A stretch of DNA of 64,000 nt from Antedon mediterranea (taxonomy: Eukaryota > Echinodermata > Crinoidea > Comatulida > Antedonidae), in the NCBI RefSeq assembly GCF_964355755.1, contig NC_092680.1, positions 21,057,001 to 21,121,000 on the forward strand, read 5' to 3'. The translations under genes and the position numbers were made by a program. Under the pieces are notes generated by a model that saw only the letters and a list, made by a program, of their open reading frames with translations, did no database searches and was not told where the DNA came from. Numbering within the stretch: the first letter of the stretch is position 1; each line of letters opens with the position of its first letter. This document shows positions 1 through 64,000 of this stretch, in pieces.

Positions 1-284
1 GTAATGTATTATACATTTTTCCTAATAAATTTGTATTTAGTGATCACATTTGCATATTTTTGGTAATAATATGTACTGTACTGTGTAGGTTGCCTAATTG
101 TTATATTCAATTCTGAAAAAATAAAACGTAACATATTGACATCTTTGTAGGTCAAATGGTCATTGAACATTTAAAGAAATGCAATTTCGTCCAAATGTAA
201 CATTAATAAAGTTTCAATATTTAACGCAAAAATACACCAAATCTAACTTTTTTTTAAACCTATAAAAACAATGAAAAGAAATTG

Positions 285-690
285 AAGTTAAAGATTAAAA
301 ACAAATAAACATGTGTGATAATATTAAGAATTGTGACCGTAATAGTAATTTGTAATTATTAAAAATTATGGGGTAAGGGGTAACATTTTTGCTATAACTT
401 TGAATTTTAAAGTGAACAGATTTTACATTTCTTGGAACCAATTATATACACTGTTTAATTGCTTATTATCAATTATAGAAAAAATTCAAGTTAAAGATTA
501 AAAACAAATAAACATGTGTGATAATATTAAGAATTGTGACCGTAATAGTAATTTGTAATTATTAAAAATTATGGGGTAAGGGGTAACATTTTTGCTATAA
601 CTTTGAATTTTAAAGTGAACAGATTTTACATTTCTTGGAACCAATTATATACACTGTTTAATTGCTTATTATCAATTATAGAAAAAATTC
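285..690. repeat. Perfect 203-bp tandem duplication
   Basis: Positions 285-487 and 488-690 read the same with no difference that I can see, so the duplication is probably recent. Each copy carries one arm of the inverted repeat described for 370-816. I see no coding potential in 1-1811 apart from this. Confidence 0.9.
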
Positions 691-816
691 ACCGTTTAGT
701 ATTATTAGAAAAATATATTACACTTAAGCAGTCTATACACCACATATTGATACCAAGAAAATGCAAATCTGTTTATTAAATCCTGAGTTATTAGCGAAAG
801 TGTTACCCCCTACCCC
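370..816. repeat. Imperfect foldback (inverted repeat) element
   Basis: The arm starting GGGGTAAGGGGTAAC at 370 (repeated at 573) is matched by the reverse complement of 722-816, which ends GTTACCCCCTACCCC. The match continues imperfectly for about 85 bases, through the CAGATT and CTTGGTA blocks. This looks like a degenerate short inverted-repeat transposon whose left arm was later duplicated in tandem. Target-site repeats are not clear. Confidence 0.6.
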
Positions 817-1811
817 AAAATTTTGTGTTGCATATTTTCCGTAGGCGGTGTTATATACTGTAATCCTCAAAAATGACTATTATTAAGCTGTACAATTGGC
901 ATTGCCATCATGGATTTCTGAAAAGTAGACATATTAAGCTTTCCAAAATGTATGATAGCATTTGCCACCAATTTGATACTGCTTTCGCAAAATACTGGAC
1001 ACGGCCCATGGACTAATAAGGAAGGCCTTCAATTAAATTCAAAAAGTCAAATATCAACCTTATTTACACTTGGTAGTCCAATATATGAAATATCGTAAAA
1101 AGATGAATTGAGCCTATTATTGAGATTTTATTGGCTAAGAGGACATGTTATTTGACCTGGATCTACCTGAATTTTGAGACTTAATAGCATTAATGCTTCT
1201 GTGCTCACCTTGACCAGAACCTATTCTTCTTTGATTCATATGGTCTGTATTTTAATTTGTGGTTAGACCAGTGTTTTTTTTATTTTAGTTTACAAATCAC
1301 AGTGAATTTTTAATTTTCAAATAAAGATAAAAATGTTAATTCACACATTATTTTGGTCTTGAACTACAGTAGTTTGAATCTTTGTTGTAAAGTTCAGTTT
1401 ACATGCCAGTGTTTTTCTTCATTATAGTTCCTGGTGTATTATTTATATATTATTCAGCACCATGGTTACATTGCGGCTAACAGGATACAATACTTTATCA
1501 TTACAGTACGTTCAATTTGGAGTATATATGGGATAATTTGATTGATTGATATTGAAATCCGCCAGAATGGCATAGTTTATATTGTTTTTTCAAAGTTATC
1601 TAAATGCACTTGTATTTTCTATGTGGTGTTCTAGGAAATAAACACAATTTCACTTTTAAATTAAACATGCAATAAAAATTATAAAATATTATCAATCTTA
1701 TTCTTAATGTAATAATTCTTTGAAAGATAGCCTAGGCCTAATTATTATAATTTAAATGTTTATTTTATACCTAGACCTCTAGTCGATTTGATATCAAACT
1801 TGTATTATTAT

Positions 1812-2821
1812 CGCCGTGGCTAAAGATACGGTACCGTATCCTAACTTCCGTTTACTAAAGGAACGGTAAAATTGAATCACGTCATAATCAGCAAATGGGG
1901 TGCTGGTACGTGTGTGACATCATAGTATAAGGACTTTGGATTTTTTTCACATCGCGTCTCCAGGCTGCATGGATGTGTGCACTGATGATTCTGTGACTCG
2001 GCCTCGGGGCTAGACCTACAGTAGCAATGTAATAACGGCCGGTTGACAACGTCGATGCTATAGTAATAGCAAGATCATGTGGTTGGTGGAGGTTACATAA
2101 ACATGCACTCAATCTCAAATATTATTTCATTATACACTACAGCAGAAATATGTTGATAGCCAAATTAGAAGTAAAGGAATTATAATTAAATGTTGGAAAT
2201 TGTGTTGCGTCGAGTTCATTCGTCCATAGTTACTATATGAGGGTTTTATTTTTATTCCAATGGCCTATTTAGGCCTATATTGTTTAATAAACTTTGTTTA
2301 CAGTGGTGATCACAAACAAAAAGCAAATGCGGATAATAAAGGGGCCCTCAAATACTATGATTTAGACAATAGGCCTATCCCCAGGTCTGAGTCACAGAAC
2401 TCAGCGCATACATGCAGCTGGCCCCAACCTGGCAAACAAACTCATATACCGAGGCTATAGATTATAGTACATAGTACTAGTAGGTCTCTTTTAAAATGGT
2501 CAATTTCTGTATTCTAGAATTAAAATCAACATGTACATGTTTTAGCCTATCAACAATAACAGACGTAGGCCTAGGCTACATTTAGTTTTGTCACACGACA
2601 CGGATAATAGCGATAAATGAAGCATAAAGAAAAAATGTTAAGCTGCCGGTTGATCACTGTTTTTGTGATATGAAAAAAAATCCTAAGTCCTTATACGATG
2701 ACGTCACACACGTACTACTAACCTAGCACCCCATTCATTGGCTGATTTTGACGTAATGCAATTTTACCATACCTTTAGCAAACGGAAGTTAGGATACGGT
2801 ACCGTATCTTTAGCCACGGCG
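1812..2821. mobile_element. 1.0-kb terminal-inverted-repeat DNA element
   Basis: The ends CGCCGTGGCTAAAGATACGG (1812 on) and its complement (ending 2821) start an inverted repeat of roughly 140 bp, with only scattered mismatches and small gaps. The inner arms include the CCTAAGTCCTTATA block near 2690. The middle (about 1955-2665) holds no long reading frame, so the element is non-autonomous. Flanks are TA-rich (tattattat / tatttattatt), so the target duplication cannot be fixed. The short frames inside it are not genes. Confidence 0.75.
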
Positions 2822-3077
2822 TATTTATTATTGTAAATCATAAAGTAAAAATAAACTTTTTTTTCTGTTTGGAAGTATAGGCCTAGGCCCCACAGGGGGC
2901 CTAGCCTATAAATTATAAATTATTCATTTTTATAGATAGGCCTAGGCCTAGAAGAGCCTAGAGGGGCCTAGTTTTAAAGTAGAAAGCTTTCTGAACATAT
3001 GTTTAATATTACACTTCTATATGGAAAATTAAATATAAACATATGGTAAAATTCGCTAAGCCTAGGTTGTACCATAC

Positions 3078-3263
3078 CTTCTTCCGCTTCTTCTTCTTTC
3101 CACCGCCTTGATGATCGCCTTTCTTTTCATCAAAGTCAAAGCTAGGAGGCTGGCTAGACGACTTGAAACCAAACGCAAAAACAAGACCTAAAAGTAGCAT
3201 AACACTTACAATAGGAATTGAAAAATGGAGTGGAATTACATCATTAAACCCTTTCACTTCCAT
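3078..3263 (-). CDS. First coding exon of a single-pass membrane protein with Lys-rich tail (partial gene)
   Basis: ATG at 3263 opens a 62-codon exon that ends in phase 0 at a good donor (AAG|GTATGG, 3078/3077). The peptide has a short N-terminus, one hydrophobic segment at about residues 14-33 (IPIVSVMLLLGLVFAFGF), then a serine, acidic and glycine stretch ending in a basic run (GGGKKKKRKK). This order, a short lumenal end followed by a transmembrane anchor and a Lys-rich cytosolic start, resembles the N-termini of kinectin/RRBP1 or metadherin. I cannot assign the family from one exon. The remaining exons should lie toward position 1 or beyond the window; I found none with confidence in 1-3077. 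Confidence 0.55.
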
Positions 3264-3430
3264 GCCGACTGTATGTATTTCAATAACCCCACAACAGCAA
3301 AAATCGGACTCCCCAAAAGTCTAGGCCTAAAAATAACAGCTGTGACTCGGTCATGTGTTCGACGAGCGCGGCGCGACGGATCGGAGTACGACGAGACGAC
3401 GTGTTCAATGTCAAAGGTCAGGTAAAAATA
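3264..3430. promoter_or_regulatory. Probable bidirectional promoter
   Basis: A CpG-rich patch (3340-3410, with GCGCGGCGCGACGG) sits between the minus-strand exon starting at 3263 and a plus-strand donor-like site (TCAG|GTAAAA, 3422). That donor could pair with the acceptor at 3859-3860 just before the BIR gene. The head-to-head arrangement suggests a shared promoter. This is inference from composition and splice signals only. Confidence 0.35.
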
Positions 3431-3906
3431 AGTTATGGTGCGCTGAGCGCGTCACATTAACGATCCTCTCTACAATATTGATGTCGCGGTTGCTTTAAAT
3501 TGGTTATAAAAAAACTATGATACAAAGGTGGGGAGCTATTGTTTAAAATAAATAAATAGTATTGTTTTATTTTAAGGTAAACGACAAAGTTGATGGTGTG
3601 TGTGACGGTGGTGAATTTTTGCTAAGTGGGCCTTTCATATTGATGACGTAATTAGAAACGTCAAAACAGTTGTACACGTAGAGAGTGCACTACACACTAT
3701 TTTTATCTCCCAACCAATTCATTGTTTTTGGCAGAAGGGAAATTCCCGAACGAGGAGATTTAAGGCTGAACCAGGAGGAGGCTCACATCAGACTAGGCGT
3801 CCCTCTCTATAGTGAGCATGGAGGAGGACCTACCTATCCATCATTACGTTTTAATTTCAGGATTTAGGACCATGAACAGTATTTAATCAATCTTCGACAT
3901 CGTATA

Positions 3907-4494
3907 ATGGCATATCATTACAATGACAATAGCAGTAGGCCTAGGCCTAGGCCTAAGAAGCAGACTACTACAGACGATTTGGATGTGGATGAAGACGGTT
4001 GCCACCCCGGCCTTATTACTAGCTCTAGTGGCAATATTATTGTAGATGGTATACCTGTGCATATTGGATCTGGGAATGAAAGAAGAGAATCGAATAATAT
4101 TTACATAAGTGGTCATCCAAGTAGTGAAATTATTATAAACGGACAGCGTATTGTCGTTGCTGGAGGTGGTGGTTTTCCCAGAGCTGATCCACAAATAATT
4201 ATTGAAGATCGGATACCCGAAAGTGAAAGCATTACGTCATCAGTGGAATGTGATAATGACGTAACATCGGTTGATGGACGGTTAGAAACGTTTGAAGATT
4301 TCCCTTCTGGTTGCCCCATGTCACCTGCTCAACTCGCCCGCGCAGGTTTCTTTTACACTGGGATAGCAGACATGGTACAATGCTTTATTTGTAATGGAAA
4401 AGTGAGAGACTGGGAAATTGGAGATTCAGCGTTTGGTGAACATTTGAAGTTTTTTCCAAATTGTGAATTTGTGCACAGACAGATGGATGCATAG
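3907..4494 (+). CDS. Single-BIR domain protein, 195 aa
   Basis: A complete type of BIR zinc finger lies at residues 125-188. It has C159, C162, H179 and C186 (C-x2-C-x16-H-x6-C), the RLETF start, the ARAGF core and W169, as in IAP and survivin-type BIRs. Such domains bind caspases, IAP-antagonist tails or phospho-histone peptides. The first 120 residues are novel to me. They include two short similar strands (NIIVDGIPVHIG at 43-54 and EIIINGQRIVVAG at 74-86) and an Arg-Pro run at 11-16 encoded by the genomic TAGGCC repeat. There is no RING or CARD. A pyrimidine-rich acceptor ends at 3860, so the 5' UTR is probably spliced. An AATAAA lies near 4750. It is the first member of the BIR cluster; its partner is unknown. 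Confidence 0.8.
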   Translation: MAYHYNDNSSRPRPRPKKQTTTDDLDVDEDGCHPGLITSSSGNIIVDGIPVHIGSGNERRESNNIYISGHPSSEIIINGQRIVVAGGGGFPRADPQIIIEDRIPESESITSSVECDNDVTSVDGRLETFEDFPSGCPMSPAQLARAGFFYTGIADMVQCFICNGKVRDWEIGDSAFGEHLKFFPNCEFVHRQMDA

Positions 4495-6240
4495 GCTCGG
4501 CAACCAACAACAATATATCAATGACACTCTCTTAATAGAAAAATAATCGACAAGAATTGAAGTAACACCCGCATAAGTTATAGTTATACTATGCTCACAA
4601 ACTTTAACAGATTGCTCAATAATTTAAATCTTTGGCACCAGATTGTATTTATTTATTGTTAATGATCTCATTAATTATACTGTACGTTAGTGTATTCTAT
4701 CTGTTGCTTGTGTACACTCTGTAAAGTAAAACAATGTATATTAATTATAAATAAATGCTTGCTTATTGTAGATGCAAATACAGATAAGTGTGGATCGAGA
4801 GGGGGATGATGAGTTCTTTTAAAAGGGGAGATAATTAAGTAATATAAACACTAAACTATAGTATTGATGTGTGCTATTAAAAAAGATGGAATTAACTGAC
4901 TAAATAGAAGTGATTCAGTTGTGCTGACTAGACTATCTACGGGACGAGAGATCGGAGGGAAATTTAACACGAATGTCAATCCTTTTTGTTTGGTCCAGAA
5001 TGTTTCTCCCCACTAGGCCCTTTTTACTAGAAATATACATGAAGTATACTTGAGAAGACTTCTATATTTTATGTAATTTTATTTCAAGAAATTTTCTTTT
5101 TAAAACCAAGTAGGCCTATTTACTAATCTTACTGACGTTTATTACTAATTTAATATAGTGGCCTAGGAAACATACTTATTTCAATACAATACAATTATTG
5201 AAAATGCAATTAACAAGATAAATAAGGTATAATTGCAACATTCGATTCCGGAAGAAACCAAATAAATTAATACTGTACTAATCAAACGGTATGCCTACAG
5301 TATGTAAATATGGTATATCGATCAAATAAGTTATAAATAAATATATATTATAGGTCTTAGTTGGTTGCCGGGGTGCCATGATCACGGTGACAAAACACTG
5401 CTTTATACTTTAGTTAATTTTCGGAGACAGGGTATTATAAAACATTTTCAATAAGCATGTTATTAATGATACGAATCGATTCTTATATTTTTGTAAAAGA
5501 AATTTATTTAAGAAGATATTTATGATTTTAATATGTCTATTTTATTATTGATTATATTCTAATAAAAATAATATGCTGGTTTACTTGGTCGAGTTACCGA
5601 CGCTTGACGTGTATCTTGTACTCTGAATACACTAGTGTATAGAAACAAGTAAGATCATTTGCCTTTCGAAGAAATGTCGATGACAGCAATTTCTGATTAA
5701 AAAGATACATATATCTGCATAGGTTACATAAACTAAAAAAGTATCAGTAAACATAAAAAAAGATTGAATTGTTCTATTTATTGTATAGTTAGAAAAAATG
5801 GTAAAAGGATTCCTACTTTCTAGGATTTTTATCACATAATCTATATTGTTTTGACAACTCTTGTAACATGACCACAGTGCTGATTTTGTCATTTTCCTCT
5901 ATCAAAATTAATGTAAAATGCATTGGCAGCCAAAAGCTGACAATTACAAATATCAAACGTCTAAATGACATCAAAAAGGTAAAATAGACTAAAATATAAA
6001 AACATTGATCATAAACAATTTGGTTATTGCGTAACTGAACTGAAACAGTAAACATAGATCGATTGTTTTTTTGTTGTTTTTTTTCTTTGTGAACAGAACA
6101 CTAGACGGGCATTATGCTTTTCAAAAGATTCAACTGATTGTTATTGATTGGACGATCCACGTGATTATACTATTATTATTATTTACTCAATTATTCTATT
6201 TTTAGAATAAACGTAAAATCCAATACTAGCAACATCCGTT
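4495..6240. other. Intergenic, no gene seen
   Basis: AT-rich spacer between the single-BIR gene and the RING IAP. It has AATAAA near 4750 and scattered TAGGCC motifs. The overlapping minus-strand frames around 5632-6055 show no family resemblance and unlikely composition, so I did not call them. Confidence 0.5.
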
Positions 6241-6736
6241 GTATGTACTGACTCTACTTGAATACAACGTCACGTTTTCATCGGTCGTCTACATTTAAAA
6301 GGTAAGAAAGCTGTCATGGACAATGAAATTACTTAGAAATATATATATCATGACTATTATAGGCGTTGTTTAGGTCACTTAGGCCATGATCATCTGTATT
6401 TTGGAGTATCCCGTCCTACCATACATGCCCACGATTTTAGCGTAGGCCTACTAAACTCCCGTTGACGTGGCTAAGTTCTTCTTATGTTGCACGTTTTAAA
6501 TTCGCCGATATTTATAGATATTGGTCACGGGTTTGACTGATGTTTCTGAATATTAACAATCTGAAACCGTCAGTAAGTGTATGACTAATTCTTCTTAAAC
6601 TAATTTAGGCGCGCCTACTAAAAAGTTGAAACTAATTTATATTCTATAAAGCAGACCATAATAACATAATGAAGAAGAAAAATATGTCATAATTGTCTTA
6701 TAAATATTTCAACATTTTTATATATAAAGGTCAACC

Positions 6737-8395
6737 ATGCATACAGCACTTCCCGAGGATGATCTGGAGACAGACTCATTTGTGGACAATTATATAGGCG
6801 ACATAGACGGTGAATTCACACTTAGGCCTATCCAATCATACCATCACTATGATAGAAACAACTCATTGCTGCATCTCTTAAAACAACATAAATATAGGCC
6901 TACAGGTATCAACGCTAATTTAAATACTACACCAAAGAAAGAGTTCAACAAAAGATGGGGTGCCAGTACTGCAGAAGATGAAAGCTTCACAGAGCAAGAA
7001 TTGGATATGACAGCATTGTCAAATCGGCTTTCTACATATAAGTCCTTGGATAGAGGTTGTACTCTTGATGTTTCCATTTCACAGCTGGCAAAAGAAGGGA
7101 TATTTTATAAAGACAACTTGTTTTCATGTTCGTCTTGTAAATATACTATTTACGCAAACAGATATCCTAATGTTTCAGAGTTACATAAAATGGAATCTCC
7201 AAATTGTTACTACGTCAAAAAATATCCAAGAAATCCATCAATATCATACCAGTCTGAAGTAGTCGCTCCTGTTGGTTCAAGCACCCCACGTGACCAAGAA
7301 TTGGCAACTTCTAGAAGCGTATTTCAATCATCCGTTTTAAATCTGGATTTGGAAAGAAATATATGTTCGCCTCAATCTGCAAAAGTGATGGAAAAAAGTT
7401 TCGATTTGATGTCTAAAGTTACAGTTGGTCAACAAATGCCTGTCAGTGCGAGGTATATGTCTTATAAAACTGTTGAAGACGATCTCTCTCTATTGGAAAA
7501 CAGATTGAGAACCTTTCGTAACTGGCCATATCAAAAACCTGATAAACAGTCAGTTGCGAGAGCAGGATTCGTCTATAAAGGTGTTGGTGGAAACGTAAAA
7601 TGTTTTTATTGTGATTTGGTTCTTTTACTGAATCCAAATGACGACCCTTTCATTGAACACGCTAGACTGCTGTCATCATGTAGATGGTTTGAAGAAATGA
7701 AAGGAGATCGTTTCATCATTGAGTGCAAAACAAGATGTTATATTAATCAAGGTGAGACAGAATGTGGAATCCGAGATTATAGGACAAATGGAAACTCACA
7801 ACATCTACCGGAAACAACATTTGAAGAAACACCTAGAGATGAAAAGGAACAAAAAACCGTATCTAAAATCTCGGGAAGTTTGAGTCCATCTGCATATTCG
7901 AAAAAACTGAAATTGGATGCTAATGCAAAGTCTAAAATTAAACTTGCACAAGAATTTGGTTTTAATGGTGATACCATAATGGCGGTAGTAACAAAACACT
8001 TAAAAGATAACAATGGTGTTTTTTCTTTGTCAAACGAAGATATGATTGAAAAAGTTATGGATGAAGATGCTGCTAATCAAGAAATTAAGCCGAGTGCCCA
8101 TACTGAGATACCAGACCTAACAACCCTTACGTTAAATGATACAACAACTGAAAGTCTTACATCTGATACACTGAAGACGTCCAATGAGGCATCGCAATCT
8201 AAAGATGATGTTGCCAAGGAACTAGAGGATCTTAAGGACCAGCACGCGTGTAAAATATGCTTGGACCAATCTGCTAACATACTATTCAGGCCCTGTAATC
8301 ACCTGGTTACCTGCAATGAATGTTCAAAGAACATCAACATGTGTCCAGTTTGCCGAGCAGCAATTGAAGACCGGATTAAAATTTATCAAAGTTAA
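6737..8395 (+). CDS. RING-type inhibitor of apoptosis (BIR-BIR-UBA-RING), 552 aa
   Basis: This is an IAP-family E3 ubiquitin ligase. BIR1-like finger: residues 95-160 (C131, C134, H150, C157). BIR2: 253-319 (C289, C292, H308, C315, NDDPF before the His). UBA-like segment: about 397-446 (LAQEFGFNGDTI, as in XIAP/cIAP UBA). C-terminal C3HC4 RING: 505-539 (C505, C508, C520, H522, C526, C529, C536, C539) followed by the usual IAP tail. No CARD is present. Both BIRs have x15 rather than x16 between the second Cys and the His, and BIR2 lacks the Trp usually found before GDDP, so peptide binding may differ from XIAP BIR3. A 5' UTR intron is likely: donor AAAAG|GTAAG at 6302, acceptor ending 6729, start ATG just after. 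The BIR1-like finger matches the N-terminal finger of the downstream BIR-ORF1p genes. Confidence 0.9.
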   Translation: MHTALPEDDLETDSFVDNYIGDIDGEFTLRPIQSYHHYDRNNSLLHLLKQHKYRPTGINANLNTTPKKEFNKRWGASTAEDESFTEQELDMTALSNRLSTYKSLDRGCTLDVSISQLAKEGIFYKDNLFSCSSCKYTIYANRYPNVSELHKMESPNCYYVKKYPRNPSISYQSEVVAPVGSSTPRDQELATSRSVFQSSVLNLDLERNICSPQSAKVMEKSFDLMSKVTVGQQMPVSARYMSYKTVEDDLSLLENRLRTFRNWPYQKPDKQSVARAGFVYKGVGGNVKCFYCDLVLLLNPNDDPFIEHARLLSSCRWFEEMKGDRFIIECKTRCYINQGETECGIRDYRTNGNSQHLPETTFEETPRDEKEQKTVSKISGSLSPSAYSKKLKLDANAKSKIKLAQEFGFNGDTIMAVVTKHLKDNNGVFSLSNEDMIEKVMDEDAANQEIKPSAHTEIPDLTTLTLNDTTTESLTSDTLKTSNEASQSKDDVAKELEDLKDQHACKICLDQSANILFRPCNHLVTCNECSKNINMCPVCRAAIEDRIKIYQS

Positions 8396-8555
8396 GATAC
8401 TTAATACTTACTAATACTTACTGATGTTATGTAAATTACCAGACATGATCAAGAAAATGCCATACTGTATTAAACAATAATTTCTTAGGAGTAATAATAC
8501 GATATAATAATACGATATCCCTGATAATAAAAATTATGAAATTAAAGGTTACAAT

Positions 8556-8882
8556 AAAGATGTATTGTCCCCCAAAAACTATAAATAAATCTTTGAAAGG
8601 TTATTTTGTAGTGTTAATAGAGCTATTCACTTTCGTAGAAAAAAATCAAGAAAAATAATGTTTTCACTTATAAAATAACATAATAGGCCTAAATGGTTAA
8701 TTTCAACCACAATTCCTTTGGCTGGCAGCTTATTTGACTATTATTACAGTTTTTTCAGGTAAATCAATTTTTGTTCGATCCAATTATTGGTCAAAGTGGA
8801 TAACTAATATGGGAAATTAAAATGGTATATTCAACCAAAAAAAATTGTAAGAATTATTTTTTCAGGGGGACAATACATCTTT
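8556..8882. mobile_element. Short TIR element, family C (AAAGATGTATTGTCCCCC ends)
   Basis: It starts AAAGATGTATTGTCCCCC and ends with the exact complement, GGGGGACAATACATCTTT. The interior is non-coding and shares blocks (ATTAAAATGGNATATTCAA; GATCCAATTATTGGTCAAAG) with copies near 21, 22, 27, 29 and 41 kb. It lies just downstream of the IAP gene. Confidence 0.8.
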
Positions 8883-8990
8883 AACAATTCCAGGATGTTC
8901 ATCAACATCCGGGTTTAGCAACAAGGTTTTTATTATATATATTTTTTTCAAATTGAAGTTACTGTATGCTGAAGGTTCATGTAAAGAAAA

Positions 8991-9050
8991 AAAATATATA
9001 TATATATATATATACTGATGAAGGGCTAGTGTTGCCCGAAAGCTCTGCTA
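8991..9050 (+). ncRNA. Hammerhead-ribozyme-like core, possibly Penelope-related
   Basis: After a (TA)n run comes CTGATGA (9015-9021), then a perfect 4-bp helix II (GGGC 9023-9026 / GCCC 9034-9037), then GAAA (9038-9041). A 3-bp helix III follows (AGC 9041-9043 / GCT 9047-9049, loop TCT), then A9050 as the possible cleavage base. This is the layout of the type I hammerhead with minimal helix III known from Penelope-like retroelements. There is one extra A before helix II, and the upstream TA run cannot form a good helix I, so activity is doubtful. Confidence 0.35.
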
Positions 9051-10130
9051 ACTTTTCTGGCTGTTTACTTTATCGTTTTGATTTAGCCTTTTGCTTTTTA
9101 TTTTTGTATCTCCATTGAGATCCAGCCACTGATACCCACAGCATTGTCATTTTTTTCAGTAATTTGCCTTTGGATTTATACATATACATGTATATATATT
9201 TAAACAGAATACATTGCAGGATAGTACTTAAAACTTAGGCCTACGTTGCATAGTAGTGCTTGTTTTCATATGTACTGTATCTAGAAATGTAACCACCGGC
9301 GTGCAAAATGGTGTCGACGATTGGCATTCACCGAGATGCACGCAATTCGGTGATGCCAAAATGTATTTTAATCATTTATTAGACATTTACAAACAAATTT
9401 CAAATTCCAAATAAATACTAATTTCCTGTACCATACAGTATACTTTATATTAAAATGTTTACTGTGGTGTGCCCTGTATTAAAGATCATATAGAGTGTTA
9501 TATATAGGTAACTTTATTCCAAAAAATGTAACCAAACCACGCACTGTGGATTTACAAAATCTGATAAGTTCTTACATGCATGCATCTTACAACAACACAA
9601 AATATAAAATAACGTAAAAATAAAGATTCAAAATAACAAAAGCCACTTATTTCTGTTGCTGGCAATCTCACGCAAACCGCAACCGTTTAATAAATATACA
9701 TAATATCACTTGAAATCAATCATGGCTTACCTCTCGTTATTTGGAGTCAGTTTTATACTATTACTTGATATGTACAGTATTTGTAAAATCGTCACTATTC
9801 TCACATTCGTATGCCTAAATTAAAAAAAAAAACACCGGTATGCCAACAATATAACCTGGCGGCAGGGCATGGCATCATCAGGGCCTTGCAAGGGTGGGAA
9901 GATAACCTGCACCTGTGGTGGAATGAGACCGTCTCCTGAAAGTGTACCTCAATTGGAGAAGGCACCCATGTATATCCTATAGGCCTAGTTGTGGAAAATA
10001 CAAGCCTCACGTGATCAGTCATAGCGCTGCAAATAATAGAAAAATCGAGGCAAACGTCACATTTGCTAAAATAACATAGGTGGGGCAATTGGAAAAACGA
10101 TTTATTAATCACGACTAGAGAGTACAGTAA

Positions 10131-10176
10131 TTACCACATCACGATAACCTACATTACAGAGTGGGACGACTTGGAT
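10131..10176 (+). pseudogene. Relic 5' UTR exon with broken splice donor
   Basis: The text CCACATCACGATAACC... ACTTGGATGAGT resembles CCACATCACAATACTC... ACTTGGTAAGTA at 12230-12279, upstream of the intact BIR-ORF1p gene. There ACTTG|GTAAGTA is an excellent donor. Here the GT at the matching place is GA (10174-10175). The upstream exon was therefore duplicated with the gene and its donor has since been lost. Confidence 0.55.
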
Positions 10177-10498
10177 GAGTATACTATTATTACTGTACTA
10201 GGCTACCGTAATTGTCTATGCATCCCTTCCCCCACTGTCGATATGGATTATTATTCTTTGGGCTACTCGTAAAATGTAGCGATTTTTCAACGTTGTATGT
10301 TTGTGATATTTGGTGTGGCAACTGCGCATCAACATGAAAAAACATTGATGTAGATTTTCCATTTAATTATAGGTGAGAAGCGAAAGCTATAATTGTCAGT
10401 TGATTCATTCTGTATACAGAGAAGTACAGTGTAATCTCGTATTAGCAACGTATTATTTGATTTGTATAAGGGTGTATGTTTCGCTTTGGGCCTACAAA

Positions 10499-11624
10499 AT
10501 GGCTACAGGAGGACAAGACGAAGTGATTTCATCATCACAGGACCTAGAAGAAAACGGATTTATTCAAATAAACAATAACTATCAGTGTTTGCATTGTAGG
10601 TTTACACTTACAGTTAAAAAAGGAAATATCAATATTAATTTCTTACGATCGTTGCATAGTTTCGAATCTCCAAAGTGTGATTTTATTTCAAAAAAGAAAA
10701 CAACACACATGGAAACGAAAACAATCCTAAGACCTCTTGCCAAAAATCCGATGTTGCGACTGAAAAAGTCAGTAAAACACGTCCACCTACACCACCTCCA
10801 AAACCTCAACATATTGCCGACAAATTCAAATCCAGGATGGAAAAAAGGTGTGAAGATTCCAGCCAACACTCGAAGCATCCAGTAATGCAGACAACATCTG
10901 ACTCAAAATCGAATCCAGTATTGCAGACAAGATGCAACACAATTGGAAATGAACACAATCCTAAAACAGCTGACTCAAAGTCGAATGTTGCGATTGAAAA
11001 AGACCGTAATAAAACAGATGCCATGAAAATAAAAGGAACACGTCAACCAACACCACCTCCAAAACCTCCACATTTCCAAACACTAGAATCCGATATTACA
11101 ACAACACGTCAAAGTAAATCCGAATATGAGCGACACTGTTATCATCAAGTGAAGTTAAATAATATTAATTATGGTGTCGTAAACAATAACATTGCACTTG
11201 ATAAAAATAGTTATGTTAAAGAAAGGTAGGTCTACAGCAGAATGCAGGGTATAGACATTCTAAACAAACATGGCTTAAAATGGAAGCAAGGGTAAATGCT
11301 CTCTCACAACAATTAGGAAGAATGACATTGGAACTGAACAAAAAAGACAAAATAATAGAAAATCTTCAAAATGATTTATTGAAGTTAAGACGATCGAGAC
11401 GCCGTAACGTTAGAGGTAAAACTAGGGACACAAAAAACAAAGACAGACCAAGTAAATTACAAAGAAAACAAAGCGTGTTACAGCTCGCTAAGATTAGTAA
11501 CAAGAAATCGAAGGCTGTAAGAGAAAAGAAGAAATACAGAAGAAAAGTTGTTATGGCAAAAACAAATGCGTCTGATGAAGTTGATGTACTCAATGATGGG
11601 GAAACAGTACTATGGATATCATGA
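10499..11624 (+). pseudogene. Decayed BIR-ORF1p copy
   Basis: Three successive frames carry pieces of the fusion gene. 10499-10885 encodes the N-terminal BIR-like finger (CLHC, then FESPKC), followed by drift into a stop. From 10837 another frame carries the linker (SKSN, PPPKPP repeats), ending at 11229. From 11280 a third frame carries the coiled coil (KDKIIENLQNDLLKL) followed by scrambled sequence where the RRM should be. The second BIR and the RRM/CTD are missing. An acceptor (ATAG, 10371-10372) precedes the ATG, but the matching upstream donor is mutated. Frameshifts plus donor loss indicate a pseudogene. Short peptides could still be made from the first frame (128 aa with a possibly intact Zn finger). 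Confidence 0.75.
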
Positions 11625-12663
11625 ATAAACAAAACATCATGCTGCCTAACTCGGAAAAACCAGCATAACAATTCAAAGTAATGTACAATTCAATTAATCA
11701 AATAAACCGTACTGTCGGAATAACTATATTTTTACTAATACTATTATTTTTAGTTTAGATTGTCAGACTCTGAAGCATTAGAAATGTAATGATAACAAAA
11801 CCAGCCTAAAATAAACAACAATTTGGTTTATTCAATTGTTAAACAACAATTTAGATTTTTTAAGGGGTGGCGGGAATGATTAATTTAGCATAATATTAGG
11901 TTTGATAACAATTGAATTGAACAAATGAATCTTAACATTAATTATGAATGAAAATGTTGTTGGTGATGGGGCACTATGTAAATGCAGAACAATCTCTTTC
12001 AAGTTTTATGTACAGATCACTCCGTAAACAATAAAACATATTCCTGGTGTCACTGAGGGTTTCTGTTTAATTTTATTTTGTGTGAACGCTAAAACACAAT
12101 AGTCGTAGAATACTATAATATTGATATAAGCGTCACGTGATTATTCATAGCAAATCAGAGCGTCATAATCGATCACTTAGAACTAACAATAACGATTATT
12201 GATCAATATTCTGAAGGTTATTATTGCCACATCACAATACTCTATATTACATCACGGTGATAGGTCCAACTTGGTAAGTAGGATTATTTTATTATTAATT
12301 CAGTTATATATATATATTCATTCAATATTCATCCCCCACCACCTATATATTGTTAATGAAAAATCATTCAACTTAAAAGGCCTATGCTATACGTCCGGCT
12401 AGCTTGGGATTTCCAAAATCCGAACGCTTGGGTGAAGTCTAGACATCTCTGTCGTTTGCCAAATCAACGGTATCCAGATGGAAACATCATGTAGATATTT
12501 GATAGAAATTCTAGAATACATGCAGTTACCACTTGCCATTGGTCACTAACAAATTTGTTTAGCAACGGGTTACACTCAAATGGCGTATGCATGTGGTAGT
12601 TTCACAGGACGTATATACAAACTCATTGTCCACTTTTTTTTACAACTATAGGCATTAATCAAT
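11625..12663. promoter_or_regulatory. Upstream region and 5' UTR intron of the BIR-ORF1p gene
   Basis: A probable 5' UTR exon ends at ACTTG|GTAAGTA (donor GT at 12274). The intron runs to a strong acceptor (CCACTTTTTTTTACAACTATAG, ending 12651), 12 bases before the ATG. A block (TTTCCAAAATCC) near 12410 recurs near 15113 at a comparable place before the third copy, so the non-coding upstream DNA was duplicated too. No other gene is seen. AATAAA at about 11701 could serve the decayed copy. Confidence 0.55.
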
Positions 12664-14034
12664 ATGGCAACATCGGCAGATCTAGGTAAAGAAACAGTGA
12701 TTTCACCACAGGAACTGGCAAGAATTGGATGTAGTCTCGATCTCAGAAACAATGAACTTCGATGTTTGCATTGTGATTTTACAGTCAAAAAAAGAAGTTT
12801 TCCAATTTATTTAAAGTTGCATAGGCACGGATCTCCAAACTGTGATTTCAATATTGGAAACAACACAATTGCAAATGAACAACATCCCAGCACCTCTGAC
12901 CTAACATTCCATTCCAGGATCTTGCCTAAGGACGAGAAATGTGTAACACCGCGTATAAACATGGAATCTACAAGTGCACGACCTCACAAATATCCAGTAG
13001 GCCTAATTCAGACAACAGCTCAATCAAATAATAACGAAGAATTAAGTATGAAAAGCACCAAAACAACAGCATTGGAATTGGAAACAGAAGATGACCGGAT
13101 GGTTAGTTTTTCCGGTTGGCCACACAGAAAACCAAACAAATGGGAAGTTTCAATGGCAGGATTCTCTTTCCTGGGTGTTGGTGATAGGGTCAAATGTTTT
13201 TCATGCGGTTTTACAAAAGATTCATGGAAACCAACTGATGATCCTTTTTATGAACATGCAAAAACTGGAGAGTGTTCATGGCTTATAGAAAATAAGGAAA
13301 GGAGTTTAATTACAACATGTCAACGAAAGTACCAATTAGAGCAGCAGCAGAATTGTCTTCAAAAAGATATTAATAAAAACACTAACAGTTTGGGCAACAA
13401 AATAAACATTTCTGAATTGATGACTGCTAACAAGCTAGATTACAAAGATAACATAAATGCGGTTAAAAGCAAGGTACAGAATACTGAGTATGAACAGGCT
13501 AAACAAACTGATTCATCATTGCTTAAAATTGAGAAGAAAGTAGAGGCTCTTGCGCCACGAATAGAAATCATGGAACTTGAATTAAAAGAAAAAGATAAAA
13601 CAATAACAGATCTGCAAAACGATTTACTGAAGTACGAGAGACGATCAAGAAGTAGTAACTTGAGATTTGGAGGTGTAATCGAGGACAGAAACGAAAACAC
13701 ACTACATAAATTGCAAGGACTAATACGAAGTGTATTACACCTCGACGACATTGAAATTGAGAAGGCGCAGAGAGTTGGTAAAAAGGTATCTGGAAATCCA
13801 CGACACATTATTGCAACATTTAAGGATATACATCAGATGAATACCGTTTTCAGAAAATCAAAATCTTTAAAAAGCGGTAGGTTTCACGTAATGGAAGATT
13901 TGGCACCAACAGACATGAGGGAAAAGCAGAGATTAAAAGATGTTATGGATAAAGCATATGAGGCTGGATATCACCCTGAATTCCGCCGTGATGGTATACT
14001 ATACATCAATGGCAAACCATACGATCCCGAGTAA
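12664..14034 (+). CDS. BIR-BIR-LINE ORF1p fusion protein, 456 aa
   Basis: Intact single coding exon; ATG in good context (AATATGG) 12 bases after a strong splice acceptor. N-terminal BIR-like finger: residues 14-61 (C34, C37, H53, C60). Full BIR: 143-218 (C178, C181, W188, H198, C204; ending in x5 before the last Cys). Then a coiled coil of about 284-330, an RRM of about 331-405 starting ERRSRSSNLRFGG with the AQRVGKK and PRHIIATF signatures, and a C-terminal domain of 406-452 ending ILYINGKPY. The last three parts are the architecture of L1-type ORF1p (Pfam Transposase_22 and its neighbours), a trimeric RNA-binding chaperone. No reverse transcriptase follows, so this is not a complete LINE. 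I infer a host gene joining IAP-type peptide binding to an RNA-binding trimer. RING and CARD are absent. Confidence 0.85.
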   Translation: MATSADLGKETVISPQELARIGCSLDLRNNELRCLHCDFTVKKRSFPIYLKLHRHGSPNCDFNIGNNTIANEQHPSTSDLTFHSRILPKDEKCVTPRINMESTSARPHKYPVGLIQTTAQSNNNEELSMKSTKTTALELETEDDRMVSFSGWPHRKPNKWEVSMAGFSFLGVGDRVKCFSCGFTKDSWKPTDDPFYEHAKTGECSWLIENKERSLITTCQRKYQLEQQQNCLQKDINKNTNSLGNKINISELMTANKLDYKDNINAVKSKVQNTEYEQAKQTDSSLLKIEKKVEALAPRIEIMELELKEKDKTITDLQNDLLKYERRSRSSNLRFGGVIEDRNENTLHKLQGLIRSVLHLDDIEIEKAQRVGKKVSGNPRHIIATFKDIHQMNTVFRKSKSLKSGRFHVMEDLAPTDMREKQRLKDVMDKAYEAGYHPEFRRDGILYINGKPYDPE

Positions 14035-15361
14035 TTACAGCCTGTCATAACTATACTGTTAATTATTATACTGTTAATTTATTATAGGCCCACTTAGTAT
14101 ACAAATAATTTAGATTTATTATGTAAGCATATCCTTTGTTTTTAATGTGAATATGTTTTTTTACAATTTGATTCTCTATTTGACTTTCCTTTAATTAAAT
14201 GCATAATTCGTGTACCTTTTGGACAACTAGACGTAAACAGATATAGGTTTAAATGTTAATACTTCAAATATTGTTGGTAAACTATTCGAACATAAACAAA
14301 CCAGATGAATTCTGTATTAAAGGAAACACAGTTTTAGGTAATGGAGGATTAAGGACTTGGCACCAGCAGTAGTTAGAGGAACGTAGAAGACACATATTAG
14401 GGAGCTTCGATTATAACTGGATGGTATTCGAATTGAGCATGCGCATAGGGTTAGGTAGGCTACATTATTTACATTTATAACATTATATTATTTACAAACG
14501 CAACGGTAATTAATTGTGTAGTACCGGTGTGCTGGCGCCTTTTCTATGCATGATTAATACGTTTAAAATGTGTATGAAATCCACATAGGCCTACATTATA
14601 AACTTAATCAAGTACGAATGAATGTAACGTTTCCGTCGTATTTATACTTTGTACACATGAGAAGCGTATGAACGGCATAACAGTGGTGGTACAAATATCT
14701 GATAATATAGACCCCGTATAGACCACTAATAAAACTAAAGGTTTCTATTCAAATAATCCTTTTGTTCAACAGTAGAAAATGTATTTGAAAAATGAACTCG
14801 TCATTCAACAATTTATTATTCAAGCACCGGATGGTTTTGTTGTCACGTGTTTAATCGTACCAAATGCACAGGATAGAATATTAAAGGAAGACAATTTGGC
14901 GTAACATAGTGTAAATAATTGTCGCATTCTAATAACTGAATAAGCTACAGAATCTCAGAGATACAAATTGGTAAGTTTGTCATATAATCATTATCAATAA
15001 CTTTCTATGGATCCTATTACGTCCTCTACGGGTGTTTTTCACTGAAAATCGATTATAACAAAAATACTATTCACTACAAGAATAGAAAAATGTTTCAATG
15101 TAAATTGGAATTTCCAAAATCCAGAGGCTTTATGACGTGTTGAGATAGAGAGGCCCTAAATTTCCAAAGTGCATGAGGCATAATCGGAATTTTGCAAAAC
15201 AACAGCATAAAAATAAAATATTGAAAGTAAATTTTGCATTTAATTCTAGTTTCAACCGTCCCGTACACATTCTGAATAGGCCTACAGTACTTGGGTTTGT
15301 TCTAGCCTAATATTTGACAGTCAAGAAGAAAATACTTCCAGTTACATAAATTGGGTGAAGT
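14035..15361. promoter_or_regulatory. Spacer and 5' UTR intron of the third BIR-ORF1p copy
   Basis: Contains AATAAA near 14728 for the preceding gene. A donor AAATTG|GTAAGTTT at 14971 and acceptors ending 15320 (TTTGACAG) or 15341 (TACTTCCAG) would give a 5' UTR intron like that of its neighbour. No reverse transcriptase, endonuclease or long terminal repeat is present between the two fusion genes. Confidence 0.5.
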
Positions 15362-16981
15362 ATGGCAACATCCGCAGGCACAGTGATTTCACAGCAGGAA
15401 CTGGCAAAAAATGGATTTACTCAGAGAAACAATGAACTTCATTGTTTGTATTGTAATTTTACAGTAAAAAAAGGAAAATTTTCAATTTATCGAATGTTGC
15501 ATAAACACGAATCTCCAGACTGTGGTACACAAAGAGAGAACACATTGAGAAATGAACAAACAACAAACACCAAACCAGGTACAATGAAAGTGAAAAAAAC
15601 AGGTCCACCTATACCTCAGAAACCACAAAGATACAAACAGAATGTCCAAATTGACCAATCCCATCTCTTGCCTAAGACCGACATCAGTGTAAGGCTGGAA
15701 AACAAAAGCGAACGACCTCACTCAAGAAATGTTAGGCCTACAATAATAAATACAAATCTTCCAATGTACTCAAAGCTGTATAGACATGAATCGTCTGATG
15801 AGAGTGGGAGGGCTATCATTTCAAACGCTAGAGCGAACAAGCTTACTGAAAATGTACAAAAACCAAGCACATCCTATTCAAAATCAAATTATGGGACTAA
15901 AAAAGAGAGTACCGAAACCATGAATGTGAAACAAACAACTCCATGCCCGTCTGCTGTACGTCCAAAACAACGCAAGAGAAACAAACAGAATGTCCAAATA
16001 ATCCAATCACATCTCATCCCAAGACCGCGTGTTATGCTGGAAAATACAAGCGAACGACCTCACAAATATCCAGTTGTAGGCCTAATTCAGACAGCAGCTA
16101 AATCAAATAATAACGATGACTTCAGTAAAAACAACGCATCGTATGCACAGCGTGTACCTTCCAAAGCATTGGAATTTGAAGATGAACGGATGAGGAGTTT
16201 TTTACGTGGGCCACACAGAAAACCATGTCTTATAGAAAATAAGGAAAGGAGTTTTATTACAACCTGTGAGTTCCAATTGGAGCAGCAGCAGAGCTGTCTT
16301 CAAAAAGTGAAGTTAGATATTAACAAAAACAAAAATTGGGGCGAAAAAAGAAACATTTCTGAATTGATGACTTCTAACAAGCTAGATTACAAAGATAACA
16401 TAAATGCGGTTAAAAGCAAGGTACAGAATACCGAGTATGAACAGTCTAAACAAATCGATTCGTCATGGCTTAAAATTGAGAAGAAAGTAGATCTTTCACC
16501 ACAAATAGAAGACATGGCACTTCAATTGAAAGAAAAAGACCAAGCAATAACAGATCTGCAAAACGATTTATTGAAGTTAGAGAGACGGTCGAGAAGTCGT
16601 AACTTGAGATTTGGAGGTATAGGTGAAGACAGAAACGAAGACACACTAAGTAAATTACAAGGTCTAATACGAAGGGAATTGCGCCTCGATGGTATTAAAA
16701 TTGACCATGCGCATAGGGTTGGTAAAAAGGTATCTGGAAGTCCACGACACATTATTGCAACATTTAAGGACATACGTCAGATGAATACAGTTTTAACGAA
16801 AACAAAGGCTTTAAAATGCGACTGGTTTTACGCAAAGGAAGACTTGGCGCCAGCCGACCTGAGAGAAAAGCAAAAATATAAAAATATTATGGCTAAAGCA
16901 TATGCGGCTGGACATCACCCTTCATTCCGTGATGGAGTATTATACATTGATGGCAAACCCTACTTCGGAGATCTCGAGTAA
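15362..16981 (+). CDS. BIR-LINE ORF1p fusion paralogue lacking the second BIR core, 539 aa
   Basis: Paralogue of the 456-aa gene. N-terminal BIR-like finger: residues 8-55 (C28, C31, H47, C54). A longer basic, Pro-rich linker contains an internal duplication: the block NVQIDQSHLLP...SERPH (94-120) recurs as NVQIIQSHLIP...SERPH (210-234), and the finger tail (MLHKHESPDC) recurs as KLYRHESSDES near 138-148 without its last Cys. Where the full BIR should be, an in-frame deletion equal to 48 residues joins HRKP directly to CLIENKERS (about 288), so no zinc ligands remain. The coiled coil (365-410), RRM (411-488, AHRVGKK, PRHIIATF) and C-terminal domain (489-534, VLYIDGKPY) are intact. The reading frame survives both rearrangements, which argues for function. 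Confidence 0.8.
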   Translation: MATSAGTVISQQELAKNGFTQRNNELHCLYCNFTVKKGKFSIYRMLHKHESPDCGTQRENTLRNEQTTNTKPGTMKVKKTGPPIPQKPQRYKQNVQIDQSHLLPKTDISVRLENKSERPHSRNVRPTIINTNLPMYSKLYRHESSDESGRAIISNARANKLTENVQKPSTSYSKSNYGTKKESTETMNVKQTTPCPSAVRPKQRKRNKQNVQIIQSHLIPRPRVMLENTSERPHKYPVVGLIQTAAKSNNNDDFSKNNASYAQRVPSKALEFEDERMRSFLRGPHRKPCLIENKERSFITTCEFQLEQQQSCLQKVKLDINKNKNWGEKRNISELMTSNKLDYKDNINAVKSKVQNTEYEQSKQIDSSWLKIEKKVDLSPQIEDMALQLKEKDQAITDLQNDLLKLERRSRSRNLRFGGIGEDRNEDTLSKLQGLIRRELRLDGIKIDHAHRVGKKVSGSPRHIIATFKDIRQMNTVLTKTKALKCDWFYAKEDLAPADLREKQKYKNIMAKAYAAGHHPSFRDGVLYIDGKPYFGDLE

Positions 16982-17535
16982 ACGTGGGTACCAAACGAAG
17001 ATAGCAATTCTATTTTTGAATGTGACCTGATATCTTTATACAAGGAACATACCTTTTGGATAAGCAGTTTGCCTCACAATTTGTATTTTAACCCGAAAGT
17101 TTGGTGGTATCATACATGATTTATCTAATAAGAGATTTATTTCAAAGATTTGTAGCTGTAAATGTTAATGCTTTTATAAAATAAGAATACACACCAGAAT
17201 GTCGTTTTAAAGTTGTAAAAACATAGACGAATAGATGAATATCGAAATAGCAATGCGTCTGTAAGCCTAAATCACTTTTGTTTTATAAGAGTAAGACTAT
17301 GTTATAAAACAGAACAAGTTGTTCCCAATTTTAAAATCGTGGTAGAAATTGTACTTTCTTAGGTTGTGGCGGGTTTTTGTTGTTATGGGAACCAAGCTTA
17401 ACGTAGTTTATTATTGGCAATGATGTAAATAAACAACTATTATATATTATTTTCATACAATATTTCAAATCAGAAAAAGATAAGAACCAATGTTTAAAAT
17501 AAATCAGTTTTTCAATTGTAGGAATACATGATAGC
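16982..17535. other. Intergenic, no gene seen
   Basis: 3' flank of the last BIR-ORF1p gene, AT-rich, with AATAAA near 17500. The minus-strand frame at 17331-17564 shows nothing recognisable. Confidence 0.45.
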
Positions 17536-17574
17536 ATAATATAATATAGAAACAAATAACACAAAATAATAATA

Positions 17575-17833
17575 TCAGATAGGTGGTAGTCCCCCTGATA
17601 CAGGGGCTATTGTGTGAAGCAGTTCACCGGGGTAACCCCCTACTCTTTTTCGAATAATGAACTGGGTTCTTTAAAGTACACACAGGCTATAACTGCGTAC
17701 ACTGGACCTACGGTTTATAGTCCTTATCCGAGAAGACTTGTTCCACCACCAGAACCCTTGCCGATGTTGTTGTTGGCTCTTTAGGTACGGTAAACGGCGC
17801 CCCTGCCTTAACCGCTCGGCCATATGACTCGCG
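17575..17833 (-). mobile_element. tRNA-derived SINE flanked by 39-bp direct repeats
   Basis: On the minus strand the element begins near 17833 with a Leu/Ser-type box A (TGGCCGAGCGGTTAAGG, 17806-17822), followed by a degenerate box B region. A 39-base direct repeat, starting ATAATATAATATAGAAAC, lies on both sides (17536-17574 and 17834-17872). The repeats are identical, so the insertion is young. The 39-bp target duplication is unusually long for a SINE. Confidence 0.75.
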
Positions 17834-17872
17834 ATAATATAATATAGAAACAAATAACACAAAATAATAATA

Positions 17873-19968
17873 AATAGATATTACCCATTAACTCCATCAT
17901 AAAGGTTAAGTATTGTTCTGTCTGTAAGATTATTTTGTTTTTACTATTTCATTTTACTTGTATAATCGCTTCTTATTTATTTAAGATTTGAAGTTATTTT
18001 TTATATTTTACTTTTTGTTTTATATTGCCTTGTAAATGAACATGTGCCGTTGATACAAAGCTGTTGTTCAATAAAGAATTAAAAAAATTAATAAAAAAAT
18101 CGACCATAAAAAACTTCCTTGTGTAATTGAATTAGCTATCTACCTTTCGTAAAATGATTGCCTGCTACAGTGAGAAACAATATTCATTCTAGATTATAAA
18201 CGAACAGATCGACCTGTGTGTTATTTAGTTTAGTGAGACATATGACAATAGGCCTACATATTTTGAAAAGAAATATCTAAAATACACTTCACAATGCATC
18301 AGATTTTATCACTACCTGTATGTTTGAGGACAGACAAAGGAACATGATGGTTGGATAAGTTACACAAACACAAGGTTTATGTTAATAAATGTGTGTTATT
18401 GAAATAATCAATTGTATTCGCCATTATTTTCTAGTTTACAAAAATAGTTGAGTTCAGGTCATAGTTCTGACATAACAAGGAAATAATACCCAGACAATCA
18501 CAAATTCCCAAACAATCACATGTTTCGAAAGAATATGAATTGAAAAAAATCCATAGATTTGAAATAGAAATTGAAAACCACTGATAAATGTGCAGTATGA
18601 TGAAGATATACCAAAATACAACAATATAACTGAAACCATTTTCTGTTTAATATTATGCCATTTGATTGTAATTTGTTATTCACTTTGACAACAAATTATT
18701 GGTTTAAACAAATATTTGCCTGAAAAAACTATAATACAAAGCTAAAAACAGTCGATCAGAATGTTGGAGTTTAATTGGACATTTTGTCTTTTTATAAGTG
18801 AAATAATTAATTAGTTTTTTTCTACAGAAGTGAATAACTTTATTAAAACTGAAAAATGGCATATTCAATGTCTGATTTTATTAATCATAATTGTTCATAT
18901 TGTTGTTCGCGACATGCTTCATACATCTTTACTATAACTATATGGACAAAATTGAATCTGAATTGATGCCTACAGATTTTAAAGTGTTTATCATGTCATC
19001 CGCTTGTTTTCAATTCTCGCACAAATTGAACATTCCTGAGCTATTTGATTGGTTAGCCATTACCTACATCAACACTTTGCACGAACATATGTGACACTAC
19101 TAGCTTTAAAAAATCAAAATACATAAGAAAATCTGAAGAGTTTAAACTGCGATTCATTTTATTGTTAATGTTGTCTTATAATGCAATTACGATTTTAAAA
19201 TGGTGTGCCGATCAGCTCAGCTACACAATGCTGTTATAGGGTTATCAACAAACTTTTAGTTCGCAGGTGCTAAAAACCAGGGACGAGTGAATTCACTTTT
19301 CCCTGCTAAAAAACAATAATACCCGCAGAGAAGATCATAAGGTGTGAATCTATGGTATTGCAACATAAACTAATTTAAATATGATTGTCAACTTAAAGTC
19401 CTAATAAAACAAAATATCTAAAAACAATATTAGGTATTATATAGTATTACTGTGACATTTAATTTATAGAAAATGTTTTAGAATTTCTGATGTTTATAGT
19501 GAAGTTTGTGACTGATCATGGAGAATAACTTATTTCTTCATGGACTGAAAGAAAAATAATTTATCTAAAACTAATCTACTTTATATATTATTATATTTAT
19601 ACAATACTAACTAAACTAATCAAATCTGTGATTTATTTGAATATTTTGCAGTCTTATGACGTCATACGTCTACTCGTAAAATGCCACAAGTGGCAGTCGA
19701 CTTGCACATGCGCATATCATAAAAATGATGTCATAAGATAGCAACCGACAAAGTTGATGTGAAAAAAATAATATTCCCAATTATTTGAATGTGAACAGGC
19801 ATATTGGTTTTGTTTAGTTTCATTTATCAGGCCAAGAGAATAGATTTAAAGAAATCACAAATATGGCACAAAATGGCCCAAAATGTCTGTTTTCAATTAT
19901 ATTACGACCATAAGAACATTCTTGGTTTGTCAGTACATGAATAATTAATTTGTGTTAAAAAAACATTT
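17873..19968. other. Intergenic, retroelement-like tail, no gene seen
   Basis: 17890-18100 ends in AATAAAGAATT plus A-runs, like the 3' end of a retrotransposed sequence. 18740-18880 resembles a fragment of family C. The rest is AT-rich 3' flank of TMEM214, with a possible poly(A) signal (TTTATT on this strand) at 19632-19637. Confidence 0.4.
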
Positions 19969-22900
19969 TTAAACATTTTTGACAAAGGCAATGACAGCAT
20001 CATATGCTTGACTAACATATGGCTCAACAACATTATAAACAGCAACAAAATAAGGAGCAATGAATACCAAAATAAGTCCACAATAATAAGCTACAAATTC
20101 ATACATAATTTGCAGATATCTTGAAACCTCTGCCAGTACAACTGGTGCCTTGGCTTCAACCTATAGAAGGAATAATTTATATGATTTTGTAAAAGTGATC
20201 GTATTTAGACATTATTTTACATATTATTTCACATATTCAAATATAAATATGGATTAATCTCATAAATAAAAGATGAACTGTAGTATGTTATCTATGGCAA
20301 GATAACAATAGATAACAAAGACAAAGGAATTATGATAAAAATAAATTATGAAACAAAATTAAATCAAATATTAAATGAGGTCATGAAGACTGCACAAATA
20401 CGAGTCAACATTTATTATTACTTTTTTTAATTTTTTTTTACAACAGTTGTGAAAAATAATATTTTATCACTAGGGTTAATTTTCCATAAATTCAATTTTT
20501 TTGAAGATGTATGCGCAAAGCTCTGTCCACACTATCAAACTACTTTGACAAACAAGGTGTGATGTGCCCAAATATGGTAGTATTATGATGTCATCGTGTC
20601 CATATATGGGCACCACATAATTTTTTTGTCACAAAGTTCGATAGTGTACACAGAGCTTAAACACTCTTGGTTAACCGATTGTTATGATGGTGAGCACAAC
20701 CTCTATCTTTGAGGTATACAAAATAAACCAGCTAATTAATAACATTTTGAAAAGAAGGTCGAGGTCGAAACAATAAATAGAATTCTTACCCAGGCTATTA
20801 CAATTGGGATATATTCTTTAAACCATAATTGTATCGGTTGAGTTACTTCTAGGAAGTAGTTGCAGCTGTATGCCATATATTTAAGTAACAGTTGCAGATA
20901 AGGAGCACAGAAGTTGCAGAATGTACTGTAATATTTAGGTATATTTTCAAGAAGCCACCTAAAAAACAAACACAAATTAATGGTTGAAGTTTGCGGTACA
21001 CCACGTATATTAGTTCTGAAAAGAACTGTTGAGTTTCTTTCTCAATATGCTTTGATTATCCTCAGGAGTGAGAATGAATAAAAAATAAATATATTTTTCG
21101 ACCTAATTTTTGGTCAAAGTTGATAACTATTATGTGATATTAAAATGGCATATTTAACAAAACAATTTTAAATAATATTTTTTCAGGGGACAATACATCT
21201 TTAAATTACTTTAAAAAGGGATAATGCAGGTACTATAGCTAAGACTTACTTGCTTGCAATCGATGAGTAAAAGGTTATTTTGCTCCAAGCCTGTAATAGT
21301 ACAGCTGTCACACCAGACTTGTTGCCAAAGGCCACTAACCGAGAATCTAACACAAAACAAGTAAGTTTTTAAATCTTCAGGAATAAAAATAAATTGGTTT
21401 TCCAATTTAGAATTCTATACCAAAATAGGAATACTATGAATACTATTTCATTCTTATTACAAATAAAACTATTTTAAATACTCCGCATTTTGTACCTGTA
21501 AATGATCCTGATGAGTAAACATCAACAAACAACAGAACACCAACACTTAAGAGGACAGTAAATATAGCTAGTTTCCATGGAAACTCAAATCCAGTCATTC
21601 TTAATAACAGTTCCTAAAAAGGAAACAAAATCATTATGAATTTTTTAAACCAACTCAACTTACTGATTTTACAACAAAATTTGACACTAGAAATAAAATC
21701 GAGATGAGATACCAATACCAAAAACAATATAACAATTTTACTTTTTCACTTTTTCAATATACTACATTTTATAGTTACTTAAAAGTAATAAATTATGTTT
21801 AAAAATATCATTTTGTTAACATGTTTTTCTGTTGTTTAAAATGCAATAAAATATTGAAAGTGAAAATATTAAAATAACATTGTTTAAAGATATATTGTCC
21901 CCCTAACGTTTTTTTTTTAAATTTTTTTGTTGAATATGCCATTTTAATGTCATAATAGGTACTTCATTTTGATCAAAAACTGGATCGAAAACTAAATTAT
22001 TTACTTTAAAAAAAATTAAATTAAAGCAAAAAAATACTTAATTGTCTGTCAGGCAATGGTTTTTGGTTAAAATTAACTGTTTCTTTTGACGTAGTGAAAT
22101 AGTTATTTTTGTTGTTGTTTTTTTTAAACTGAAAATGGGCTATTAAAAGTCTGATTTTATAAATCTTTATTTTTCATGATTTTGGGGGACAATACATCTT
22201 TAAAATTAATAAATTATGTTTACAAATATCATTTTGTTAACATGTTTTGCATACTGTTTTTTAAATGCAATAACATCGGCAAAAAAATTATTATAATGTT
22301 GTTTAAATAGTGAACCAGTAAACAACATATGATCAACCTACCTGACAGGTTTTCTTGCATTCATCCACTTTATAGTCACTAGAGAGATCCTCATTTGTTA
22401 TACTAAATGCGTGAACTGTCTCGTGTAGCCACGATTTTGGGATCTAGAATAAAATATCATATTAATATATAACACAATTCTTCTAATCAAATACAGTGAG
22501 CTTTCCATATCTTACGTTGATTTTTGGAAAGGTTTCCAATTGAAAAAAAAAATCAAGAGCTTAGAATCTAAGCAAAATCATTGGCAAAATTAAGAGAGTA
22601 ACAGGGGAGCAATATTTCGGCCTAGGTCATTAATATAGAATCAATAATGTTCTGTCGGTATATCGTACAAAAAAAACCCCCAAATATTTCATTGCGCAAA
22701 CAACCAAACAAAACAACTTTGTGCCAAGTAAAAACATGATAGTTCTACTAATGAAGATCATAGTATAGTATGTGATTTCACAGTCTTAAACTTACAGTTT
22801 TTGTCTGTCCGTCCCAGTTGTCAAGTAGATGATTCAGGAGTATTGCAGACTGTTGTAAGTGGGATACATAAAGAAGACGCCAGCCACTGAGACACTGTCT

Positions 22901-25900
22901 GTCATTAGACAGACATCGGACAAGACACAACAGCAACTGAAATAAGTAACAGCATTTAAAAATAAATTACAATCAATGGTGTTAGAATTAGAATACAGAG
23001 AAAAATTAAAATAAATATAAAAATTACATTTATATTTTTAATAAATGAAACGATTGTATGCAGAAAAATATGATAATTTATGATGTAGGTTAGTAATACA
23101 TGTAACAACTTAACTAAGTATAAAGGTAATAATTGTTGAAGACGTGAGAGCAGCGTGGTCCAAGAAGATTGTACCACGCCCTCTCAGTTCTCAAAATAGA
23201 ATCGTGTTAAACTTTGTTTTCACATGCTTATCTGTCCAAACTCATTTTTAAGTTTTCTGATATGCTTTTATATATATTTACATATTTATTCACTGAATTA
23301 AATATGACGTATAGTGTTAGCAATTTGTTTAATACATTTGTTCTGATAACTACTGTACTGATGAAAGTGTACTGTATGTTGATTATTATGTCAAAAACAA
23401 TAGTATTGTTGCAGCTTACTTCATCCTTGTACTTTGACGAGTTGTGACCTGTGAGCCTGGTAAGAAGAGAAGGAAAATAGTGCCTCAGAGTCTCTTGTGG
23501 ATCCACACCAAATGCCATTTCCTATAAAAACAATAGCACATACAATGTCATTGGACATATTCCATTCAGATCAACAAGGTGACCGGTGACCTTTGACCCT
23601 AATCAAAGATCTATAGTAAAATAGATATTCATCTTGACATGAGATTCAGTGTGAAGTGCACACAAAATCATTGCAGTTAAAGATGTCCACATTTTTGTGT
23701 GCAGACTTGTATACAAACTGTTACTTTTTTTTACCAAGATTGACATGACCTAAGATTGACATAACCCAAGATGGACATGACCCAAGATGGACATGACCTA
23801 AGATAATTTGACATGACCTAAGATTGATATGACTCAAGATGGACATGACCTAAGATAATTTGACATGAGGTCAACGCACAAAATGAATTTGTTAGCATTT
23901 AAATCTAAAATGTAGTACCTTCAATTTTGGATATAGATCTTCTAATTTCTTTTGTAAACTGAAAAACAATAGACATTAAAAAAAATATAATACACAGATA
24001 TATACATCATTGTATTTTAAACATATATTATTATATATTTACTTATATAATGTGTTACATAAGTATCACAAATTAAATAAACAAGACAATTGACGATTGT
24101 GAAAAAAAGAGCAACTTACTTTTGTGGAAGTGACTGATTAGGTGTGAAGACAAAATCTAAAATTGGGAAGAATTCACTTGGCGTTATGTGCAACCTGGCA
24201 ACTTTCTGCTTTTTCATTCTTCTGAAAACAAAATATTTGAGAGAAAGTATATTATAAAGTTATTTTACACATGAAGCTTGCTACAGTGAAAAATAGCTAA
24301 CTAATTGAAGGATCACCTAAAGAAAACAAATATTTAAACAATGAAATTACTTACTGGATTATTTCCTCAAGATAATTAATTGAAAACTGTGAAAAAGCCT
24401 TGTAGCCGATAAGTGGAAGCATCAGATCACTCCAAACTAAAAAAAAAAGAAAAAAAAAAAGGAGGCTTTCAGTTAGCAATGCAATTATTATCATATACAT
24501 AATATATGTAGCGCAATTAACTCAAAATAAGGCAACTTAACTTTAAATGAAGCTTGAAGGCAAGTTTAACAGCCATTCCCATATATTTATTTCATTAGAA
24601 TTTTGATTTCAAAACTCAAATCACAAACTGACATAGTAACCCGCCTCCTCACCCTACATTTAAATGCTAGGACAACCTCATCCAGTCTGAATACAGACTT
24701 ACATCACAAACTAACAATATTCCTAACCAACCATGATTCTATATGTCAACAACTCAAGTTCAGTAAACTTACACTTTGGCACAATTATTGAATGAAGGTG
24801 CGTCCAGAATAAGTAAAATAAAATTTAAATGAAAGAAGGCCTATTTACAAGGAAACTTAAACTAAACTATGTACAAAATATAAAAAAATAACAATAACAA
24901 AAGTAATTATCTTACCTTTAAATGCTATGTGTACATCATCATTACCTGCCTGACTGCAAACCCACATCACAAACTGGCATTGTTGTTGCATCCCTTGTTT
25001 CTTCTTTATAAACTCTAAATTCTTATAAATAAACAAAATGGGTATTTTAACAAACAAGGTAGTGAATACTGTTTAAATATCACTGATACACTTTTGATAT
25101 TAAAATCAGAATAAGTAAGATAAGATAAGATAACTTTTATTGATCCTCAAAAAGGAAATTCATTGCTCGTCATAATAACAAATCAACCAATACTTCTGAA
25201 TTATATTCATTACATTTATAGACGGTAAATATACTACCATTCATAGCTATTTTTATAGTTTAACTTTCAACTATTCTGTTGTAAAAGTTATCAAAAATAT
25301 TGTATTCAATTTCATATATTATTTTTTTTACTTACTAATTTTGTTGACTTGGAAACAAATTGTGGGTAGTTTCTAGCAAGACACTGGAGTGTAATTCTGT
25401 AGCCATAGTTAGGACCAGCTGTAAATACAACAGGATACTAAGTATTGGAGTCTTTAATTATGTTTACTAAAAAATAATTTTCTCTTTTAATTAATACCTT
25501 TTTTTTAAACAAATCTAATAAATAGTACAGTTTTTGGGGCCTTACTTTTTTCTTCCTGCACCAACTTTGAAAATGTATTATCAAACCAAGTACAGGTACT
25601 AAAAGGCATCATAAACTAAAGTCTACATACTATCCTACATACTGTACATCTTGTATAAACTAAATTTGATATTTGATCTGGTATTAAAATCAGAGAATTA
25701 TAATTAATCCATGAAATTAAAAACAATAATTGATCAACTGTACTTTTGTCAGAGTCTTTTTTCATCTCCGTCATACAATAAGTAAAAAATTGCTCCAGCA
25801 TGGACTCATCAAACTGCTTAAAAGTTGCCACTAGGAACTCCAATTGGTTTTGATTTAATGCACTCAGAGGGTAAGCTGTGAAAAATAATGCAAGAAAAAA

Positions 25901-28378
25901 GAGCTGTATTAAAGTGAAGTCAATTTTATTTTCATACATCATAACAAAATAGGCAATTGCTGATGAGCCTCATCTAGCACCACCAGGCAAGGCCAAACAA
26001 TCTTTCAGCTCTGTCAAAAAACTATCAAAAAAATGTGATGTGCCCATATATGGACATGATGATGCCATATCACTACCATATTTGGGCACATCACACTAGT
26101 TTGATAGTGTAGACAGAGCTTTACATTGGTCATATTTGGGCATGTCACTACCATATTTGGGCACATCACACTAGTTTGATAGTGTAGACAGAGCTGATGT
26201 ATGAACGAATAAGCAGCATTGATCTTACAAAAAAACAATAATAATAATTAATAGTGGTTATTGCAGTGTTATCTCAAAGCCTGTTGGTTTGCTAACAACA
26301 TTTACAAGAATAAATTGGCCAAATAAAGTGATTTTACCTTTTCATATTAGATTAGGTAAATTATGCTATGATATCAACATGCTTAATTAGCCAGAATTTA
26401 ATTCTAAATTGGGAGAACAAAGATGCTGTTGCGATTGTTGTTATACTGTACTGAAAACAAATTTATTATAAATTCAAAAACAATACCTGGTGGTTTTTCT
26501 AAGAAGAAAGGATCTGTAATCTTAGTAGCCACATTCAATTTAACATTCAAGAAGTTGACAAACTCTCCAAGCCACAGCTGAAAAACAAATTTTAGTTTAA
26601 TTTATACTGTACATTACAATCATAAATATTAATGATAAAATTATGGATTTTGTCACGGCGGGTGCACATATAAACACATTTCACTTTTATGTAATTTAAT
26701 TCCGAAACTGAAGGGAATAGTAACAAAATATGGTAAGCAAGAAAACTTGTCAACAAAAAGCCTGCAGAACTTACACTACTGTATGTAAACAATCAGCGTA
26801 AGAATATCATACAGATGTATTGTCCCCCAAATAAATGAAGATTAATAAAATAAAACATTTAATAAAATGGGCCATTTTGTTTAAAAAACATATTATTATA
26901 ACAACATTTTTCTAGGGGGACAATTGTCGTATTCGATTGGAAACTTTTGTTGTCAACGTAAAGATTCGTTGAGTACTTTTTATATTCGAATTGTAAATTT
27001 GTGCTCAACAGAAAGTCATTCGAATAGAAAACGTTGACAACGAAAGCTTTTTCGTTAAGAACAATCTCAACGCTCAAAATACTTCGTTAAATAAGTACTC
27101 AACGGAAAAACTACTCAACGGTTCACTCGAATACGACAAATATATCTTTAATCAATCAATCTAATATTATAAACTTTACAGGGTTGTACAAAAAACTGTT
27201 ATATTTGCATAATAATTGCATTGCATCTGGCAAAGTCTAATAATAATACTGCTTGTTTACATTGTTGTACAATTACTGTTATTATACTAGGTTTAATTCC
27301 ATAAAACAAAGATCAAAACCATAAAATTTAACTCACAGAGGGAGCGTTGCTTTTGGATTTGATTTCATTGAATTGTTTTTTCATATCATTACAGCCCAAT
27401 GTTTTCAAAGCATCTTCCAAACATGTTACTGGTGCTGCCTTCTTTTCTTTCTTCTTTGTTTTTGTTGTTTTGTCTCCTCCTTGTGCTGGTTTCTTCGCCT
27501 GTATTCCATTAGAGGAGGAGCTTGTCGTCAAACTGTTCACAGGACTTAATGGTTTCTGTTTTTTATCCAAAGCTTGATAAATGGTTTTACTGGTTTCTAA
27601 CGGAGCTTTGAAATCAAGTAAATTTCATTTCAATATAAAAAATAAATTTTGATATTTATTATAACAAGTAATATATAAAGAAACCAAATATGAATGATTA
27701 TGATATAAAATGATTTGTTTGTGGGAGTAGTAATTAATATAAATTTTTTTAAGATACCTAAAATAATGGAAAGCGTATAAAGTTGGTCTTTGGGTTGGAT
27801 CTATCTTTATTTAAGTTGGATATTTTGGTTGTGGAACAGCTAAACATCTAGTTAGGCATAGGCCTACCAATCACCAGGCTAGCCTAGGTCAAAGTTTATA
27901 TTTTATAAATATTATTAAAAAATACCTTTTTTAACTAATTAATGCATGGGCTACAGCAGACAGTGTGTATAAACTATTATGATTATATAAATTTATAAAT
28001 TACATTAAAATTAATCAAACCCCTAACATTGGGAAGGTCACGGATGCACCATATGGTACACAATCCGTACACAGTACAGTCAGATTGCTAGCCGTATGAC
28101 TGTATGATCCTTTGTCGGTCAACCCGGATGCCAGCTCATTTCTCGGCCAACAGCAGCCGGCTGTCTTCCGTACGAACAGACCGCAGTCTAGCCTAGACTT
28201 TTCATAGTAAAACAACAAGTAGGAGGCCATTCCATGCCTTTATTTCTTTCAATTTAATACTAATGAACATACCAGAAGTATCGACTATAGTAGCGTTTTC
28301 AATAAACGCTTTCTTTGACGTTTTCTTATCTTTTTTCTTTCCATGAGATACGACGTCCCATTTCGCCGGCGAAGCCAT
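19969..28378 (-). CDS. TMEM214: TMEM214 orthologue, 16 coding exons, 643 aa
   Basis: Coding exons, 5' to 3': 28273-28378, 27337-27605, 26487-26577, 25744-25875, 25336-25418, 24916-25021, 24355-24436, 24120-24221, 23919-23958, 23420-23521, 22796-22936, 22342-22443, 21496-21613, 21250-21346, 20790-20958, 19969-20160. All have GT-AG ends and the phases sum to 644 codons. The product matches vertebrate TMEM214 in order: MASPAKWDVVSHGKK start, LEDALKTL motif, WLGEFVNFLN, MLPLIGYKAFS, SEFFPILDFVF, LEDLYPKLK and AFGVDPQETLRHYFPSLL. Hydrophobic segments follow (exon 13 LAIFTVLLSVGVLLFV; last exon GLILVFIAPYFVAVY). Human TMEM214 is an ER membrane protein reported to anchor procaspase-4 in ER-stress death; conservation of that role here is not shown. 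Introns are loaded with short inverted-repeat elements. The start ATG is CpG-flanked, 1.26 kb downstream of the DHX36 stop. Confidence 0.92.
20518..20658. mobile_element. Family A MITE (TMEM214 intron)
   Basis: Complete copy: ends AAGCTCTGTCCACACTATC and its complement; interior ATGTGCCCAAATATGGTAG and CATATATGGGCACC can fold on itself. Non-coding. Confidence 0.8.
20985..21045 (-). repeat. Penelope-like 3'-end fragment
   Basis: The minus strand reads GAGAAAGAAACTCAACAGTTCTTTTCAGAACT...GTGGTGTACCGCA in broken form, the same block seen on the plus strand at 45125-45170. It marks a dispersed retroelement end inside a TMEM214 intron. Confidence 0.45.
21883..22204. mobile_element. Family C TIR element (TMEM214 intron)
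   Basis: Starts TTTAAAGATATATTGTCCCC and ends GGGGGACAATACATCTTTAA. A truncated relative with only the right end lies at about 21060-21207. Non-coding. Confidence 0.75.
23740..23875. repeat. Short degenerate tandem array (TMEM214 intron)
   Basis: About seven imperfect copies of a 16-22 base unit built on ACCTAAGATNGACATG, some with an inserted ATAATT. Non-coding. Confidence 0.7.
25105..25175. repeat. Retroelement tail motif (TMEM214 intron)
   Basis: GATAAGATAAGATAACTTTT followed by ATTGATCCTCAAAAAGGAAA resembles the 3' ends of many animal LINE/SINE families. Only the end is present. Confidence 0.35.
26006..26196. mobile_element. Family A MITE with duplicated right half (TMEM214 intron)
   Basis: One copy (26006-26122) is followed directly by a second right half (26130-26196); both end AGTGTAGACAGAGCT. 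The block CATATTTGGGCACATCACAC occurs twice. Confidence 0.7.
26812..27151. mobile_element. Family C element interrupted by a second TIR element (family D)
   Basis: The outer element starts CAGATGTATTGTCCCCC at 26812, and its right end GGGGGACAA...TATATCTTTAA is split. Between the halves lies 26924-27139 with perfect ends TTGTCGTATTCGA / TCGAATACGACAA and a long inner inverted repeat rich in CAACG. Family D therefore jumped into family C, inside TMEM214 intron 2. Confidence 0.75.
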
Positions 28379-29641
28379 TTTGACAAGAGAGATGATGATG
28401 TGTTGATTTTATGAATATGGAACGCCAAAACTGCCATTAGTTTAAAAAAAAATAACCTTCGTCCGGCTTCGGACCTAACAAAGTAAATAGGGGTTGGACA
28501 TAGGCTAGTGTTAACTTTCCATTGCATGTTCAGTTCACAAGAAAGTGTCACAGGGGTGTTCACCCCGGGTGTCACAGGGGTGTTCACCCCGGGTGTCACA
28601 GGGGTGTTCACCCCGGGTGTCACAGGGGTGTTCACCCCGGGTGTCACAAAGGTTCTACTGTATATCAAATTTCAAAGGTTTATGGCTTACACATCATTTA
28701 AACAAAATAAATACACATTTTGAAAAAAGCACTGTATTTAAATTTCAAAAATCTAGTACTTTTCACATGTTTTCACGCTGCTGCTCTAGCCCGCTACGTC
28801 ACACGAGATGACTCATTTATTAGATGAAATCAAGCAGCAGTTATAGTACTACACTTTGACATTTTTGCTAAAATGGAAACTCGACTATAATTTATAGGTA
28901 CCAGCTGCATTTCTGGTATTTATGAGTCCCATGACAATACTGTATTTCGCTGTCAGATAATCATTTGAATTATTATCAAAACAGTCCATGAAAGTTTTTG
29001 TTTGTAATATGATACTTCACACTTGAAGTATCTAATTCGTGATGAAGTGACCCCCAGACTTGACCTTAGCAATAAAATAAACTAAATTGAGTCTGTTTCA
29101 TATCAAAGTTATTCACTTCTGTAACAAAATTCACATTATAAAAAGAGAAAAGAAACGTTTAATTATTATAACTCAAAAACCACATTGTCTGACAGACAAT
29201 TGAGGTATTTTTTGCTTTTGATTACATTTTTTCAGGTAAAATAACTATTATGTGACAATAAAATGACACATTCAAAAACAAATTTGAAATAAAAAATATT
29301 TTTCAGAGGGACAATATATCTTTAAAACTGTTACATCAATAAGCGAGCAGCATTTTTTGTAAGAAATATTTCTTGTTTAATCATATTTTAAAACCTTATG
29401 ACAATCAATATTATGTTATTTGACATAATAGTGTGACTCTGTTTTTGCTGAGACCTCTATTCCTTTAATATCTTGCATTGTCATTTTGAGAACTGTTTAT
29501 AAGTAAGATTATCATTTTGTAAAGTAAGCAGTTTATTTTACACATGTTTATTCAGAAGATACAATGTTTTGTATAAACAAAAATATTATTTAAAAAAATC
29601 AAAAACATCAAAATTAAATTTTAAAGTAAGTTAAAATACAT
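28379..29641. promoter_or_regulatory. DHX36-TMEM214 intergenic region (TMEM214 promoter)
   Basis: 1.26 kb separates the DHX36 stop from the TMEM214 start, both on the minus strand. It holds the DHX36 poly(A) signals (AATAAA on the minus strand at 29547-29552 and 29532-29537), a family C fragment (about 29100-29326), the 24-bp palindromic array at 28545-28648, and presumably the TMEM214 promoter. I did not recognise a TATA box. Confidence 0.5.
28545..28648. repeat. 24-bp palindrome-bearing tandem array upstream of TMEM214
   Basis: Four exact copies plus a partial copy of a 24-base unit starting GTGTCACAGGGGTG. Each contains the near-palindrome GGGGTGTTCACCCC and a CCCGGG site at the unit boundary. 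Because 24 is a multiple of 3, both strands look like repetitive peptides (VTGVFTPG, TPVTPGVN); these are array artefacts. It sits 167 bp upstream of the TMEM214 ATG. Confidence 0.85.
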
Positions 29642-32600
29642 TTATGATTCATCATCGTCATCATCTTCATCATCTCTTGCCATCTGATCATGTTTTGTAC
29701 CATACATGGTCAACAAATCAACAATAGCATTCATTATCTTCCCTTCTTTTACGGTATTGCTCCAATTGGTCAACCCCGGACAGGTTATCTTTTTTTCCAA
29801 CAGTTTGTCTAATTCTTTACGGAGATCCTACGAAAAAAAAACAAATTAATCCAAAAGTTTTGATTTTTTATTTTTTAAAAATCATGCATGCAGTAGTACA
29901 GTTATCCAACACAATGATCGAAAGCTCTGTCTACACTGGGCACATCACACTTTTTTTGTCAAACTAATCTGATAGTGTAGACAGAGCTTACAGCAATGTT
30001 CCACAAACTATGAATGTTGTACACAATGAATGAATATTTATGAGCATTAGGACATTATAAAGTCTTAAGCTCTGTCTACACTATTAAACTAGTTTGAAAA
30101 GTGTGATGTGCCCAAATATGGTAGTGAAATGACATCATCATGTCCATATATGGGCACATCACATTTTTTTGTCACACTAGTTTGATGGTGCGGACAGAGC
30201 ATAAGTCAATAAACTTATGGAAGTAAGTTTATGGTTTATTTTACATCAACATTTTCATTTTTACACTCGTGCTAAACAGCGCATAGAGACTATTTGTATT
30301 TTGCGCTATATAAATTTAAAACCATTAAACCATTAAAACCATTAAACCATTAAAACCTTTAAACCAATACTGACCTTAACAATAGCTGCAATGCTTTCTT
30401 GTGACCTAAAAGTAATTTGATTGTCTACGGATATGATCTCAAGTCCATCGTCATCAACTCCAACGTGGAGATCACCGCCAAAGAATAGTAAAGGGTACGG
30501 CTCTACTATTGTGGTATCGTGTAGGTACACCTTGAAAGAAGTAACAAAATTAGTTTTAAATATTATCAAATTCTTTAAAACGGTTTTATTGGAATATGTA
30601 TTGTTTATGTATCATATTTATTGTTATTAGGAGTGTTCTGTAAGTGTAAGTGAAATAAACAACCTAAAGAAATAAGGGATTGTAATGTGATATTTTAAGC
30701 AAAACAAAGTTTTAAATGGTGGTGTAACGCAGCGAGCAAAGGCCGCTGATTTAGCACTCCTAAAGGGCCATCCAATGCTGGATTGGGGCTGCTAATGCTC
30801 TGGGCCCCTTAAGTTCTGGGGCGTCTACATTTAGCTGGTGAGCACTCATAGCCGTTGAAAACAAACATTATTTCTTTCATTTTTATCTTCCTTAGAGGGA
30901 ATACCATGTACATACAAATGCGTTTGTTGACTTACCCCGGTTGATTTCATTTTCAAGTGATACAATAGGTAACTGCTTGCAAAGTTTGTCTCCTTTGAGT
31001 TGATGGACTTTGGGTGTATTTCCACTTTGCCATCTTGTTTGGTATAGCACTTTACACTAAAAACAGATAATATTGTAGAACTTCTTATTTAGGACAACCG
31101 TGTTTTAGCACCATATGCAGTGTAAACCTCAATACAGGGGAAACCCCTATTTAACAGACACCCTTGTTAAGAGCACACTTTTTAGTAATACGAATGTTTG
31201 TTTTAGCCCTATGGCCAATCCATCCTCAAGGTACTGCATCTCCTTAATGAGGGTACTACTGTATTAAACTGTTTTACTCTACAAGAAGCATGTTTCAAAC
31301 AGTACCATAGTAATATTGGCCAGAAAATTGTCCGATTCGATACGAAAGGTAAACGAAAAACTGACATAAAAAATATGTAGACCCTAAGTCTGATTATTTT
31401 AAGAGTAATAATTTTCTATTTCTTACCGAGAAATTTGCTTCTTCTTTGAGAATCTTGATTTCACTTGCGCAACATTAGGATACAGTCCAGCGCACAGGAC
31501 GGCCTTTATCAGCTGCTCATTGTCTAATAGAAAAAACAAATATACAGATTTACATAGGAAGTAATGAAAAACTACCATAGCTTAATTCTTGATCAAACTT
31601 ATACACTTTCTGATGTCTTTCTTAACCTTTGTCTACACTATCAAACTAGTTTGACAAAAACAGTGTGATGTACCTAAATATGGTAGTGATATGACCAAAT
31701 ATGGTAGTGATATGACCAAATATGGTAGTGATATGACCAAATATAGTAGTGATACAAAATCATCATGTCCTTATATTTATTTGTCGCATAAAGTTTGATA
31801 GTGTAGACAGAGCTTTATAGACAAGTATTGTGGTTTGCAAAGTGATTTACCCGAGTGAATATTAGCCTCATCCTGTTTACAGCTCTTATTAAGTACAAAA
31901 CCAATGTTACACAACAGCTCACAAAACTGTGTTTTCATGTTATCCAACATCTAAAAGAATAAATATGGATATAGATATAGATATACAGTATATAGAGAGC
32001 TTTGAAAACAATTCATATGCAACCATTACAGCAAAATTATTATTTTTTTTTATTAGAGGCTTAGGGAGTGTAGTAGAAAGAGAGAACCCTAGACCTTGGG
32101 ATTGGCAAACACCACCACGCTACCAGCTCCACAAAAATGTGCATGTTGTATACAGTAGTGTGCTTTTATTTGTATGCTGTATATGTGTGATCTTATTTGT
32201 ATGTTGTATGAGTTCTTTTATTTGTAAGTTGTATGTGTTCATTTATTTGTATACTGTCTGTGTTCATTTAATTGTATGTTGTATGTGTTCATTTATTTGT
32301 ATGTTGTATGTGTTCATTTATTTGTATGTTGTATGAGTTCATTTATTTGTATGTTGTATGTGTTCATTTATTTGTATACTGTCTGTGTTCATTTAATTGT
32401 ATGTTGTATGAGTTCATTTATTTGTATACTGTATGTGTTCATTTATTTGTATGTTGTATGTGTTCATTTATTTGTATACTGTATGTGTTCATTTATTTGT
32501 AAGTTGTATGAGTTCATTTATTTGTATACTGTATGTGTTCATTTATTTGTATGTTGTATGAGTTCATTTATTTGTATACTGTATGTGTTCATTTATTTGT

Positions 32601-35600
32601 ATGTTGTATGTGTTCATTTATTTGTATGCTGTATGTGTTCATTTATTTGTATGTTGTATGAGTTCATTTATTTGTATACTGTATGTGTTCATTTATTTGT
32701 ATGTTGTATGAGTTCATTTATTTGTATACTGTATGTGTTCATTTATTTGTATGTTGTATGAGTTCATTTATTTGTATACTGTATGTGTTCATTTATTTGT
32801 ATGTTGTATGAGTTCTTTTATTTGTAAGTTGTATGAGTTCTTTTATTTGTATGTTGTATGAGTTCTTTTATTTGTAAGTTGTATGTGTTCATTTATTTGT
32901 ATGTTGTATGTGTTCATTTATTTGTATGTTGTATGTGTTCATTTATTTGTATACTGTATGTGTTCATTTATTTGTATGTTGTATGTGTTCATTTATTTGT
33001 ATGTTGTATGAGTTCTTTTATTTGTATGTTGTATGAGTTCTTTTATTTGTAAGTTGTATGTGTTCATTTATTTGTATGTTGTATGTGTTCATTTATTTGT
33101 ATGTTGTATGAGTTCATTTATTTGTATACTGTATGTGTTCATTTATTTGTATGTTGTATGAGTTCATTTATTTGTATGTTGTATGTGTTCATTTATTTGT
33201 ATGTTGTATGAGTTCATTTATTTGTATACTGTATGTGTTCATTTATTTGTATGTTGTATGAGTTCATTTATTTGTATGTTGTATGTGTTCATTTATTTGT
33301 ATGTTGTATGAGTTCATTTATTTGTATACTGTATGAGTTCATTTATTTGTATGTTGTATGTGTTCATTTATTTGTAAGTTGTATGTGTTCATTTATTTGT
33401 ATGTTGTATGTGTTCATTTATTTGTATGTTGTATGAGTTCATTTATTTGTATACTGTATGTGTTCATTTATTTGTATGTTGTATGTGTTCATTTATTTGT
33501 ATGTTGTATGAGTTCATTTATTTGTATACTGTATGTGTTCATTTATTTGTATGTTGTATGTGTTCATTTATTTGTATACTGTATGTGTTCATTTATTTGT
33601 ATGCTGTATGTGTTCATTTATTTGTAAGTTGTATGAGTTCATTTATTTGTATACTGTATGTGTTCATTTATTTGTATGTTGTATGAGTTCATTTATTTGT
33701 ATACTGTATGTGTTCATTTATTTGTATGTTGTATGAGTTCATTTATTTGTATACTGTATGTGTTCATTTATTTGTATGCTGTATGTGTTCATTTATTTGT
33801 AAGTTGTATGAGTTCATTTATTTGTATACTGTATGTGTTCATTTATTTGTATGTTGTATGTGTTCATTTATTTGTATGCTGTATGTGTTCATTTATTTAT
33901 ATACTGTATGTGTTCATTTATTTGTATGTTGTATGAGTTCCTTTATTTGTATACTGTATGTGTTCATTTATTTGTATGTTGTATGTGTTCATTTATTTGT
34001 ATGTTGTATGTGTTCATTTATTTGTATACTGTATGTGTTCATTTATTTGTATACTGTATGTGTTCATTTATTTGTATGTTGTATGAGTTCATTTATTTGT
34101 ATACTGTATGTGTTCATTTATTTGTATGCTGTATGTGTTCATTTATTTGTAAGTTGTATGAGTTCATTTATTTGTATACTGTATGTGTTCATTTATTTGT
34201 ATGTTGTATGTGTTCATTTATTTGTATGCTGTATGTGTTCATTTATTTATATACTGTATGTGTTCATTTATTTGTATGTTGTATGAGTTCCTTTATTTGT
34301 ATACTGTATGTGTTCATTTATTTGTATGCTGTATGTGTTCATTTATTTGTATACTGTATGTGTTCATTTATTTGTATGTTGTATGAGTTCATTTATTTGT
34401 ATGTTGTATGTGTTCATTTATTTGTATACTGTATGTGTTCATTTATTTGTATACTGTATGAGTTCATTTATTTGTATGTTGTATGTGTTCATTTATTTGT
34501 ATACTGTATGTGTTCATTTATTTGTATGTTGTATGTGTTCATTTATTTGTAAGTAGTATGAGTTCATTTATTTGTATACTGTATGTGTTCATTTATTTGT
34601 ATGTTGTATGTGTTCATTTATTTGTATGTTGTATGTGTTCATTTATTTGTATACTGTATGTGTTCATTTATTTGTAAGTTGTATGTGTTCATTTATTTGT
34701 ATACTGTATGTGTTCATTTATTTATATACTGTATGTGTTCATTTATTTGTATGTTGTATGTGTTCATTTATTTGTATACTGTATGAGTTCATTTATTTGT
34801 ATACTGTATGTGTTCATTTATTTGTATACTGTATGTGTTCTTTTATTTGTATGTTGTATGTGTTCATTTATTTGTATACTGTATGTGTTCATTTATTTGT
34901 ATACTGTATGTGTTCATTTATTTGTAAGTTGTATGAGTTCATTTATTTGTATGTTGTATGAGTTCATTTATTTGTATGTTGTATGTGTTCATTTATTTGT
35001 ATGTTGTATGTGTTCATTTATTTGTATGTTGTATGTGTTCATTTATTTGTATGTTGTATGTGTTCATTTATTTGTATACTGTATGTGTTCATTTATTTGT
35101 ATGTTTTATGTGTTCATTTATTTGTATGTTTTATGAGTTCATTTATTTGTATGTTGTATGTGTTCATTTATTTGTATGTTTTATGAGTTCATTTATTTGT
35201 ATGCTGTATGTGTTCTTTTGTTTGTATGCTGTGATTTTATTTTTAAGTTGTATATGTGTGATTTTATTTGTGTGCTTGCCTTACCTTTAAAGAATTCATG
35301 GACATAAAGTTATTCCAACAGTACGCCCTCTCAGCATTGGAACCCGTTGCACGTGCCTCTTCCCAACCACGGAATGCATACACCATCATCAAATGATCAC
35401 TTTTAGATTCATAAGACAACTTCACTTTCTGGGCATCTGCCTCCTTTTCTTTACCCTAGCATTAAAATCAGAACACACTAGTAACACAGCCAACAATATC
35501 ATACAACTTTGACAGATATGGATTAGTAATGAGAACAATGAATATTTAATATTATATAAAGCTTATTACGATACACTTACCAGTGGAATAAAAAATGGAT

Positions 35601-38600
35601 CTTTGAAGCTGAGAGAAGCAGCGATTGTAAGAATCGGATCCAGACAGCAAAACATTGCTCCAAAAAGGATTAGGCGACCGATTCTTGGCTGGACGGGGAG
35701 TCTAGCAAGATGGTAACCAAGTGAGGTCAAATTCTCCGTCTCATCAAGGGCATTCTTTAAATCAAAATAAAATTATAATTTGTTGTTATCATTATATAAA
35801 TAAAATACTGTAATAATTAATATAAACCAATAATAGTTGAAATATTAGCAAATACTAAGTAAAATACTAAGTACTGTTTTTACCATTTGTTTTAGAGCAG
35901 TCAGAGCTAATTCAACTGAACGATCTTCAGGTTTATCCATGGCTTTGTCTAGAAAATTCCTCACAAGCCCAAGTTTCAAGGTCTGCATTAAGCATAAAAA
36001 GAGAAAAACAAATGCATTCAAGTATGGCAAATGTAATGAAGTTGTTGACTAAACTCAATCAAATTCATGCTTTGAGAAAATCCATTTATTAATTACAGTA
36101 CTTCGCCCCAATTAGTGTTGATGAGCGTAATCAGGATCTTTAAAAATGGGAAGCCCTAACTGGGAGTTAACTTCATTGAGGCTTTCAAAGGGGAGAGGTG
36201 TGCGCACTTAGTGCTACCTTCCTGAATCTGCTTGGTAAACATAAAAATAAAAGGACACATTTTATGTTGTTCCAAGCAGCACACATAAACATTCAAGTAA
36301 TTGTACTCTGCTTCTTGCCTTGATCTGTAAAGCAACTTCTTCCAAAGGCGTCCTTTGCATTTCTGGCAACTGGTAATCCGTCATCAGACTATGACGTAGT
36401 GTGGAGTACAGATGATAACATTCACCGGGTTGAACCCTTCCTGCTCTACCCCTCCGCTGTTTAGCAGCTGCCAGACTAGTCCATTCTGGTTGTAGGGTAC
36501 TAATATTGTTCTTGACATCAAAATTCTTTTCTTTAACTTTACCAGCGTTTATGACAAACACCACGTCTTCAATAGTGATACTCGTTTCTGCAATATTCGT
36601 TGCTATTATAATTTTGCGGACACCTTTTGGTGGTTTTTGAAACACCTGTGTTGATATGTAAAAATAGAAAACAGATCAAAAACATGGTAGATTAAAATAC
36701 ATTAAAATTAGTTAGCTCTGTCTACACTATCAAACTAGTTTGAGAAAAAAAGTGTGATGAGCCCAAATATGGTAGTGATATGACATCATCGTGTCCATAT
36801 ATGGGCACATCACATTTTTTCATAAAGTGTACTCTAATAAATGTAAATAAACACATACAAATGTGTTATATTTAGAATGTTATGAAATGCTTACATCAGA
36901 ACATTTAAGATACTGGCTGCTGCAGTAACTGCAGTATACTAATGTTGACATAGTCCCTGAGTATCTTACCTCATGCACCCATATATGGACATGATGATGT
37001 CATATCACTACCATATTTAAGCATATCACTACCATATTTGGGCACATTACACTTTGATAGTGTAGACAGTGCCTTACCTCATGCTGGTTGACTGTAGGCA
37101 TCATTGAATGTAAAGGAATAATACGATAGTCTCTTGACTTAAACATTCGTTGAGTCATCAATTTGTCATTCAATTTACTTATCTGATCCCAACCAGGAAG
37201 AAATACTAAAATAGCTCCATCCTATTAATTGAATAAAACAATGTAAATTTATTTTATTTGTACTTGAATGTTTTAAAAAGATTTACTATACAACAGAACC
37301 CCTTACCAAGGTGGATACACAGGTCCCAAAAAGTGTCCCCTGAATAGGGGTTATCCGTAGTGGTAAAACATATACTTCACCTTGTACATTTGGGAAGTGT
37401 TTTTATGTAATAGGAGTGTCCCCTAAAAAGGGGTTATCCGTAGTGATAAAACATATACTTCACCTTGTACATTTGGAAAGTGTTTTTATGTAATAGGAGT
37501 GTCCCCTAAAAAGGGGTTATCCGTAGTGGTAAAACATATACTTCCCCTTGTACTTTAGGGAAGTGTTTTTATGTAATAGGAGTGTCCCCTGAATAAGGGT
37601 TATCCGTAGTGGTAAAACATATACTTCACCTTGTACATTTGGAAAGTGTTTTTATGTAATAGGAGTGTCCCCTGAAAAGGGGTTATCCGTAGTGGTAAAA
37701 CATATACTTCACCTTGTACTTTAGGGAAGTGTTTTTATGTAATAGGAGTGTCCCCTGAATAAGGGTTATCCGTAGTGGTAAAACATATACTTCCCCTTGT
37801 ACGTTTCATAGGAAAGTGTTTTTATGTAATAGGAGTGTCTTCTGAATAGAGGTGTCCCAAAGTAGGGGTATCACTGTATGGTATTCAGTATATTATTAAC
37901 TGTAGTATTTGTGGAATTTATTCATTATCTTGTATCTAAAGTCTACACCTACTGTACATTTCATTTCATCTTTAATTCAGAATAATTTACATTCATTTAT
38001 TTACACATTAGAAACTGTTGTAATATACTAATCCTTTTTTCGCACTTGGATACAAATAAGTATATATAGTTTAATGAACTTACGCCTTTCTCTCGCACAA
38101 TGTATAAAATGGTTTGCAGTATCATGTTGTAATCTATAATATCATGGTCCATATGCATAAGGCTGTTGACTGTCTCCTCATCATTTCTAAATAGCAACAC
38201 AAAACAAACAAATGTATAAAACTTTACACTATCTATATTTTACTACTATATATATCTTTAATTAAACAAGTGGAAATAACTACAATACAATCATAATGTG
38301 CCATAGTTGTATTCGTAAAATGAAATATTTGAAATAATTATGACAATTATTTATATTTTTACATTAGCTAATGCTACAGTATGTCATGGAGTTGTTTATT
38401 TGTCTTTTTTCTAGTTAGGTGTGGTATAAGACAAGTTCTTTTACTTCTAATTTCGATCCCTGAAAGAGTTTCTATTATTGGATCATTTAATTTACTATAA
38501 ATTCTTGTTATTTTTGGACTGTTTCAAACAATACTGTTTCCACAACAAAATGGATGAAGAAAGTCTACATATATTCTCTTATTTTATGAAAATGTATAAA

Positions 38601-41600
38601 ATTGAAACCTATCTGTTGAGGAAAATAATATAGTATAAACACACAAATAAGAACTTATTATATTTCACTTGTTATATTAGTGTTACTTTACGGCTGTGAG
38701 ACATGGAAAATAACAGAAGGGGACAACAAGAAACTTGACACATTTAAATTTAAATGTTTGCGAAGAATATTGAAGATTAGATGGCCATATACCATTTCAA
38801 ATATTGACATATTAATCAAAACCAACATGAGAAGCAGAATAAGCGATGAAGTGGATTGGACATGTGTTACGAATAGAGGATTACAGCTTTAACATGGTGT
38901 CCTGAAGGAAGGAGAAAAGTTTGACATCCAAAAACAATGTGGAGACGGACAGTAAAAAAAGAGAGAACAGAGTTAGGATGGAAATCATGAAACCTAGCCA
39001 AGCCTGTGGCCAGGGACCGGATGCGTTGGCGGAGGAATCTTGCAGCTATGGGCCAAAGGGCTTGAAGAGGATAAGTGAGTTGAGGTGAGACAAATAAGAA
39101 CTTACAGTTTTCGTTGTTGATCTATATATTCATCAAACATTTCCTGGTACTCCTGTTGCTTTTTCATTTCTTCTTCTCGTACTTGACGTCCTTTACGAAA
39201 TTTGACCCAAACAGGCTCAAACCGTTTGGCCTTCTCCGGAGGAAAGTATCTAATCATTAATCAAAGGCAAATTTTATTTTAATTAACAATATTAGCAAAA
39301 AGAGAAACAGTTTTTAATTTTAATCATTTCTTTTTTTTTAATATTATTTAGGCAAATTTCCAAGAATAACCATAAGCGAAATAATTCACTATCAATATCA
39401 ATCCTGTTCACAAGACAAACATACACAAGATGTTCTACATAAACAAAGTCTTATTACAAGTATTTGGGAGTGGAGTTATAATCCTTAGATTGGAAGCCTA
39501 GCATCTTAACCGTCAAGCCACAACTCCACTTTATCATGAATTGTAAAACAAGTAAATGTATTGTACCTAGTAAGTTTCAGCACATCCTCAAGGAAATATT
39601 CTTGTACTGGAAATGTGAATCCTGGAATATTTAACATAGGACAATTTCCAAAATACTCTGAAAACTTGCTTGCGTTCAATGTTGCACTCATCAAGATAAG
39701 CTTCAAATTGGGCCTAGAACACAGAAAATGTGAAAATACAAAATGTGAACACAGAAAATGTGAACAACACACAAAATGTGAACAACACACAAAATGTGAA
39801 CAACAAACTAAGTGTGAACACACAAAACGTGAACACAGAAAATGTGAACACACAAAACGTGAACACAGAAAATGTGAACAACACACAAAATGTGAACACA
39901 CAAAACGTGAACACAGAAAATGTGAACAACACACAAAATGTAAAAACAGAAAATGTGAACACACAAACTATGAACACAGAAAATGTGAACACAGAAAATG
40001 TGAACACAGAAAATGTGAACAAAGAAAATGTGAACACAGAAAAGGTGAACACAGAAAATGTGAAAACAGAAAAGGTGAACACAGAAAAGGTGAACACAGA
40101 AAATGTGAACACAGAAAATGTGAACACAGAAAATGTGAACCCACAAACTGTGAACAACACACGAAATGTGAACAAAGAAAATGTGAACACACAAAATGTA
40201 AACACACAAAATGTGAACACAGAAAATGTGAACACAGAAAATGACAACACACAAAATATAAACACACAATACCAGACATGTTATCATACTATAAAGCAGT
40301 TCCGACAAATGTTGTGCTTTAAAGTCATTCAAAATTTGTGGTGGACTGAACATTTTTTTTTTAATTCTAAATTCTTCAAGTAGTATTAGGAAATGTATAT
40401 ATATTGTATCCTATGTAAAAAATGGCCCATGGACTTTTTCTTTAGATTTAATAAAAACAATATTGTGCTTACCGTTTAGGAAGGATATCTCTTAACATGA
40501 TAAGAAGAAAGTCAGAGAGAACATCACGTTCATGAATTTCATCTAGTATCACATGACTTGTACTATGCAAATCACTGGAATAAAAAAGAATGTCTTTACT
40601 ATTTTTGGTTTATACCAAGATAATAACTTTGAACAAAAAACAGCTGTCAACCAGCAACTAAAAGAAAATTGAATTCAACTGAAAGAAACACTATAAGCAA
40701 TCTATAAACTTTAGCAAATTTAGTAATTTGGAAAATTTTCTATTTGATGCATTAATAAGCTCTCAACCAGATTGACCCGCTTAGGGAAACACGACCAGAA
40801 TGAAAATCGCAGGTATGTGCTCTTGTACTTTAAAAAAGGGTAGCATGATTCTTTTCTTGCATGGCGTTGGCAAAGCAAATTCGCGTAATGGAAAAAAAGG
40901 CTTTAAATATCCAAAATCAAATGTCATATAACTTGTGCCTGTTTTGCGTATCTACAAATTTCAGCTCCAAATTATAGTGCTAGGTATTTTGTCAGTTACT
41001 TTGAAGGAACGAAAAAGTGTTCTTTTTAAAATTGAGTTTAATTCCGTTTAAAGATGTATTGACCCATGATTAATTCCAAAAAAATAAAAAATTAAAGATT
41101 TTGGAAAAAAGGTGGGTCATTTTGAAGTATCATAATAGTTATTAACTTTCACTAAAAATTAGTCGAAAAAAAATCATTTAACTAAAATACAGATGTTTTT
41201 TTCTCACTTTACTGCCAGTCAAGGTTTTCGATCAAAACATATCCCATAATGCAACGCGCTTGTGTGGCTACTCTGTATGCATAATCATAAAACTTCCTCA
41301 CGATCTGTGTAAAAAAATACCTTCTCAACCATGACGAGTTGTAAACAATCATAATTAGCATATCATGCATGCATACTCGTGAAACCTTTGTTTACTTTCG
41401 CTCGCGAAGATTTTCTCGACAAAATGTAATCAAATTAATTTCCCTTATAATTACGTAAACTTGTTGTTTTTTAAGTTTGAAGTTCGAAGTTAAAGTGAAT
41501 AACTTTAATATTACTTTGATATGGCCTATTTAAATTCAGAATATTTCGACCTTCATTTTCAAGGAACAATACATCTTTAAATACTAACCTGTCACATTCC

Positions 41601-43898
41601 ATCCATTTCAGTAAGATTCCTGTAGTACAGTAAATGATACAACCTTGTTGTCTAGGAAACTCCACTTCCAATCGGATTTGGTACCCACAACTGTTACCAC
41701 GGCCGCAGGGCTCAGCTCTTTCTGCAGCTACACGCTGTGCAACCTAATCAATGTTCAACAAATTAATTTAAAATAGAGGAGCTTCAGGATAAATGTTTTA
41801 TTTTAATATAAGTTCAACATTTAATCAATATAAGAATAATAATAATTCAATTTTCACTTACAGATATTGCACTTATTCGTCTAGGCTGTGTACATACAAT
41901 TCTGCATAATGAACCTTGACCTTGCCTTATTTGGTCATCAAGGATGAACTGTGATACCTGTGTTGTTTTTCCACAACCTGTTTCTCCACTTAGTACTACC
42001 ACCTGATTAGAGTTAATGACATCTATAATTTCCTGAAAAAAAATTAATTACTTTTAGTGTCAACTAGATGTTGACAACTCATTTTGTATTGTCATGTAAA
42101 GTGAGTACCTACTCAACTAGTACCCTTTTCACATCTGCATAAATTATTACAACTTTTAACAGCTTGTAACCAGGTTTGAACTGATTTATTACATGTTTTC
42201 ATACACGCATACACACGAACCCCGCGAAATCTCGGAAGGAATGCGTAGTTGCGCGCTATTTGATAGCTAGGATCGGCCAGTTTACCAGGGCAATACACGT
42301 GCACGCAGTAAGAACTTGGAACATCTCGGAACAAAAACATGCCTCTCGTCAGTGTGTTTTTATCCGGAGATTTCACAGAGGTCCCCAGTGAAATCTCGGC
42401 GAGATTTTCCACAACATTGTATTCACACTATGCTAACCTAGTTACAACTTGTTACAAGTTGTTACAATTTGCAGATGTTAAAAGGGTATAAGCCAACAGG
42501 CAGTGCTAGTCATTTGTTGTTATTACATGATCATACAAGAATTGGGCAAACAAAATCTGCGGCTTTTCAACCATAAAACAATTATTGACTGCTTCAAAAC
42601 TAGAATACCTGTTGCATCTTGTAGCTTGGAAGCTTCTGTCGAAATTCTTGCATACGTTTATAAACCATATTATTTTCTTTCGATTCCAACTCCTTTAAGA
42701 AAGTTTCATTTAGTTCTTGATTGTCTCTAAGCTTCTGCGAGTAAAATGCTTTATTGTTGTCTACACTTTTGCTGTTATCTATAAATACACAACCAAGTAA
42801 TACATTCTAAAATAATTTATAGAATTAAAAAATATAAATTTAATGTAGATAGTTAATAAATTAAGATCATTTTTATAACTACTGCAAACTGTCTACACTA
42901 TCAAACTAGTTTTACAATAAAAATGTGATGCGATGTGCCCAAATATGGTAATGATGCCTACATAATGGTAGTGGTATGACATCATCATGTCCTTATATGG
43001 GCAATATAAACTTGTGTAGTATAGACAGAGATGGTCAGATTTTTTGACCAACTTTTACTTGCAAATTGTTTTGCTGGTGTTAGTCTCAGTGTACTTGGTA
43101 TAAATTACAATTTACGTCAGAATAAAGAAAATATAAATATGACCAATTAATAATACTTTCAACATTCAATAATTATATTTAAATAAAGAATTTGTCAGTC
43201 AGCAGCATAAAATAAGTTGAAAAATCACAAACTGTGGGAGTCTGAAAGGTCATCTCTTGTGTCGTCTGACTTGACATCTGACAACAAACGGTTGATGCGG
43301 TTTATATGACTATCCTGCATCACTACGGTTGGTTCCTAAAAAAGAAGGAGGCGACTTGTTAGAGGGAGCTATTGATTTTTTAAACAGTTTTTATGGATTC
43401 TAGATCCAAACAATGACCAATGAACCAATACATATCAGGTTTTGGGTCGTCTGGACCAGAATCTACCAAAATTGAGAAGTTACAATTATCTGGCAAAAAA
43501 TTAAAAAATTATTAAACAGTCATTGCATCATTTAGGGCGAAACTGAGAGAATATTTTTTATGATTTAATTAAACAATTACCCGGTCTATTTGCTTTTGTT
43601 GTGCTTTCGCTCTTTGAGCATACCACATGCCAATCTCCCGACCTTTTAGGCCTGGAGGTGGACCACCTCTGCCACCTCGTCCTCCTCTGCTGCCTCTTCT
43701 TCCGCCACCTTGTCCTCCTCTGCTGCCTCTTCCTCCGCCACTTCGTCCTCCTCTGTTACCCCTGTTATCTATGTCTCTTCTATCTTCATATCCTTCAGCT
43801 TCACGTCCATAGTTTCTATACGCTCCATAGCCACGGTTTCCCCTTCTTGGACCACCACCTCCACGTCCTCTCCACGAGCCATGGCCCGGTTCGGCCAT
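29642..43898 (-). CDS. DHX36: DHX36 (RHAU) G-quadruplex DEAH helicase, 19 coding exons, 995 aa
   Basis: Coding exons, 5' to 3': 43581-43898, 43233-43335, 42609-42778, 41862-42032, 41589-41743, 40473-40574, 39567-39713, 39106-39249, 38084-38186, 37078-37221, 36319-36645, 35884-35982, 35581-35754, 35285-35455, 31851-31950, 31427-31523, 30936-31056, 30375-30530, 29642-29827. Phases agree throughout (996 codons with stop; human about 1008 aa). Gly/Arg-rich N-terminus 1-80; RHAU-specific G4-binding motif [14 protein letters not shown] (81-94); Walker A GETGCGKT (213-220); DEIH (317-320); SAT (349-351); TNIAETSIT (535-543); QRRGRAGR (582-589); then winged-helix, ratchet and OB-fold regions ([20 protein letters not shown]). 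It unwinds DNA and RNA quadruplexes in nucleus and cytoplasm. The acidic C-terminal tail (DDEDDDDES) is unusual. Intron 11 uses a GC donor (AAG|GCAAGA). A 5' non-coding exon probably precedes (acceptor before 43994). Confidence 0.95.
29922..29989. mobile_element. Family A MITE, internally deleted (DHX36 last intron)
   Basis: Ends AAGCTCTGTCTACACT and AGTGTAGACAGAGCTT remain with only a short centre (GGGCACATCACAC); 68 bp in all. Confidence 0.75.
30067..30201. mobile_element. Family A MITE (DHX36 last intron)
   Basis: Complete copy, AAGCTCTGTCTACACTATTA to GGTGCGGACAGAGCAT, lying 78 bp from the internally deleted copy. Confidence 0.8.
30270..30370. repeat. Retroelement-like tail with CCATTAAA repeats (DHX36 last intron)
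   Basis: A GCGCATAGAGAC...TTGCGCTATATAAATTTAAA end is followed by five CCATTAAA-type units running up to the exon 18 donor at 30374. The TTGCGCTATATAAAT string is common at animal SINE/LINE 3' ends. Parent element not identified. Confidence 0.45.
31626..31814. mobile_element. Family A MITE with internal tandem expansion (DHX36 intron 15)
   Basis: Between the ends, the 21-base unit ATATGACCAAATATGGTAGTG is repeated several times. Expanded centres of the same kind occur at 59015-59172. Confidence 0.75.
32165..35275. repeat. 3.1-kb minisatellite, 25-bp unit, about 120 copies (DHX36 intron 14)
   Basis: The core unit combines GTATGTGTTCATTTATTT with GTATGTT. Variants alternate GTGTTC/GAGTTC and ATGTTG/ATACTG/AAGTTG/ATGCTG. 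Since 25 is one more than a multiple of 3, all three plus-strand frames stay open for long stretches and give the same 25-residue repeat ([17 protein letters not shown]...). These are not genes. A 350-bp block (14 units) with rare variants at 33770-33950 recurs at 34120-34300. The right edge is about 10 bp from the exon 14 donor. Confidence 0.95.
36714..36830. mobile_element. Family A MITE, right end eroded (DHX36 intron 10)
   Basis: Good left end AGCTCTGTCTACACTATC; the right end decays after CATAAAGTGTACTC. Confidence 0.7.
36976..37076. mobile_element. Family A MITE touching the exon 10 splice donor
   Basis: The right terminal inverted repeat (AGTGTAGACAGTGCCTT on this strand) runs to 37076. 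DHX36 exon 10 ends at 37078, so the donor reads GAG|GTAAGGCACTG on the transcript strand and intron bases from +3 on coincide with the MITE terminus. The left end is truncated. Confidence 0.65.
37325..37855. repeat. 83-bp tandem array, about six copies (DHX36 intron 9)
   Basis: GGTTATCCGTAG recurs every 83 bases (37351, 37434, 37517, 37600, 37683, 37766). Units also carry AAACATATACTTCACCTTG and AGGAGTGTCCCCT. Copies differ by a few bases. Non-coding. Confidence 0.9.
38655..39080 (+). pseudogene. LINE reverse-transcriptase C-terminal fragment in DHX36 intron 8
   Basis: Plus-strand frames with stops and shifts encode the typical tail of RTE/BovB-like LINE proteins: [33 protein letters not shown], then (in other frames) an HVLRM-like remnant, [21 protein letters not shown] and [12 protein letters not shown]. 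It is antisense to DHX36, with no intact frame or 5' part. Dead insertion. Confidence 0.75.
39460..39532 (-). mobile_element. tRNA-derived SINE head (DHX36 intron 7)
   Basis: The minus strand has a box-A-like TGGCTTGACGGTTAAGATGC (39508-39527) and a degenerate box B (GGATTATAACTCC, 39476-39488), inside an acceptor-stem-like pair GTGGAGT / ACTCCAC. It resembles a tRNA-derived SINE or decayed tRNA. Confidence 0.5.
39714..40268. repeat. 15-bp minisatellite forming the exon 7 splice-acceptor tract (DHX36 intron 6)
   Basis: Around 37 copies of AATGTGAACACAGAA with variants (ACACAAA, AACAACACA). With a 15-base unit both strands stay open in several frames, giving long artefactual peptides of the NVNTE or CVFTFS type. 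On the DHX36 transcript strand the array reads TTTTCTGTGTTC and ends exactly at TAG|GCC, the 3' splice site of exon 7 (39713). Confidence 0.9.
41047..41580. mobile_element. Family C TIR element, long form (DHX36 intron 5)
   Basis: Starts TTTAAAGATGTATTGACCC and ends AAGGAACAATACATCTTTAA, nine bases from the exon 5 donor. At about 530 bp it is the longest family C copy; the inner 41200-41480 stretch may be extra sequence. Non-coding. Confidence 0.6.
42884..43032. mobile_element. Family A MITE (DHX36 intron 2)
   Basis: Diverged copy: ACTGTCTACACTATCAAACT at the left, GTAGTATAGACAGAGA at the right, with an extra GCGAT duplication inside. Confidence 0.7.
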
Positions 43899-43994
43899 AC
43901 TTAAAGTTAGACTTTGTCTAAAAGTAGTTGATGATGCAAGCCGACAGTTTCTTAGCAGTGCCAGTGACAAAATATGTAACATCCGTTGGTCATT
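43899..43994 (-). promoter_or_regulatory. DHX36 5' leader segment with in-frame upstream ATG
   Basis: A good acceptor (CTTATTTTCAG) ends just above 43994, and the reading frame stays open from there to the main ATG at 43898. An in-frame ATG at 43982 would add 28 residues starting MLHILSLALLRNCRLASS. The main ATG has better context (AGTATGG). A donor AAGAG|GTAAAT at 44689/44688 could end the upstream exon. Confidence 0.5.
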
Positions 43995-45060
43995 CTGAAA
44001 ATAAGACCAATTTATGATTATGCAGTATATTACAGTAGCACTAGGGTAGATCATAATGATCAGATTAATAATTAAATGGCATAAAGTTTTAAGATTAAAT
44101 TATTAATGGCATTGTATGTAAATTATTAATTTAGCGCTGTACTTTGAGGTTTTATAATGCATGGATTATTATTGATTGCATTGCCATTGGTGAGTCATAC
44201 TTTCTTAAGTTCGAGTGGGCGAACTTGACCCCTTAACTTACTACTCTACTATACTAGGCCTATACTACTGCAGCATAGCCTAGAATACCATATAAAGTAG
44301 TATAGGCCTAGTAGGCCTAGGCCAGACCTAGCTAGGCCTCTTCTGTTCTTTTAATTCCAAAATACAATCAATCAATCAATAATCATGATGGCCTTTTGCT
44401 TAGTTTGGCCATGAATTAAAGATTCTTTAATCCATGGTTTGGCCTACTACTAGGTCTAGCTGGTACTAGAATAGTAGTAGGCCTAGGCCTACCCTACGTT
44501 CGTAGGGATCCCGTTCGTAGTACTTTATGGCGTAGGTCCTAGTAGGCCTAGGCCTCTAGCTAGCCTAGGCTTGGCCTAGATCCGCCTCTACTCTTATCTA
44601 GTAGTAGTAGGCTACCTACTAGAGTAGAGGCTAGTAGTAGTAGGGCCAGGCCTAGGCCTAGGCCTATAGGCCTACTAATTCCATTTACCTCTTATTTAAA
44701 CATTATTAGAATGTTACCACAACAAAATACGGCGTAGGTAGTGTTTGGGTTTAACAGATTTGGAGCATTTCGGTACAGTATCTACAAATTATTTGACAAT
44801 AGTGATTTGGACATTTTGTTTTTGTAGCCATGCTCTTCTAAACGCAATAGCCCATGACGATTGACCTAAATAAAATGCTTGAGTAATTCTTTAATAGAGG
44901 TGGTATTCAGAGCATTCTACGGAGCGCCATTTATGCCTTTATTTACTTTAGAAATACTGTAGTACTACGGTAACTGGTCCAGTGGATCAAATTTGGCACC
45001 GGTGGAGCACAGTGATATATAATAGAAGTCATTGTCATAATGTTTTCGTATGTTAATACA
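43995..45060. other. TAGGCC-dense region, probable DHX36 first intron and promoter
   Basis: 44270-44675 has an exceptional density of TAGGCC and CTAGTAG palindromic words (for example 44647-44674). It lies within the inferred first intron of DHX36 (44688 to 43995). The rest shows no gene. Confidence 0.5.
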
Positions 45061-45170
45061 CTGTGCTCAAGTGGACCTAATTTGGCACCAGAGGACGATC
45101 AAAGCATATTGATCGAAACGTTGAGAAACTCAACAGTTCTTTTCAGAACTATGTGGTGTACCGCAATCTT
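45060..45170 (+). mobile_element. Penelope-like element 3' end fragment
   Basis: GACGATCAAAGCATATTGAT followed by CGAAACGTTGAGAAACTC is the widespread Penelope-like end in which a GATCA/TGATC helix precedes GAAAC, a hammerhead-type half-core. The CTGATGA half is degenerate (CAGAGGAC). The same flank occurs inverted at 20985-21045. Confidence 0.5.
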
Positions 45171-45574
45171 TATATCAACATTTGATTTCGCGTTTCGCCA
45201 TGCAAACCTTCAAACAATATAATATCCTTTGTGTTCCCTTTAGCAGAGTCAATGTTTAAAATGTTGATGTTGTTAATCTTTACATTAGAAGATTGTTCAA
45301 ATCATGTAAATAAAACATTTTCCGGGCGGTACTACCTAGCAGCTCCTCTTAGTTTGCAAAAGTAATCTCGAAAAGAAGCCCACCCAAGATTACTAAAAAT
45401 GAAGGAGCACCTCTTTTCGAGGTTTTATGGCATTCTATTTAATGAAAAATAATGCCATGCAACTTTGTTTCCGATTTTAAAAAAGTCCCTTTGTTTAGGC
45501 CTGACATTTTTAACCCGCAAAATATCTCTCTTTCAAAATCAAAAACAATATTTATTTTCAATTCCAAAAAAAAA

Positions 45575-45655
45575 AAAATATTCGTAGAGGTTCGAACCCA
45601 ATCTACTAGAGCTGAGAGCACCTAAACCTGAGCATTACCCGTTACGCCACAAAGT
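45575..45655 (-). mobile_element. tRNA-derived SINE head
   Basis: Minus strand: box A TGGCGTAACGGGTAATGC (about 45634-45651) and box B GGTTCGAACC (about 45590-45599), then CTCTACGAATA and an A/T-rich body starting with a 12-base homopolymer. Spacing fits a tRNA-derived promoter. No matching acceptor stem, so not a functional tRNA gene. Confidence 0.6.
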
Positions 45656-47580
45656 AGTACATGACTGAACAGCTGATAATAGTCTATTTATACGTGTATT
45701 ACGTAATTCATCATTATGTCATAAATATCAACCTTGTTAAAACCAAAATGACTAGTTAGCTCAGTCTCAAAAACCATATAACAAAAGTTAACTGAAATCG
45801 GACTACTGCAAAATTTGAGATTGCTGCCAATTTTGGAAAATCAGTAAGCGCTTGTCGTAGACACCTAAATATGATGTAAAAGTAATCATGTTCATATCTA
45901 CGTCTTGATATTGGTATAAAAATTATCAGAACATGCATATTTATATTTAGGGGCCTACTGTTTAACATTTGTTGAACAATAACCGAAAACATAACCTTTG
46001 ATACGATGTCTATGCAGAACCTGTAATATAAAGATACAGGATCTGGAAGAATTACGTGTGTAAATTATAAACAATATATTTTACACGAAATACAGCTGTC
46101 TACAACTATGGATTCCACGACGTAAGGGCGAGTATATTAAAAAGTTTTTCATAAAGCAAGGAAAAAATTAAGAAATTGAAACAGTACAGTATCTAGAATA
46201 AATGTTGAATTGTTTTAGCTTAATGCCTTAGTCTAGACGTACTACCAAACTACATTAGTTCGACAAAAAAAAAAGATGTGCCTACATATGGTAGAGTGAT
46301 GTCACGTCATCGTGTCCGTATATGGGCTCATCACAATTTTTGTCACATAAAGTTCATCTAAAGAACTACATCTACAGGTACTTGTAATTGATGCAGTATA
46401 CTGTATTCAAATTCAAAGATGAAATAAAAAATGAAAAACTCGACAATTGCTTTTGCTTAGCATACCTTTAATTGCATCTTTTTCTGAGGTGTACCAATAT
46501 TACACCTCTTTACCTATAAATTTTATTAAGTTAAAAATGTTTTGCCAGTCCTTTATAATTTACATTAATATAACACACTTTTCAATTGATGGCATCTAAT
46601 TGGTTAATAGCCATGGAATAGTTATTGCCATGCTCTCTAAATCTTTTTTCACATTAACACGAAATGCAAGCGCAATGCAAGTAATTTTACAAATCACGAG
46701 TGATGTATTATTAGAACTGTTGCTTAATGTGATTGTCCAACTCGCTTACATTGCATCTATATTGTCTTTGTGTTGTGTCCTACTGGGAACCAAGCTTATC
46801 TGCACTTCTAGGAGAATTATTGTCCTGCGCATATTTGTGCTTCCCCTCAATTCAGGATCTACTTATAGATGCACAATGATAGTATGCCTGCAATGGCTGG
46901 TGTTCAAACTTGCAGACCAAGTCCTTGAGGATTAGGTGCTTGCTTGTCTACCCTAACAAAGTCCATGTTATGCATTGTCTTAGAATAAAGGGTCCTATAT
47001 TCAGAACATTTATTTCTCTTCTCTTTTCAATTAACAGAGTTTGGAAAAAAAACAATTTTAAATAAGAGAGGCGAACCCCAGAAAGTGTAAACTTGTGGTG
47101 GGCTGCCAAAAAATAAAAAATATCAAAAAAATCATTAACAAAACCAAAGTAAACAAAAAAACCGATTGAAAATATCAATGAAATTTGAATTAATAATACC
47201 TTATCGTAGTATGTAATTTTTGTATTCATGACTTTTTATATATTTTTAATTAATTGTTTGAGAGCTTGTTAACGAAACGAATTTCCCTTTGGACAGATAA
47301 ATGTCTGTATTCTGTATTCTGTACTAGTGGCCACTACGTCACAGTACTACAATTACTTTTAACAATAAAGCTTTGTTTTCATGATTTATTATATTTTCTG
47401 TTATTAATTAAACTTCAAATACGAAATTGTTCACGAACAATTAAAAAAAGGGTATATTACCAATCGCAATACCATAAAATAATAAATTATAGGACATTTT
47501 ATAAATAAAAGGGGAAATACAGTAAATTAGGACCCTATACGTCTACCTCTCCTGTGAAAGTTAAAGGATTGAAGAATGTT
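45656..47580. other. Intergenic with degraded MITEs, no gene seen
   Basis: Contains a diverged family A copy (46225-46372) and a family-B-like end near 46655-46800 finishing GGGAACCAAGCTTA. The 111-codon frame at 46600-46935 runs through that element and is not a gene. Confidence 0.45.
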
Positions 47581-47609
47581 ATTAGTGCTGGTGGGATTTG
47601 TAGTGCCGG

Positions 47610-47854
47610 GCAGCCCCTCCCCCCCCCCCAACCCTAGCATGGGCAGGGCCACCCAGCATGTGCAGCCCCCCCCCCCCCAGCATGGGGCAGGGCCACCCAG
47701 CATGGGCAGCCCCCACCCCCCCCCCCCCCCCAGCATGGGCACAACCCTGTTATAAACAAAACAAAAGACCATAATGAACACCTAAAAGTTAACAATGAAC
47801 AGAACATGCCAACCTAGGGTCCATCTGACCTCATCAACTTTTGTAAATGCGTGC

Positions 47855-47921
<67 letters not shown>

Positions 47922-47945
47922 CAAAAGCGGGGGGGGGGCCGGGGC
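47610..47945. repeat. C-rich tandem repeat, (TA)n and G-run cluster
   Basis: 47610-47740: several units of CAGCATGGGCAG-type sequence separated by C-runs of up to 14. 47858-47918: pure (TA)n of about 60 bases. 47928-47945: G-rich run. The antisense Gly-rich frame (47527-47781) is an artefact. Confidence 0.9.
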
Positions 47946-48129
47946 CGGAACTATGATTGGAACATCATACTAAAAGTCCTGAAAAATCCTCCTTGTGGTC
48001 TCCGAGAAATCCAAGATGACGTCCAAAATGGCTGCCATTTTAATTAGTCTATAACTTTGTAACCGCTGGTCATAGAGTATCAAAGACATTGTAGAACGAC
48101 AGTTGGCCTTTTCTAGTAACCATACCCAA

Positions 48130-49365
48130 AAATGGTGAATGATACGGAACTCCTTATAAAGAGCAATTACGCACGCGAAGGAGAAGTTTTACGCGACCTC
48201 ATTAAAGTGTCTAAAAAGCAACAGCCCTGCTAGATGGCACAAAGGCATCGTGGATCTCTGCAATCTAAAGAAAAAGGACACGTTTAACATCCCTGGTCTA
48301 TCAACGCAAGCGGCTGTTGAAGTAACTAACCAACATTTTGCCACGATTTGTAGTGAACTTTCCGCGCTTGACATTACATAACTACCAAGTTACTTACCTG
48401 CATCGGAAACCCCACCCGTTATCTACCCAGGACAGGTGAAATCGATAAGTTAAAGTACAACAAGCAGAACACCCAGAAAATCTCCCGGCCAAATTAATTA
48501 AGGAATTCTCATTTGAACTATCTTGCTCTTCTTTAAATGAAGGTAATTTTCCTGAACAATGAAAAAAGCTACTATAATACCAGTTCCTAAAGTTCCAGAC
48601 GCTAATAATTGTTCCTTAACACCTATTTTTTCTCGAATATTTGAAAGCTTTTTAGCGGAGTGGGTAACTAATGATATAAAAGATTCTTTAGATAGTAAGC
48701 AATGGACCAAAGACAATAATATGATAATTAATATTGAAAAAACTAACTTTATGAACATTTCCTTTGCCAAATCTCAACCCATTGTTAAATCATTTACGAT
48801 AAATAATATAAAAATAACCAATGTTGAATGCTTAAAGTTACTTGGGGTTCAGATCACTAATGATCTGAAATGGAATATGCATATCCACGATGTTGTTAAT
48901 ATAGCCAGTAAGAGATTACAAATGTTGACATGTTTAAAAAGATTTGGAATGCCTTGTAACCATCTTCGTCAAATGTATATTAGCCACATAAGACCTGTAA
49001 CTGAATATGCGTGTCCGGTATGGCACTCTGCCTTAACCATAGCGCAATCCATGGAGCTTGAATCTATACAGAAACGCGCATGTAGAATAATTCTCGGACA
49101 AAAATATGCATCTTATGATCAAGCAATTAAACTACTTAATCTTAAATTTTTAGATCAAAGAAGAGAAGATATTCTTCTTGATTTTGCTAAAAATCTTAAC
49201 AAAATCGTCCCTAACGCACTTCCTAAATTGAGAGGCGAAACGTGTGGCAGGATACTTAGGAATGCTAATAAGAAGCAAAGTGAAATATATGGCAATACTA
49301 AAAGATTCAACAACTCATGTTTCCCAGCACTGTGTAGACTAATTAATAAACCAAAATAAACATAT
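48130..49365 (+). pseudogene. LINE reverse transcriptase with central deletion
   Basis: Plus strand, several frames. 48180-48560 has linker remnants and the KKATIIPVPKV motif that opens the RT domain. The frame 48559-49359 (266 codons) then passes from SLDSKQ directly to WTKDNNMIINIEKTNFM, skipping the fingers/palm part with the catalytic YVDD. It continues through LGVQITNDLKWNMHI, HIRPVTEYACPVWHS and QKRACRIILG, typical CR1/Jockey-superfamily RT C-terminus. An (AAT)n-type tail follows at 49380-49405. Upstream stops show it is dead. Confidence 0.8.
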
Positions 49366-49584
49366 TTCGGGCATAAGAACAACAATAATAATAATAATAA
49401 GTAATAAGTACTTTCATCAGTTTTTTCCATGTGTAATATCTCCTTTTAAAAAATTTTTTTTTTTTTAACTTTTTAATGTTGTAAATTTTGATGTTTGAAA
49501 GCTTGTACCAATTATATATGTAAATCTCTCGCAATTCAGTTTTATTTTATATATACTGCAAAGAGAAATATTGGATAAAAGCAG

Positions 49585-50035
49585 AATGAATGAATGGTTG
49601 TCGTAGAGGCTCGTCAACTTCACACTACCTCGTAGACCTGATAAATTCTGTTGTATCTGACCTGGAGGGGTAGTAAATATTTAAACTTATGTGCTGTAGA
49701 CTTTACCAAGGCTTTCGATCGTGTGATCATAATGTTGTCATAAATAAATTAATATCCATAGGAGTGAGGCCGTCCATTCTTCCTACCATTTGTAGTTTCC
49801 TCTTAAATCGCACATGCAATACCAAAGTTAAGGGAGCCACCTCTTCTAATTCTAATATTACTTGTTGGTCCCCTTCTCTTTTTGGTATTAGTCAATGATG
49901 TTGCTGAGGGAACTGACAGACGGTGGAAATATGTGGACGACCTCACTCTTAGTGAAGTGGTTAAAAGTAATGATAGACAATTATTGCAGGACTTGATACG
50001 ATACGTATTCAACATTATTCATTTGTTCTATCGTA
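49585..50035 (+). pseudogene. LINE reverse transcriptase central fragment
   Basis: Frames with stops and shifts encode GCRRGSSTSHYLVDL, DFTKAFDR-like, NKLISIGVRPSILPTICSF, a GxPQG-like region and KYVDDLTLSEVV. This is exactly the catalytic centre missing from the copy 220 bp upstream, in the same orientation. It stops near LLQDLIR, the residue range where the upstream copy resumes. Inactive. Confidence 0.75.
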
Positions 50036-50148
50036 GTCTATCAAAGTAAAAAGCAGTCTTGTAATAAAAAAAAACAGCAAGCGAACTTAGTTGCCTAAGG
50101 CGGGTGGAAATATTCTTGCGGATTTCAAGTATATTCAAGTAATTTAAT

Positions 50149-51330
50149 TTAAGTTATCGTTTCCCATTTAAATCTATGTCTTGTCTGATTGTAAAATATT
50201 TCATTATATGGACCAAAAAATTCGTTCATTCTGGCAATTAACGGCTCAGAAATATTAGGATAAAGTGATTTGCGACCTTTATTCTCACCAAGACATCGTG
50301 ATTCTTTACCCCATCGCAGACAATAGTAACCTTTTGTTTCATTATAGTAGAAATTATCTGGAGAATAATAATCAGAAACCCCAAGAAATTGTTCGATTAA
50401 CTTGACCTCTTTGTACGGGTCAGTAATTAATGCGTCTCCGTCCACAATGTGAAACTGACTCTTATTAAAGTATTGTTGCCATCGCGACAAATGCACGCAG
50501 TATATACTCGTCTGAATAGGCTTATAAAACTGGTCAACTTTACCGTTATCCATTACAAGTTCGGCAAAATTTTTAAACGGTGGTTTATCCTTATTATTAT
50601 GTTTAACAACTGCTTGTATATAATCAGACACAACACGTATTGTAGGTTGCCTTACGATTACGATGATTTTCACCGATGCATTCATACGTTGCACTCTTTC
50701 CGGCGTTTTTTTACAAGTGAAGTATGCTGGTGTTTTTTCTATAGTAATTTGGTTTTTATGAGAAAACGGCATTTGTTTACGATACCATTCTAAACCTTTG
50801 GCGTAATTATCATCAAAATCAAAGAAATGAACTTCATTCAACGGTCGTACGATATCAGGGTGCATCCCCAGCATGTTGATCAGCGCCCTTGTTCCGCACT
50901 TCCGGACACCCACGATAATCACCTGCGGTAGTTTCTTCACGCGTTCGTGTTCGTGTTTGTTATTGGTTGAAACTTCCTGATACGCGTTACCATGGACGAC
51001 TAGATTATATATTTCTTTTAGTTTCAATCTTCCCGTCGAGCGCCCTCCATTTAATATTGTTCCCGTGAGTACTTGCATAGATCTATTATTAGAGTCTGTC
51101 TGTGATATGTCGTTTAGTAAATTGTGCGAGTACGCGAGAGTGTTTTCGTCAACCTTTAGTGGTTGACGTCTAATTTGACGAATTTCATCTAAAGTAACGC
51201 TGGTCTTTGTGACGCTTAATGCGACCATCAATGCAAAGGACATGAGGATTGTCATTACCAGTAGCACTAGTTTGTTGATGCCTCGAATTCCAACTCGTTT
51301 GAATTTGCGACAGGTCATCGTTGTCAACAT
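50149..51330 (-). CDS. HS3ST (HS3ST1/5-like): Heparan sulfate glucosamine 3-O-sulfotransferase, 393 aa
   Basis: A type II Golgi enzyme transferring sulfate from PAPS to the 3-OH of glucosamine in heparan sulfate. Short basic cytosolic N-terminus, signal anchor at about residues 20-41, stem to about 133, then the catalytic domain. PAPS-binding loop GVRKCGTRAL (141-150), catalytic Glu in NEVHFFD (E166), EKTPAY (199-203), 3'-phosphate site VRQPTIRVVSDY (226-237), disulfide pair C337/C346. The Cys in RKCGT replaces the usual Gly (RKGGT). Closest in my judgement to HS3ST1/HS3ST5. Start M at 51330 chosen; M at 51318 is possible. A splice acceptor (TTTATCATTTCAG) ends just before 51360 and the frame is open to it, so a 5' exon exists upstream and the true start could be in it. 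Confidence 0.9.
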   Translation of the reverse strand: MLTTMTCRKFKRVGIRGINKLVLLVMTILMSFALMVALSVTKTSVTLDEIRQIRRQPLKVDENTLAYSHNLLNDISQTDSNNRSMQVLTGTILNGGRSTGRLKLKEIYNLVVHGNAYQEVSTNNKHEHERVKKLPQVIIVGVRKCGTRALINMLGMHPDIVRPLNEVHFFDFDDNYAKGLEWYRKQMPFSHKNQITIEKTPAYFTCKKTPERVQRMNASVKIIVIVRQPTIRVVSDYIQAVVKHNNKDKPPFKNFAELVMDNGKVDQFYKPIQTSIYCVHLSRWQQYFNKSQFHIVDGDALITDPYKEVKLIEQFLGVSDYYSPDNFYYNETKGYYCLRWGKESRCLGENKGRKSLYPNISEPLIARMNEFFGPYNEIFYNQTRHRFKWETIT

Positions 51331-51413
51331 GAATCGCAAAACGGTATAACATTTGTAAATCTGAAATGATAAATAAAACAGTTTTGATAACAATAGCCTA
51401 TAAATAAATTATA

Positions 51414-51558
51414 ATGCTCTGTCTACACTATCAAACTTTATTAGAACGTAATGTGCCCATAGACATGATGACGTCATATCACTACCATATTTAGGTATAT
51501 AACTACCATATTTACGTACATCACACTTATTTTGTCAAATAAGTATAGACAGATCTTT
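51414..51558. mobile_element. Family A MITE upstream of the sulfotransferase exon
   Basis: TGCTCTGTCTACACTATCAA to AGTATAGACAGATCTT, in the intron just before the coding exon. Centre includes TGATGACGTCATATCAC. Confidence 0.75.
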
Positions 51559-52840
51559 AATAAATATGATGACGTCACAATGCGCGCAATGAGATGACAC
51601 GTCCAGCCAAGTAGGCCCATTGTTACCTTAAATTTAAATACGTTTTTGTTGTTTATCATAATTAGTATACTTCGAAAACAAATTTGTGGACAAAATATTT
51701 ATTGTTATTGTGTATATGAAAAGGAAATGTGATGCTTATCCAGGGTCGTACAATTGGTTTGTTTTGTATCAGAAGAAACCAAATCTATGGAGGTTATAAA
51801 ATAAAAGGAAGGAAGTGAATCTAGATGATCCTTTTGTTGACTACGACGACATCCCTGACAACATTGATTTGTTTCTTTCCTGGTTGGATCATATACTTTT
51901 TATTAATATGTAGTTTCAACTTTGACCTGTTTAATGAACTGGCGAAATGTTAAACTTCAATCATTTCTAAGTAATTATTAAGCTACCTGATCACCTTTGT
52001 CTCTGCGACGATGGCGACAACCAAAATGCCAAAATAAATTTCCAATGATTTATTATGTTATTTCATGTCGTGTCTATGGCCTATGGTAAGTTTCTGGCAA
52101 AGCTTCTTTCCTATTAGGATGATGTAACACAAGAAAGGTGTACGCACGCGCAGTAGAACGCAAATAATTCAACCAATCACTGAACGGATCATCCGAACTG
52201 TCGCTGGTGATTGGTGAAATAGATTGTGGGTTGCGCGTAAGTTGGAACCGAGCTTAATTAAATTATAAGATAAGATACCACTCACCACCTGCGTGAATAT
52301 TACACAGTATTACGTAACATTATTCTTGTCGTACAAGACATCGGCGAGAAACTGAACAACAGACCACGAGTCATTTCAGCTACATACATCCAAAACATGA
52401 TTCTGAAAAAGAAAATAATTGCTAAATTAGGAGAAAGAAAAGAAGGTTTTAAAGACATTTTTAATGAAAATTTCCGATTCAGCAGCGTTAACTTTTAAAT
52501 ATCAGACGAATCAGTCATGGTTTTCTTGTCATATCAGTGGCGCTCATGCAGCAGACGCTAAATTGAAGTCCATTAATAATTTGTAAAAACAATTTGTTCC
52601 AGCAAGATGTTTTTGTAAAATGTCTAAACGTAAAAATGAGACAAACGGCCCGTAACAATAATATGCTAAAACATAATGTGCTATAAATGAACAGAAATAA
52701 TAACTCTGACATTAATGACATTTTATTATCGGACATTTTAAATGATTGTTCATTTTTATCGTCATCAGCAAATTGGGTACAAAGAATATTTAAAATGCAG
52801 ATAGGATGCGTTGGCGGATAAGTGTTAAGACTCAAAATAA
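51559..52840. other. Probable 5' intron of the sulfotransferase, no exon identified
   Basis: No coding similarity seen. A family-B-like fragment lies at 52139-52255 (CCAATCACTG ... GGTGATTGG, ending GGAACCGAGCTTAA). The 112-codon minus frame 52515-52853 is unconvincing. Confidence 0.4.
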
Positions 52841-52995
52841 AGCGTGGTTCCAACTAGCGACGCAAGAACGTACGCGCAACGCAAGCGAGTTGACCAATGA
52901 TAAGCCACAGTTCGAATAATCCATCGCTTGTGATTGGTCAAATCACTTACGTTGCGTTAAGTTCTTGCGTTGCGTCGCTAGTGGGAACCAAGCTT
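52841..52995. mobile_element. Family B MITE
   Basis: AGCGTGGTTCCAACTAGCGA to CGCTAGTGGGAACCAAGCTT; inner GACCAATGATAAGC and GCTTGTGATTGGTC face each other. The whole element can fold. It contains paired CCAAT/ATTGG words. Confidence 0.8.
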
Positions 52996-53252
52996 AAAAT
53001 ACACATAGGCCTTCACATGATTCTTATAGCACACATGCAAACGCAGCATTTTTTTGTCAAATGTAGGACACATTAGTGCCTGACATGTATTCTAAAAGAG
53101 AACAGATTATGTGAACGTTTTGACGCCATTATTCTACGTATTGATGTGATATTGGTTTACTTGTCCTAATGATTACTTTCAGTTTTTATATTATCGCAAC
53201 ACAGACAAGAAATTTGACATTTGGCTTTAAAAAAGCGGTAATTGAAATGAAA

Positions 53253-54022
53253 CGATGAGTTTACGCATGCGCATTATGCTACGCGAGTACTTTGGCCAAT
53301 CACAACCACAGTGTGGATAATTATTCGCTTGTGATTGGTCAAATTATACGTCTTGCGTGTACATCGATGCATTGTACTGCTGTAGTGTGAATCACGCGTT
53401 ATAGCGAAACGTATATTGTGTCATTATGCTTGGTTCCCATTAGAGACGCAACACATGACGTAACGCTGAGTTGACCAATCTCATGCGATGGATTATTCGC
53501 TTGTGATTGCTAATGGGTTTGCCCATGGGTGTATCATCAATGAAATCATGAACCAAATCGAGGATGGGCGTCGTCATGCGCCATCTTGGTTTTTACATAA
53601 TTCAATCCAATTGAAAAAGGTCTTCTGGGAATTGATGATCATCACAATAAATATTAACGTCATATTTTCATTAAACTTAAAATAACACTTGAAAGTGTAC
53701 ATATGTTATAACGATCGATCGTCTGCTTACATCCATGCAAATCTCTTAAGGTTTTGATGGAATGAAAAAAATTCAGGTTATTGTACAAGCAAACACAATA
53801 ATGATATAAAAACTAGAAATATTGTTTAATGTTTGGTTTGTCAGCCAAAGCTTGGTTTTCACCTGGACGCAACGTGGTGGCGTAGCATGCACAACGCAGT
53901 GAATTGACCAATCATAAGCAACAACTTTGATGATCCATCGCGTCGTGATTGGTAAAAAAATTACCTGTCATGCACGTTTTGTTCCTTACGCGTTGCTCAT
54001 ACTTCCACATGGGAACCTAGCT
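53253..54022. mobile_element. Cluster of family B MITEs
   Basis: At least three related pieces: 53265-53370 (GGCCAATCACAACC ... TTGTGATTGGTCAA), 53428-53535 (GCTTGGTTCCCATTAGAGAC, right end lost) and 53849-54022 (AGCTTGGTTTTCACC to ACATGGGAACCTAGCT). Short frames here are artefacts. Confidence 0.65.
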
Positions 54023-55187
54023 ATGGTTTTAACTTTTGTATTGTGAAATGTTACGGTTTCAGCCTGCTGGCTATTTGTGGCATTGTTCGTCTGTTTTGGA
54101 ATAAATATACCTGAATTATTACAAAATTCGGAATCATTTTTACTGGTTATTAACAGTATTGACTCTTTATTTCGACTTTATGGTGATAAAAGTCTCTGAA
54201 GCTGAATCTTACGGCTAACTCCTGATATTCACGAGCAAACATCATACACTTCAGACTGCCAAAATTGGTGTTATTAATAAACCAACTATTTTTCCCGTGA
54301 TTCAAATAAATTGAAAGCAATAAGAAATGGGACATACATTTCATTTCATCCTACCAGGCTGATATGTATCATATGACCTGTGACTGAAAGGTTAACAAGC
54401 AATAATAGTCATTCTTCATGGCCTACAACAACGATACCATAATATATTTAAACCAATATATGCCGGGCACATTTGACCATGGAAATTGAAAACAGAAAAC
54501 ACATAGTCACCTACAGGTAATATGAATTGGTAGACGGTTGTCTATTCTCATAACTTTTATATCTTCCGCCGGATGCTGATACAACGGCTTTCATTATCAA
54601 TACGGCGTTCTTTAAACCAATGCAACACTTAGAACATGGACCTATTTAGAAGATCCTTTGTAAAGTATTTTTATAAATGTTGTCCGGAATAAATCCCGGA
54701 GCTTTGACCAGACTTGAACTCACAAAGGTGAATAGAAGTATTCTAACACATTAAACGTTCTCCTTTCAACATAACGTTTAATTGTTGTTAGGAAATATCC
54801 AAAAACTCTCCTCATACCAAAAATTAACTGATTCTAAATCAATAAATATTGTTGAACTGTAGCTATAAACAAGAGAAACATTTATTTTTCTGAGACATAT
54901 TTTTGCAATTCCTAAAATGTGAATGGGAATATATAAAAAAACAGAAAACTAGTTTTAATTTGGACGAAAGGACTACTAAATGTCTGATTGAACTAATAAT
55001 TTCCCAAAAGATTTGTCCATATGACACCGACATAAACGTAATCGATTTGTTTTGTACTATATTTTATAGGTTAATAATGACTAGATAGAATCTTAATGGA
55101 CATCGCTGTCATACGGTTTTCTTAGAAACTAACCATGTTCATCACACGGCAGCTAACATTAGAAATTGCTAATTAAAGCTGTAATGA
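54023..55187. other. Non-coding stretch, nothing recognised
   Basis: AT-rich, small random frames only (for example 54903-55088). Confidence 0.4.
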
Positions 55188-55625
55188 TTGGTTCCCCGCG
55201 ACGCAACGTAAGGTCGTCAACGTAACGCAACGTAAATTCGACCAATCACAGACGACAGATCTGAACTGTAACGTACGATTAGCCAAAAGCTTGGTAATAA
55301 TTCGTTCTTGAGTTGGGTTCCTAAATCGTGGTTCCCAATAGAACGCAACGCAGCGACGTATCGACGCAAAGTGATGTATTGCGTAATCACAAGTGGGAAC
55401 CGACGACGCATAGTGCTGCAAACAGGTTTGATTTCACGCAGGCGGGGGAAAACACAATTATTAGAAGGGAATTTGCTTACGTTGCGTAGATTGCGTTACG
55501 TTGCGTCGCTAGTGGGAACCAAGCTTAACGCTTGCTTCTCGCTCTGGACGCAACGCAAGTAATTTGACCAATCACAGTGCACTTAGTACGTCATCCTTGT
55601 GTTATGTCATAGTGGGAACCAAGCT
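55188..55625. mobile_element. Nested or adjacent family B MITEs
   Basis: Three sets of ends: GATTGGTTCCCCGCGACGCA at 55188, CGTGGTTCCCAATAGAACGC at 55327 to CTAGTGGGAACCAAGCTTAA at 55528, and a further half ending ATAGTGGGAACCAAGCT at 55622. The centre (AATCACAAGTGGGAACCGAC) is shared with the copies at 59.2, 59.5 and 60.8 kb. Confidence 0.7.
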
Positions 55626-58600
55626 GCTATGCAAAGCAAGATTTAGAAAGTTAGCAGTTTTGATAATTTTTAACAATAAACTAAAATATCTATAAAGGCA
55701 AAACATCACGTGGTTTTTAAAGTAAAGTACAGTATACGAATAAGCAGTTATTAGCGTTATCCTGGTTTCGCAATTTAATTGTAGCGAATGTTCTTAGAAA
55801 TGGACAGACATCACTTTATAAATGTGATTTATGTGTTCTTTTATAGTAAACTCTAAATTGTTAGAGTTGTTAGTTTCTTTAATCGCAGTAAATTTATATA
55901 CAGTAGACAGTTGAAATTGCCGTACTACAGGCGTGTTTATCTCTCTCATTAAATTAATTCCATTTCCCCATCGGCGACTGCGATTTTCACTTTTGCAAAT
56001 CTTTTTGATACAGTGTTAAAACGATATTTCCTCGTATACCAGTAGTCAATAGAGTAGAAAGCGTGGAGTTCAATGGAACGAACTATTCAATGGTGATATT
56101 TTCCTGTGCATGGAACAATTTGTAGTCTGCCCTGCTGCATTTAATTCTAAATCAAGTAATGAGTTTAAAACGCAAGAATAAGGTACTCCACCAGAGAGAT
56201 CCCAAATAAACGAAGACATGATGTGTACAAAAGTTAGGATGATTCGATCAAATGACTATGATCACCATGCAGTATATTAATTGTTTAAAATGTCATCTAA
56301 AGATCATGGTATTAGGCCTACTTGACAATGGTGTTCGTGAAGCCCTTTTATTCTATTAGTCTATTTGTTATTCAAGCATATAAATTGAACACAAATGCAA
56401 TTGGAAGGCTTTTCTTGAAATAACTTTGAGTTACGAGTTGTGAGTGGTAGTACTTTTAAATCTAAACAAAACATATGCTGTTTCTAATTAATGTTGCAAT
56501 GCTTCTTGTTTGAATATCGCGCATAAACCTTTGACCTTAAATCAGATCCGATATAATATTTTAATTAGTGTATTGGTTGCGTTATTTGCATTGACATAAA
56601 TATTAGATTTTTGTTATTCCCTTTTTTAGGTTGACTCTTCTCGGTGGTAGGTTAAAGTCAATTATTAAATTATAACAAGCCTTCAAATAGCCTACTTGAA
56701 AACAGTTTGAGACCCATGTTATATAATAAACCTGCCTCATTATAGTTGAAGACTATTTTATTCATGCTTAAACACATTAATTGGTATTTCAATTGGGATG
56801 ACACTTGTATGAACATGTCATTACAACGGGCATTACAAATTACGATGCAATAAGTTTACCTTAATTTGTTTTGAGGTTTCTGGAAGCGCGCACACGTGTT
56901 CCCATTATAGAGTAGACGCCTTCTCAACAACCTTTCAAACTACACTATGGGGCGCCATACGTTTGAAGAAATTATAAAGACGTCAAAATTGACACTTGTA
57001 TTCTTGATTGTATTTATTTGGTTTAAAACGTGAATAAAATGACACACAAAAAAATTGTACAGTATAAAAATGAAGCTAATTTAACCAAGGTTTGCGGTTT
57101 TTTTTTTAGATGGTCTTCTTTTCGAGGTTTTTACGGAGGCCCGGCTGTGCCAACGCGCGCAGATGTATAGTGAATCTTCGTGACACATAGTCGACCCTAG
57201 TGTCTCTATTATGACATCAAAAACAACATATTAGTCGAACGTTAAAATTATTACTATGCAAGCGATACAACGTAGGAAGATATTAATATTATTCTTTGCA
57301 AATCTACATCAACATACGAAGAATAAATGTAAGCTTAGTTATATTTTTAGCATCATAACATTATAAAGGTCGTTGTGTGTCTCACCTAGGTTCAGGCGGC
57401 GTTTGATCGCAGACATAAACTTCCTTTATTCGTTAAAATAATGATGATGAAAGCCAAAATCAGCTGCTATCCTCACGTGAAGTAGGCCTAATCTTTCCAC
57501 CTCTTTCTTTCAACATTACGCGCGCAATGTGATACATGAATTACGGGCATGACAAAGTAGGTATATGTTTCGTTCATGTTTGAACATGACCTTTGTCAAA
57601 ATAGTGTGACCCTCTCTCAGTTCTGTGTCCCGTTGCATACTTTCATTTTCAGAGCATCATGTCTCGTAAATATGTATAACGTCTTGTTTAACTGTCAAAC
57701 TCGTACGTGTAACAACTATACGAAGCAATCAAACGCTAATTAAATCACACTTTGATCATTTTCTTTGTCTTGGTTATTTTTTTTTTCGTTCGTTTTGATG
57801 CTTTTTGTTAAAATATGTGCAAATGTCACGGTTTACGCCAGTGAGTAATTGCCACGAAGAGCACTGATTATTTCAATGAGAAGAAATCGCGTTCGTTATA
57901 AATATTAGCGGTATTGTAAAAACACGATGACGACGTTTCATAGTTTATAGCATTATTCGGGCTGGTGATAAATATAGACTTATTAAAAGAAAGAAGATAT
58001 TGAAAACAACTTTATTTCGAATGAAAGCCAGAATATAATGTCCTTTTACAGAATAAAAAATAATATAATATACCGGTGTGTGACGTGTGGATAACGTATA
58101 ATAACGTAATGGAATATACGCATATCATCGGGGAATGGCAATACATTTCTGATTCTCCTGTTTCTCCACTCCCTGAGACTGAGATGAGACTTGGCGCATA
58201 ATACTCAATAGTTTGTCCATCCTTTAAATGAGATCTTGTGCAATGTATAATAAACAATAGTATGTCCATCCTATTACTGTATTGACAGAGTTGCTTTTAG
58301 ATGTTTGAAATAAAAATAGATGCAAAGGGGAAATAGTATATAAAAAAAACAATAAACAGAATCACGTCAAGTCAGTTTCGTCTAGAAAACTGCTATCTTG
58401 TTGAACATTATACTTAGGCCTATTGATTGTGTTCTATTGTCATATAATTATATTGCTCTCCATATAACACATAAGAGAAACACGTGGAAAGCAGATGATA
58501 AACCTCAAAAGCAGCTTAGCTTAACAACTACGATAATGATAATCTACATATAGAAAGTACTAATTCAATAGCCCTAACAGTATTTCAAATGTATACAGAT

Positions 58601-59014
58601 GCTTCTACACACAATTTTTTCTCCACGCTTTATCAGCACCTATACCATGATTAATCGTGACAACGGTACGGATGACGTGAGTCTATTGTAGGCATATTTC
58701 AAGTGAACACTAATTACCTAAAATCAATCGAGAGACATCGCGAGCTGAATGCGTAACCAGTCTGTCGGTAGTTTGCATATAAAATAGATATTATTTCAAT
58801 AATAAAAACGATCATTGACGAATACGCGCTAAAGTGGATAGAAAGGTTATGGTTGACATCGTGAAGTGTAATTTATTTTAATAATTAAAAATACAATTAA
58901 TCTTCCAGAAAAATTAACCACCTATAACGTACTGTGTATCCACTAGGCCTACTTGAGGCAATTGTAATATATCGCTCACTGCTGGCCAATAAAAGTAACG
59001 CTTACGCATTCAGT
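55626..59014. other. Long non-coding region, candidate untranslated exon
   Basis: No protein similarity seen on either strand. On the minus strand a good donor (CCTAG|GTGAGACAC) at about 57387 follows a GC-richer stretch and might belong to a sulfotransferase 5' exon. Weakly supported. Confidence 0.35.
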
Positions 59015-59172
59015 AAGCTCTGTCTACACTATCAAACTAGTTTGACAAAAAAAGTGTGTTGTGCCCAAATATGGTAGTGATAATATGCTCGAATATGGTA
59101 GTGATATGCTTAAATATGGTAGTGATATGCTCGAATATGGATACATCACATAACAGTTCTATAGACAGAGCG
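59015..59172. mobile_element. Family A MITE with expanded centre
   Basis: AAGCTCTGTCTACACTATC to TCTATAGACAGAGCG, centre repeated as AATATGGTAGTGATATGCT units. It sits 24 bp from a family B element. Confidence 0.8.
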
Positions 59173-59196
59173 TAAAACTAGAACGATCTTGCTTTA

Positions 59197-59368
59197 AAGC
59201 TTGGTTCCCACTAGATACACAACGTAACGCAACCTACACAACGTAAGAAAATTCCCTTCCAGTAATTGTGTTTTCCCCCGCCTGCGTGAAATCAAACCTA
59301 CGATGTTTGCAGCACTGATGCGTCGTCGGTTCCCACTTGTGATTACGCAATACAGCACTTTGCGTCAA
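59197..59368. mobile_element. Family B MITE, right end truncated
   Basis: Starts AAGCTTGGTTCCCACTAGAT; contains TTGTGTTTTCCCCCGCCTGC and the inner GGTTCCCACTTGTGATTACG. It stops at GCGTCA before the right end. Confidence 0.7.
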
Positions 59369-59489
59369 TATTCATGAAACTAATTCAAAATGTTCGTTTC
59401 GATCAGTCGGTTGCAATACGTCAGTCTACTCTTTTGAAAGATGAGTTTAAATTTAAAAAATAATTAAAAACAATTCAAGAATGATCCTA

Positions 59490-59843
59490 AAGCTTGGTTC
59501 CCACTAGCGACGCAACGTAACGCAAACTTACGCAACGTAACAAAATGCCCTTCCAATAATTGTGTTTGCCCCCGCATGCGTGAAATCAAACATGCTTGTC
59601 GCGCGTCAACGTTAGCATGCCGTAGACTTTGACCTGGTTCACCCGGCGTACTTTTGAGTACGCGCTGTGTTATGTTACGTTTTCCAGCGGTGTTCTTTTA
59701 CCTTGCGTTGTTGCGTGAAATCCCGTAGCGATGTTTGCAGCACTGTTACGTCGTCGGTTCCCACTTGTGATTACGCAATACAGCACTTTGCGTACAGTCG
59801 ATACGTCGCTGCGTTGCGTTGCGTTCTAGTGGGAACCACGCTT
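59490..59843. mobile_element. Family B MITE, full long form (354 bp)
   Basis: AAGCTTGGTTCCCACTAGCG to TCTAGTGGGAACCACGCTT with the complete interior. This is the longest copy, with an extra about 120 bp (59600-59720) absent from the copies at 59.2 and 60.8 kb. Confidence 0.8.
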
Positions 59844-60781
59844 TAACTAACCGTCGTACAGTAGGCCTAAACTCACTCATTTGGAGGCCTCTGTGTCTGT
59901 ATGTTATAATTATCATTATTAATGTTTTCTTATCTACATTTACAGACATCGAATGTGAAAGACGGATATTGTTGAGTTTCTATAATAATTATTGTGTTGA
60001 AGGTTGAAAGTGGTACACATAAAAGGTAACTCGACTTGTTGATCTCCCTGTATTAACCGTCATTTAAAACCATTTTTTCTCTCAAGCTTACGCCAACAAA
60101 TGTCAATTTTAAGCAAGTCAGATGAGCACGATCAAAGGCATGCAAGCGGCATGTACTTACTTAACGTAAAAAAATCTAAGAACTCACCAGTTTCATGCTA
60201 AATTCAGTGGCGAAGATCCTGGCATGTTGATCCTGATAAATTGATAGCGGATAAAGTCACACTCGCGTAAGTGTTAACAAAATCGTGATACTACTGGTAT
60301 CAACAACCTACCGAACAAAGTTCAATGTTATCGTCGGTTCAGAAAATAAAACATATTCTCCTCGATAATGTTATGAATCATTGATTCTGTAATGTATATG
60401 GAGCTCATCGTAGTTGATAAAACATAGTTCAACAAAATGATCGACTTGTACAGCAGCAGGATATCACGTCGGTCCTGACTTCCTGACTACAGGAAGAGTT
60501 TGTGGAGCTAAGTGCCTGTTGCCCTAAGCTTCAAGTTCCATGAGACGCCCTCATAGGTACGACGCTGTGTCGATAATGGCTTGTATGGTTGTCATGCTGA
60601 CAATATATTAATAGACCTGATGTCTTTAAAGTGATTTAAATAGTTGCATAAGATTAATTATGCACGCATGCCTACAGCATGAAACAAGTATTTATGCCTA
60701 ATCAACAAAGCGGCACGACAATGGATGACACGGCGTAAATGATGCAAAACGCGTCATGGAACAACAAACGCAAGAAAACTA

Positions 60782-60973
60782 AAGCGTGGTTTCCACTAGC
60801 GACACAACGCAACGCAGAGCAACGTATTGAGGACGCAAAGTGCTGTATTGCGTAATCACAAGTGGGAACCGGCCGACGACGCATCAGTGCTGCGAACATC
60901 GCGCAGCAATTATTGGAAGGGCATTATGTTACGCTGCGTAGGTTACGTTGCGTCACTAGTGGGAACCACGCCT
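60782..60973. mobile_element. Family B MITE, short form
   Basis: AAGCGTGGTTTCCACTAGCG to CACTAGTGGGAACCACGCC; the interior matches the complement of the 59.2- and 59.5-kb copies, so it is inserted in the opposite orientation. Confidence 0.8.
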
Positions 60974-62740
60974 AAAGAGCACACTAATTAAAATCAATAT
61001 AGGCCTATATCGTATCGTAATTCAAATAATTTAAAATTCTATTTATCCTATTGTCACAGTCTATTGAATCTTCGATTCATAAACAGGAGGATAATCTGGC
61101 TATAAGTAAAATTGTTTGACATTTTCCGGCCAATTTCATTTTTAAACCTTGCTCTCAAAACTATCCCATCTGCAATATCTGTAAGTTTTCAAATTAAAAT
61201 TCACACAAAATAAAAATCCTCGAAATAATTAAATTGTCATAATGATACGATGATTTTGGCCGGATGTATAAAGGACATATCACAATGCAGAGCTACAGAG
61301 TTATCAGCGAATAAGATTAAAGGTGTTTTTACGGTGAAGAAATGTCGTAGTTAAGGTAAGCTTAGTTCCCACTAGGACGCAACGCAAGGACGAAATAAGG
61401 GGTGGAGGGGAAGGAAGAGAGATAGATAGAAGGAGAGGTTAGAGGAAGTAGGCTACAAAATGGATACGCCGTTCATCATGCATGTGATATTTATCTCGTG
61501 GTGGTAAAAAACCGGTTACGAGAACTTACTAATAACTCAGGACAAAGATATACAAAATATATTATTTGCGCATGGATATTATACTGTATAAGCAGCCCAG
61601 TTCATTATCGGGACTACTGACTGTATCGGTTTAAACAACGTTCATCCTTCTTGGTCGTCTCCGTCGCCCAAAACGAAAGGTTCGCTCATCATCTACGCGA
61701 TTGTGATTTTATGTTCTTCTTTATAAACATTATTTATTTTTGCAATACAAACAATTATTATATGTTAGTAAGCCTTGCTTTTCAATTGATTAATTTGACC
61801 CTTTTGAGTATAAATATCTTTATAATTTATAAAAAAAACAATTAACTATCTAACCGTTTAAAAGAAATTGAAGTATTTCTGAATAGCAATCGATCGTCAA
61901 ACTGTCTGAGAAATGTATTGCACAAAGTAGGCTTCCTATGCATAAGAATAAAAAGAAAACAAACCATCTTTTTACTATTTTTTAGTTATATATTTACATA
62001 AATGAGTTACTGTTGTCTGTTTGTTTTAGAGTTGTTGCTGTATGTATGTATACTCTGATATTTTAATAATGATATCTCTAACTCAAGAAGACAAACAGTG
62101 CTTCTGCTAATACGCCCACGTGTCATTCCGGCGATGTGTCAATAATTACGAAAACTGTAATTATCCTATAATATTGTTACTTACCGTCATGGCAGGTGAT
62201 TTTTCTAATATTTCTTTATTTATACAAAAGGTTAATGAAGCCATTTCCAAATAAAACATCTTGATGAGATAATGATACGCGCGTACATTGTAATTACGTC
62301 ACGCCATTAGACTACATTGTTAATTAAAATGAGCATTGTAAAATTGTTATGAAGTTTCTGAGAAATAAAAATGAATACATTATGTTGATTTTTACTTAAA
62401 TGTTATGCTAGAATTATACTATAAATGAGAGTAAGCATCTAAAAATATCGAATAGAAGCGCCGCCTCGTTCTACAGTAAGAGGTGATGTTTTAACGAGCG
62501 AACTGGATTGCATTTTACGATGTTAACTTAATAAGCGTAATCTATATTCTACATCAATTGCAAATGTTTTGATACGAAACGTGCTTATGGTTCTTTTCTG
62601 TCCAGTCACATTTAAAAAATACTAAATGAGCAGTAAAAACTCCATCAAACACAAAAACATTGTGGCGTTATAAACGTATCTCATGGGATGATAGTCATTC
62701 TATCCATAAGGCTGTTATGAGAATTGAAACAACAGTAAAA
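60974..62740. other. Non-coding stretch with a family B end fragment
   Basis: A lone family B left end occurs at 61361-61385 (AGCTTAGTTCCCACTAGGAC). A minus-strand donor-like site (TGACG|GTAAGT) lies near 62187. Nothing else recognised. Confidence 0.4.
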
Positions 62741-62741
62741 T

Positions 62742-63032
62742 GGGCGAGTAGATCTATGATTGGTTGAACGTCGCGCGACGTGCACGCCACGCACAGTACG
62801 TAAAATAATATAAACCAATCATGGGTGAGATCTATGGCGCGACGTTCACACACAGTACGTAAAATAAGGTAAACCAATCATGGGCGAGTAGATCTATGAT
62901 TCGTTTAACGTCACGCGACGTGCACGCACGGTACGTAAAATAATGTAAACCAATCATGGGCAAGATATGATTGAGAAAACGTCACGCGACGTGCACGCAC
63001 AGTACGTAACATATAATGTAAACCAACCATGT
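62742..63032. repeat. Four-copy tandem array of about 70 bp with CCAAT boxes
   Basis: Units contain AACGTCGCGCGACGTGCACG, CAGTACGTAAAATAAT and AACCAATCATGGGCGAG, with ATGATTGG in inverse. CpG-rich palindromes (TCGCGCGA, GACGTGCACG) stand out from the AT-rich surroundings. It might act as a promoter-like block or be a decayed MITE array. Confidence 0.75.
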
Positions 63033-63849
63033 AAGTGAATAACAGCAATTAACACTGTAGGCCTAAACTAAACTAAATTTTACATTAAACACTTTCATTT
63101 TAAGGCACTTTGTAGACATATTTAATTTAAATCAATAAAAGTGTATTACAGCAGTATGCCTGTGTATTGTGTATGAGACAAATATATAGCTTACCTTCTG
63201 TGACGACATGAAGTAAACGAATATATATTTATATCCATTCCTATTCTTCTAATTACAGAGTTATCAGACAACACCAAGTTTTGTCAGACTTGCTATCCCA
63301 AAATGCACTGCTGCCTCTGAATGGTCAACTGTGGTCCGCCGCTGTTGTAACACGCGCGTGACATGATGTAATTAAATGGAAGAAGAATATACTAAATTTA
63401 CACGTTTATTTGAAGCAGACAAACGGACAACACGTCAACAACACGTCAACATGTAATGTAACTCATCAATCTATAGAACTGGAAAAAAAAAAACCTGCTT
63501 TCCATGACAAGTCAATTCTCATGGCACGTAAACTTACAGTTATAATTATAAACACATAGCAAACATGAGGAAAATACATTAATAGGTCTATAAATAAATT
63601 AAATTATTAATTTCATTTTACATGACATAAATTATTAAAAACCGACTCATTTTAATTAGGCTGCTATAGTGTTGCTCGAAGCAAGGCATTGCCATTGATA
63701 AACAATTAAACACATGTTCAATCATGACTCCATCTTTCTTTTGAGTTGTATAGTTTTGTAACAAACTGCAATATTAGTCCCACTTCTCGATTGAAATGTA
63801 TTGTTTGTTTATTAGTTCCTCCATTCCATGCTGTTTTCATCATCTAATG
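63033..63849. other. Non-coding stretch
   Basis: A minus-strand donor (CAGAAG|GTAAGC) near 63194 could end an upstream exon of the sulfotransferase. No coding similarity seen. Confidence 0.3.
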
Positions 63850-64000
63850 AAGCTTGGTTCCCATTGGACAAAACGCAAAGACGAAGCCCAACGTAAATTG
63901 ATTGACCAATCCCAAGCGATAGATTATTATCCAAACTACCGCTTATCATTGGTCAGTTCGTTTGCGTTGCGCTTTCGTCCTTGCCTTGCATCTCCTAGTG
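63850..64000. mobile_element. Family B MITE cut by the window edge
   Basis: Starts AAGCTTGGTTCCCATTGGAC, has paired GACCAATCCCAAGC and ATCATTGGTCAG, and reaches TCTCCTAGTG at the last base. Only the terminal GGAACCAAGCTT is missing. Confidence 0.75.

What the first reader, a model, noticed from the sequence alone, without database searches (positions are those of the whole stretch)
12664..14034. IAP-type BIR domains fused in one frame to a LINE-1 ORF1p-like RNA-binding module
Seen: one uninterrupted 456-codon frame with a BIR-like finger, a canonical BIR (C178, C181, W188, H198, C204), a coiled coil, an RRM beginning ERRSRSSNLRFGG and a C-terminal domain ending ILYINGKPY. Known: coiled coil-RRM-CTD is the structure of L1-type ORF1p, and BIR domains bind caspases or N-terminal tetrapeptides. 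Inference: a host gene, or a retroelement ORF1 that captured BIRs, makes a trimeric RNA-binding protein displaying six BIR-type fingers. Possible roles include transposon restraint, RNA-triggered cell-death control, or LINE-encoded anti-apoptosis. I know of no described protein with this architecture.
Basis: partly seen in the sequence, partly recalled or inferred. Interest (0 to 1): 0.95.

Follow-up and report, generated by a model that had tools for sequence, protein, structure and literature searches.

The report
IAP zinc fingers fused to LINE ORF1p
In this animal genome an anti-apoptosis-type gene has been joined to the RNA-packaging protein of a jumping gene, and the joined gene has been kept intact and duplicated in tandem, which suggests that the host has put it to use.

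Summary
Window 12664-14034 is one open 456-codon frame. Its N-terminal half (to about residue 240) is homologous to the intact IAP gene at 6728-8395: a degenerate BIR plus a Pfam-significant BIR (E 5.1e-18). From about residue 230 on it is an L1-type ORF1p (coiled coil, RRM, CTD) related to ORF1s of multi-copy LINEs of the same genome; a profile of that family matches human L1 ORF1p (E 2.6e-11). The evidence favours a host gene: a tandem paralogue (15362-16981) with similar upstream DNA and the same apparent splice donor; a broken third copy (10499-11624); no ORF2 match nearby; no second BIR-ORF1 fusion seen in the genome searches. Between the paralogues dN/dS is 0.24 across the junction and first part of the coiled coil, 0.42 for the ORF1 part, but about 1 or more in finger and linker; the paralogue has lost the second BIR. 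Best reading: a domesticated, probably trimeric, RNA-binding LINE ORF1p with IAP-derived fingers, acting on retroelement or other RNA-protein particles, comparable to mammalian L1TD1. Caspase control is less likely: the groove tryptophan is absent, as in the neighbouring IAP. Expression and function are untested, and AlphaFold models were too poor to test the RRM.

The parts
12664..14034 (+). Gene B: 456-aa BIR-ORF1p fusion protein
   Evidence: open frame
12763..12843 (+). N-terminal degenerate BIR finger (C34, C37, H53 or H55, C60)
   Evidence: alignment with first finger of the IAP at 6728-8395 and pattern scan
13096..13281 (+). Second BIR (residues 145-206), H-x5-C, W188 kept
   Evidence: Pfam PF00653 E 5.1e-18
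13345..13389 (+). Approximate junction between IAP-derived and LINE-derived parts (residues 228-242)
   Evidence: IAP homology runs to residue 242; LINE ORF1 matches start at residue 216 or later
13408..13653 (+). Predicted coiled coil (residues 249-330) with RhxxhE motif at residues 299-304 (13558-13575)
   Evidence: single long helix in a low-confidence model; motif scan
13636..14022 (+). L1-type RRM and CTD (residues 325-453)
   Evidence: blastp to LINE ORF1 copies, up to about 51%; family profile match to human L1 ORF1p
12274..12651 (+). Possible 5' UTR intron; donor TTG|GTAAGT shared with gene C (GT at 14971)
   Evidence: sequence and upstream alignment
15362..16981 (+). Gene C: 539-aa tandem paralogue, finger + long linker + ORF1p; core of second BIR missing (48 codons, in frame)
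10499..11624 (+). Copy A: broken paralogue (finger, repeated linker, coiled-coil and RRM-start remnants in three frames)
14417..14457 (+). ORF1 fragment similar to 16685-16724 (87.8% over 41 bp), perhaps a remnant of a further duplication
   Evidence: blastn self-comparison
6728..8395 (+). Intact IAP gene (BIR-like, BIR, RING), relative of the N-terminal half
   Evidence: Pfam; tblastn 27% over 263 positions, E 4.1e-24
3868..4494 (+). Another BIR-encoding ORF of the cluster
   Evidence: Pfam BIR E 2e-22

Best explanation
This is a host gene family born when a duplicated IAP gene lost its RING-bearing end and gained, after the second BIR, almost the whole ORF1 of a LINE (probably of the L2/CR1 kind, judged from its Tnp22 ORF1; I did not place its ORF2 in a tree). 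SHOWN: one frame; IAP homology up to about residue 240; LINE ORF1 homology from about residue 230; tandem copies with similar upstream DNA; frames kept open in two copies; purifying selection across the junction, in the first part of the coiled coil and in RRM plus CTD (one pair of sequences). INFERRED: the protein trimerises through the coiled coil, binds RNA through RRM/CTD, and carries IAP-type zinc fingers at its free ends. Most likely job: it joins or competes with LINE ribonucleoprotein particles (or other RNA) and uses the N-terminal fingers to recruit a host partner, as a retroelement-control factor of the L1TD1 / domesticated-gag sort. Rough odds by step: fusion real 0.98; host gene under selection 0.85; RNA-binding oligomer 0.75; acts on retroelement RNPs 0.4.
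For:: one frame, significant BIR; besides the window's own genes, about 90 listed matches over contigs C1-C11 all fall in residues 216-455; best-scoring LINE copy 48% identical, short ones up to 52%; two such copies (L001, L003) lie upstream of ORF2 sequence with RT (E 4.1e-35, 6.5e-36; L003's is broken over frames); family profile to human L1 ORF1p E 2.6e-11. B versus C dN/dS 0.24 (1000 bootstraps, 95% 0.10-0.55) for residues 207-285 spanning the junction, 0.42 (0.26-0.68) for 231-453, against 1.11 and 1.44 for finger and linker; with 5, 10 or 14% random substitutions a frame stays open in 117, 3 and 0 of 2000 runs (B) and 44, 2 and 1 of 2000 (C). B keeps an RhxxhE motif in the same column as one LINE group; 20 of 21 LINE rows have at least one before the RRM; similar upstream DNA, same splice donor in B and C; the N-terminal part was found only at this locus. 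PMC4161310 (abstract; Discussion, part 1 of 2): L1TD1 as the precedent.
Against: No transcript was available. dN/dS rests on one pair; a pair with one constrained and one free copy could give about 0.5; the whole-protein value is 0.65 (0.49-0.89), and residues 286-326 of the coiled coil give 0.69 (0.20-3.1), not distinguishable from 1. As a control, nine pairs of LINE copies gave 0.32-1.6 in the 8 that were computable, on few changes, so values under 0.5 occur there too. Copy A is broken; C lacks the second BIR and the RhxxhE motif. B and C lie 2.7 or more changes per column from every one of 21 LINE rows, so co-assembly with present-day LINE ORF1p is doubtful. L1TD1 promotes rather than restrains L1 in one recent study (PMC11925450, abstract). 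RNA and zinc binding could not be tested. The RhxxhE count had no chance control.
Confidence: 0.5

Rival explanations
1. A LINE whose ORF1 captured BIR domains (as other L2/CR1 LINEs carry a PHD finger beside a Tnp22 ORF1), now represented by immobile copies; it would encode anti-apoptosis for the element.
For: LINE ORF1s with an added zinc-binding PHD plus Tnp22 are known (PMC4120745, section 6, Table 1), so the design is possible; LINEs with this kind of ORF1 are present in many copies here.
Against: ORF2 queries from L001 and L003 match the 64-kb window only as weak RT traces at 48.7-49.9 kb (E up to 0.01). 1 of 37 listed BIR matches is in an ORF1 frame (by eye). The copies with the N-terminal part found all lie in this cluster, and A, B and C have similar upstream DNA.
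Confidence: 0.07
2. An IAP-type regulator in which the ORF1p part is only an oligomerisation scaffold and the BIRs still bind caspases or IAP-binding-motif peptides: RNA-independent, or RNA-triggered, cell-death control.
For: The second BIR is Pfam-significant and keeps W188 and the acidic stretch DDPFYEHAK; it lies in a cluster with other BIR genes, one with a RING.
Against: The W of HAKWFPxC, which lines the peptide groove (role recalled), is absent and one residue is missing (H-x5-C); the W is also absent in the neighbouring IAP and present in only 2 of 13 fingers scanned there, so its absence is not special to the fusion. Gene C lacks this BIR yet stays open and constrained elsewhere; finger dN/dS 1.11 (0.59-2.8) gives no sign of constraint; no RING found.
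Confidence: 0.2
3. A chance chimera that is decaying: formed by LINE insertion, duplicated as part of an unstable IAP cluster, with no function.
For: One of three copies is broken; large changes among copies; N-terminal part without visible constraint.
Against: Two long frames without a stop after about 0.3 synonymous changes per site, improbable without selection; low dN/dS across the junction.
Confidence: 0.12
4. A host RNA-binding protein used for ordinary mRNA or germline granules, unrelated to retroelements, the ORF1p part having been co-opted only for RNA chaperoning. (It shares its anatomy with the best explanation; the odds overlap.)
For: Long stem (1.88 changes per column) between B/C and LINE ORF1s, with core motifs kept (B 41 and C 43 of 60 LINE-conserved columns).
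Against: No direct evidence either way; tandem turnover and a free N-terminal part fit conflict genes better (judgement).
Confidence: 0.2

Closest known systems
L1TD1 (mammalian gene domesticated from LINE-1 ORF1)
   Same: host gene made from an L1-type ORF1p, with fast change and repeated loss (PMC4161310, abstract and Discussion part 1 of 2 read)
   Different: here the source LINE is not L1 but one with an L2/CR1-style Tnp22 ORF1 (clade not tested), the ORF1p is fused to IAP zinc fingers, and the genes form a tandem family
Type II (Tnp22) ORF1 of L2/CR1-lineage LINEs
   Same: coiled coil, RRM and CTD, top match to 2yko in the paper and to 2ykp/2yko here (PMC4120745 sections 6 and 14 read); such LINEs are present in this genome
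   Different: no ORF2 match downstream, not dispersed, BIR fingers instead of the short LINE N-terminus or a PHD finger
IAP genes with BIR, BIR and RING (for example the neighbour at 6728-8395)
   Same: N-terminal half is homologous to about residue 242
   Different: C-terminal part including RING replaced by ORF1p; second BIR altered
Bivalve IAP genes carrying retrotransposition domains
   Same: IAP genes with retroelement domains in translated ORFs are reported in oysters and scallop (PMC8917759, section 6 and passages read)
   Different: that section names LTR/non-LTR, RT and Tc1 domains; it does not name an ORF1p in frame with a BIR, nor a selection test

Membership tests
L1-type (type II, Tnp22) ORF1p | sequence homology of RRM and CTD to L1 ORF1p | tested here: met
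   family profile E 2.6e-11 to 2ykp, 7.1e-7 to isolated RRM 2w7a; single-sequence hmmscan of this protein gave no PF02994 hit
L1-type (type II, Tnp22) ORF1p | coiled coil before the RRM, trimerising | tested here: inconclusive
   82-residue helix predicted (model mean pLDDT 39.9); one RhxxhE in B's coil, none in C; oligomer state not tested
L1-type (type II, Tnp22) ORF1p | RRM fold | tested here: inconclusive
   model pLDDT under 50 over the RRM with only 2 sequences
LINE retrotransposon | ORF2 with endonuclease and RT downstream | tested here: not met
   two ORF2 queries match the window only weakly at 48.7-49.9 kb
LINE retrotransposon | dispersed copies of the same element | tested here: not met
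   N-terminal part found only in this cluster, 5 matches at E up to 10 (the tool may miss weak matches)
IAP (BIR) protein | BIR domain homology above the Pfam cut-off | tested here: met
   65.8 bits against cut-off 22.9
IAP (BIR) protein | Zn-ligand spacing CX2CX16HX6C (recalled consensus) | tested here: not met
   x2, x16, x5 in the second BIR; zinc binding itself not tested
IAP (BIR) protein | IBM/caspase groove tryptophan in HAKWFPxC (role recalled) | tested here: not met
   HAKTGEC in B; 2 of 13 scanned fingers have it, the neighbouring IAP does not
IAP E3 ligase | C-terminal RING | tested here: not met
   no RING match in B or C
Domesticated ORF1p gene (L1TD1 kind) | host-type locus under purifying selection | tested here: met
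   dN/dS 0.42 (0.26-0.68) for ORF1 part, tandem, similar upstream DNA; one pair only
Domesticated ORF1p gene (L1TD1 kind) | expression as a host mRNA | not testable with these tools
   no RNA data; shared splice donor only

The most novel reading that the evidence does not exclude
An independent domestication of a LINE ORF1p outside mammals that turned an apoptosis regulator into an RNA-guided oligomer: retroelement or viral RNA nucleates trimers and higher assemblies, which cluster the IAP fingers and so couple detection of foreign RNPs to a cell-death or ubiquitin pathway.
Probability: 0.15. Interest if true: 0.9.

Novelty: new variant of a known kind. Interest (0 to 1): 0.62.

Why it matters
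[quoted passage not shown] An independent case, made from another kind of LINE, joined to IAP fingers, and held under selection in tandem copies, would show that ORF1p domestication recurs. It would also offer a natural test of what such proteins do: one paralogue with the second BIR, one without.

Tried and rejected
Direct Pfam and NCBIfam scans did not identify the ORF1 part of this protein; many coiled-coil families appear among the 97 families and are not informative. Two viral-contig scans (profile and protein) found no relatives. AlphaFold on window-only alignments of two rows gave mean pLDDT 49.8 and 39.9, so I made no fold search. I thought of a crinoid from a recalled chromosome number only; a paper search did not settle it. 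The 16,073-aa open frame listed at C2 runs into a stretch of N. Downstream flanks of B and C show no similarity above shuffles (109 of 200 reach the score), and the IAP's upstream DNA is not clearly like B's (34 of 200); these shuffles keep base composition only. A DNA-level alignment of B and C misplaced the linker and BIR: 7 of its 18 gaps are not multiples of three, all at columns 357-882; the 4 gaps beyond column 1000 are all multiples of three. I take the missing BIR from blastn and the protein alignment instead. Of nine paper searches, six bear on a BIR-ORF1p gene and their listings showed no report of one. This is not proof of absence: the library lacks most subscription journals and I read only parts of six papers.

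Full report
What is there. Window 12664-14034 is one open frame of 456 codons. hmmscan finds BIR at residues 145-206, E 5.1e-18, and nothing significant in the C-terminal half. An N-terminal finger (C34, C37, H53 or H55, C60) lines up with the first finger of the neighbouring IAP gene at 6728-8395, which also has a second BIR and a RING. tblastn joins the IAP and the finding over 263 aligned positions, residues 4-242 of the finding, 27% identity, E 4.1e-24.

The C-terminal half. Searching the whole genome with the protein gives 94 listed matches (336 candidates, 93 scored; the tool calls such counts lower bounds). Three of them reach into the N-terminal half: the gene itself, the neighbouring IAP and gene C's linker. 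The rest start at residue 207 or later and, gene C apart, are spread over contigs C1-C11; the best-scoring is 48% identical, short ones reach 52%. I fetched 23 such loci for comparison. Three were taken with wide flanks: L001 and L003 carry ORF2 sequence with reverse transcriptase (E 4.1e-35 and 6.5e-36; L003's is broken over frames), while L002 lies beside gag-like ORFs and showed no ORF2 in the stretch. Twenty more were cut short. Of the 23, 21 entered the alignment; L008 (no frame of 120 codons matched) and L027 (a different C-terminus) were left out; a 24th, L028, was fetched later only to explain a long open frame, which is a run of N. The profile of 23 rows (21 LINE, 2 window) matches human L1 ORF1p 2ykp, E 2.6e-11, and the isolated RRM 2w7a, E 7.1e-7; the many weaker matches below are mostly coiled coils, but the RRM match cannot be that artefact. 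In print, L2- and CR1-lineage LINEs with a Tnp22 (type II) ORF1 are described, some with an added PHD finger (PMC4120745, sections 6 and 14 read). I did not place the ORF2s here in a tree, so 'L2/CR1-like' rests on the ORF1 type and recall.

A tandem family. A paralogue at 15362-16981 (539 aa) shares the finger and the ORF1 part (76% identical over 242 columns), has a longer linker, and lacks 48 codons of the second BIR in frame. A third copy at 10499-11624 is broken over three frames, and a 41-bp ORF1-like fragment lies at 14417-14457. Local alignment of the 600 bases upstream gives scores of 72 (B-C), 92 (B-A) and 50 (A-C), none reached in 200 base-composition shuffles, while the downstream flanks show nothing. 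B and C share the donor TTG|GTAAGT; A does not have it at the aligned place (by eye). A search with gene C's N-terminal 288 residues finds 5 matches at E up to 10, all in this cluster. Of 37 BIR matches listed for the genome, only the one in gene B lies in an ORF1 frame, and by eye no other outside this cluster lies within 200 kb of a listed ORF1 match.

Selection. Nei-Gojobori dN/dS between B and C: 0.24 for residues 207-285, which contain the junction and the first part of the coiled coil (bootstrap 0.10-0.55); 0.69 for 286-326 (0.20-3.1); 0.41 for RRM plus CTD (0.22-0.76); 0.42 for 231-453 (0.26-0.68); 1.11 for the finger (0.59-2.8); 1.44 for the linker (0.90-2.6); 0.65 for all 396 aligned codons (0.49-0.89). 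With 5, 10 and 14% random substitutions a frame without stop survives in 117, 3 and 0 of 2000 runs for B and 44, 2 and 1 for C. As a control, nine pairs of LINE copies give 0.32 to 1.6 in the 8 computable cases, on few changes. The low value across the junction is the best evidence that the two halves are made as one protein. The limit: it is one pair of sequences, and two of the eight control pairs lie under 0.5.

What the anatomy says. The RRM/CTD core motifs are kept: B matches 41 and C 43 of 60 columns conserved among LINE rows. B keeps one RhxxhE trimerisation motif (residues 299-304) in the column where one LINE group has it; 20 of 21 LINE rows have at least one such motif before the RRM, and C has none (no chance control). 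The motif's role is described in PMC5940361 (passages read). AlphaFold, with only the two window rows, gives a single helix 249-330 and a C-terminal helix-hairpin, but no confident RRM. The second BIR has H-x5-C and lacks the groove tryptophan, which 2 of the 13 fingers scanned have; the neighbouring IAP lacks it too, so this is not a loss peculiar to the fusion. Peptide or caspase binding is therefore doubtful, and gene C does without this BIR.

Mechanism. Most likely the protein is an RNA-binding oligomer made from LINE ORF1p whose free-changing finger region faces a partner. Fast change, loss of copies and renewal are what led to the genome-defence proposal for L1TD1 (PMC4161310, abstract and Discussion part 1 of 2 read); tandem copies and IAP fingers are not part of that case. 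[quoted passage not shown] I therefore prefer retroelement RNP control, without being sure of its sign, at about 0.4; ordinary RNA chaperoning and cell-death control are the main rivals, and the odds given overlap.

Novelty. Domesticated ORF1p is a known kind with one well-studied case. IAP genes with retroelement domains are reported in bivalves (PMC8917759, section 6 and passages read), and IAP expansion by retroposition too (PMC7831173, passages read). I found no report of BIR joined to ORF1p in the searches. Hence: new variant of a known kind.

Noticed in passing
L004 2836-5975 (G000:C3:17076500-17085500) and L005 (C9:14168500-14174500): A repeated block with near-identical IAP ORFs in the two copies fetched (482 and 486 aa; in L004 three BIRs, RING, UBA match under the cut-off), a kinase-like ORF (Pkinase E 3.8e-05, under Pfam's cut-off) and other ORFs; BIR matches with like scores lie at six places on C3, C4 and C9. 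Looks like a large mobile or endogenous DNA-virus-like element carrying an IAP; described only.
   Followed up: partly
window 31893-35136: Long array of short repeats with open frames translating as VHLFVYCM-like units.
   Followed up: no
window 39506-40410: Second repeat array with open frames on both strands; the minus-strand ORF 39506-39967 continues into a helicase-like piece ([16 protein letters not shown]), and another helicase-like ORF lies at 36262-36675 (judged by eye).
   Followed up: no
window 48556-49877: Weak reverse-transcriptase traces of a LINE (25-33% identity), some 31 kb from the fusion genes.
   Followed up: no
window 50149-51408, minus strand: Intact-looking sulfotransferase gene (Sulfotransfer_1 E 1.5e-27).
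   Followed up: no
L007 424-2019 minus (G000:C1:20802000-20804800): IAP in a single long ORF (two BIRs, RING, UBA match under the cut-off) elsewhere in the genome, possibly a retrocopy.
   Followed up: no
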